DNA from: Chitinophagales bacterium
Lineage (GTDB): Bacteria > Bacteroidota > Bacteroidia > Chitinophagales > UBA2359
Assembly: GCA_020631035.1 (NCBI GenBank)
Contig: JAHDIA010000003.1
Coordinates: 1 to 40,518 of the forward strand
DNA: 40,518 nucleotides
Direction: 5' to 3'
Positions 1-40,518 of the stretch are shown here, one piece after another. The translations under genes were made by a program, and so were the position numbers. Under the pieces are notes generated by a model. It was not told the origin of the DNA, did not search any database, and worked only from the letters and a program-made list of their open reading frames with translations. Numbering within the stretch: position 1 is the stretch's first letter; each line of letters starts with the position of its first letter.

Positions 1-347
1 AAAATGATACTAGAGGCGCATACTTTCAAAGCAGTACCTAAAATGATTTTGGCATCGGCTACTGTTCCAGCCACCCCACCTTGTGAGATACGATGTATTC
101 CTAGCACTTGATTGGCTCTATTGAGGTACAAAACCTTAAATTCCTCAAAATACTCAACAGTTGATTTATTCCAAGTTCTCCAGAAAACCTCATAAGAATC
201 ACTACTGGATCGAATGGTGAGTCTATCTTCTTTTTTGATGGTAGCTGAGTAGCTTACTTGGATTTCTGCGACTTTGAAAGGAATGCCGACAAACTGTTCT
301 AAATAGATGGGAAAATCAATAAGGGTTTGCTTGGATTTAATTTCCAT
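1..347 (-). CDS. radC: RadC/JAB-domain protein, N-terminal part (C-terminus cut by window edge)
   Basis: Minus-strand reading from ATG at 347: MEIKSKQTLIDFPIYLEQFVGIPFKVAEIQVSYSATIKKEDRLTIRSSSDSYEVFWRTWNKSTVEYFEEFKVLYLNRANQVLGIHRISQGGVAGTVADAKIILGTALK; same protein as at the right end of the window. Confidence 0.85.
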   Translation of the reverse strand, partial: MEIKSKQTLIDFPIYLEQFVGIPFKVAEIQVSYSATIKKEDRLTIRSSSDSYEVFWRTWNKSTVEYFEEFKVLYLNRANQVLGIHRISQGGVAGTVADAKIILGTALKVCASSII

Positions 348-445
348 TGCTTAGTTGTTTTTTACACCTTGCCAGTCTGTCATTACACAGGCAAGGATAG
401 TTAATAATATTCCTTACCTGTAAGGTTGGATTTGTTTTTAGGGAA

Positions 446-1018
446 TTATCTCAATCGCTGAAAGACATAGCCATTTTCAGACCAGCATTCATTGATGAAT
501 AGGTCGTGAGCATAGGCTTTATAGTCTATATAAGCCTTGATACTTTCAGGACAATTGGGATAGCACATATCAAAATGTTCAACAGCGTAGTTTTTTTCAC
601 TAGCATATTTACCACAGTAAGCAGACTGATATTTACTAAAGAGCTTTGTGGTATCTTCTCGGTCAAGTTTGTAGCCGTGGTGGTCAATAAAGAGTAGAAA
701 AGCATTGGTTTCATCTTCTGATTGATCTTCCAACAGTTCACAGACCTCCCAAAAGGTGGCAGAGATTCCGTACCGATGGATAAAGATTTCAGGGATTTCC
801 TCCCAATCACAGAAATGCCATTCCTCCCTTTGCGGAGTACCCAATAAAGGATCGGTTTTATCCAAGCCTTTCAAATAGGATTGAATGGCAGTATAGAAGT
901 CGTCTTGATCCTCATAATCACTCAAACTGAACCATTTGCCGATGAGCTTACCTGCATTGTAACTGGCAAGACAGCCCACCCAAACCTTAGCTTCACTAAG
1001 GTCAAAATTTTCATTCAT
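446..1018 (-). CDS. ardA: Antirestriction protein ArdA-like
   Basis: 190 aa, acidic; N-terminus AKVWVGCLASYNAGKLIGKWFSL resembles the ArdA start (xVYVGxLxxYNxGxLxGxWxxL). Confidence 0.85.
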   Translation of the reverse strand: MNENFDLSEAKVWVGCLASYNAGKLIGKWFSLSDYEDQDDFYTAIQSYLKGLDKTDPLLGTPQREEWHFCDWEEIPEIFIHRYGISATFWEVCELLEDQSEDETNAFLLFIDHHGYKLDREDTTKLFSKYQSAYCGKYASEKNYAVEHFDMCYPNCPESIKAYIDYKAYAHDLFINECWSENGYVFQRLR

Positions 1019-1234
1019 AAGTCTTTGTGTGTTTTAATGATTGACTAAAATTGTATTTGCGTGAAAGAACAAAACCAAGCAAGGGTATTAAAGTCTTTAA
1101 TCCCTCACATTGGACAAAGAATATTAAACACAAAGCAGAAAATTTGTCAAGCAAAAAGTGGATTTTAGAGAGCATCAAAAAAGTAGGAACTGAAAGATTT
1201 TGTAATACAGGCAATCTTGAAAAATATATTAAAT

Positions 1235-1288
1235 ACAGCTTTTACTGTTTATACAGCAAATACAGTTTTTGCAGTAAAAGCATTATTA
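1235..1288 (+). repeat. 9-bp tandem repeat array, copy 1 (6 units)
   Basis: acagctttt actgtttat acagcaaat acagttttt gcagtaaaa gcattatta; no indels. Confidence 0.85.
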
Positions 1289-1330
1289 AAAGAGCCAATC
1301 TTTCTCGTTGAGATGCCTAATAAAACCTTT

Positions 1331-1411
1331 GCGTTAGGGATAGAAGTGGAAAACCCACAGCGAGGAACGAGCGAGGATTTGAAACGGATAGCCCGACCGA
1401 AGGGAACGCCC
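1331..1411 (+). other. Candidate structured/repeat element
   Basis: GCGTT...AACGC closing pair, GTGGAAAACCCAC hairpin, CCCGACCGAAGGG hairpin; GC-rich island in AT-rich intergenic DNA; strand uncertain. Confidence 0.4.
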
Positions 1412-1561
1412 AAATAAAATAATATTAAAGAAGATGTTGAAAGGGCAAGAGTTGGCTGTTAAATTGATAAAAGGGCATTACGCCTTTTGGATTGAATCTT
1501 GAATTTCGCTGAGTAGTTGCTCTGCAACAAATTGGTAAGCAAACCAAGCAAGATCATTTTT

Positions 1562-1873
1562 TTAATCGTTTGGTAGAGTGATTGCTAAACCTGTCTGCTT
1601 TTCATATTTCATTCGCAAATTTTCAATTTCTGCATAATTTTCATCAAAAAAGTGCTGTGTGTCTGAACAATAAACCATTCTATTTACCACACCAGATACG
1701 CAACCAAAAGTGGTGACATCTTTGAGATAATCAATAGGATCAAGTGCATTGAGTGCATCTTCGCTAACATAAGAGCGAATGTTTCTATCTGCCTGATTAG
1801 CATATCGAGCTAGAAGTTTTGTAAGCGGTGGCATTGTTAAGTTGCCAAGTAAACAGTTATGAGTCGGTTTCAT
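1562..1873 (-). CDS. Small plasmid protein, DUF7222-like
   Basis: ORF track runs to 2056 but a better start is ATG at 1873 (MKPTHNCLLGN...), since the upstream DNA matches the non-coding leader of the 25161 gene; CVSGVVNRMVYCSDTQHFFDENYAEIENL resembles the family core. Confidence 0.55.
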   Translation of the reverse strand: MKPTHNCLLGNLTMPPLTKLLARYANQADRNIRSYVSEDALNALDPIDYLKDVTTFGCVSGVVNRMVYCSDTQHFFDENYAEIENLRMKYEKQTGLAITLPND

Positions 1874-2369
1874 CGGAAAAAGGTTAAGAAATAAAACCAA
1901 TTTTTTAAGACTAGCCACAAACGTATTGTCAAAGGAGGAACTCGCAGAGACAAATCCTTGACAAGGCAAGTGTAGTAGGCTGGTAAGTCTTGATATGGTT
2001 TTATCTTTTCCTTTTTTGATGAGGCGATTCAAGTGATGATACTTGGCGATTTTCAATACATTGCTGATAAAAAGAAAAAGATTGCTAAGTGAGGCGTAGT
2101 TTATAAACTCAATCCACCTATTAGATTATGTAAATGCTATGGCTCTATTGAGGAGCAACTATAGTGGTGGTTATAGGGGTTTATTAGACAAAAAGGACAT
2201 TTTTAGAGGAAAAAATCAGGTGTAAATGCGTTATGGTATGAATTTTTCTTATATTTGAGAGTTAAAAGGAATTTAAAAGATGAATAGAGTAGGGGTGAGG
2301 AGTGTGGTGTTATTTGGTGGTAGTTAAATTTAATGACCGTTTTGTTTAACCAAAAGCCCTAAAGAAAAA

Positions 2370-2384
2370 TGCAATCAAATTGCA
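2370..2384 (+). promoter_or_regulatory. Perfect dyad operator candidate TGCAAT-CAA-ATTGCA
   Basis: 6+3+6 inverted repeat just upstream of TACCTTTG; a Fur-like gene lies in the downstream operon. Confidence 0.6.
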
Positions 2385-2396
2385 CCTTTTTTGTTG

Positions 2397-2404
2397 TACC
2401 TTTG
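2397..2404 (+). promoter_or_regulatory. Bacteroidota -7 promoter element TACCTTTG
   Basis: Matches TAnnTTTG, with TTGC 17 bp upstream overlapping the dyad. Confidence 0.6.
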
Positions 2405-2411
2405 CGTCTTC

Positions 2412-2750
2412 ATGAGATTAGCAATTCACATTTTCAACATCTATATACTTGCTTTATCGTTTGTCCCCTGTGGTGATAGTGGTGCTGGTATTGTGAAGAT
2501 AGCTAAACATTTCTTTGGAGTTGAGTATAAAGATATTTCAGACCATAACCAACATTCTGATGGTTGTGGTGATGATGTTTGTTCTCCTTTTTGTATTTGT
2601 GAGTGCTGTTCAACTACATTAGATATTCCAACCAAATCACTTATTATAGTAAAGTATCTACTTCCAATACCTACTAAGGTGCTTACCTCATTTTCTAATT
2701 TTATTTCTTCCTCTTTTCATCACTCTATTTGGCAACCACCAAAAATTTAA
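2412..2750 (+). CDS. Small secreted Cys/His protein, DUF6660-like, leading the metal efflux operon
   Basis: MRLAIHIFNIYILALSFVPCGD...HNQHSDGCGDDVCSPFCICECC; ATG at 2412 lies after the -7 element, so it is preferred over the ORF-track start. Confidence 0.65.
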   Translation: MRLAIHIFNIYILALSFVPCGDSGAGIVKIAKHFFGVEYKDISDHNQHSDGCGDDVCSPFCICECCSTTLDIPTKSLIIVKYLLPIPTKVLTSFSNFISSSFHHSIWQPPKI

Positions 2751-2824
2751 TTTACCAATTTTTGTAGGATACCTATGCCTACTCATATAATTCATATTTG
2801 GTTAAATTAAATTATAAGTAATCT

Positions 2825-5800
2825 ATGTTTGATAAGATTATCGCTTATTCTATTGAGAATAAGTTTATAATAGGGCTATTAACGCTTGCCCTAATTGTAT
2901 GGGGAGCATTCTCTCTACGTCAATTGCCCATAGATGCCGTACCTGATATCACCAATAATCAGATACAAATCATTACCATTTCGCCCACTTTGGCAACACT
3001 AGAAGTGGAGCAATTCATTACCACACCTGTTGAGTTGGCGTTGCAAAATATTCAACAACTCGTAGAGATACGTTCTATTTCTCGCTTTGGTTTGTCTGTT
3101 GTGACAGTAGTTTTTGAGGAAGATATGGACGTTTATCTAGCCCGCCAATTGGTAGGTGAATATTTAAAAGAAGCTGAAGATGATATTCCTGACGGTTTGG
3201 GAACACCTGAAATGGCTCCCATTTCTACGGGCTTGGGAGAGATTTATCAATATGTAATTCGACCAGAGAAGGGCTATGAGGATAAGTATTCTCCAATGGA
3301 ACTGCGGAGCATTCAGGATTGGATTGTCAAACGCCAATTGTCAGGTATCGAGGGAGTTGTCGAGATCAATACAATGGGCGGTTTTCTCAAACAATATGAA
3401 GTGGCAGTCGATCCCAATTTACTCAAGTCGGTAGGCATCAGTATTACCGATATTTTGACCGCTTTAGAAAATAGCAATGAAAATACAGGTGGTGCATATA
3501 TTGAGAAAAATCCGAATACTTATTATATCCGAACCAATGGCATCGCCCGTTCTTTGACCGACTTGGAAAATATTGTTGTGGATGTCCGCAATGGCAGACC
3601 AATTTTAGTTAAAGATGTCGCTACTGTTCAATTTGGCAAAGCCCCTCGATATGGTGCATTAGTACGGGATGGAGAAGAAGCCGTAGGCGGTCGGGTGATG
3701 ATGCTAAAAGGGGCAAACTCTGCGGCTGTAACTGAACGAGTAAAAGAACGGGTAAAGCAAATTAAAAAATCATTGCCCGAAGGCGTGATTATCGAGCCTT
3801 ACTTAGTCAGAGATAAACTGGTTTCTACGGCAATTGGAACGGTCAAAACCAATCTCCTTGAAGGGGGCTTGATTGTTATTTTCATTTTGGTGCTGATGCT
3901 CGGCAATTGGAGAGCAGGGCTTATAGTGGCTTCGGTCATTCCACTTTCTATGTTATTTGCTGTTTCTATGATGAATATGCTGGGCATATCCGCCAATCTA
4001 ATGAGTTTGGGAGCAATTGATTTTGGTCTAATAGTAGATGGTGCAGTTATTATTGTAGAGGCAATAGTTCACCGATTACAGGTCAATTTTGCGGGTCAAA
4101 AATTGACAATTGCCCAAATGAATAATGAAGTCAAAACGGCTGCCCAAAAAATTCGTAGTTCAGCAGCTTTTGGGGAAATAATTATTCTAATGGTTTATAT
4201 TCCAATTCTTGCTTTGGTCGGTATTGAGGGCAAAATGTTCAAACCAATGGCACAAACAGTAATGCTGGCAATCGGGGGTGCTTTAATCCTTTCTCTGACC
4301 TATATACCAATGATGTCTGCCCTGTTTCTCAATAAAAAGATTACCAATAAGAAAACAATTGCTGACCGTATCATTGCTTTTTTCCAAAGACTTTACACAC
4401 CCGTTTTGAATTTGGCTTTACGATTCAAAGCGTTTTTTGTTTTGGTAACAATTATTTTGTTTACCATTAGCTTGTTTGTATTCAGTCGAATGGGGGGGGA
4501 GTTTATACCAACATTGGAAGAAGGTGATTTAGCTATGCAGCAAATTTTACCTGCTGGTACTTCACTTTCCCAAAGTGTTGAAATCGCATCCATTATTCAG
4601 AAAAAACTACTTAAAGATTTTCCTGAAATAGAGGATGTGGTCGTCAATATCGGTGCAGCCGAAATTCCTACTGACCCTATGCCCGTTGAGATTGGCGATT
4701 ATGTTTTAGTAATGAAACCTAAAAGTGAATGGACATCTGCAAGTAGTCGAAAGGAGATGTTTGAAAAAATTGAAAAATCGTTGAGTGTTATTCCTGGAGT
4801 CGGTTACGAATTTTCCCAACCTATCCAGTTACGTTTTAATGAACTAATGACAGGTTCAAAAGCAGACATTGCTATTAAGTTGTACGGAGAGGATTTAGAT
4901 TTGCTCTATAATAAAGCCAAAGAAGCCGAAAGTATTATTACAAAAATTGGCGGTGTGGGAACGGTCAATGTGGAGCAAACTATCGGGATGCCGCAAATTA
5001 TTATCAATTTCAAATATGATAAAATGGCGCAGTATGGTTTGCAGGTCAAAGAGGTCAATCAAGTGGTCAGAAGTGCCTTCGCAGGTGAAAGTGCAGGGGT
5101 GATTTATGAGGGCGAAAAGCGTTTTGATTTGGTAGTACGGTTGGACGAAAAATACCGCAATGGCATAGCTGATGTGCAAAACCTCTACATCACTTTAGAT
5201 AATGGAGCGCAAGTACCTTTACAAACAGTCGCTAATGTAGAACTAATAGACGCACCTATGCAAATTTCTAGAGAGAATACAAACCGCCGAATAGTAATTG
5301 GGGCTAATGTGGGTGATACAGATGTAGAAACATTGGTCAGCAAAATTCAAAAAGAATTAGATTTAAAAATAGAAATCCCTGCTGGCTATTACTTCACTTA
5401 CGGTGGTCAGTTTGAAAACCTGCAAGCTGCCAATGCTCGTTTAATGGTAGCTGTACCAATTGCCCTTGCACTGATATTTATTATGCTCTACTTCACCTTT
5501 GGCAGTATCTCACAGGCTCTTTTGATTTTTACAGCTATTCCACTTTCCGCTATTGGTGGTATCTGGGCTTTGGAGCTTCGAGGAATGCCGTTTAGTATTT
5601 CCGCAGGTATTGGTTTTATCGCACTTTTTGGTGTAGCAGTTCTAAATGGAATTGTCCTCATTGGTTATTTTAATCAATTAAAAAAGGAAGGTGTTACCAA
5701 TATCAGGGAGCGCATCATCAAAGGTACAAGTGTTCGTTTGCGTCCTGTTTTATTAACAGCTTCGGTCGCTTCATTAGGCTTTTTGCCAATGGCTCTTTCT

Positions 5801-7132
5801 ACTTCTGGTGGTGCAGAAGTGCAACGACCTCTGGCAACGGTTGTGATTGGCGGATTGATAACAGCCACCTTTTTAACCTTAGTCGTACTCCCGATTTTAT
5901 ATAGCTGGCTGGCGAAATGGCAGGAGCGCAAGGGAGGACGGACAACAACTGCAAGTGCATCTCTAATCATTCTGCCTTTACTATTTTTCAGTCTGTCTGT
6001 CGAAGCACAACAACGACCCGTAACAATGGATGAAGCAGTAGAAATGGCTGTCCAAAATCACCCTGTCATTCGAGCAACAGATTTACAAATTCAGCAAAGT
6101 GAAAGTTTAAAAGACTTGCCTTACTCACTTGGAGATACAGAAATCAGCTATCAGGGTGATGGGCTATTTAGAGAAAACGGACAACGGGTTAATCAAATCG
6201 GAGTAGTACAAAACATTCCCAACCCTGCATCAGTCAAAGCACAAAATGTTTTGCAAAATGAAATTGTTAAACAAAGCTATTTGGGTAAGGAACTGACCAA
6301 AAGAGAATTGATTTTAGAGGTCAAGCAAACCTATCTCGATTTACAGCAACGTAAGGAATTACGGCAAATCTACAAACAATTGTTACAGACCTACGAACAG
6401 TATCTCCAAATGGCAACAGTACGGGTAGATATTGGTGCAGCTAATAATATTGAAAAACTGACTATTCAATCCGCTTTGAGTGAATATCGCTTATTGCTTA
6501 ATCAATCCATTTTGGAAATTGAAAATCTGGAAAAACAATTAGTCAATCTTTTAAATACAGACCAGTCCGTTACTTCAACAGACAGCTTGACAATGATGGC
6601 TTTTGAATCAAGGGATAGCCTGAACAATTTACAGATACAAATTGCCAGTCAGGATATTTTAATTGAACAGGCAAATATTGAACTATTGAAAACAGATTTA
6701 AAACCTGATTTTAATATTGGTTACTCAACCCAAAATTACTTTGAGGGCGGTTGGCTTCACGGTTTACAGGCAGGAATAGATATTCCTCTTTTTAAGAAGC
6801 AAAACAAACAAAAAGTGAAAGCTCAAAAATTACAAATTGAGGTAGCCCAAATCAAACTTGATGTAAAAAAACAAAGGCTCAACCAAGAGTTATTGGCAAT
6901 CGAAAATGTCATTTATTTGTACAATTCTGGTGTAAATCATTATCAGGAACAACTGGAAAATATCAATCCTGAAATCATACGAATATCCAAACTCAATTAT
7001 GAAGCTGGGGAAATCTCCTACCTCGAATTGCTGAATACCTTAAATATTTCTTCCAAAAATCAAATTAGTTATTTGGAGCAGGTGTTAGCATACAATAAAG
7101 CGGTAGTGCTTCACCAATTTTTTACAAACTAA
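2825..7132 (+). CDS. CusA/CzcA-family heavy-metal RND pump fused to a TolC-like domain
   Basis: 1435 aa; GAIDFGLIVDGAVIIVEA HME-RND motif; C-terminus RPVTMDEAVEMAVQNHPVIRATDLQIQQSES is TolC-like. Confidence 0.93.
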   Translation: MFDKIIAYSIENKFIIGLLTLALIVWGAFSLRQLPIDAVPDITNNQIQIITISPTLATLEVEQFITTPVELALQNIQQLVEIRSISRFGLSVVTVVFEEDMDVYLARQLVGEYLKEAEDDIPDGLGTPEMAPISTGLGEIYQYVIRPEKGYEDKYSPMELRSIQDWIVKRQLSGIEGVVEINTMGGFLKQYEVAVDPNLLKSVGISITDILTALENSNENTGGAYIEKNPNTYYIRTNGIARSLTDLENIVVDVRNGRPILVKDVATVQFGKAPRYGALVRDGEEAVGGRVMMLKGANSAAVTERVKERVKQIKKSLPEGVIIEPYLVRDKLVSTAIGTVKTNLLEGGLIVIFILVLMLGNWRAGLIVASVIPLSMLFAVSMMNMLGISANLMSLGAIDFGLIVDGAVIIVEAIVHRLQVNFAGQKLTIAQMNNEVKTAAQKIRSSAAFGEIIILMVYIPILALVGIEGKMFKPMAQTVMLAIGGALILSLTYIPMMSALFLNKKITNKKTIADRIIAFFQRLYTPVLNLALRFKAFFVLVTIILFTISLFVFSRMGGEFIPTLEEGDLAMQQILPAGTSLSQSVEIASIIQKKLLKDFPEIEDVVVNIGAAEIPTDPMPVEIGDYVLVMKPKSEWTSASSRKEMFEKIEKSLSVIPGVGYEFSQPIQLRFNELMTGSKADIAIKLYGEDLDLLYNKAKEAESIITKIGGVGTVNVEQTIGMPQIIINFKYDKMAQYGLQVKEVNQVVRSAFAGESAGVIYEGEKRFDLVVRLDEKYRNGIADVQNLYITLDNGAQVPLQTVANVELIDAPMQISRENTNRRIVIGANVGDTDVETLVSKIQKELDLKIEIPAGYYFTYGGQFENLQAANARLMVAVPIALALIFIMLYFTFGSISQALLIFTAIPLSAIGGIWALELRGMPFSISAGIGFIALFGVAVLNGIVLIGYFNQLKKEGVTNIRERIIKGTSVRLRPVLLTASVASLGFLPMALSTSGGAEVQRPLATVVIGGLITATFLTLVVLPILYSWLAKWQERKGGRTTTASASLIILPLLFFSLSVEAQQRPVTMDEAVEMAVQNHPVIRATDLQIQQSESLKDLPYSLGDTEISYQGDGLFRENGQRVNQIGVVQNIPNPASVKAQNVLQNEIVKQSYLGKELTKRELILEVKQTYLDLQQRKELRQIYKQLLQTYEQYLQMATVRVDIGAANNIEKLTIQSALSEYRLLLNQSILEIENLEKQLVNLLNTDQSVTSTDSLTMMAFESRDSLNNLQIQIASQDILIEQANIELLKTDLKPDFNIGYSTQNYFEGGWLHGLQAGIDIPLFKKQNKQKVKAQKLQIEVAQIKLDVKKQRLNQELLAIENVIYLYNSGVNHYQEQLENINPEIIRISKLNYEAGEISYLELLNTLNISSKNQISYLEQVLAYNKAVVLHQFFTN

Positions 7133-7146
7133 CAACCGATCATAAA

Positions 7147-8385
7147 ATGAAAAAGATCAAATCATATATCATCTTGTTTTTTAGTGTAGCACTAATTTCC
7201 ACCTTTCTTGCTTGTGGTCACAGTCACTCTGATGGACACAATCACAACCATTCACACGGAAATGAACAGCATAGTGAAGGCGATGGTCATGGACACGGAC
7301 ATGGCGAAGAACACGAAGAAGGAGAAATTCATCTAACTAAAGAGCAAATTGAAACCATGAAAATTCAGTTTGGCGATTTCTCCCAAGTTAAAATAAATGA
7401 CTTTGTTAAAGCAACAGGAACACTTGACTTACCACCTAATGCCTATGCTTCAGTAAGTGCAAGAGCAGATGGATTTATAAAAGGAAGTAAAAAATATGTA
7501 GATGGTAACTATATTAAGGAAGGGGCAATTATTGGTTATCTAGAAAATCCTGAATTTATTCAAAAACAACAAAACTACCTTGAAGTACAATCAGAGCTAG
7601 CTTTTTTAAATCAAGAATTAGCTCGACAGCAAAAATTGGTAACTGCGAATGCAGGAGTGGAAAAGAATCTGCAAAAATTGCAATCAGAAGTGAATGTAAA
7701 AACAGTTACACTAAAAGGTATAGCCAAACAATTAGCTTATCTCGGCTTCAATACTACTAATTTGACACCTGATAATATCACCGAACGCATTGTTATTATT
7801 TCGCCCGTGTCTGGTTATATTACATCTGTAAGTATGCACAATGGAATGTATGTTACACCACAAATAGAACTAATCGAAATAGTCAATGAAAACCATCTGC
7901 ATTTAGAATTAGACATATTTGAAAAAGACATTGCCATTATCAAAGAAGGTCAGAGAATAAGCTATAATGTTCCTGCAATGAGTAATGATGTTTATGAAGG
8001 AGAAGTTCATATTGTTGGTAAAGAATTCAATACCGAAAATAAAACCGTTCGTATTTACGGGCATTTAGGAAAAGAGCGTCCAAAATTTATTAAAGACCTT
8101 TTTGTTGAAGCTAAAATTTGGTTGAATGACCAAACTGTTCAGGCACTTCCAGAAAAAGTAATTATCAAAGATGGGACTTTCTCTTATATTTATGTTGCTA
8201 ATGACCAAGTTAATAATGATGAGTTGAAATTTGAGGCAATCAGAGTGCTAGAAGGTACAACTGATAATGGTTTTACTTCTGTAAAATTGATTGACACAAT
8301 ACCTGACGGGATGAAAATCGTGACTAAGGGAGCATATTATGTTTTTGCTCAATCGAAGGCTGGAGAGTTATCACATGAACATTAA
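7147..8385 (+). CDS. Efflux RND periplasmic adaptor subunit (CusB/CzcB type), His-rich lipoprotein-like N-terminus
   Basis: FLACGHSHSDGHNHNHSHG... followed by hairpin/lipoyl and beta-barrel adaptor features. Confidence 0.9.
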   Translation: MKKIKSYIILFFSVALISTFLACGHSHSDGHNHNHSHGNEQHSEGDGHGHGHGEEHEEGEIHLTKEQIETMKIQFGDFSQVKINDFVKATGTLDLPPNAYASVSARADGFIKGSKKYVDGNYIKEGAIIGYLENPEFIQKQQNYLEVQSELAFLNQELARQQKLVTANAGVEKNLQKLQSEVNVKTVTLKGIAKQLAYLGFNTTNLTPDNITERIVIISPVSGYITSVSMHNGMYVTPQIELIEIVNENHLHLELDIFEKDIAIIKEGQRISYNVPAMSNDVYEGEVHIVGKEFNTENKTVRIYGHLGKERPKFIKDLFVEAKIWLNDQTVQALPEKVIIKDGTFSYIYVANDQVNNDELKFEAIRVLEGTTDNGFTSVKLIDTIPDGMKIVTKGAYYVFAQSKAGELSHEH

Positions 8386-8400
8386 TAAACCTTTTTTACA

Positions 8401-8814
8401 ATGGAGAAAGCACATAAAATTTTAGAACAAAAAGCTGTCCGAATCACACCAATGCGACAGATTATATTGGAATACTTCTTACAAAACAATGGAACATTCG
8501 GTTTGATAGAATTAGAAAATACTTTTCCAAAATCTGATAGAATCACCATATATCGAACCCTTAAAACATTTGAGGAAAAAAGTATTTTACATGGGATCAA
8601 GAATGGAACAGGAGAAGTGAAATATGCGTTATGTGACGAACATTGCACACCAATTCACCATATTGACAAACATCCGCATTTCCAATGTGAACAATGCAAA
8701 AAGATAACCTGTATTAATAGTTTGGTCATTCCAGAAATGGAACTTCCTAAAGGTTATATTCAAAAAGAAATGACTATCCTGATAAAAGGTATATGCCCTG
8801 ATTGTCAGGAATAA
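8401..8814 (+). CDS. Fur-family transcriptional regulator
   Basis: RITPMRQIILEYFLQN...SDRITIYRTLKTFEEKSILHGI...HHIDKHPHFQCEQCKKITC...GICPDC. Confidence 0.9.
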   Translation: MEKAHKILEQKAVRITPMRQIILEYFLQNNGTFGLIELENTFPKSDRITIYRTLKTFEEKSILHGIKNGTGEVKYALCDEHCTPIHHIDKHPHFQCEQCKKITCINSLVIPEMELPKGYIQKEMTILIKGICPDCQE

Positions 8815-8864
8815 GTTTGCAATTTCATTGCATTGATAATCCCGTTAATTTTATAGAAAAAACA

Positions 8865-9461
8865 ATGAAAACAGGAGTCTATTTATTCTTTTTTTTACTG
8901 GTTTATTTCTTCTTTGTTTTTTTTCTAAGATCTTATCTGCTGTGGAAAAGAACAGGGATAAACCCTTTGACCTTCAATACATCAGATGATGCTCATAGCT
9001 ATAATGGGAAGGTGTTTGCCTTCATTTCCTTGTTGGAATTTGTAGTGGTACTCATTTATGCCTTTAAAAACGAATGGTATCAATACCTCTTGCCATTTTG
9101 GTATCTGGAACATGATTATTTGAAATATATCGGTTGGGGCTTATTAGTACTATCTCTCATTTTGGTTTGGGTGGCTCAATCTCAAATGGCAAATTCTTGG
9201 CGCGTTGGCATTGATGAGAATAACAAAACTGAACTCATAACAAATGGCTTGTTTTCCATTTCGAGAAATCCTGTTTTTCTAGGTATTATGATTGCCAATA
9301 TTGGTCTGTTTTTTATCATTCCGAATGCGTTTACTCTGCTTATCATTTCGCTTTCAACAACTAGTATCAATACACAAATAAGATTAGAGGAAGACTTTTT
9401 AAAGAGTAGCCACGGAGAAGTCTATCGAGACTATCTAAAACGTGTTAGACGGTGGCTATAA
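8865..9461 (+). CDS. Membrane isoprenylcysteine carboxyl methyltransferase-like protein
   Basis: Multi-TM; WRVGIDENNKTELITNGLFSISRNPVFLGIMI; ATG at 8865 is in frame and preferred over 8802. Confidence 0.75.
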   Translation: MKTGVYLFFFLLVYFFFVFFLRSYLLWKRTGINPLTFNTSDDAHSYNGKVFAFISLLEFVVVLIYAFKNEWYQYLLPFWYLEHDYLKYIGWGLLVLSLILVWVAQSQMANSWRVGIDENNKTELITNGLFSISRNPVFLGIMIANIGLFFIIPNAFTLLIISLSTTSINTQIRLEEDFLKSSHGEVYRDYLKRVRRWL

Positions 9462-9478
9462 TTTGTTAATTTTATAAA

Positions 9479-9907
9479 ATGAATTTTAAAGAATCAATAA
9501 TTGGCAGTTCAATTGCTTTTTTAATAGCCACCAGTTGTTGCTGGTTGCCTACACTTATCATAGGGCTTGGTAGTGCAAGTAGTCTTTTAGCCTTTGTGAA
9601 TGGCTTAGAGGAATTCAGCGGAATTTTTATGCTGTTGGGTATCATATTATTCTTATATGGTGGTTTTCAATTTTATAAAAAAAATGTAATGAAAAAATCA
9701 ACACAAGTAGAATTAGAATCTACTATTACTTGTCCTAATTGCGGATTTCAAAAGAAGGATACTATGCCCACTAATGCTTGCCAATTCTTTTATGAATGTG
9801 AAAGTTGTAAAACCTTATTAAAGCCCAAAGAGGGTGACTGTTGTGTTTATTGTAGCTATGGAACAATAGCTTGTCCACCTATTCAATTAAATCAAAATTG
9901 TTGCTAA
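9479..9907 (+). CDS. MerT-like membrane protein with C-terminal Cys-rich GDCCVYCSYGT domain
   Basis: SCCWLPTLIIGLGSASSLLAFV N-terminus; CPNCG...CESCKTLLKPKEGDCCVYCSYGTIACPPIQ C-terminus. Confidence 0.75.
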   Translation: MNFKESIIGSSIAFLIATSCCWLPTLIIGLGSASSLLAFVNGLEEFSGIFMLLGIILFLYGGFQFYKKNVMKKSTQVELESTITCPNCGFQKKDTMPTNACQFFYECESCKTLLKPKEGDCCVYCSYGTIACPPIQLNQNCC

Positions 9908-10272
9908 TGAGATTCCAAGCAAAAACGATTAGGACTTTTATTGGAGCTAAGAATTATGAAGAGTCCAGAAGGTTCTATCAGGAATTAGGATTCGAGGAAG
10001 TTGTACTTTCTCCAAAAATGTCTCTTTTCAAAGTCAATGAAAATCTGGGATTTTACCTTCAAAAATATTATGTTAAAAAATGGTGTGACAACTCAATGGT
10101 TTTTCTCGAAGTAGACAATGTAGATAAATGCTGGGAAACACTTGAGGGAAAAGGATTACAAGACAAATACAAGTATGTTCGATTTACACCGATAAAAGAA
10201 TTTGACTGGGGTAGGGAATTTTTTATGCATGATCCGTCTGGCATTTTGGACAGTTTGATGATTGAAAGATGA
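9907..10272 (+). CDS. VOC (glyoxalase/bleomycin-resistance) family protein
   Basis: AKTIRTFIGAKNYEESRRFYQELGFEEV...FMHDPSGILDSLMIE; TAATG overlap with the upstream CDS. Confidence 0.85.
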   Translation: MRFQAKTIRTFIGAKNYEESRRFYQELGFEEVVLSPKMSLFKVNENLGFYLQKYYVKKWCDNSMVFLEVDNVDKCWETLEGKGLQDKYKYVRFTPIKEFDWGREFFMHDPSGILDSLMIER

Positions 10273-12299
10273 AAGAAAAAAACCACATACACATCTACGA
10301 TAAAAACGGCAATATAATCTGCTGTTCATTAGAAGAAAAAATAGATGCAAAAACGCCTCCGCCGATTGCAAAAGAAAAAGACCAACATCACGAAGATGAC
10401 GGACACAATCATTCGCACGACCACAGCCATGAAGGAGGTTTGGGGTGGAAAGCCTATCTATCTGCCCTGATTAGTTTGGTCTTATTGCTTTCAGGATTAG
10501 CAGTTGAGCATTTACAGGAAGCCTCCTTTTTTAAAGGTTGGATAAAAATTGTTTGGTACACATTGGCTTACATTCCCGTAGGTTTTCCAGTTATCAAAGA
10601 AGCATGGGAAGCCCTGCATAAAGGTGAAGTATTTACCGAGTTTTTCCTGATGTCTATTGCCACTATTGGCGCATTTGCCATTGGAGAATACCCCGAAGGT
10701 GTGGCGGTGATGTTGTTCTATGCCATTGGAGAATTATTCCAAACGATTGCGGTCAAAAGAGTCAAAAACAACATCAAAGCCTTATTGGATGTCCGACCCA
10801 ATACTGCTACTGTTTTGCGAAATGGAAACTACGGAACTGTTGACCCCGAAATGGTAGAAATCGGTGAAACTATACAGGTAAAAGTCGGTGAGAAAATTCC
10901 ATTAGATGGTATTCTCCTTTCGGAAAAAGCTGCCCTCAACACCGCAGCCCTTACAGGTGAAAGTAAACCACAAAACGCTTTACGGGGCGAAAAAGTAATG
11001 GCTGGTTCTATTAATCTGGATGGGGTTATTGAACTGAAAGTAGAGAAATTATTTCATGATAGTTCCATTGCTCGTATTCTTGATTTAGTTCAAAATGCCA
11101 CTTCTCGCAAATCCAAGACAGAACTACTCATCAGGCGATTGGCAAAAATATATACACCGATTGTTGTCTATTTGGCGATTGCTATTTGTGTTTTACCCTA
11201 CTTTTTTATTTCCGATTATGTTTTTACAGATTGGCTGTATAGAGCTTTAATTTTCTTGGTTATCTCTTGTCCGTGTGCCTTAGTCATTTCTATTCCATTG
11301 GGTTATTTCGGTGGTTTGGGAGCAGCTTCCAGAAAGGGATTATTATTTAAAGGAGCAACCTATCTTGACCAACTGACCAAAGTAAATACATTGGTCATCG
11401 ACAAAACGGGAACTGTCACTAAAGGCGTTTTTAAAATCAAAGATATAGTTGTCAAAGGGGATTACAGCGAAACAGAATTTATGAACCTCCTGATGGCAAT
11501 AGAAGCTAAATCCACTCACCCAATTGCCAAAGCCATTTTGGAGTATAATACAGAAAGTAACCTCCCCGAAGCTACCAACATTCAGGAAATTGCAGGAAAA
11601 GGGTTAAAGGGTGAAGTAGCTGGTAAAACAATGACAGTAGGCAATAAGAAGCTGATGGAGCAATTTAATATTCTTGTTCCCTCCGAAACGGACAGCATTG
11701 TAGAGACCATTGTCGTGGTTGGAATTGATGGCTCATTTGCAGGATATGTGACCATTGCCGATGAACTAAAAGCAGATGCCAAAGACAGTATTCAACAACT
11801 CCGCAAAGCAGGTATTAAAACCTTAATGATGCTGTCGGGTGACAAAAATTCTATCACCCAAAAAGTAGCTGATGAATTAGGGATTGAAAATGCCAAAGGA
11901 GGCTTACTTCCTGAAGATAAACTAAACGAAGTCAAAAAGATAAAACAAGATCCCACCAAAATTGTTGCCTTTGTTGGCGATGGCATCAATGATGCACCCG
12001 TACTGGCTGCAAGTGATGTCGCCATTGCAATGGGTGGTTTAGGAAGTGATGTTGCTATTGAAACGGCAGATGTGGTTATTCAAACTGACCAACCTTCCAA
12101 AATTGCCACAGGTATCAAAATTGGAAAATCCACTCAACGTATAATTTGGCAAAATATCGCCTTGGCTTTTGGGGTAAAAATCATTGTGCTTATTCTTGGT
12201 ACAGGGGGCTTAGCTACCATGTGGGAAGCCGTTTTTGCGGATGTAGGGGTGGCTTTGTTGGCTATCTTGAATGCGGTGAGGTTGCAACGGATGTTTTAG
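10269..12299 (+). CDS. Heavy-metal translocating P-type ATPase (Zn/Cd/Co type)
   Basis: SCPCALVISIP, VIDKTGTVTKG, GDGINDAPVLA; N-terminal His-rich tract; ATGA overlap with upstream CDS. Confidence 0.93.
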   Translation: MKEKNHIHIYDKNGNIICCSLEEKIDAKTPPPIAKEKDQHHEDDGHNHSHDHSHEGGLGWKAYLSALISLVLLLSGLAVEHLQEASFFKGWIKIVWYTLAYIPVGFPVIKEAWEALHKGEVFTEFFLMSIATIGAFAIGEYPEGVAVMLFYAIGELFQTIAVKRVKNNIKALLDVRPNTATVLRNGNYGTVDPEMVEIGETIQVKVGEKIPLDGILLSEKAALNTAALTGESKPQNALRGEKVMAGSINLDGVIELKVEKLFHDSSIARILDLVQNATSRKSKTELLIRRLAKIYTPIVVYLAIAICVLPYFFISDYVFTDWLYRALIFLVISCPCALVISIPLGYFGGLGAASRKGLLFKGATYLDQLTKVNTLVIDKTGTVTKGVFKIKDIVVKGDYSETEFMNLLMAIEAKSTHPIAKAILEYNTESNLPEATNIQEIAGKGLKGEVAGKTMTVGNKKLMEQFNILVPSETDSIVETIVVVGIDGSFAGYVTIADELKADAKDSIQQLRKAGIKTLMMLSGDKNSITQKVADELGIENAKGGLLPEDKLNEVKKIKQDPTKIVAFVGDGINDAPVLAASDVAIAMGGLGSDVAIETADVVIQTDQPSKIATGIKIGKSTQRIIWQNIALAFGVKIIVLILGTGGLATMWEAVFADVGVALLAILNAVRLQRMF

Positions 12300-12304
12300 A
12301 ATTA

Positions 12305-12922
12305 CTATGAATATCTATCTCTTTTCCCAACCTTCACCCCTTGCTCTCTAAGGTAGTTGTACAAAGTAGGCTTAGAACAACCAACCCGTTTACAAATATC
12401 CAAAATCGAAAGCTCCTCAGCCCCACGTTTTTTATAAAGCATTGCAGCAAACTCCGCTTTACTCTTTGCCTCTTTAGATAGACCTTTAGGACGACCACCA
12501 ACCCTGCCTCTTGCTCTGGCAGCATTCAAACCAGCTTTGGTTCGCTCTCGAATCGTGTCACGCTCAAACTCTGCAAGACAGGCAAAAATGTTGAAGATTA
12601 ATTTTCCGTGTGAGGTAGTGGTATCAATCGGGTCATTGATGCTTTTTAAGCCAACACCCATTTCATTGAATTTGGAGACCAGTTCAATGAGGTCTTTGAG
12701 AGAGCGTCCCAAGCGATCCAGTTTCCAGATGATGACCACATCCCCTTCTCGAAGATGCTCTATCATTTTCAATAATTGAGGGCGGTCTTTTTTTGCACCG
12801 CTTACTTTTTCTGTAAAAATATCCTTAGATTTACAACCTTCCTTTTTGAGTGCATCAACTTGAAGGTTCAGTTTTTGTTCTTTGGTAGAGACACGAGCGT
12901 AGCCTATTTTCTTCATACCCAA
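12305..12922 (-). CDS. Serine recombinase (resolvase/invertase)
   Basis: KIGYARVSTKEQKLNLQVDALKKEGC...WKLDRLGRSLKDLIELV...AEFERDTIRERTKAGLNAARARGRVGGRPKGL plus C-terminal HTH. Confidence 0.95.
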   Translation of the reverse strand: MGMKKIGYARVSTKEQKLNLQVDALKKEGCKSKDIFTEKVSGAKKDRPQLLKMIEHLREGDVVIIWKLDRLGRSLKDLIELVSKFNEMGVGLKSINDPIDTTTSHGKLIFNIFACLAEFERDTIRERTKAGLNAARARGRVGGRPKGLSKEAKSKAEFAAMLYKKRGAEELSILDICKRVGCSKPTLYNYLREQGVKVGKRDRYS

Positions 12923-12970
12923 AGTTAAGCAAACTCAACGCATGTTGTCAAATTTAACTTTGATTTGTTT

Positions 12971-12991
12971 AACCAGTTTTTTTAACTGGTT
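12971..12991. repeat. Perfect inverted repeat AACCAGTT-TTTTT-AACTGGTT upstream of the serine recombinase
   Basis: 8-bp stem, 5-nt spacer; possible operator or part of a res site. Confidence 0.5.
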
Positions 12992-13063
12992 TGAAGTAGT
13001 AAACTCGTTGGGCGAAAAAGGAAATCAAAATTTAGAAGTAACGGGCGTTTTTTTTAACCAATC

Positions 13064-13088
13064 ACAAATGTTAAAATGTGAAACATTT
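13064..13088 (+). repeat. Left 25-bp inverted repeat flanking the DUF3800 gene
   Basis: ACAAATGTTAAAATGTGAAACATTT; reverse complement is identical at 14238-14262. Confidence 0.9.
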
Positions 13089-13299
13089 ACCCTGTTTGTT
13101 TAGCTAGAAATTCAATTGGTAAGATACACGAAGTTAGACAATAAAACTCAAACTTACAAAACACATTGTATTATTTTCGATGTGTCCAGTTTTCGCACAT
13201 ATCCTGAAAGTACCTTGTTTTAATTTTTCAGGAGACTTAACCAAACCTTCATTTCAGAAGCTGAATTAAACTTTTTTTGCATTTATTCAGTTTAATAAA

Positions 13300-13307
13300 T
13301 ACCTTTG
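13300..13307 (+). promoter_or_regulatory. Bacteroidota -7 element TACCTTTG upstream of DUF3800 gene
   Basis: TTTG at 13276-13279, 20-nt spacing, then TACCTTTG. Confidence 0.5.
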
Positions 13308-13433
13308 TAGGTAAGAAGACTTAAAAATTCCTATCAAAGAGGGACGAATTATAGCTGATTTTTTTAATCATAAGTGTATGTGATTTATCCTAAATGTACT
13401 GTGTGTGCATCTCTCATAGGTTGCTTCTTTTAC

Positions 13434-13475
13434 AAAAGAGGTCTTTGATCAGTAAGATTAGAGACCTCTTTTTTT
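13434..13475 (+). terminator. Intrinsic terminator/attenuator abutting the DUF3800 start
   Basis: AGAGGTCT...AGACCTCT stem followed by TTTTTTT, then ATG at 13476. Confidence 0.65.
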
Positions 13476-14159
13476 ATGTCAAAAATGAGTCACAAAACCA
13501 ATATGGAATATGATGTTTACATTGATGAAAGTGGTGATCTTGGTTGGAAATTAGAGAATGAATATCGAAAAGATGGATCAAGCAATTTTTTCACAATAGC
13601 TTACATCATTTTACCAACCGAAAAGGAAAAACACATAGGACGTGTCATCAAAAAATTTCACGAAGACAGAGGAGGAAGTGACAAAGAGATTAAAGCTACT
13701 CAGATTAGAAAAGGACGTGCCAAAAGCCTATCAAAAAGAATAGCTGCTTTTTTAGATAGACATAATGATATAGTAATTGGCTCTGTAACGATCAATAAAA
13801 GAAAAATACCTCCAAAGTTAGCAAATACAGATCACCAAAACATCTTATACAATTACATGCTTCAAAGGGGTATCTGTTCCCATATAGCCCACTTAGCCAA
13901 AGTCAATATTGTGCCAGATAAAAGAAGTGTTCCCAATGGCAGTCAAAATAGTTGTGCCGAATTATTGAGGAGTAGATTGTGGATAGACTTACAATCTGAT
14001 ATTGATATAAATTATACCCCCAAAGAAAGTCATACTACTAAAGGCTTGATGTTTATAGATTGGATAGCCAATTTTGTTTGGCGAAACTATGAAAACCAAT
14101 TTGAAGATGCCTATAAAATATTGAGCAGACATCTACAAGAAGATAACTTGTTTTTCTAG
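13476..14159 (+). CDS. DUF3800 domain-containing protein
   Basis: EYDVYIDESGDLG...FFTIAYIIL...GLMFIDWIANFVWRNYE; internal ATG at 13503 is an alternative start. Confidence 0.8.
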   Translation: MSKMSHKTNMEYDVYIDESGDLGWKLENEYRKDGSSNFFTIAYIILPTEKEKHIGRVIKKFHEDRGGSDKEIKATQIRKGRAKSLSKRIAAFLDRHNDIVIGSVTINKRKIPPKLANTDHQNILYNYMLQRGICSHIAHLAKVNIVPDKRSVPNGSQNSCAELLRSRLWIDLQSDIDINYTPKESHTTKGLMFIDWIANFVWRNYENQFEDAYKILSRHLQEDNLFF

Positions 14160-14237
14160 CATCAAACACATTAAATTATTTTATATGTGACAATTCATTA
14201 CACATATCCCGAAAGCCCTCTATTAAACAAAAGGGGA

Positions 14238-14262
14238 AAATGTTTCACATTTTAACATTTGT
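14238..14262 (-). repeat. Right 25-bp inverted repeat flanking the DUF3800 gene
   Basis: AAATGTTTCACATTTTAACATTTGT, perfect reverse complement of 13064-13088. Confidence 0.9.
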
Positions 14263-14387
14263 AGTACAAAGTAATTTCCAAGAACATCATTCAACCTTCT
14301 TAAACAAAAGGATAAAAAGTCCCACATTTTAACACTTTCTTATTTACTGCCAAAACCAAAAGATCCATATAAATTCAATCATCACAA

Positions 14388-14418
14388 AAAACCGCCTGAA
14401 CTCCATCAGAACGGTTTT
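14388..14418. terminator. Bidirectional intrinsic terminator
   Basis: AAAACCGcCTGAactccaTCAGaaCGGTTTT between convergent genes. Confidence 0.7.
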
Positions 14419-14434
14419 ACTCCCCTACTCTACC

Positions 14435-14869
14435 TCATTCCAACAATTCGGGGATCAACTCTTTTGTCAAATCCCAAAAATTTGGGGTTTCAGTCAGAGT
14501 AATATTTTGAGCATTGACCCTGCGGACAAACTGCTGATAGGCTTCTATGCTGTAATTCTCTGCCAATGCCAACAGATTCCAGTAAACAGGATGAACATAT
14601 TGCTCTTTTTCTACCCACTCACTAGGAATATTGGAATAGGCTGTAATTTTCCAACTAGGATTCACAGCACCAGAAAACAGATCAGGGTATTGCTTTTGCC
14701 ACCAGTCGAGTTGAAGATGAATTTTGATGTAGAGCTTATCTTGATTGAGTAGTGAGCCAAGTTCAACTTGGGCATTATCAGTAAATGATGGGATTGCTGC
14801 TTGAAAGGTGATGTTTGCTTTCATCAAGTCCGCACCATTAAAGGCTAGTGTTTTAATACCAATAGACAT
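14435..14869 (-). CDS. Hypothetical protein
   Basis: 144-aa ORF with downstream terminator. Confidence 0.6.
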   Translation of the reverse strand: MSIGIKTLAFNGADLMKANITFQAAIPSFTDNAQVELGSLLNQDKLYIKIHLQLDWWQKQYPDLFSGAVNPSWKITAYSNIPSEWVEKEQYVHPVYWNLLALAENYSIEAYQQFVRRVNAQNITLTETPNFWDLTKELIPELLE

Positions 14870-15073
14870 TTCAATAAAATTTTATTTCTCTATTGATACT
14901 TGGTTTTGTTATCTAGTCAAATAATAACTATAAGAATACTAGAACATAACTTTTTAGCCAATCCTACCCCATAAGACAACTCAATATAGTACAATTAGGA
15001 TTTAATATTAAAAAAATCCAAATAAAATATTAATTTTATATATTAGTTTTATTTTTTATAAAAATTTCGATCC

Positions 15074-15871
15074 TTGCAAAAACTATTTCCTATACTTTTT
15101 ATAAGCATGCTTTTTTACACCTCAAATGGTTATTCTCAAAGTAAGCCTGCCGATATTGAATTATCAAAACTTTCAGAAAAATCACTTGTTGAACGCCTAA
15201 AATTTGTTGCACAAAAGTTAAAAGATTATGAACGTTTTGATTGGTCTTATTTAGAATCAACACTACTAAAAGATTTAGATACAGTTGCTATTTTAACGGA
15301 GCAAGATTATTTCTCCTTTGCACAATTTTATTTTGCGACCTATAACTATATAGTAATTCATTATTTAGATAAAAAGGGAGTAGAATTTTTCTACCAATTA
15401 GAACCTATCATTATTAAACAGACAGAAGAAACAAAATGGCGCATTCCAAATGAAAACACCTTTTTCGATGGCATTATGTATCTGTATCTTCTCCAAGAAC
15501 GATATGATAATGTACTCGAAGCCGTAGAGCTTCATTACGAACAACATAATAGAAACCCACGAAAAAACCCCAATGCTTATATTTTTGCATCAGTAATTGA
15601 ATCTCTTTATAGAAATAATGAAAAAGCAAGGCAATGGTATAATGTAGCTTACAATTCATATATCAACCCACAAGATGTGGCATTTTTAAAAGAAGTAGAT
15701 GAGCTATTGAAACATAATGAAAACATAAATAGATCACAAAAAAGAAGTTATGACTATGGTGCTAATATTGGTTCCGCTTTTAGAATGGTATTTAATGTGG
15801 CAAGAATAGTAACTATGGCAAAAATTGCATCAGATGCCACAGGTAGCTTTTTAAATGATCTATCAAAATAA
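15074..15871 (+). CDS. Predicted secreted protein of unknown function, first gene of T4CP operon (TTG start)
   Basis: Signal peptide LFPILFISMLFYTSNGYSQS; 7 bp gap to the next gene. Confidence 0.7.
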   Translation: MQKLFPILFISMLFYTSNGYSQSKPADIELSKLSEKSLVERLKFVAQKLKDYERFDWSYLESTLLKDLDTVAILTEQDYFSFAQFYFATYNYIVIHYLDKKGVEFFYQLEPIIIKQTEETKWRIPNENTFFDGIMYLYLLQERYDNVLEAVELHYEQHNRNPRKNPNAYIFASVIESLYRNNEKARQWYNVAYNSYINPQDVAFLKEVDELLKHNENINRSQKRSYDYGANIGSAFRMVFNVARIVTMAKIASDATGSFLNDLSK

Positions 15872-15877
15872 AAAAGT

Positions 15878-17920
15878 ATGAGAATTATTATAACAGTTTT
15901 ATTATTATTCTCTATAACAGTCTGTTTGGCACAAAAAACTGCAGAACACAAAAGATTGATGAATATTGATGGTTGGGAAGAAACATATGAGAATGAATTT
16001 CAAAGTATGCCAGAAGATATTAGACAAATTGCTTATTCCCAAGAAGAAATAAGATTCATATTGTTTATTCACTATATGTATGATTTGGGGGCAAACAGAA
16101 CAAAAGCAAAAAACTATATACCTATTTTAGAATTTAAAGAAATTGAAAAATCACTTGATAAAAAGCCAGATTGTAGAAATCTGAAAAATATTATTTCTCA
16201 ACCTTACTCTTTTCATTTATTTCTTTACAGAGATTATTGTAATCAGGGTAATTGTGACAAAAAGTACAAAAAAAGAATTGACAAATATTTTGAATGTGCA
16301 GGTATCTTAGAAGATGGAACAAATACAAACGGTTTTTTGAATTCTGAATGGACTAACATATACGATTTATTTGTGAAATACAAAGAAGTACTTAATGGTG
16401 ATAGAGATCTCAAATATTTCTTAAACGATTATGACATAAGAGATATAGTCAAAAATAACACAGCACTTCCAAGTCCAAATACAACAACTTATTTTTCTAA
16501 TATATTTGATTATTATTCTCATAAAGAAGATTTGATTAAAGAAGATTTGATTAAACTAGATATGAGACAATCTCGGGAACAAAACAGCGAACTAAATAGT
16601 TTAGCCTCAAATTCTTATCATGCCTATCTTGATGAGAATGCAAAGTTTCTTAGAGAACAATATGACAGAGCTGTATTTATTGATTTACTAATTGATCTGG
16701 AGTTTAGATACCATTTTAAAAATGCCTTTAAAACAAATGCATATATGCCTTTCGAAATGTTGAAAAATACATTGAAACATAAACACTATCCATATATGAT
16801 TTATAATTTGCTTACAATAAGAGATTTTAATTTAAAACAAACTCCAGTAATGTTAGCAGTATACTACTACATAGCAACGAAAGAAGCAAATGACCCCAAT
16901 ACTCCCTACAGTTTAAAGGCACATCAAACTATTAGATTAATAGAAAAACTTATAGAAAATAAAGAAAAAGATGAAAAACAAAAATTTAACCATAAAATAG
17001 AAAAAGCTACTAAGAATAACACTTTTTTTACAATAGAAGACGTAATAACTAAACCTGAATTATTACTGCGAAATTTAAATAAATATAACCCCACATTCTT
17101 TAGTAAATTACTCACAAATCATTATGACTGTAAAAAAGTAGAAAGAGAAACATTGCGATGGTATCACACACAATTAGAAGTAGAACAAGAAAAGTTAGAC
17201 CAAAACAAACCAAAATATGAAGGAAATCCCTTTACAAATATTAAAGAGCCACAAAAAAAAGAAATAAGTAAGTCCGAAAAAGCATACAAAAGCCACCTAA
17301 ATCAAGTCAAAAAATGCAAGGAGGCTATTGATAAAGAAAGAGCAAATATTGACACTGTCTCATTAGTGAATTTAAAACTTAAGTATCCATTAGAGGTTTA
17401 TGCTTTTATAAAAAATGTAACAAAACAACGACAAATAATCTTAGATGTTTGGATTACTCCAGATAGAGAACAAGAATTGAGATTACCAAGTGATAATTAC
17501 TATAATAAACTAATAACTACGAACAGTATAGAAGATGATATAGTAAAAATATATCCCTATGATATAAAACATCATATCAGAGTAAAACTTTATCCTGATA
17601 TTAATTTGGGAGAACTGCTCTGTGAAAAAGCACGTTATGGATATGGACCTAAAACAGAAAAGATAGTCTTAAAGACTATTCCAAATTTTGAAATAACAAT
17701 ATTTAATATTAGTAATGGAGCTATTTATTACACGCATAACAAACCTGACTTTTTTAATATTGAAAATTTAGAAAAACTAATAAGAGAGTCCATTGAAGCA
17801 TATAATGTGGGAGAAATCATAAGTCTAAAAATTACTGATATTAAAACAATTAAACCACCCACTGTAAAAGGCAAGTATTATGAACCCAAATCACGAATTA
17901 ATCTTGGCAAGTTTAAATAA
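15878..17920 (+). CDS. Predicted secreted protein of unknown function, second gene of T4CP operon
   Basis: Signal peptide MRIIITVLLLFSITVCLAQ; 680 aa; 6 bp gap to the next gene. Confidence 0.75.
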   Translation: MRIIITVLLLFSITVCLAQKTAEHKRLMNIDGWEETYENEFQSMPEDIRQIAYSQEEIRFILFIHYMYDLGANRTKAKNYIPILEFKEIEKSLDKKPDCRNLKNIISQPYSFHLFLYRDYCNQGNCDKKYKKRIDKYFECAGILEDGTNTNGFLNSEWTNIYDLFVKYKEVLNGDRDLKYFLNDYDIRDIVKNNTALPSPNTTTYFSNIFDYYSHKEDLIKEDLIKLDMRQSREQNSELNSLASNSYHAYLDENAKFLREQYDRAVFIDLLIDLEFRYHFKNAFKTNAYMPFEMLKNTLKHKHYPYMIYNLLTIRDFNLKQTPVMLAVYYYIATKEANDPNTPYSLKAHQTIRLIEKLIENKEKDEKQKFNHKIEKATKNNTFFTIEDVITKPELLLRNLNKYNPTFFSKLLTNHYDCKKVERETLRWYHTQLEVEQEKLDQNKPKYEGNPFTNIKEPQKKEISKSEKAYKSHLNQVKKCKEAIDKERANIDTVSLVNLKLKYPLEVYAFIKNVTKQRQIILDVWITPDREQELRLPSDNYYNKLITTNSIEDDIVKIYPYDIKHHIRVKLYPDINLGELLCEKARYGYGPKTEKIVLKTIPNFEITIFNISNGAIYYTHNKPDFFNIENLEKLIRESIEAYNVGEIISLKITDIKTIKPPTVKGKYYEPKSRINLGKFK

Positions 17921-17925
17921 TTCCA

Positions 17926-20900
17926 TTGAGAAAAGTTATATTAATAATATGGATTTTGGGAACAGTCTATTTACTATATAGCCTGTATATTAATAGGCAT
18001 CTCAGTGATATATATACTACTGACAACATCGAAGATACATTAAAAAAAGAAGGTTCTTTTGTTAAAAACATACCATTTGGTGAATCAATAATAAGTATAT
18101 ATCAATACAACGAAAAAGAAATTATATATGTACCTATCCAATCTGTAAGAAAACAAATCATCATAAGTAAGACAGAACAAGATAAATTAACCAATACTGT
18201 AGAACAATCACTTTCAAGTCAAAAAAAGCATATATCAGCACAAGAAAGACTTATAAAAATTAATACAGAAGAACTAATCTTACAAAAAGATAGACTCTCC
18301 GAATTAGTGAATATAAAAAATAGTTTTACATACAAAAGAGAGCTAATAAAAGCTCGAATAGAAAGTGAAGAAAAATCTGTCGAATTTAATAGAAAACACA
18401 TTAAAGAATATCCTTCAAAAATAAAAAAAATAAAAAAGGAAAGAGAAATCAGTATTGATAAAATAAATGAAGAACGGCTAAAAAACACTTGGGCTATGAA
18501 GCGTTATAGTCCACTGGAATGGCAATTTTTTTGGAAACAAGTTACCAAAAGCAAATACAAAGAAGCAGAAAAATTTCATCAAAATTGTCAAAAAGGGCTA
18601 TCAAAAAATTTAGAAAAAATAGAAAGCTACAAATCTGATTTAGAAACATTATACACAGACTCTCTTGGTATAGAAAAAAATATAACTGATTTTGAATCCA
18701 AAATCAAGATACTAAAACAACAAAATGAAAATATTTATGGTGATATAGAAAACACTAAAAACACCATTACTCGAAATAAAAAAGATTTTTTTAGTACTCA
18801 ATTACAATCAACAGCAGACAGTTTAGGTCAAGGATGGAAATGCGATTTATACGAATTTAAAAATGAATTTTGTTTAATGTCAAAAACAATTTATTGCATT
18901 GAGCAAAATCCATCTTTCACAGAAAAAAAAGCCCTCATAAGAGAAATTAAAAAGAGTGCTGATATTAGTCTTAGTGAAATAAGAGCTAAAAAGCGATGTG
19001 ATAAAAGTTTCACAACACAAGCTGAACAACAAGAGTTGATCTTAAAGCAGGTAAAAAAATCTGTAAGTGATAAAGCAAGAAATAACTTCATCTATCAGAA
19101 AGATGATTCAATTATCTTTGATATATCTTATAATCAAATACCTAGTGACACTACATATTTAAGCTCTATATACATAAGTAGTCTATGGGGATTTATAAGC
19201 TATGTAATACTATCATTTATTTGTTTTATTTATTCCCGCCTACTCTTAGCTATAGCTGACTGGAAAAAAAAAGGTAAAAAGGAAATGTTGCAAATAATTG
19301 GCACACATCGAAAAACCATGCGCCAAGGAGCTGCAATATTTATTATCACTATTAGTATATGTTGCATATTTCAAAGTGGGATTCTTCCTAGCTTATGGGA
19401 TAATGTAGTAGTTTTATTTGAAAATCACACAGACAGTACAAAAACTAAGGAAAATATATTTAGAATAATTGCTAATATATTATGGAAAATAATGATAGAA
19501 GTCGGCAATTTTTTAAAAGAACTAAATTCAGTTTTTTCTTCCTTAATTGCTGAGAGGTTCTACGAATTTAGTGAAGGTCAAACAGGAAATCGTTTACTTG
19601 TTTATGGAGATTATGATTTAACAAAAATATTTAACTCGCGCAGTCCAATACAAAATATTCTTTTTCCTGTATTCTATATAATAGCATTCTCTCTGATATA
19701 TTTCATAGGTAAACCCATTTTGAAAATAACCCTTACATTGACAAGACCAGTTGCTTTGGTTATTTATGAGTTACTTTTGGGTAACAATAAAATGACCTCA
19801 TCTCAAAACAAAAGCATTCAATATAGAGTTATTCGATTTATAGCTATAATGTTTGGATTAGTTAAAGAACCTGATACCAGTTATGGTTCAGCACGAATAG
19901 CTAAAAAATCAGAGATGCGAGAAGTCATCAATAAAAAGCACAAAGGACTGTTAATTGATGGGGAAAAAGGCAGACTGACAATAGACCAGTCAAATAGTCA
20001 TTTGATGGTTATTGCTCCTACAGGACAGGGCAAAACTACTCGATACATTCTTCCCAATTTGCTTTCAACAACTTCTGAAAGTGAGCAGTCATTTGTCGTG
20101 ACAGATGTAAAAGGTGAAATTTTTAAAATAGCCCATAAGCACCTACAAGAATGTGGTTATGAATGCAGAGTTATTCATTTTGGGGGCGACACATCCCACC
20201 ATTACAACCCACTCAAAAGAGCCAAAACCGATGAAGATATTGCAATGATTGGAGAAACCATTGTCAGTATTGGGGTGAAAGGATCAGCAGAAAATGCACA
20301 ATTTTGGAACAATAGCGCAAGTGGTTTAATCATTGGACTGATACAAGTTTTAAAAAACTATCTCCCCTTTGATCCAGACTCAGACGATGGTATTGTAACA
20401 GTTGCCTCTATTCAGAAAAGAACCGATTTAACAGAGGAACAGATACAAGAAAAAATAGCAGAAAATGAGCATTACTGTACGTTTGAAAATCTTTTAAAGC
20501 TATTAAAAAACCTGACACACAGAAAAGAGGAAGTCAAACAGTTTATAGAAGATTATGCCCCAAATGAAAAAGTAGAAGATAGTATTTTCTCCCTTATCTA
20601 TGCTCCTGATGAACAAGCAGGGGGCTTTATATCCACAGCCCTGGCATCATTAAAGGGTATCAATTATTCAAAAGCTGGAAAACTCACTGCAAAAGACACC
20701 ATCAACTTTGAGGATTTACGAAGTCTTGATAAAAAAGTGGCTCTGTTTGTACGCACAGATGCACTCAACCCTGAAAACTATAAGTTTATTCAAACGCTAC
20801 TCTACAAACAAATTTTTGATTATTGTAATACTACAGGAAATGAGGCACAAAATGAGAATCTAGAGCAGCGTTCAATTCAGTTTTTATTAGATGAGTTCGG

Positions 20901-21399
20901 TAATTTAGGAAGACTCCCCAACTTCCAAAACTTGACCTCTGTAATACGATCGGCTGGCTGCTCGCTCTCAGTTATTATTCAAGACTATAATCAGCTCCAA
21001 GAAACGTATGGCAAAGATGGATCAAATATCATCTTTACCAATTTGAATAATAAAATCCTGTTGGGAGGGGTATCAAATACTGAATTACTTAAAATATTTT
21101 CCACTCTATTAGGTAAGCAAACCATTTCAAAACCATCAAGAGATGGCGAAAAGACTGGTGAGAAAATGGCTCGTGATTTGCGAACACCTGATGAGTTGAG
21201 AACATTACCAGAAGGAAAAGGCATTATGATTTCGGGAAATGAGTTAGCAATGGAAATATATATGAGTGCTTACTACAAACACAAACAATACAATGCAAGA
21301 GCGAATGAAGAAGCACCAACATACAGTGAGCAGGTTATGGGCTATGATGTAAATGCGACTACTCCTTATGAGATTGTCATTCGGGAACTAGAAGAATAA
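17926..21399 (+). CDS. VirD4/TraG-like type IV coupling protein with large N-terminal coiled-coil/TM extension
   Basis: C-terminal half: MVIAPTGQGKTTRYILPNLL (Walker A), FVVTDVKGEIF, IQFLLDEFGNLGRLPNF (Walker B); TTG start. Confidence 0.88.
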   Translation: MRKVILIIWILGTVYLLYSLYINRHLSDIYTTDNIEDTLKKEGSFVKNIPFGESIISIYQYNEKEIIYVPIQSVRKQIIISKTEQDKLTNTVEQSLSSQKKHISAQERLIKINTEELILQKDRLSELVNIKNSFTYKRELIKARIESEEKSVEFNRKHIKEYPSKIKKIKKEREISIDKINEERLKNTWAMKRYSPLEWQFFWKQVTKSKYKEAEKFHQNCQKGLSKNLEKIESYKSDLETLYTDSLGIEKNITDFESKIKILKQQNENIYGDIENTKNTITRNKKDFFSTQLQSTADSLGQGWKCDLYEFKNEFCLMSKTIYCIEQNPSFTEKKALIREIKKSADISLSEIRAKKRCDKSFTTQAEQQELILKQVKKSVSDKARNNFIYQKDDSIIFDISYNQIPSDTTYLSSIYISSLWGFISYVILSFICFIYSRLLLAIADWKKKGKKEMLQIIGTHRKTMRQGAAIFIITISICCIFQSGILPSLWDNVVVLFENHTDSTKTKENIFRIIANILWKIMIEVGNFLKELNSVFSSLIAERFYEFSEGQTGNRLLVYGDYDLTKIFNSRSPIQNILFPVFYIIAFSLIYFIGKPILKITLTLTRPVALVIYELLLGNNKMTSSQNKSIQYRVIRFIAIMFGLVKEPDTSYGSARIAKKSEMREVINKKHKGLLIDGEKGRLTIDQSNSHLMVIAPTGQGKTTRYILPNLLSTTSESEQSFVVTDVKGEIFKIAHKHLQECGYECRVIHFGGDTSHHYNPLKRAKTDEDIAMIGETIVSIGVKGSAENAQFWNNSASGLIIGLIQVLKNYLPFDPDSDDGIVTVASIQKRTDLTEEQIQEKIAENEHYCTFENLLKLLKNLTHRKEEVKQFIEDYAPNEKVEDSIFSLIYAPDEQAGGFISTALASLKGINYSKAGKLTAKDTINFEDLRSLDKKVALFVRTDALNPENYKFIQTLLYKQIFDYCNTTGNEAQNENLEQRSIQFLLDEFGNLGRLPNFQNLTSVIRSAGCSLSVIIQDYNQLQETYGKDGSNIIFTNLNNKILLGGVSNTELLKIFSTLLGKQTISKPSRDGEKTGEKMARDLRTPDELRTLPEGKGIMISGNELAMEIYMSAYYKHKQYNARANEEAPTYSEQVMGYDVNATTPYEIVIRELEE

Positions 21400-21454
21400 T
21401 TGACATCTTTTTTGGAAAGGGTTATATTCAGTAAGTAAAAGTAATTATCAACCA

Positions 21455-21766
21455 ATGAAAAGAATACTCAATGAAATTCGTTATCTAGTAAACTACTATA
21501 TCCAAACACCCCTTCATTTACTTTATGAGAAAGATGATGAATTAAGAGAAATATCATTAGAAGCGAAAGCCAAAGGATACAAACAATTCAGAGCTGATGA
21601 AATCGAAGATGAACTCTGTGAAAAAAAGGCACAAAAAATGATACAGCTTGAAAAAGAAGTAGCACAACTAAGCCCATCAGAGAGAGCAGAAATAGACGCA
21701 TTTTTATCATTGAGTCTTGCTGAAAAAAGAGCGCATATTCAAAAACACACAAACATAATTCAATAG
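21455..21766 (+). CDS. Hypothetical protein
   Basis: 103-aa ORF downstream of T4CP, coherent charged helical sequence. Confidence 0.6.
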   Translation: MKRILNEIRYLVNYYIQTPLHLLYEKDDELREISLEAKAKGYKQFRADEIEDELCEKKAQKMIQLEKEVAQLSPSERAEIDAFLSLSLAEKRAHIQKHTNIIQ

Positions 21767-21788
21767 ATATAAACCAAAACCTTACAAG

Positions 21789-22403
21789 GTGGATAAAAAA
21801 AAGAGAAAGGAAATAGAAGCCTTTTTAAAGGTATATGCCAAACAACAAATGGCACAGCAAATTGAACGCAAGGGCAAAAATGCAACCATTGGTTATGTAC
21901 CAAAAAAAAACTTTGGGCTTGCCATCTTTGATTTGCTCACCAATGAAAGAGGAAGGGCAAAAAATCGCTACATAAAAAGACAAATAAAAAACATCAAAGA
22001 TGCCTGTAAACAAAATCCTACACGATGGCAAATGTGGGAGGAACGTATGTTGGATTACAAGGAAAATGAGCGAAAAAATCAGAAAAGACTAGAATACAAA
22101 CGACAAAAATACCAGCGAGAAAGTGGCGCATCACAAAACAACGAGCCAGAAAAACCAACACTTTTTCAGAAACTCAAACAATCCCCTCAGCGAATTTTAA
22201 ACTATTTCAGACCTAAAAAAGAAGTAAGCACTCCCCCACTCCAAGCTATACCAAACCAAAAAAAGAAAGCAGTACAGCCCAAAGCTGCCCCAAATCAACC
22301 TACACAAATGCAGATAAGCGAATGGAAAAAGACACGAAAAAATCCATTCCCAAGTCCTTTTGAGAGCCGAACACCTGATCGAAAAAAAGGACGAAAAAGA
22401 TAA
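21789..22403 (+). CDS. Hypothetical highly basic protein
   Basis: 204 aa, Lys/Arg/Gln-rich; convergent with relaxase. Confidence 0.6.
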   Translation: MDKKKRKEIEAFLKVYAKQQMAQQIERKGKNATIGYVPKKNFGLAIFDLLTNERGRAKNRYIKRQIKNIKDACKQNPTRWQMWEERMLDYKENERKNQKRLEYKRQKYQRESGASQNNEPEKPTLFQKLKQSPQRILNYFRPKKEVSTPPLQAIPNQKKKAVQPKAAPNQPTQMQISEWKKTRKNPFPSPFESRTPDRKKGRKR

Positions 22404-22404
22404 A

Positions 22405-23277
22405 TTAGAACCTACGTTTTATCTGTTTTTTACGCTCATTGCCTCTTACTTTTTTCTGTCCTCTTTCTTTGGAAACAAGGCGTTTTATTTTCTGAAATAA
22501 GGTAGTTTCTTTTAAAAGGGTTTCATATCTGTACTTTCTTTTGCCAATCGTTACCCCTGTTGGTACTTCTCTTCTCTGGTAGGTTTGCACGCCATAACGA
22601 TTCAAAAATCGCTCAACCTGTTTCAAATTTGCCGATGATTCAACTGCTCGAATAAGGGTGTCTTGCACCATTTCTCTTTCAGACAATGGTTTATCAAGCT
22701 GCTTCATCTGAGCCTTCCTGTTTTCTCTCTGCCAATGATCCCGATACTGCCCTTGCTTTAATTTTAGTTCTTTTACAGGAGATATTTGAGGGTATCTTTC
22801 ACGCTGATATTGACGAGTAATTGTCTTGCATTCTTCAAACTCTTTGATGCTCATTCGCACCCTTTTGGCACTCCGTTGTTCATTGGGGCTTATCATCAAA
22901 TGAACGTGAACGGCATCGGTATCAAAATGAGGACGAGCTAAAACGATGGCATTTTCAGCACGAGTATCAATGTATTTTTGAGTGATTTCTTCAAGCATAT
23001 CACGAGTGACATTCTTTGCCACTTGTGGATCAAAGCTCAGCACTTCGTGATACATTGTAACCCCATTTTTACGCTGCTTGGTAAAGCGCATATTCTGGAC
23101 AAATTCATCTGCAATATCAAGCAAAGATTTATCAAGATTCTCCTTATCCAAATCAGTTTCTATGCCGTGAAGAATTGAAAATTGTCGCTCATCTTCTCTG
23201 CCGTCTTTATCAGTAAAAATGTATCGAACAAGCTGATGATGACTCGCTGTTTTTCGGCTGAGGCTTTTAATGATCAT
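22405..23277 (-). CDS. Relaxase / mobilization nuclease
   Basis: MYHEVLSFDP...AIVLARPHFDTDAVHVHLMISPNE, the relaxase HxDxxxxHxHxxI-type motif. Confidence 0.9.
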   Translation of the reverse strand: MIIKSLSRKTASHHQLVRYIFTDKDGREDERQFSILHGIETDLDKENLDKSLLDIADEFVQNMRFTKQRKNGVTMYHEVLSFDPQVAKNVTRDMLEEITQKYIDTRAENAIVLARPHFDTDAVHVHLMISPNEQRSAKRVRMSIKEFEECKTITRQYQRERYPQISPVKELKLKQGQYRDHWQRENRKAQMKQLDKPLSEREMVQDTLIRAVESSANLKQVERFLNRYGVQTYQRREVPTGVTIGKRKYRYETLLKETTLFQKIKRLVSKERGQKKVRGNERKKQIKRRF

Positions 23278-23740
23278 CTTCTTTTTTTTCGGCTGTGGTC
23301 AAATAACTGAGAATGAGTTTGTCCACCTTTCGGAACTCGGAACGCAAATTTTCATACGGCACAACATCGCCATAGGAACGATTGGAGTGCATATTTTTGA
23401 CTACTGAATTGATGTTGCGCCCGATGGCATTTAGCTCAAAAATGAGCTTGTCCAGTCCTTCATAACTTGGCATTATATAGCCACCACTTCCATAGGCTAA
23501 AGCAGCATCTAAGACATATCGAGACAGCTTCATATCTTTTTCGGCTGCTTGTTTTTCCAGCTCTTCAAAGTCTTTTTGGGAGGGATTTATGGTGATGCGC
23601 TTGCCTCTTTTTTCCTTGCTAAAGTGAGCAAGATACAGCTTCCTGTACTCTCCTTTTAGGCGTTCGATTTCTTCTGAAGGTGTTGAAGCATCAACCCCTT
23701 TTGACTTTAAAAACTCTTTCAGATTCTTGTATTTTTTCAT
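23267..23740 (-). CDS. MobC-like relaxosome accessory protein
   Basis: ITINPSQKDFEELEKQAAEKDMKLSRYVLDAAL (RHH) ... LIFELNAIGRNINSVVKNMH; overlaps the relaxase start. Confidence 0.85.
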   Translation of the reverse strand: MKKYKNLKEFLKSKGVDASTPSEEIERLKGEYRKLYLAHFSKEKRGKRITINPSQKDFEELEKQAAEKDMKLSRYVLDAALAYGSGGYIMPSYEGLDKLIFELNAIGRNINSVVKNMHSNRSYGDVVPYENLRSEFRKVDKLILSYLTTAEKKEDDH

Positions 23741-23802
23741 CGCAAATTCTTTGCAAAGCAGGCAATTTTAGCTGGGAGTCAAGAGGGTGCTAAACCCCTT
23801 TT

Positions 23803-23868
23803 GCAAGATGCAATTTGGTGGCAAACACAATACGGTAGTATTTGTTGGCTGCCAATTTGCAATCTTGC
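23803..23868. other. oriT candidate: long imperfect inverted repeat upstream of mobC
   Basis: GCAAGATGCAATTTGG ... CCAATTTGCAATCTTGC, with GGGTGCTAAACCCC immediately upstream (from ~23785). Confidence 0.6.
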
Positions 23869-24125
23869 TATTTCTAACACTCTCATATTTTCCCCGATTT
23901 CATTCATATTCAAACATTGCCAAAGTGTCAATACCCATTCCTACCCATACACCCCATTGTACCACAATTCAAACGCCCAATCATAGGACTAAAGCAGACA
24001 ACAAAAAAGGTTTTCTCAGGCATACCACAAGAAAGATGGTCTCCCTCTTTTCCTTTCTTCACTAAAACCAGTTTACCATCAAATCACAGCATTTGAAAAT
24101 TTGGTATTTGACCACGCACTTTTAC

Positions 24126-24470
24126 CTATCCTTCTGAACAGATCAAAGTTAAACGTTCCAGCACCTTGTCCACAAAATCAGCCTCTACCCTATCGCCACT
24201 AAAACGAGCTTCACGCTCCACCCAATCTAAATTGCGAATGTGATCACTCAGAACAACTCCAAAAGTTTCGATTGAGTCAGGCAATGGAATTTCTCCTGCA
24301 TACTGTTTGGCATTTTTAGTAATAGGGGCATTGACCATCATACCAGTTTTATCATTGTATTTGGTATTGGATAAAACCAGTACAGGACGCTCCCCTGCTT
24401 GTTCGTGTCCTTTGGTCGGATCAAGATTGATCCAAACAATATCTCCACGCTTGGGTACATACTCACTCAT
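24126..24470 (-). CDS. mazF: MazF/PemK-family mRNA interferase toxin
   Basis: KRGDIVWINLDPTKGHEQAGERPVLVLSN... Confidence 0.92.
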   Translation of the reverse strand: MSEYVPKRGDIVWINLDPTKGHEQAGERPVLVLSNTKYNDKTGMMVNAPITKNAKQYAGEIPLPDSIETFGVVLSDHIRNLDWVEREARFSGDRVEADFVDKVLERLTLICSEG

Positions 24471-24479
24471 TGGCTTGTT

Positions 24480-24731
24480 TTATTTTTCTTCTTCCCAAAA
24501 ACGCTCTTTGCCAACATAATTATCAATCTGTTCTCTGTGCCGATTGGTACGGCTCATTCCTTCAAGCAATTCATCAAGTGTTGGAGACTTGGGTTTTTCC
24601 TTGATAACAAAACCGCCCGATTCTTCTATCAACTGATATTCTTTATCAATATCAATATCATATTTTGTAACAATCAGCTTGGGTACAATCATACCAACAC
24701 TGTTTCCCCATTTCTTAAATTTAACAGTCAT
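24480..24731 (-). CDS. mazE: MazE-like AbrB-domain antitoxin
   Basis: MTVKFKKWGNSVGMIVPKLIVTKYDI...; adjacent to mazF. Confidence 0.88.
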   Translation of the reverse strand: MTVKFKKWGNSVGMIVPKLIVTKYDIDIDKEYQLIEESGGFVIKEKPKSPTLDELLEGMSRTNRHREQIDNYVGKERFWEEEK

Positions 24732-24832
24732 ATTTCAGCTATTGATTTATCATAATTATACTTTGTATAACTCACTTTTGCAAATTATATTTTCTCTTTC
24801 TTCACAAAGCAGTAGATAATGAGCAAGAGAAA

Positions 24833-24851
24833 AACGGCACTAAGTGCCGTT
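24833..24851 (-). terminator. Terminator-like hairpin after the DUF2958 gene
   Basis: AACGGCACT-A-AGTGCCGTT; reading on minus strand it is followed by TTTCTC. Confidence 0.55.
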
Positions 24852-24858
24852 CCCTGCT

Positions 24859-25161
24859 TTATGTTGGTAATTTGAGTTTTGAAAAAGATGTAGGCTCAAA
24901 ATGCAAGTCTCGTTCGATTCCAAGATTCAAGCTCTTGGTTCGTAAACTTTTGAGGTCTGCTAATGAGAAGCTCCCCCACTCTGAAAAATACCCAACAACA
25001 TAGCCAAAGAATATTCCAGTTTCAGGATCATACTCAGTGGCATACCAAGTCCAGTAGCCTTCTGGTAAAAAGTATTTGGCAATTACCAATGGATCGTCTT
25101 TGTCACATTGACAGCCAACATCAGCAAATTGTTTGAGAAGCGATGATGTAAGTAGTTTCAT
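24859..25161 (-). CDS. DUF2958-like protein
   Basis: KYFLPEGYWTWYATEYDPETGIFFGYVVGYFSEWGSFSLADL. Confidence 0.8.
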   Translation of the reverse strand: MKLLTSSLLKQFADVGCQCDKDDPLVIAKYFLPEGYWTWYATEYDPETGIFFGYVVGYFSEWGSFSLADLKSLRTKSLNLGIERDLHFEPTSFSKLKLPT

Positions 25162-25563
25162 TTGAAAATGGGTTAAGAAATAAAACCAATTATTGGACTG
25201 ACTGAAACTGCCGACTTGTCAAGAATTTTTTTGTCTGCTCCCCTACTCTATTTTTTCAAAAATTTTCTTTACAAGGAAAAGGCTTTTTCAGTAATGGGTT
25301 TACAGTTTTATTCGCAAGCCATTTTCAAATTGCTTACATCAAGTAATCAAACATCTGATGTTGGCAGATGATGTGATAAGACAGGTTGGTAATGCTCAAT
25401 ACTTAAATGAAGAAGATGCTGGACTAATGCCAACTGATATGATCTGGAACAGGTCAGGTGTTTGGTATGCTTGTGTGTTTTTCAGAGTGGGAGCAGCTTT
25501 TCAGACCACAAAAGACGAACTTGCTTTGAGCCTTCAATATTTATTCAATCAAAAAACAACCAT

Positions 25564-25788
25564 ACAGCAAAAGCTATATTTACTGTACAAAATGTAAAAA
25601 CAGCAAATAATGTATAAGCAGTTTTAACAGAAAAAGCTACAAAAAATGTAAAAACTATATTTACAGTAAATGCTAACTTTGTATTAAAAACATTATTTGC
25701 TGTAAAAGTAATAAATAATATATATACAGCTATTGCATTAAAAACAGTTTTTGCTATATTTGCTGTAAATAATGTAAAAACAGCTTAT
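25564..25788 (+). repeat. 9-bp tandem repeat array, copy 2 (25 units), directly upstream of parA
   Basis: acagcaaaa gctatattt actgtacaa aatgtaaaa acagcaaat ... gctgtaaat aatgtaaaa acagcttat; no indels. Confidence 0.9.
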
Positions 25789-26461
25789 GGCAGCAAAAGT
25801 AATATCTGTGGCAAACATCAAGGGGGGAGTTTCCAAGACTTCTACTGGAATCTTTTTAGCTACGGCATTAGCCCACGATGACAGAAAAGTATTGTACTTG
25901 GATTGTGACAGTCAAGAAAGTGCAACCGAGTTTAGGACATTTGAAAAACAAACTGATTATGCCGAGACCCCCGAACCTTACAGAATCAGAAAGACAGACC
26001 CAACATTTTTATACGACTTGATTGAGGATATGAAAGCCAATCACGATGTAATATTTGTTGATCTTCCCCGACTGACGCACGGCAAAGAGGACAAAACCAT
26101 TGCAATGATCTTGGCTTTATGTGATTACATCTTGATTCCCATTAAGTCGGGTGAACTCGACAATATGAGTACAGCACGATTTGTTGAGATCATCAAAAAG
26201 ATTGCAGACCACAAAAAAGAGAGGGGGATTGATTACCTCTACGCTGGATTTGGCAGTATGACAGGCAAGCGACCCAGCGATGACAAGGCAGCAAAGGAAT
26301 TTATGGAGACATTGGAAATTCCAATCTTGGAAAATGATATGAAGGACTTAAAAGAGTTCTCACGTTCCTATACCTTTGAGAGCTTGTTAAATATAGGGAA
26401 AGCAGAAAAACAACGCTTTGAACCCTTTTACAAAGAAGTAGTAACCTTTTTTAATCTTTAA
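25787..26461 (+). CDS. parA: ParA-family partition ATPase
   Basis: VISVANIKGGVSKTSTGIFLATAL deviant Walker A; VLYLDCDSQESAT. Confidence 0.93.
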   Translation: MAAKVISVANIKGGVSKTSTGIFLATALAHDDRKVLYLDCDSQESATEFRTFEKQTDYAETPEPYRIRKTDPTFLYDLIEDMKANHDVIFVDLPRLTHGKEDKTIAMILALCDYILIPIKSGELDNMSTARFVEIIKKIADHKKERGIDYLYAGFGSMTGKRPSDDKAAKEFMETLEIPILENDMKDLKEFSRSYTFESLLNIGKAEKQRFEPFYKEVVTFFNL

Positions 26462-26465
26462 CAAT

Positions 26466-26732
26466 ATGGCAAAACAAAGAACACGCTTTACAGGCAATAA
26501 ATTAGATAAAAAGGAGGCAGAAGCCTTAGCAGAAGATATACTCGGCACAGAAAAAGAGCCTTCAAAAGAGAAGCCAAAGAAAACCAAGAAAAAACAGGCA
26601 GAGACAGCAAAAAGCAAAAAGAAGTTTCTGTATGTGAGTGAGGAAATACACAAGATGGCAAAACAAAAGGCGATTATGAATGATTTTAAAACGCTTCAAT
26701 CATACATCGAACACTTGATAGAAAAAGGCTGA
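26466..26732 (+). CDS. Small RHH-like protein, putative centromere-binding partner of ParA
   Basis: Lys-rich N-terminus plus KKKFLYVSEEIHKMAKQKAIMNDFKTLQSYIEHLIEKG; 4 bp after parA. Confidence 0.7.
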   Translation: MAKQRTRFTGNKLDKKEAEALAEDILGTEKEPSKEKPKKTKKKQAETAKSKKKFLYVSEEIHKMAKQKAIMNDFKTLQSYIEHLIEKG

Positions 26733-26733
26733 T

Positions 26734-26805
26734 ACAGTTTTTACAGCATATACTATATTTACAGTAAAAACAGCAAATACATTTTTTACAGTATTTACAG
26801 CAAAG
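26734..26805 (+). repeat. 9-bp tandem repeat array, copy 3 (8 units), directly after the parA operon
   Basis: acagttttt acagcatat actatattt acagtaaaa acagcaaat acatttttt acagtattt acagcaaag. Confidence 0.92.
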
Positions 26806-27177
26806 TGTCAGACTTGATTAAAAAGCGAAAATCAAAACAAGCTCATAAAACGCCCTTAAAACGCTTCAAATTTTTCAGACGATAAGCATAGGCTTTTTCT
26901 AAAAAGTGCGCTTAAATCGAAAATATGGGGCTTCTACGGCTGTATTTTTCTATACAATCCAAGTGATGAATCCAAAAGGGGTTCAAATATCTTAAATTTG
27001 TGTATTGGTATTGGCTGTAAAAATACTTTGGTAAATGTCTATTGGCAAAAGCCATATTGCGATACTTTGCAATGGGTTTTGTCAGTTGTCCTTTGGCTTT
27101 TGTGTGGTGGACTTGTACAAAAAGGCTTACCAAATCAATGAAATGATAAGCCTGTAATGGTTCTTCTGTGTTCTTGG

Positions 27178-28293
27178 TTATGCTACAACCGATGTGCGCT
27201 CCATAATGTAGTCAGCAGCCTTTTGAGCTTGTTTGAAAGCAGAAAAAATGTAACGAGGGTTTTCCTCCAATGCTTTGAGCCAGCCTTTGAGATAAGCTGC
27301 GGAGTTGGTGATGGTTTTCTCATAGCCCAATTCAGCACAAATGAAAGCAGCCCCCAATTCAGCATACAGCTCTTCTCTTGCATAACTCTTTGAGCCAAAT
27401 CTTCCAGTCTGTTTGCGGTTCAATCGGCTTGGGTGTCCTGTCCAATGGCAGAGTTCGTGTAAAGCAGTTGAGTAAAACTCGTCCATTCCAGCAGTAAATT
27501 GTTCACGCAAAGGCAAGGTGATGGAATCAGAAGTAGGGGTATAAAAAGCCCTATTACAAGATTTTATCTCAATTTTTGCTCCTGAATCATTGAGTACTTG
27601 CTCTGCTCTTTGGTGTTGTTCTACTTGTGGCAATGGTTCTCTTTCCTCATACTTGTACCATTCTTCGGGCAAGCCTTCTGTTTGAAAAACATTGAATACT
27701 CTGTAACGTTTGAGCATTGGAATAAACTGAATATCCTTTGCGTTGATCTCTGCCTCACTCATTGTTTTCACTTCATCACTGGTGTAATACTTGCGGTTTT
27801 TATCCACGATGAGCGGCTTGAAAAAGTAAATTGGGCTTGATTTTTCTCCACGTTTCACATTTCCCCCTTGTTCCTTTGCCTGTTTGAATGTCAGCCAAGC
27901 ATTTTTGGGATAGTTTTTCATATCACCAAAGAAGCTAAGAAGCACTTTGTTGATGCCAGTATAAGGCTTGTCAGTTGTGATGTTTCGGCAGGGTAAGCCA
28001 TCAGTTGCCAATGAGATCCACGGTTTTACATAATTCAGTTTTTGATGTGTTTCCAGTAATTCAATGATGTTCTTGGCGACTTCTAAGTACAATTCATTTT
28101 GCACTTCTTTGGCTGTTTTCCTCTTTTTGGTAGCCATAAAATTATTCGGGTTTGTGTGTTCAGCATCGGTTAATAAGTCAAAGAATCCAGAAGCAGAACA
28201 CAGATTAAAAAATGTTTTTAGGTTCGGTGTTCCGTCCTTCTTTTTTGCTTTTACTGAAATCTTGGCAGTTGTCAAGTGGTCGGTGAATGTCAT
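27178..28293 (-). CDS. ardC: ArdC-like antirestriction protein (ssDNA-binding N-terminus plus zincin-like metallopeptidase)
   Basis: NAWLTFKQAKEQGGNVKRGEKSSPIYFFKP... FYSTALHELCHWTGHPSRLNR...YAREELYAELGAAF; likely start 28293, alternatively 28137. Confidence 0.88.
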   Translation of the reverse strand: MTFTDHLTTAKISVKAKKKDGTPNLKTFFNLCSASGFFDLLTDAEHTNPNNFMATKKRKTAKEVQNELYLEVAKNIIELLETHQKLNYVKPWISLATDGLPCRNITTDKPYTGINKVLLSFFGDMKNYPKNAWLTFKQAKEQGGNVKRGEKSSPIYFFKPLIVDKNRKYYTSDEVKTMSEAEINAKDIQFIPMLKRYRVFNVFQTEGLPEEWYKYEEREPLPQVEQHQRAEQVLNDSGAKIEIKSCNRAFYTPTSDSITLPLREQFTAGMDEFYSTALHELCHWTGHPSRLNRKQTGRFGSKSYAREELYAELGAAFICAELGYEKTITNSAAYLKGWLKALEENPRYIFSAFKQAQKAADYIMERTSVVA

Positions 28294-28749
28294 TGGAAAA
28301 GGGATTAGAGAATGAAAGGGCAGGGAGTTGTGCCTTGCCCTTGTAATTGTTGGATTGGGCAAAAACGGCTGCGGTCAAACGAAGTGAAGGAGGAATTGGA
28401 GAGGAGCGACAAGCATTCCTTGACCGAGTAAAGCCATTTTTGCGTATTGAGAAAAAAGATTGACAAGCGAAGAAAAAAGGGTATCTTTGGAGTACAACTG
28501 TGAAGCGGAAACAGGCTCTGCTGAGGAGCAACCTGCGAGGAATAACAGTTGTCGAGGGAGATAATCTCTGAGAGCCGTTTCAGTTGATGGAGCGGTTTTT
28601 CTTTTACCCAAACACTTTGAATTACAAAGTTGCGCAAGAATCAAAAACAGGACAAGCCACATCTTCCTCTGGCTTATGCCTTCCAAAACCTAAAGACAAA
28701 AATTCAAATCATAAAACAAGAGCGAAGCGAAAAATTAAATCTCAAAAAA

Positions 28750-28797
28750 AACAACAACAAAACTGAATTTTCAATTCAGTCTCCTTTTGTTGTTGTT
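28750..28797. terminator. Strong two-part hairpin before the rep iterons
   Basis: AACAACAACAAAA/TTTTGTTGTTGTT outer stem; ACTGAATT/AATTCAGT inner stem. Confidence 0.7.
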
Positions 28798-28867
28798 ACA
28801 TATTTAATATTACATATTAAGTATTAAGGTGCTTAAAAGCCTTATAAATAAAGGGTTTTGCCTTCTC

Positions 28868-29090
28868 TAAGGCGAGTAAATGTTACTCTAAGGCGAGTAA
28901 ATGTTACTTTAAGGCGAGTAAATGTTACTCTAAGGCGAGTAAATGTTACTCTAAGGCGAGTAAATGTTACCATTAAGGCGAGTAAATGTTACTAAGGCGA
29001 GTAAATGTTACCATTAAGGCGAGTAAATGTTACCACGTTTTTTAATGAAAAAAATAATTAAGGCGAGTAAATATTACCATTAAGGCGAGT
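28868..29090 (+). repeat. Iteron array type I upstream of repB (9 full copies plus 1 partial)
   Basis: TAAGGCGAGTAAATGTTAC at 28868, 28889, 28910, 28931, 28952, 28974, 28993, 29015, 29059 (variant ATATTAC), partial at 29081. Confidence 0.95.
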
Positions 29091-29127
29091 TGAAAAATTG
29101 ACATACTCTCCTTATTTTTGTAGTATT

Positions 29128-30540
29128 ATGATAGATTATAGCAAAATGACAAAAGAGGAGAGGCAGTTGGTAACAGTCCATTTGGCAAATAAAGTTATAG
29201 AAGGTTCAAGGCATATTAATATTTTGTCAGAGTTGTTTCTGTATTTTGTGATGGGAGAAATAGATTCAGATGCACGTTATCCATATCGCATTGTTACAAC
29301 TCGAAAAAAGTATGCTAAATTTCGAGGTCTGCCCAATGGTAAATTTAAATTTATTCGAAAACAGATAGATAGGATAATTGAGGATTTAAACGCAAATCCG
29401 CTTAAAGCCTATGACGATGAAGCAGAGGAATATGATGTACTTAATTGGGTTACTTCGATAAATTTGAGGAAAGATAAAATATATGTAAACTTAACACCAG
29501 AGGTAGGAGCGTTTCTGCTCTATAAAAAAGGGCAATCATTTACAAAGGTTTTACAAGATATAAGTGGATTTAAGAGTACAGGAACAGTTGCTATTAAAGA
29601 GATGATAGAAATTGACTTGTATAATAAATGGAAAAAATTAAAAATAGACCCTGAAAAAAAATTACCATACATAGATAAAGAAATTAGTGATATAAAATTT
29701 AAAGCGGGTATAGAAAGTAGTTATAAAAATTTAAGTGACTTTAAACGTTTTTTCTTGGATAGAGCTTGTAATGAGCTAAAAGACTTAAACTTTCCTATTC
29801 AATTTGAATATGATATGCTTAGTGAAGATGGGGAAATTTTAGAAACTGGGCGTAGAGGAGCAACACAAGTACGGTTTTACATTATAGATAAGCGAGAGGA
29901 AATGTTAGAAAAATGGGAGACAGATAAAGAACAACAAACAACTGTTGATGAAGTAATAGACGCAGCCAAACAAGAACACCAACAAAACTATAAAAAACAG
30001 TATCAATATTTAACAGGGTGGGGGATAGGTGAAGAAAAAGTTTATGACTTGATTGAAGAAAAAGGCATTGAAAAAATCCAACAAGCAATAGATGTGGTTC
30101 AAAGTACCCCAAATGTGAAAAATCCATCAGGCTTATTCTTAAAAGCATTACAGGGAGACTGGCAGACAGCACAACAAAAAGACCAAGAGAAAAAGCGGGA
30201 AGCTCGACAAAAAAACAAGGCACGAGTTGAGGCAGAAAAGCAAAAAGAAGCAGCAGAGAAGGCACGAAAAAGAGCTTATTATGAAGAACGCAAAGCCATT
30301 TGTGACAAATTGCTCACAGAGGAAAAAGGCTTAGAGTATTTTTATGAAAAAGCCAAAAACTATATAACAAGAACATTTTTACATTTCCATTTAGATAAAA
30401 CACCAGAACAAGTTTATCACAATGGGGGTATGACACTTGCTCAAATGATTTATGCCATAGAACAAGAATACCCTCAAAGTTTTGAGGAACTTCACGCCAA
30501 GTGTCCTGATTTAGTGGTACACTTTGAATTGGTGGAGTGA
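29128..30540 (+). CDS. repB: RepB-family (Rep_3-like) replication initiator
   Basis: KVIEGSRHINILSELFLYFVMGEIDSDARYPYRIVTTRKKYAKFRG...; iterons on both sides; ATG at 29128. Confidence 0.85.
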   Translation: MIDYSKMTKEERQLVTVHLANKVIEGSRHINILSELFLYFVMGEIDSDARYPYRIVTTRKKYAKFRGLPNGKFKFIRKQIDRIIEDLNANPLKAYDDEAEEYDVLNWVTSINLRKDKIYVNLTPEVGAFLLYKKGQSFTKVLQDISGFKSTGTVAIKEMIEIDLYNKWKKLKIDPEKKLPYIDKEISDIKFKAGIESSYKNLSDFKRFFLDRACNELKDLNFPIQFEYDMLSEDGEILETGRRGATQVRFYIIDKREEMLEKWETDKEQQTTVDEVIDAAKQEHQQNYKKQYQYLTGWGIGEEKVYDLIEEKGIEKIQQAIDVVQSTPNVKNPSGLFLKALQGDWQTAQQKDQEKKREARQKNKARVEAEKQKEAAEKARKRAYYEERKAICDKLLTEEKGLEYFYEKAKNYITRTFLHFHLDKTPEQVYHNGGMTLAQMIYAIEQEYPQSFEELHAKCPDLVVHFELVE

Positions 30541-30563
30541 TCTTACTTGAAAATAAGTTACAT

Positions 30564-30757
30564 TAAGGCGAGTAAATGTTACCAATTAAGGAGGGAGTCA
30601 TTGACCGCTACCTAAAATCATAGGAAAATAAGGCGGGAATCAATCACCAATAAGGCGGGAATCATTGACCACTATCCAAATCACGGGTTTTCTAAACAAA
30701 CAATCACAGGAAAATAAGGCGGGAATCGTTCACCGAGTAAGGCGAGTAAATATTACC
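30564..30757 (+). repeat. Mixed iteron array downstream of repB (types I and II)
   Basis: Type I at 30564 and 30738; type II (TAAGGCGGGAATCATTGACC-like) at 30587, 30629, 30651, 30715. Confidence 0.85.
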
Positions 30758-30859
30758 GTTGGGCAAAGTATGTGCTTTGCATCGTGAATTGATGTTGGTT
30801 CTGATAAAGGGTAGGGAATAGGTTTTTTTAAGGCATAGTGCGAGAAAGATGATCTCCTT

Positions 30860-30922
30860 TGATATAGTATTTGCTGTAAAAACTGTTTTTACTGTATAAA
30901 CATTAAATGCTGTAAATAATGT
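30860..30922 (-). repeat. 9-bp tandem repeat array, copy 4 (7 units, inverted orientation)
   Basis: tgatatagt atttgctgt aaaaactgt ttttactgt ataaacatt aaatgctgt aaataatgt. Confidence 0.85.
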
Positions 30923-30940
30923 ATTTTTCAGAATCAAAAA

Positions 30941-31177
30941 CTATAAAGATAAAAGCTCTTTGATTTCTTCTGTTTTATAAAGTAGCAAGCTATCTATTTG
31001 ATACAAAATTTCTAGGGTGTAATTGTCTAGCTCTTTTTGCCAATCAGGGCGATTGGGTGTTTCAGATACTCTTTCTGATTCTTGGTTGATTTTTTGCTCC
31101 AATGATAGTTTGAGTTCGTGCAAAAAATCAAGGGTTTGATGGGCTGGATTGTTGGCAGAGTGGGGGAGTGGGTACAT
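30941..31177 (-). CDS. Hypothetical small helical protein
   Basis: 78-aa ORF, coherent composition. Confidence 0.5.
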   Translation of the reverse strand: MYPLPHSANNPAHQTLDFLHELKLSLEQKINQESERVSETPNRPDWQKELDNYTLEILYQIDSLLLYKTEEIKELLSL

Positions 31178-31281
31178 AGGAGAATTGTATTCTTATGTTT
31201 TGACTGTGCAAGATAGTTCAAACAAAAAAAGGTGATAAGCTCCGAAGAACTTACCACCAATTGAGTTTTATGAGTCTTGTC

Positions 31282-31566
31282 TTATTCTTTGAAGTAAGAA
31301 GATAAGTAGATAAACTTGCCAATAGGGTATAAAGCTGTCTCTTGGACAATAGAAGGTATGTCAGTTGGCTTATAGTAATTTTGTAAATGAGCTTTGTAGT
31401 TTTCTATGACTTCTTGGATTGTGTTGCCTTCTGGAAATCCTAAAACAACAATCTCCTCGTTTTCGATGATGTTGTCTGCGCCGAGTTGAATTTGAGTAAA
31501 AGACGCTCCAAGAAATAAAGCGATGTATTTCTGCTTTTTGCTGTTGCCGAATGGAATTTTTGCCAT
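31282..31566 (-). CDS. Hypothetical protein
   Basis: 94-aa ORF MAKIPFGNSKKQKYIALFLGASFTQIQ... Confidence 0.55.
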   Translation of the reverse strand: MAKIPFGNSKKQKYIALFLGASFTQIQLGADNIIENEEIVVLGFPEGNTIQEVIENYKAHLQNYYKPTDIPSIVQETALYPIGKFIYLSSYFKE

Positions 31567-31636
31567 TTGAAAAAAATTAAAAATAAAGTAAGAAGTTTCG
31601 ACCTATGGCTACTGCCACAACTTCAAAAGCGGTCAG

Positions 31637-31795
31637 AACAATCGGCGTACAAATCATCAAAGCAGTTTTTTCCCATTTTCAAATGATGAAAAATAAAAAA
31701 CTGTGGGAGGAATTTAGCTCGTAAAGGGTTTTGGGGTGCTGCATCGAGATAAAGCAAATCCTTGATGATTTGGCTTACTGTTTGAGCCGATTGTT
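31637..31795. repeat. Two-part inverted repeat in an intergenic region
   Basis: AACAATCGGC+AAATCATCAA (31637-31660) versus TTGATGATTT (31762-31771)+GCCGATTGTT (31786-31795). Confidence 0.7.
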
Positions 31796-31945
31796 ATACT
31801 GTGAGAGCGTTGATGTGTAGTGATATACTTGAATTCGCCAATTTATATGAATGCTATCAAAGTTAAAGGTTTCTTGCTCGATCTTCAAAAAATATGTCTG
31901 ACTTATAGTATTGCCGATGTAATTGTCATTTTTGTTTTTTGAATT

Positions 31946-32039
31946 GCGGGGGGGATAGGGCGAAAGATACCCGTGCTGGCACGACTGAACACAGCAGAGA
32001 TACCAGACTGAACCTTGCAGAAGTGGGACGAGTTGCCCC
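31946..32039 (+). other. Candidate structured/repeat element upstream of the RM genes
   Basis: GC-rich island GCGGGGGGGATAGGGCGAAAGATACCCGTGCTGGCACG...GTTGCCCC with hairpin potential; strand uncertain. Confidence 0.35.
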
Positions 32040-32164
32040 AAAAGAAACTACTACAACCAGACAAACTATTGCAATGGTGGTTTTTAAAAATCCTCTCAAT
32101 AAAACGATCATTAAGTTTAGTATCTTCGCTTTTCATTTTCAAGATATTATCTATACTATAATCA

Positions 32165-35107
32165 ATGACAAGTTACGACAAGCTAATAAACATACTCCGT
32201 GAAGTATTCCAGATAGATCAAGCCGATTTAGATTTTGGGATTTACAAGATAATGAACCAAAGACGAGAGCAGATTAATCAGTTCTTGGAAAATGATTTAT
32301 TGACCCAAGTGGAAAGCATTTTGGCAGATGCTGTGGGTATTGATACCAGTGCCATAAAAGAGCAGTTGGATAAAGTGATTAGTGGTTTGAAAGCTGCTGA
32401 CTTTACCAAGACTGAAATAGAATTGAATCAAAAAGTCATTGGACTGAAAAAGGAATTGGCACAAGCTGGCGATAATACCATACTTCAAAATGATGTGTTT
32501 TCACATCTGACCAATTTCTTCAAACGCTATTACCACAAGGGCGATTTTATCTCGATGCGTCGGTATAAAAAAGATGTCTATGCCATTCCTTATGAGGGGG
32601 AGGAAGTAAAACTGCATTGGGCAAATCACGATCAGTATTACATCAAAACTGCGGAATACCTAAAGAATTACAGCTTTATGTTGCCACAGGGTAAAAAGGT
32701 GGTGTTTGAACTCAAAGAAGCCTCTACTGAAAAAGACAATAACAAGGCACAAAATGGCAAGGAGCGAAAGTTTAAAGTTTTTGAGGATCAGCCGTTGGAA
32801 GTGATAAGTGATAAAGTTCTAAAGATATACTTTACTTACAAAACAGAGAGCAAAGGAGAAAAGCAAGATGACCTAAACCAACAAGGCTTTGAAGCCATTA
32901 AAAGCCAACTCACCAAAGATTGGTTTGATGTACTGCAAGCCAAGCCAACTGAAAAGAAGAAAGACAGAACCTTGCTAGAAAAGCACATCAATGATTTTAC
33001 GGCTCGCAATAGTTTTGATTATTTCATTCATAAAGACTTGGGCGGTTTTTTGAATAGGGAATTGGATTTTTACATTAAAAATGAAGTCTTACACATTGAC
33101 GATATTGACCACGAAAAGCCTGACCAATTTGTAAAGCAGTTGAGTAAGGTAAAAGCCATCAAAGCCATTGCCCGAAAGCTCATTACCTTCTTGGCACAGA
33201 TAGAGGACTTTCAGAAAAAAATGTGGTTAAAAAAGAAGTTTGTAGTAGAAAGCAATTATTGCTTGACCCTTGACCACATTCCAGAAAGTTTTTACCCTGA
33301 AATAGTGGAGAATACCCGCCAATGGGACGAATGGGAAGAGCTGTTTGCCATTTCTGAAATAAAAGGGGAAAAGATAGAGATACTTAAAGCACAACCTTAT
33401 TTGGTGCTAGATACCAAATTATTTAGTGAAGATTTTAAGTTGCGACTATTAGCGGAAATTGAAGATATAGACGGCAAGGTGAATGGCTTGCTTGTTAATT
33501 CAGAGAATTTTCAAGCGTTGCAACTGCTTCAAGGAAAATATAACAATGAGGTGAAATGTATTTATTTAGATCCACCATATAATACAGGTAAAGACGGATT
33601 TAATTATAAGGATAATTTCCAACATAGTAGCTGGATTACGATGGCATTTGAAAGAATAAGTTTGGGAAAGTCTTTAATGAGCAAGAACGCTGGAATAGCA
33701 ATCAGTATTGATGATAATGAATTAAACCGACTTAGTTTTTTACTTAACAATGCGTTCGGAGAACATAATAAAATTGCAAATGTTATTTGGAAAAAAAGAT
33801 CAGGACCTCCAAATGATAAAAAAATAGGTACTGTTCAAGAATATATACCTGTATTTGCTAAAGATATATTAGAGATAGATTTACAGAATAAAACAAGAAG
33901 TGAAGAACAATTAAAAAGATATAAAAATCCAGATAATCACCCCAAAGGCAGGTGGGCTTCAGATAATTTGATGGCTAATGTTAAAGGTGGTAGGTATGTA
34001 GAATCACTTAATTTTCCAATTGAGAATCCAAATACAGGAGAGTCTCATTATCCTGGCAAAAATGGGAATTGGCGATTTAATAAAGAGAAGATAGAAAGGC
34101 TTTTGGAAAATAATGAGATTTATTTTGGTGCAGATGGTAAAGGAAGACCAAAACTAAAAAGGTTTTTATGTGATGTAAAAGAAGGTGTGCCTTTTTCTTC
34201 TTTGTGGGATTATTTACCCTATAATAATTCAGCATCTAAAAGTTTAGAAAGTATGTTTGGTGACATTAATATATTTGATACCCCCAAACCAGTTGAACTT
34301 ATAGAGGAAGTGATTAATTTAATTAATGGCAAAAAAAGTATAATATTAGATTATTTTGCAGGTTCAGCAACAACAGGACACGCTGTTATTAATCTAAACA
34401 AAAGTGATGGTGGAGATAGAAGGTATATACTTGTTGAGATGGGCGAGTATTTTAATTTAGTCACTAAACCCCGAATCCTCAAAGTCATTCATTCTCCCGA
34501 CTGGAAAGACGGCAAGCCCACCAATCGAGAAGGGGGCAGCTCACACATCATTAAAACTTTGCGCCTTGAAAGCTATGAGGACACCCTCAATAACTTAATT
34601 CTCCAAGACCATTTAACAGAGTATGCTGATTTGTTCAGCGATGCCAAGAACAAAGAAAGTTATATGCTCAACTATATGTTGGAAATGGAAAGCCGAGATA
34701 TGCTCTCCATTGAAGACTTTGAAAAGCCCTTTGATTACCAATTGACCATTACTGAAAATAATGAGCCAAAACCTACAAAGGTAGATATGGTTGAAACCTT
34801 TAATTACTTGATGGGCTTTAGCATCAAAACCCAAAAGCACACAGAAGAAGGCTACCGAGTATTGACCGCACAAAATAGGGCAGGGGAGAATGTGCTTATT
34901 ATTTGGCGTGATTTTGAAAAGCACAGCAACGAAGATTTACACAACTTTTTCATAGCCAACGGCTGGCACGAAAACCCATCATTCAAGCACGTTTATACCA
35001 ATGGGCGCACCACCTTATTGACCATCCGAAAAGAAACCGACAACTGGCAACTTCATCAGATAGAGCTTGAATTTCGCCAACGTATGTTTGATGTACAAGA
35101 CGTATGA
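32165..35107 (+). CDS. Type III restriction-modification methyltransferase (Mod), beta-class adenine MTase, with long N-terminal region
   Basis: LLVNSENFQALQLLQGKYNNEVKCIYLDPPYNTGKDGFNY (motif IV) then LDYFAGSATTGHAV (motif I). Confidence 0.9.
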   Translation: MTSYDKLINILREVFQIDQADLDFGIYKIMNQRREQINQFLENDLLTQVESILADAVGIDTSAIKEQLDKVISGLKAADFTKTEIELNQKVIGLKKELAQAGDNTILQNDVFSHLTNFFKRYYHKGDFISMRRYKKDVYAIPYEGEEVKLHWANHDQYYIKTAEYLKNYSFMLPQGKKVVFELKEASTEKDNNKAQNGKERKFKVFEDQPLEVISDKVLKIYFTYKTESKGEKQDDLNQQGFEAIKSQLTKDWFDVLQAKPTEKKKDRTLLEKHINDFTARNSFDYFIHKDLGGFLNRELDFYIKNEVLHIDDIDHEKPDQFVKQLSKVKAIKAIARKLITFLAQIEDFQKKMWLKKKFVVESNYCLTLDHIPESFYPEIVENTRQWDEWEELFAISEIKGEKIEILKAQPYLVLDTKLFSEDFKLRLLAEIEDIDGKVNGLLVNSENFQALQLLQGKYNNEVKCIYLDPPYNTGKDGFNYKDNFQHSSWITMAFERISLGKSLMSKNAGIAISIDDNELNRLSFLLNNAFGEHNKIANVIWKKRSGPPNDKKIGTVQEYIPVFAKDILEIDLQNKTRSEEQLKRYKNPDNHPKGRWASDNLMANVKGGRYVESLNFPIENPNTGESHYPGKNGNWRFNKEKIERLLENNEIYFGADGKGRPKLKRFLCDVKEGVPFSSLWDYLPYNNSASKSLESMFGDINIFDTPKPVELIEEVINLINGKKSIILDYFAGSATTGHAVINLNKSDGGDRRYILVEMGEYFNLVTKPRILKVIHSPDWKDGKPTNREGGSSHIIKTLRLESYEDTLNNLILQDHLTEYADLFSDAKNKESYMLNYMLEMESRDMLSIEDFEKPFDYQLTITENNEPKPTKVDMVETFNYLMGFSIKTQKHTEEGYRVLTAQNRAGENVLIIWRDFEKHSNEDLHNFFIANGWHENPSFKHVYTNGRTTLLTIRKETDNWQLHQIELEFRQRMFDVQDV

Positions 35108-38100
35108 ATCCCCTAGAAAAGAAAACAGTAATGGCAAAAAAGAAACAAGCAATAAGATTAAACGATGCGTTGGTACTGAACCGCTACCTATTACAACAGT
35201 TTGGCTTTGATGATTTGGAAACATTGAGCAGCAGTCTCAAAGAATCCAATTTGGAGCAGTACAGCGAAAATAATGAAAGCTACTTTTTTAAAGAACTGGA
35301 AAAGGTTTTGCCCGACTATGCCCCTTTGTCTGGTCAGCTTCAAAGCTATGATGAAAACATCATCAGTCATACCCTTGCCATTTCAGCCAATAGAGACGAA
35401 ACGATAAAGTGGAAATACTTTCAATATTTGAGCTTGCTATTTACAGAAGTCTATTTAGACCAATATTTTAAAGACAAAAAAGCACTACTCAAAAACATAA
35501 ATACCTTCATTGCAGAGTTTAATGATCCACTCAATGACAAGGTGAAAAATGAGACAGGAGCAGTTGTTGAACCTTACACAGAAAGTGAACTCAATACCCT
35601 TGCTTTTTGGAATGCCACAGGATCAGGCAAGACCCTTTTAATGCACATCAACATCAAGCAATTTCAGCATTATGCAGAAAAGTACGAAGCCGATGAGATC
35701 AATAAAATATTACTGGTTACACCCAATGAAGGTTTGTCGAATCAGCATTTAGAGGAATTTACCTTGTCGGGCATTGAAGCAGAGATATTCAGCAAAAAAA
35801 GCAGCGATGCCTTTTCAGGAAAGAATGTTGAGATCATTGAGATAAGCAAACTAGCCGAAACAAGCGGAGAAAAAACAGTAGCCGTTGAAGCCTTTGAAAC
35901 CAATAATTTAGTATTGATTGACGAAGGACACAGAGGAGTAGCAGGGGAGCAATGGAAAAGTCGGAGAGATACATTGAGTCTCAACGGATTTGCCTTTGAG
36001 TATTCCGCCACATTTGGACAAGCGGTGAGTGCAGCCAATGGAAAAGTCAAAAAAAGCCTTATTCAAGAATATGCCAAAACCATACTCTTTGATTACTCAT
36101 ACAAATACTTTTACAATGATGGTTATGGCAAAGACTTCTCCATACTGAACATACCAGAAGCCAATGAAGGGGAGTTTTTACAAAAGTATATGACAGGGGC
36201 ATTGTTGAGCTTTTACCAACAAAAAATAGTATTTGCCGAAAACGAAAAACAAGCCCAGCTCTTCCAGATAGAAAACCCATTGTGGGTGTTTGTCGGTTCG
36301 AGTGTCAATGCTGTTCGTACCGAAAAAAAACAAGCCAAATCAGATGTCATTGCCATCATCAGCTTCTTTTCAACTTTCATCAAAGATGAAGCAACAAGCA
36401 TCAAACACATAAGACAAATATTGGAAGGCGAGGACGGCATCATCAATGAGTATGGACAATCTATATTCCGCTATTCCTTTGACTACATCAGGCAAAAAGG
36501 CATAACCGCTGATGTCATTTACAAAGACATTTTACAAAGCGTATTCAATACCAATGTATCAGGCGCAAATGTATATTTAGACAATCTCAAAGGCGTTGAC
36601 GGAGAATTGGGGCTTAGAGTGGGAGATGGTGAATATTTTGGTGTCATCAATGTAGGTGATGAAAAGAAGCTGCACAAGCTATGTATGGCAAATAATGTAG
36701 AAGGGGGAGACAAAGAATTTGCCGTTTCATTATTTGATGAAATAAACAAGCCACATTCAAGCGTAAACGTTTTGATTGGTTCAAAGAAATTCACAGAAGG
36801 TTGGAGTTCTTGGCGAGTAAGCACAATGGGCTTAATGAATGTCGGACGAGGGCAAGGTTCACAGATCATACAATTATTTGGTCGTGGTGTACGATTGAAA
36901 GGGTATCAAAAGAGCCTCAAACGAAGCCGAGACTTAGACCGCCACCAGCAGCCCAAGAGTAAAATACCCAACTATCTACCCACTTTGGAAACCCTTAATA
37001 TATTTGGTATTCGTGCCGACTATATGATGAATTTCAAAGAGTATTTGAAAGAAGAAGGCTTGCCCACCGACTCAATGGAAGAAGTGAGCATACCAGTAAT
37101 GCCTACCATCAAACTAGACAATATCAGACTAAAGAAGATAGGCACAAAAGAAGGTGTGTCATTTGAAGCCGACAACCGCATACACTTGGTGATGGAAAAG
37201 AACCTATGCAAAGAAAGCACGGCTGTATTAGACTGGTATCCCAAAGTTCAATCTGTGCGCTCCAATGATGTAGCAGAGCAAGTGATTACCTATAAAAATA
37301 CCCGCAACTATTTACCCACATTTGTTGCTTTATTCCTTGATTGGAATGCACTATACAAAGAACTGTCTAAATTCACATCAGAGCGCAATTGGGAGAGCCT
37401 ACACTTTGACAACAATGACTTAAAAAAGATCCTTCAAACAAAAGGCTGGTTTACCCTTTACATTCCAGACACCGATGCCAATGCCAATGTACCCCAAAAA
37501 GGCGTATGGCAACAGATCGCAACGGCACTACTCAAACAATACTGTGAACGCTTTTACAACTACAAAAAGAACGAGTATTTATCCAAACATTTAGAGCTAC
37601 AAATCCTCACCCCTGATGATGAGAATTTTGAGGAAGAATACAGAATCTTAATCAAGGAGTCAGAGCAGAAAATCATTGAGAATTTACACAAGCTCAAAGC
37701 CGATATAGAAGCAGGCAGATTCACAGAAGATTTTAAAATTGATGGCAACAATTTCAAAGCCATTCACTACCTCAATCATTTGTACAATCCATTGTTGTAC
37801 CTCAATGGTAAGCAGTACCAAGACTTTGTGAAGATCACACCAGTTGCCCTTAATGATGGGGAGAACCGATTTATCAGCGATCTCAAAAAGTTTCACGAAA
37901 AACGTCCAGACTATTTTGATGGAAAAGAGTTGTATTTATTACGCAACAAGAGCAGAAGCGGAATAGGCTTTTTTCAAGCAAGCAATTTTTACCCCGACTT
38001 TATTTTGTGGGTAGTTGAGGGCGACCATCAGCACATCGTATTTTTAGACCCAAAAGGCTTGTTGAACATCACGGGCATCAATCACCCAAAGCTGCGGTTT

Positions 38101-38304
38101 CACCAGACCATCAAAACCGACATTGAGCCACAACTCAAAGACCCCAATATCAACCTTCATTCCTTCATCATATCCGTTACGCCACACAGCCGTTTAAAGC
38201 ATTGGCAGGGAGGAGAGACCATTGCAGACTTCAATGCTTGTGGTGTGTATTTTCAGGAGGATCAGGCGAGTAGTTATGTTGTGGAGATTTTGGAGGGGTT
38301 GTAG
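35104..38304 (+). CDS. Type III restriction enzyme Res subunit (DEAD helicase plus PD-(D/E)XK-like C-terminus)
   Basis: FWNATGSGKTLLMHINI, LIDEGHRG, FEYSATFGQ, QIIQLFGRGVRLKG; C-terminal FYPDFILWVVEGDHQHIVFLDPKG; ATGA overlap with Mod. Confidence 0.92.
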   Translation: MNPLEKKTVMAKKKQAIRLNDALVLNRYLLQQFGFDDLETLSSSLKESNLEQYSENNESYFFKELEKVLPDYAPLSGQLQSYDENIISHTLAISANRDETIKWKYFQYLSLLFTEVYLDQYFKDKKALLKNINTFIAEFNDPLNDKVKNETGAVVEPYTESELNTLAFWNATGSGKTLLMHINIKQFQHYAEKYEADEINKILLVTPNEGLSNQHLEEFTLSGIEAEIFSKKSSDAFSGKNVEIIEISKLAETSGEKTVAVEAFETNNLVLIDEGHRGVAGEQWKSRRDTLSLNGFAFEYSATFGQAVSAANGKVKKSLIQEYAKTILFDYSYKYFYNDGYGKDFSILNIPEANEGEFLQKYMTGALLSFYQQKIVFAENEKQAQLFQIENPLWVFVGSSVNAVRTEKKQAKSDVIAIISFFSTFIKDEATSIKHIRQILEGEDGIINEYGQSIFRYSFDYIRQKGITADVIYKDILQSVFNTNVSGANVYLDNLKGVDGELGLRVGDGEYFGVINVGDEKKLHKLCMANNVEGGDKEFAVSLFDEINKPHSSVNVLIGSKKFTEGWSSWRVSTMGLMNVGRGQGSQIIQLFGRGVRLKGYQKSLKRSRDLDRHQQPKSKIPNYLPTLETLNIFGIRADYMMNFKEYLKEEGLPTDSMEEVSIPVMPTIKLDNIRLKKIGTKEGVSFEADNRIHLVMEKNLCKESTAVLDWYPKVQSVRSNDVAEQVITYKNTRNYLPTFVALFLDWNALYKELSKFTSERNWESLHFDNNDLKKILQTKGWFTLYIPDTDANANVPQKGVWQQIATALLKQYCERFYNYKKNEYLSKHLELQILTPDDENFEEEYRILIKESEQKIIENLHKLKADIEAGRFTEDFKIDGNNFKAIHYLNHLYNPLLYLNGKQYQDFVKITPVALNDGENRFISDLKKFHEKRPDYFDGKELYLLRNKSRSGIGFFQASNFYPDFILWVVEGDHQHIVFLDPKGLLNITGINHPKLRFHQTIKTDIEPQLKDPNINLHSFIISVTPHSRLKHWQGGETIADFNACGVYFQEDQASSYVVEILEGL

Positions 38305-38373
38305 GGAACTATTTAGATAGATTTAGAATTAAAGTGTGGTATAATATGTTTAATAAAATTAAAATATAGTTCG

Positions 38374-38592
38374 ATGAGTAAAGACGCACCTGGTATGAAA
38401 GGCGAGAGAGCCAGAACCAATGACGGAACATTAAGAGAAAAGAGAAGTGATACCCACGTTTCCACAATTGAAAAACAGTATGGAAGAGATTTTGGAGTTA
38501 GGGGAGATATGCACTTAGGCACATTGTTAGAGAAGCTCAATATGGATTCTCTCAATGACTTAATCCAAAGTAATAAAGGAAAGAAAAAGTAA
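38374..38592 (+). CDS. Small conserved-looking hypothetical protein after the RM operon
   Basis: 72 aa, MSKDAPGMKGERARTNDGTLREKRSDTHVSTIEKQYGRDFGVRGDMHLGTLLEKL; good composition. Confidence 0.6.
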   Translation: MSKDAPGMKGERARTNDGTLREKRSDTHVSTIEKQYGRDFGVRGDMHLGTLLEKLNMDSLNDLIQSNKGKKK

Positions 38593-38601
38593 AAGACTTA
38601 C

Positions 38602-39450
38602 TTATACTTCTTCCAAAAACTGCAAAACATTTCTACGCATAAGTGAAAGATGATTACTAAAAGAGTGGTCATCAAAATAAAGTTGTAGAGTGGCTGGGCG
38701 ATTCAACTTTTTTAATGCCTCAGCCATTTTTACACTCTGGGAATAGTGTACCTTTCTGTCATCAATTCCGTGAGCTAGAAGCAAGGGCGTATTTTTACAA
38801 ATGGCATCAGCCCAATAGATGGGAGAGCGTTTTTGTATGTTCTGCGTTGTCATTTCATACATATCACGATGAAACTCTTGCATTGTCGGTCGGGCAAGAT
38901 AAGACTGCGCTAGATCACTCACGCCAGCGATACTTACCGCTTTTTTTATCCAATTGACCTTACTCAAACAATGTAAGACCATAGAACCACCTCGACTATG
39001 ACCAATGATACTGATATTGGATTGATTGACCCATTGACACTCATTGAATACCTCTTTTAGATTTAAGACATCAAAAACGTCTTGACCGCAAAACTGATCT
39101 TTGCCAGTACTGCCTCCGTTTCCTCTGTATTGAGAAGCAGCTACTACATAGCCTTTTTGACAAAGCCACAGGCATTGCCTCAATACATTGGCGATAGTCA
39201 GCATACCGAAATTCTTTGCGCCTCCCCTACAATACAGCACAAGGGGAGCAGGCTGTATCATTTGTTTTGGTGCAAGCACAAAGCCATTGATAAGCTCTTT
39301 TTCTGATGGGTATTGAATGCTCAACAAATCAACAGTTTGGAGTGCATCACAAATGAATTGGTAAAGTTGGGGCTTGTTTTCTTGGACTTTCAAAGGCACG
39401 TCATTTGCCTGTACCACTCGACTTTTAACTACGGAAAGACAAGCCTTCAT
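38602..39450 (-). CDS. Alpha/beta hydrolase (prolyl-oligopeptidase S9-like)
   Basis: SQYRGNGGSTGKDQFCGQDVFDV...ISIIGHSRGGSMVLHCLS...LLAHGIDDRKVHYSQS...DDHSF. Confidence 0.9.
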   Translation of the reverse strand: MKACLSVVKSRVVQANDVPLKVQENKPQLYQFICDALQTVDLLSIQYPSEKELINGFVLAPKQMIQPAPLVLYCRGGAKNFGMLTIANVLRQCLWLCQKGYVVAASQYRGNGGSTGKDQFCGQDVFDVLNLKEVFNECQWVNQSNISIIGHSRGGSMVLHCLSKVNWIKKAVSIAGVSDLAQSYLARPTMQEFHRDMYEMTTQNIQKRSPIYWADAICKNTPLLLAHGIDDRKVHYSQSVKMAEALKKLNRPATLQLYFDDHSFSNHLSLMRRNVLQFLEEV

Positions 39451-39461
39451 ATTGGCATTAT

Positions 39462-39497
39462 AAAAAACAGACCAATGATGTAAACCATTGATCTGTC
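39462..39497 (-). terminator. Intrinsic terminator after the 39517-39954 gene
   Basis: ACAGACCAATG...CATTGATCTGT stem followed on the minus strand by TTTTTTA. Confidence 0.65.
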
Positions 39498-39516
39498 TAT
39501 AATCCTCATAGCAGGA

Positions 39517-39954
39517 TTATTTGTCACTGTTACAACTTGCATTGCAATTACTTTGACCACAGTTGTTACTACAAGCTCCATCACCTGTGCCATCATTACA
39601 ATCAGCCAAGACCAGAACATCTTGTTTAGAATGAACAGTTTTCTTGTTTAAGAGCAACTGCATCTTCTGCTTCTTGTGTGAATCCTCAGCCATTCCAGTT
39701 GGTATGTGGTGGATATAAGTACCATAGCGGTCATTGCAGAAAGTTGTGTACTTACGAGAGTCCAAAATAAAATGATGCCAAGCCTCATCTACCAGTTTTG
39801 TAGGGGAAGATGATTTTTTTGTCTCAACGCCTTTGTCAAGATAGGCAACAACATCATCAAATATTTGGGAAGCTCTACTTAGGTCACCAATGCCATATTG
39901 AGCATTAAAACGCTCTATGGTTTCCATTGGGACACGGACATTTGTGTTAATCAT
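39517..39954 (-). CDS. Small protein with WHHFILxxRxYxxFC...GxxIHHxP domain and Cys-rich C-terminal tail
   Basis: KLVDEAWHHFILDSRKYTTFCNDRYGTYIHHIPTG ... ADCNDGTGDGACSNNCGQSNCNASCNSDK. Confidence 0.75.
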   Translation of the reverse strand: MINTNVRVPMETIERFNAQYGIGDLSRASQIFDDVVAYLDKGVETKKSSSPTKLVDEAWHHFILDSRKYTTFCNDRYGTYIHHIPTGMAEDSHKKQKMQLLLNKKTVHSKQDVLVLADCNDGTGDGACSNNCGQSNCNASCNSDK

Positions 39955-40043
39955 AGTACTATGAATGTGTTTAATTAAAAAATATGATCACTTTAATCAT
40001 AGCAGTATGTCAAGGTAGGTCAAGTTATTTTTTCAAGTTTAAA

Positions 40044-40071
40044 GAGCCAGTCTTTGTAATAAGACCAGCTC
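40044..40071 (-). terminator. Terminator-like hairpin after radC
   Basis: GAGCCAGTCTT-tgtaat-AAGACCAGCTC (one mismatch, one G-U) just downstream of the radC stop; weak U-tract. Confidence 0.4.
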
Positions 40072-40078
40072 CAAGTTT

Positions 40079-40518
40079 TTAAATAAGTCCTTCATCTGCA
40101 AAAGAATAATAGCCAAAGGGGGTAACAATCAAGTGATCCAGTAAAGTAATATCTACAAATTTGCTTCCTTGTCTGAGTTTGTTGGTCAGTTTCTTGTCTG
40201 CCTCTGATGGGCGCAAATTGCTCGATGGGTGGTTATGCGCCAAAATGATACTAGAGGCGCATACTTTCAAAGCAGTACCCAAAATGATTTTGGCATCAGC
40301 TACTGTTCCAGCGACCCCACCTTGTGAGATGCGATGCAGTCCAAGTATTTGATTGGCTCTATTAAGATACAAAACCTTAAATTCCTCAAAGTATTCAACA
40401 GTTGATTTGTTCCAAGTTCTCCAGAAAACCTCATAAGAATCACTACTGGATCGAATGGTAAGCCTATCTTCTTTTTTGATGGTAGCTGAGTAGCTTACTT
40501 GGATTTCTGCGACTTTGA
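40079..40518 (-). CDS. radC: RadC/JAB-domain protein, C-terminal part (N-terminus beyond window edge)
   Basis: KVCASSIILAHNHPSSNLRPSEADKKLT carries the JAMM HxHP...S...D motif; frame stays open upstream to the window edge. Confidence 0.9.
   Translation of the reverse strand, partial: KVAEIQVSYSATIKKEDRLTIRSSSDSYEVFWRTWNKSTVEYFEEFKVLYLNRANQILGLHRISQGGVAGTVADAKIILGTALKVCASSIILAHNHPSSNLRPSEADKKLTNKLRQGSKFVDITLLDHLIVTPFGYYSFADEGLI

Follow-up and report, generated by a model that had tools for sequence, protein, structure and literature searches.

Arrays of a near-palindromic 9-bp unit on both sides of a parA-parB pair as the probable partition site of a Chitinophagales plasmid-like contig

The window analysed here, that is, the whole 40,518-nt contig JAHDIA010000003.1 of a Chitinophagales bacterium, carries a pair of small genes on the forward strand that resembles a plasmid partition operon. 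The first, parA (25787..26461, + strand), encodes a 224-aa ParA/MinD-type Walker ATPase (Pfam AAA_31, 1e-18; CbiA, 3e-12) whose ATPase domain begins at residue 3, with no N-terminal HTH. Its Walker A motif reads KGGVSKT instead of the usual KGGVGKT, and the NCBIfam ParA_partition profile matches it at 2e-23, yet below the curated cut-off. A parB-like gene encoding 88 aa (26466..26732, + strand) lies 4 nt 3' of parA, and its TGA stop codon occupies 26730-26732.

Directly 3' of this stop codon lies an array of eight 9-bp units without assigned strand, delimited at 26732..26804 with 70.7 bits by a cyclic nine-state HMM trained on the window. The eight units listed in an earlier note, made by a model that had only the sequence, are present letter for letter. 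That note had the array begin 1 nt after the stop codon, which holds in its own register; in the palindromic register, 1 nt earlier, the first unit starts at 26733 and abuts the stop. All eight units are distinct and no two adjacent ones are alike, with A as the central base in seven and T in one.

A longer array of 25 units precedes parA and reaches into its start codon (25562..25789, no assigned strand, 165 bits). Here, 23 of the 25 units are distinct, adjacent units are never identical, and the central base is A in 12 and T in 13. The earlier description of an operon bracketed by two arrays is correct as to both, but the HMM finds four arrays in the window, two of which had been missed. Array 1 (1222..1292, no assigned strand, ~8 units, 59.5 bits, with dense pattern matches) lies ~200 bp upstream of ardA (446-1018, − strand, named from its translation), and array 4 (30862..30926, no assigned strand, seven units, 59.3 bits) lies between the converging ends of rep and an ORF at 30941-31177. 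Each array in the window thus has at least seven units. The same HMM found no array in three dinucleotide-level shuffles, and when bases were shuffled within the arrays, the observed periodicity was reached in 0 of 20,000 shuffles and the core match in 0 of 4,000, which places the arrays far beyond chance. A search of the 6-Mb assembly with a three-unit pattern gave dense matches on the window contig only, and there was no Rfam match. ORFs called across arrays 1 and 4 are not taken to be genes, since a 9-bp period by itself leaves reading frames open. These two arrays (1222-1320 versus 30820-30926) can also be aligned unit by unit in opposite orientation, with a common short flank (ATCTTTCTCG...ATGCC) that, taken alone, is not beyond chance.

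The unit can be written as TRCWGYA+WW, with the core RCWGY, and is close to its own reverse complement: the position matrix correlates with its reverse complement about the fourth base at r = 0.95, and all non-equivalent centres give at most 0.29. Unit orientation therefore has little meaning and is not a feature of the system. For this reason, the proposal that both arrays flank the operon in the same orientation fails, the upstream array holding both central-base forms of the unit in nearly equal number.

The surroundings are those of a plasmid. Eight 21-bp tandem repeats (28865..29033, + strand, tandem repeat finder), which are unrelated to the 9-bp unit and are probably replication iterons, precede rep (29098..30540, + strand), which encodes a replication initiator of the Rep3 winged-helix type (Pfam Rep3_C, 1.6e-5). 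Genes for MobC, a relaxase, a coupling protein and ArdC are also present, and the combination of an iteron-type rep with MobC/relaxase and coupling-protein genes makes the contig look like a mobilisable plasmid. A 277-bp part of a radC-like gene occurs at both contig ends (1-277 and 40242-40518), with ~94% identity between the two; as the ends are homologous and not an exact circular overlap, they do not establish circularity. Elsewhere in the window, a stretch at 1340-1425 (AACCCACAGCGAGGAACGAGC...GATAGCCCGACC) matches dozens of plasmids of the Bacteroides group, largely in regions without annotation, as well as other contigs of the source genome. Judged from translations only, positions 2825-12299 hold heavy-metal efflux genes (a CzcA/CusA-like protein fused to an outer-membrane factor, an adaptor protein, a P-type ATPase and a Fur-like regulator), and the genes for 980 and 1066 aa at 32165-38304 resemble a type III restriction-modification pair.

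In ~1,840 genome searches, in which some genomes were repeated, only two relatives with the exact layout were found. In G001, a contig of the same genus (JAHDGP010000019.1), ParA and ParB are 39% and 44% identical to those of the window, and 9-bp arrays at 13190-13263, 14286-14668, 14726-14776 and 14992-15027 lie upstream of parA, over ~380 bp from the parB stop onwards, and again before rep. In G757, from another family of the same order, the identities are 44% for ParA and 34% for ParB, and arrays lie upstream of parA, overlapping the end of parB, and at rep, on a replicon with 49% G+C. An array begins at the parB stop in all three replicons, and this fixed position, together with that before parA, in such diverged replicons ties the arrays to parAB. 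In the re-estimated motifs, the palindrome is centred on the same base (r = 0.95 in the window, 0.94 in G001 and 0.82 in G757), each model of a relative having been initialised from the motif of the previous replicon. With random starts, EM favoured a period of 9 over 7, 8, 10 and 11 in all three, although for G757 the gain, taken by itself, does not exceed the parameter penalty. No relative turned up when viral contigs were scanned with ParA; of two such scans of genome contigs, the first found none and the second recovered the G001 contig. Searching 100 relatives with the three-unit pattern at two mismatches gave scattered matches of no use for finding arrays.

Bacteroidota promoters have a -7 box with the consensus TAnnTTTG. 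By consensus match only, such a promoter (TTG-N19-TATATTTG) is predicted at 25733..25762 on the + strand, 24 nt 5' of the parA ATG. Because its -7 box and the TTG 19 bp upstream of that box both fall within the array, ParB bound there would be expected to repress transcription. In each of the three replicons, the array before parA contains or adjoins a -7 box, 15 nt from parA in G001 and 34 nt in G757. The upstream array is probably both operator and centromere.

The 88-aa protein has no significant family or solved-structure match by sequence in Pfam, NCBIfam or the PDB. It does not match Pfam Omega_Repress either, for which a Spirosoma relative alone gives a sub-threshold match (E 0.02). It has a basic N-terminus (MAK(K/Q)R), a linker and a C-terminal predicted ribbon-helix-helix (RHH) domain. 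The structure model of the window protein has a single long helix (59-87), and that of G001 ParB has an extended stretch, a helix (77-89), a turn and a helix (94-106), which is the RHH order. In a fold search of the PDB with the G001 model, 16 of the 18 matches listed are RHH proteins or likely so (3ft7), including Arc, AtaR, KacA, ParG, MatP, CopG and CdbA, with two chains of StnY taken as one protein and typed by an RHH-sized fold match only; one listed match is an unrelated dehydrogenase. All these matches are weak (E-values 2-10), and only their agreement counts. Given the 44% identity, both the window and the G001 ParB are probably RHH proteins. All three replicons share the MAK(K/Q)R N-terminus, and K3 is common to the six proteins aligned. 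This agrees with what is known of RHH-ParBs, whose N-terminal tails act on ParA (PMC9499535).

Taken together, the arrays most probably constitute the DNA site of a type-Ib-like ParA/RHH-ParB partition locus, serving at once as its centromere and as its autoregulatory operator. The earlier note had proposed such a double role; conservation of layout and motif, the RHH topology of the relative's ParB model and the promoter boxes all support it, while its argument from orientation does not. In the mechanism that we propose, each dimer of the 88-aa ParB would bind one near-palindromic unit, and adjacent dimers would stack cooperatively along contiguous units. ParB spread over the 25-unit array, which holds the putative parA promoter, would repress parA-parB, and ParB on all arrays, including the one at the parB stop, would form the partition complex. 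Its N-terminal tails would then recruit nucleoid-bound ParA and stimulate its ATPase, so that sister plasmids would be pulled apart. Membership in type Ib would depend on the putative RHH fold and on the predicted binding of ParB to the arrays.

The arrays might instead be operators without any role in segregation, through which a small RHH protein would repress several plasmid promoters. RHH proteins are often repressors, array 1 lies upstream of ardA, and the promoter box recurs in or at the upstream array in every replicon. We nevertheless consider this improbable, because the downstream array and array 4, between converging gene ends, have no annotated promoter to control, which favours a role in segregation, and because the ~380 bp array after parB in G001 is far above what repression should need. 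It is less probable still that a different protein, such as the Rep initiator or a host nucleoid protein, binds the arrays and that they lie close to parAB by chance. Arrays do occur near rep as well in all three replicons, and 9-bp repeats of a similar kind stand upstream of repM on a small Acinetobacter johnsonii plasmid for which no parA is annotated, but Rep has its own 21-bp repeats of another sequence, and the constant placement of one array before parA and another from the parB stop, shared by three diverged replicons, links the arrays to parAB. That the arrays are a neutral tandem repeat produced by slippage is hardly credible despite their AT-richness and short period, since nearly all units are distinct while core and symmetry are kept, adjacent units are never identical, a pattern that favours selection on the core over recent slippage, and the same layout recurs in two other replicons, one of them with 49% G+C.

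Among known systems, partition by the arrays together with ParA and the probable RHH ParB is best read as working like the delta (ParA)/omega (RHH ParB)/parS system of plasmid pSM19035, with 9-bp units and a bracketing layout. This type Ib system likewise combines a small ParA and a small RHH ParB with contiguous short units that occur at several plasmid sites, overlap promoters and vary in orientation (PMC9499535). Its arrays hold 7-10 units and act as centromere and operator alike, and ParA is activated only by four or more contiguous units (PMC9499535). The pSM19035 units, in contrast, are 7 bp long and non-palindromic (WATCACW), whereas those of the window are 9 bp long and near-palindromic around RCWGY, with period 9 favoured over 7. 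The par genes of pSM19035 are transcribed separately, unlike the bracketed parA-parB pair of the window with its array from the parB stop, and the 88-aa protein has no sequence match to omega. The centromere of pCXC100, also of type Ib, consists of short tandem repeats of similar length and offers a lead. It is made up solely of direct repeats (PMC5016525), although pCXC100 is an actinobacterial plasmid. The type II parC of R1 ParMRC is similar in its RHH binding protein and in having its direct repeats in two blocks that flank the par promoter (PMC5016525), but its motor is the actin-like ParM and not a ParA-type Walker ATPase, and both its blocks lie upstream, around the promoter, whereas the window arrays lie around the operon. 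In the StbA/stbDRs system of R388, 9-bp repeats lie at several plasmid promoters and are needed for stability; they are spaced 2 bp apart and have another sequence (TTGCATCAT), and the motor-like StbB is dispensable for stability (PMC3098194).

Searches of a library of open-access papers returned no described centromere for Bacteroidota plasmids. If the proposed reading is true, a phylum for which genetic tools are scarce would gain defined parS sites that can be tested. The 7-bp spacing of omega would also be joined by one of 9 bp, which would set stacked dimers at a different twist and so inform the question of whether ParA activation depends on the geometry of the array.

Further loci were selected by ParA similarity. 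With random starts, EM preferred a period of 8 in the DNA 5' of parA in Tunicatimonas, Rufibacter, two Hymenobacter plasmids and G803 (arrays 5' of parA at L010:3690-3997, L139:1700-2497, L140:2090-2480, L141:1940-2440 and L137:2056-2330). In these loci, the protein encoded after ParA is longer (~134-165 aa), and the units are strongly symmetrical in Rufibacter and in one of the Hymenobacter plasmids, less so in the rest. Plasmids of Spirosoma, Fibrella, Aureispira and Chondrinema with a related ParA showed no 8- or 9-bp array above shuffles; that of Aureispira has a repeat with a period of 21 bp, nearer rep. An 8-bp signal in locus L053 was discarded because it lies inside coding sequence. 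Generalizing from these few cases, there is about an even chance that Bacteroidota plasmids have in common a hitherto undescribed class of partition system. Its centromere would consist of long arrays of contiguous short units, most of them near-palindromic, unit length (8 or 9 bp) would track the type of small ParB-like protein, and the 9-bp branch would bracket the operon with an array from the parB stop.

As a separate observation, the A. johnsonii plasmid pAJ4132, which is without an annotated parA, carries some ten TACAGTAAA/TACAGCAAA units (L132:7379-7465) that lie between repM and repeats resembling iterons, in a region annotated as a hypothetical protein.

Follow-up and report, generated by a model that had tools for sequence, protein, structure and literature searches.

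A 9-bp repeat array beside the iterons of a Bacteroidota plasmid contig as a putative secondary ParB-binding cluster

Partition and replication modules of the contig

The window that we analysed is the entire contig G000:C315, 40,518 bp long, from a Bacteroidota assembly of 852 contigs. Alongside par genes and a Rep3-family rep gene with iterons on both sides, it encodes a relaxase with its accessory protein, a VirD4-like coupling protein, metal-efflux and antirestriction functions and what appears to be a two-gene restriction-modification system; with this content a plasmid is the natural reading (Table 1). Copies of radC occupy both contig ends (1-277 and 40242-40518; 261 of 277 bases identical), and the contig probably broke at this repeat during assembly. 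The plasmid may therefore be incomplete and larger than the contig, and need not be circular. Two antirestriction genes, for ArdC (27178-28362) and ArdA, share the contig, and an adjacent pair at 32165-38304, a methylase gene followed by a helicase-type gene, looks like a putative type III restriction-modification system. A non-coding element at 1330-1425 (GCGTTAGGGATAGAAG...GAAACGGATAGCCCG) has relatives on 65 Bacteroides, Parabacteroides and Phocaeicola plasmid records, mostly unannotated, and in other contigs of the host assembly. No Rfam RNA family was found across the window.

Table 1. Coordinates of the arrays, iterons and associated genes in the window
Feature	Position	Strand	Description
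ardA	446..1018	-	antirestriction protein, PF07275, 1.3e-28; gene downstream of array D
Array D	1226..1288		7 units, 53.8 bits; 208 bp upstream of ardA start
Flank of D, homologous to left flank of C	1289..1328	-	sequence similarity
Array A	25564..25788		25 units, 155 bits; upstream of and touching parA start codon
Promoter match inside array A	25733..25762	+	TTG, 19 nt, TATATTTG; -7 element 25755-25762
parA	25787..26461	+	224 aa, type Ib-size Walker ATPase, AAA_31 1e-18
parB	26466..26732	+	88 aa; lysine-rich N-terminus, C-terminal ribbon-helix-helix-like domain
Array B	26734..26805		8 units, 66 bits; directly after parB
Upstream iteron group	28868..29099	+	TAAGGCGAGTAAATGTTAC, nine copies and one degenerate
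rep promoter match ending upstream iteron group	-7 at 29113-29120	+	TTG-20-TATTTTTG
rep	29098..30540	+	Rep3-family initiator, Rep3_C WH2, 1.6e-5
Downstream iteron group	30564..30756	+	canonical 30564, 30738; variants 30629, 30651, 30715; weaker 30587
Left flank of C, shared with D	30820..30863	+	AGGTTTTTTTAAGGCAT..CGAGAAAGAT
Array C	30864..30926		7 units RCWGY+W4, 57.5 bits; 9-bp register, 79% A+T

The partition system probably belongs to type Ib. Its ParA is of the small kind (about 200-230 aa), with the AAA_31 match starting at residue 3, a Walker A motif near the N-terminus and no match to a helix-turn-helix domain, and a candidate repeat centromere, array A, lies upstream; what makes the system a variant is a 9-bp self-complementary unit and the presence of two distal arrays. 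The Walker A motif reads KGGVSKT, with Ser where a congener has Gly (KGGVGKT). Starting 5 bp downstream of parA, parB encodes the presumed binder of all four arrays. ParB is likely, though not proved, to be a ribbon-helix-helix (RHH) protein: ParB itself has no Pfam RHH match, while its relatives weakly match the RHH families HicB, ParD and RHH_10. Fold prediction from two sequences was uninformative, whereas a model from five sequences has an extended stretch followed by two helices, a beta-helix-helix-like C-terminus, whose PDB matches, weak as they are at Foldseek E values above 2, come almost entirely from the RHH class (Arc, NikR, MazE, PrpA, NikA, VapB).

With a Rep3 initiator and direct-repeat iterons of 21-22 bp on either side of rep, the replicon is a Rep3 iteron replicon. 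We list rep from a TTG, and the true start may be an internal ATG. In the downstream group the variant iterons (TAAGGCGGGAATC...CACC) are mixed with canonical ones, and perhaps differ from them in affinity for Rep.

Four arrays of one 9-bp unit

The arrays share a unit that consists of RCWGY followed by four A/T positions, in which the core RCWGY reads identically on both strands. We used a position weight matrix (PWM), made symmetric because of this property of the core, that was trained on the 33 units of arrays A (25) and B (8) only, with array C held out. Beyond these two, the matrix detects C and D in the window and no other array. Against the 57.5 bits of array C, order-1 shuffling of the whole window, repeated 200 times, gave at best 26.9 bits and the maximum of an AT-rich intergenic null was 20.6 bits, while none of 20,000 Markov shuffles of the array C segment itself attained its score; the held-out matrix and the shuffles together rule out chance or AT-richness as the source of the array. 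Per unit, arrays B and C score about 8.2 bits compared with 6.2 for array A, so array C is no more decayed than A. A period scan that uses no model of the unit places all four arrays within the window's top six places (A twice), and none of the other places in its top twelve has a period of 9.

Within the host assembly the arrays are also confined to this contig. When the host assembly was searched by BLAST with array C, every match stronger than E = 0.1 fell on the contig itself, and no convincing further array was found elsewhere in that assembly. A self-complementary 4-unit pattern matches ten times on the window contig and on no other contig of the host; outside it, 6 of 198 other genomes have one match each, compared with two genomes for the same pattern read backwards as a control.

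Array C is flanked on one side by the rep/iteron region and on the other by a small ORF (30941-31177, minus strand) that reads toward it, and is 3' of both that ORF and rep. It overlaps neither an iteron nor a recognisable promoter. Bacteroidota promoters have the consensus TTG, 17-23 nt, TAnnTTTG, and a scan with it found no match in or by arrays C and D. Nor was a terminator found at array C, and the single-strand structure of C or D is no better than that of shuffles (z from -0.7 to -1.35).

A sequence-only reading of the region had quoted seven units at 30860-30922, which are present exactly as given; in the register of the other arrays, with the 5-bp core first, they occupy the span in Table 1. 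Its observation that the reverse-complement units ACAGCAAAT, ACAGTTTTT and ACAGTAAAA recur exactly elsewhere is borne out by the array after parB, array B, and its spacing of ~100 bp past the last iteron agrees with a gap that we put at 106 bp from the iteron at 30738. It described the array as the third, and as inverted. A separate array it is, but one of four, given array D, and although it does run mostly opposite to B, the term "inverted" means little because the core is self-complementary. By the centre base, array A is balanced (12 A : 13 T), B (7:1) and D read mostly in one direction and C (2:5) mostly in the other, a difference between B and C that reaches only p = 0.04.

Arrays C and D are close to one another. 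Aligned in reverse-complement register they are identical at 50 of 63 positions (79%), and the 13 differences comprise 10 at degenerate columns and 3 at C/G columns. All 10 of the former preserve the class of the column (A/G, A/T or C/T; that is R, W or Y). The similarity continues into a flank of about 40 bp, at a level equalled by 3 of 5000 shuffle pairs, and C and D share about 110 bp in all, in opposite orientation. On the strength of the class-preserving differences and the shared flank, the two arrays look maintained and not decaying. Since array D has no iterons beside it, arrays of this type are not specific to the origin, which counts against a purely origin-specific role. Elsewhere in the host, the flank element has matches at chance level only. 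The flank contains TAAGGC at 30829, which might pass for an iteron remnant yet is not scored by the iteron PWM. Neither does array D belong to the Bacteroidota repeat at 1330-1425; matches to that repeat begin near position 1330, past both D and the shared flank.

Arrays in related Bacteroidota

The nearest comparison is a congeneric plasmid, G001:C364 (JAHDGP010000019.1), with ParA 40% and ParB 44% identical to those of the window. Arrays of 9-bp units cover its parA promoter, follow parB (over about 470 bp) and lie 54-89 bp upstream of rep. On both plasmids the array upstream of parA has a TAnnTTTG -7 element within it or at its edge. The congener's rep has no similarity to that of the window and only a weak match to Replication initiator protein A. 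The array near this rep is a continuation of the arrays behind parB and lies upstream, not downstream, of rep, and the iterons behind rep have no array beside them; we count the former against the explanation of array C that we favour below. These iterons, at 6547-6869 of the congener locus (L060), are nine 23-bp repeats (TTTCACCGTGCTTTCGGTACACG).

In more distant loci the repeats upstream of parA are 8-bp arrays (Tunicatimonas pelagia, G006, G009, G227, G296, G484, G515 and G255), and G227 and G296 have a further array about where parB should end. No array adjoins rep on the Rep3 plasmid G009:C70, which also counts against our favoured explanation. Four copies of a ~50-bp element of 8-bp units stand immediately upstream of genes on that plasmid, at distances of about 6-13 kb to parA, and score 19-28 bits compared with a null maximum of 18. 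The copies (L176-L178; 81212-81261, 96110-96159, 99251-99306 and 100989-101043) are made of the units ACTT/GATT/AAGT/GTAT/GAGC, agree with the array that precedes the plasmid's parA and include TAnnTTTG-like sequence. Apparent 9-bp arrays in G003 are in fact Gly-rich coding repeats. Close relatives of parA or rep were found neither in the viral contigs nor in the plasmid records searched, and the searches found no plasmid with a homologous rep and origin against which to set the place of array C. Among the relatives surveyed arrays around parAB are the rule, at least two plasmids have distal ones, and the replication module has an array beside it in the window and, in a different form, in the congener.

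Proposed role of array C

Array C is very probably a ParB target, a cluster of binding sites outside the par locus, judging from the association of such arrays with a type Ib operon, the 9-bp arrays of the congener and the 8-bp arrays of distant loci. The sequence-only reading had likewise proposed the partition protein as its ligand, a proposal well supported at the level of sequence by the shared units, their restriction to the contig and their co-occurrence with a related parAB in the congener. In the mechanism that we infer, array C would be a secondary binding cluster for the plasmid's own small ParB, with ParB dimers, one per 9-bp unit, coating the 5-bp near-palindromic cores side by side. 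Array A, which covers the parA promoter, would act as operator and principal centromere, and arrays B, C and D, of 7-8 units each, accessory sites. Most likely array C would serve as an origin-proximal site for ParB loading and bridging, by which newly copied origin DNA would join the segrosome, and an effect of the coated array on the neighbouring iterons (on Rep binding or origin pairing) is possible but would be secondary. Taken whole, this explanation of array C as a secondary parS-like cluster with an origin-proximal loading and bridging function seems to us somewhat more probable than its negation; that accessory centromere is the main role of the array we propose tentatively.

In the type Ib systems that are known, short repeats are coated by RHH proteins. 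The closest precedent is delta/Omega of pSM19035 (type Ib, Firmicutes), in which a small RHH centromere-binding protein acts at separate arrays at different plasmid loci, a likeness that holds here as far as ParB is likely RHH. Its arrays have 7-10 contiguous short repeats of mixed orientation and overlap the copS, delta and omega promoters; one of them, through regulation of copS, has a part in copy-number control (PMC9499535, PMC5016525). ParA is fully activated with as few as four contiguous repeats in the orientations tested (PMC9499535), and by that yardstick array C, with seven, would be a competent partition site. The window differs in having 9-bp units with a self-complementary core in place of 7-bp WATCACW, in a Rep3/iteron replicon, and in that C and D overlap no promoter match, whereas every pSM19035 array lies on a promoter. 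Like an Omega-type regulon, the window has several arrays (A-D) on one replicon, but since promoter overlap is found for A only, we do not file the system as one. Other type Ib systems resemble parts of the arrangement. The centromere repeats of pCXC100 are about 9 bp long. This Leifsonia parABS system shares the repeat-based centromere (PMC5016525), though its repeats, unlike those of the window, are direct only. TP228 parFGH shares the parA-parB operon with an upstream array, and its RHH protein ParG also represses the operon; its centromere is one continuous site, together with an operator, upstream of parFG, made of degenerate short boxes with AT-rich spacers and with no distal arrays described there (PMC7308502), and it has a closer likeness in the 8-bp arrays found elsewhere in Bacteroidota than in the 9-bp array. 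On Vibrio cholerae chromosome II, as may be the case here, a partition protein meets an iteron-type origin: ParB2 and the initiator RctB compete for a 39-mer, and ParB2 increases the copy number of oriII even when parS is absent (PMC3688505). ParB2, for which a copy-number change is known, is a spreading ParB that competes at the 39-mers themselves, while array C is separate from the iterons.

By analogy with pSM19035 Omega and V. cholerae ParB2, the sequence-only reading's further suggestion, that array C could link the partition protein with replication or copy-number control, is plausible. Its strong form, in which ParB at array C directly affects iteron-Rep complexes by occlusion, stimulation or handcuffing so that the state of segregation sets initiation, is the leading rival to our explanation, and we consider it unlikely. 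The short distance from the last iteron speaks for it, as do the congener's units 54 bp upstream of rep and the precedents of ParB2 (PMC3688505), of Omega on copS (PMC9499535, PMC5016525) and of PrpA, a protein with an RHH domain that binds iterons and lowers copy number (PMC7848731). Yet array D, with 79% identity to C, stands without iterons, C itself overlaps no iteron and no recognisable promoter, and G009:C70, likewise Rep3, does without an array adjoining rep. In particular, the lack of a promoter match in C means that repression of a cop gene, in the manner of Omega at copS, is not what we see here. The seven units of array C, set against the four that Omega needs, favour the accessory origin-proximal centromere or loading site. 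Somewhat less probable again is that the arrays are chiefly operators of ParB acting as a plasmid-wide regulator, as Omega and KorB do, with C and D controlling neighbours such as ardA. Array A overlaps the parA promoter match, array D lies upstream of ardA, and the four elements of G009:C70 that match its parA-upstream array sit just upstream of genes; against this, neither C nor D has a TAnnTTTG promoter match in it or nearby, the ardA start is 208 bp away from D, and array C is at the 3' side of its nearest small ORF and of rep.

Two explanations remain. The roughly 110 bp shared in opposite orientation would suit a non-functional relic, in which C (or D) was left over, with its flank, from a duplication or a plasmid fusion. 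This we regard as quite improbable, as the consensus is undecayed in both arrays and the differences at degenerate columns are all class-preserving (p about 0.001 on the assumption that half of changes are class-neutral). Array C could also be the AT-rich unwinding element of the origin, sharing its 9-bp periodicity with the par arrays through composition only, since it borders the iterons and its 79% A+T is at about the 98th percentile of the window. That is very improbable: the motif is common to the par arrays base by base and scores far above the maximum of the AT-rich null (57.5 against 20.6 bits), array D is the same kind of array without iterons, and no TTWTNCACA DnaA box occurs within 28.4-31.3 kb apart from one inside rep.

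Partition systems of Bacteroidota plasmids are little studied, and in the literature searched we found none with distal arrays. The rule RCWGY plus four A/T every 9 bp offers a means of predicting ParB sites in related plasmids. Another way to view the arrays, which we think rather unlikely, is that an RHH partition protein organises the whole plasmid through them, at the centromere, at the origin (where C would alter Rep/iteron activity and copy number) and at antirestriction expression (D, upstream of ardA); if this were true, segregation, copying and establishment in a new host would share one switch. If ParB does sit both beside the origin and at ardA, the plasmid would provide a compact model of how segregation is linked to replication and to post-transfer establishment, and the Omega precedent would then reach a second phylum, a different unit length and a self-complementary core.
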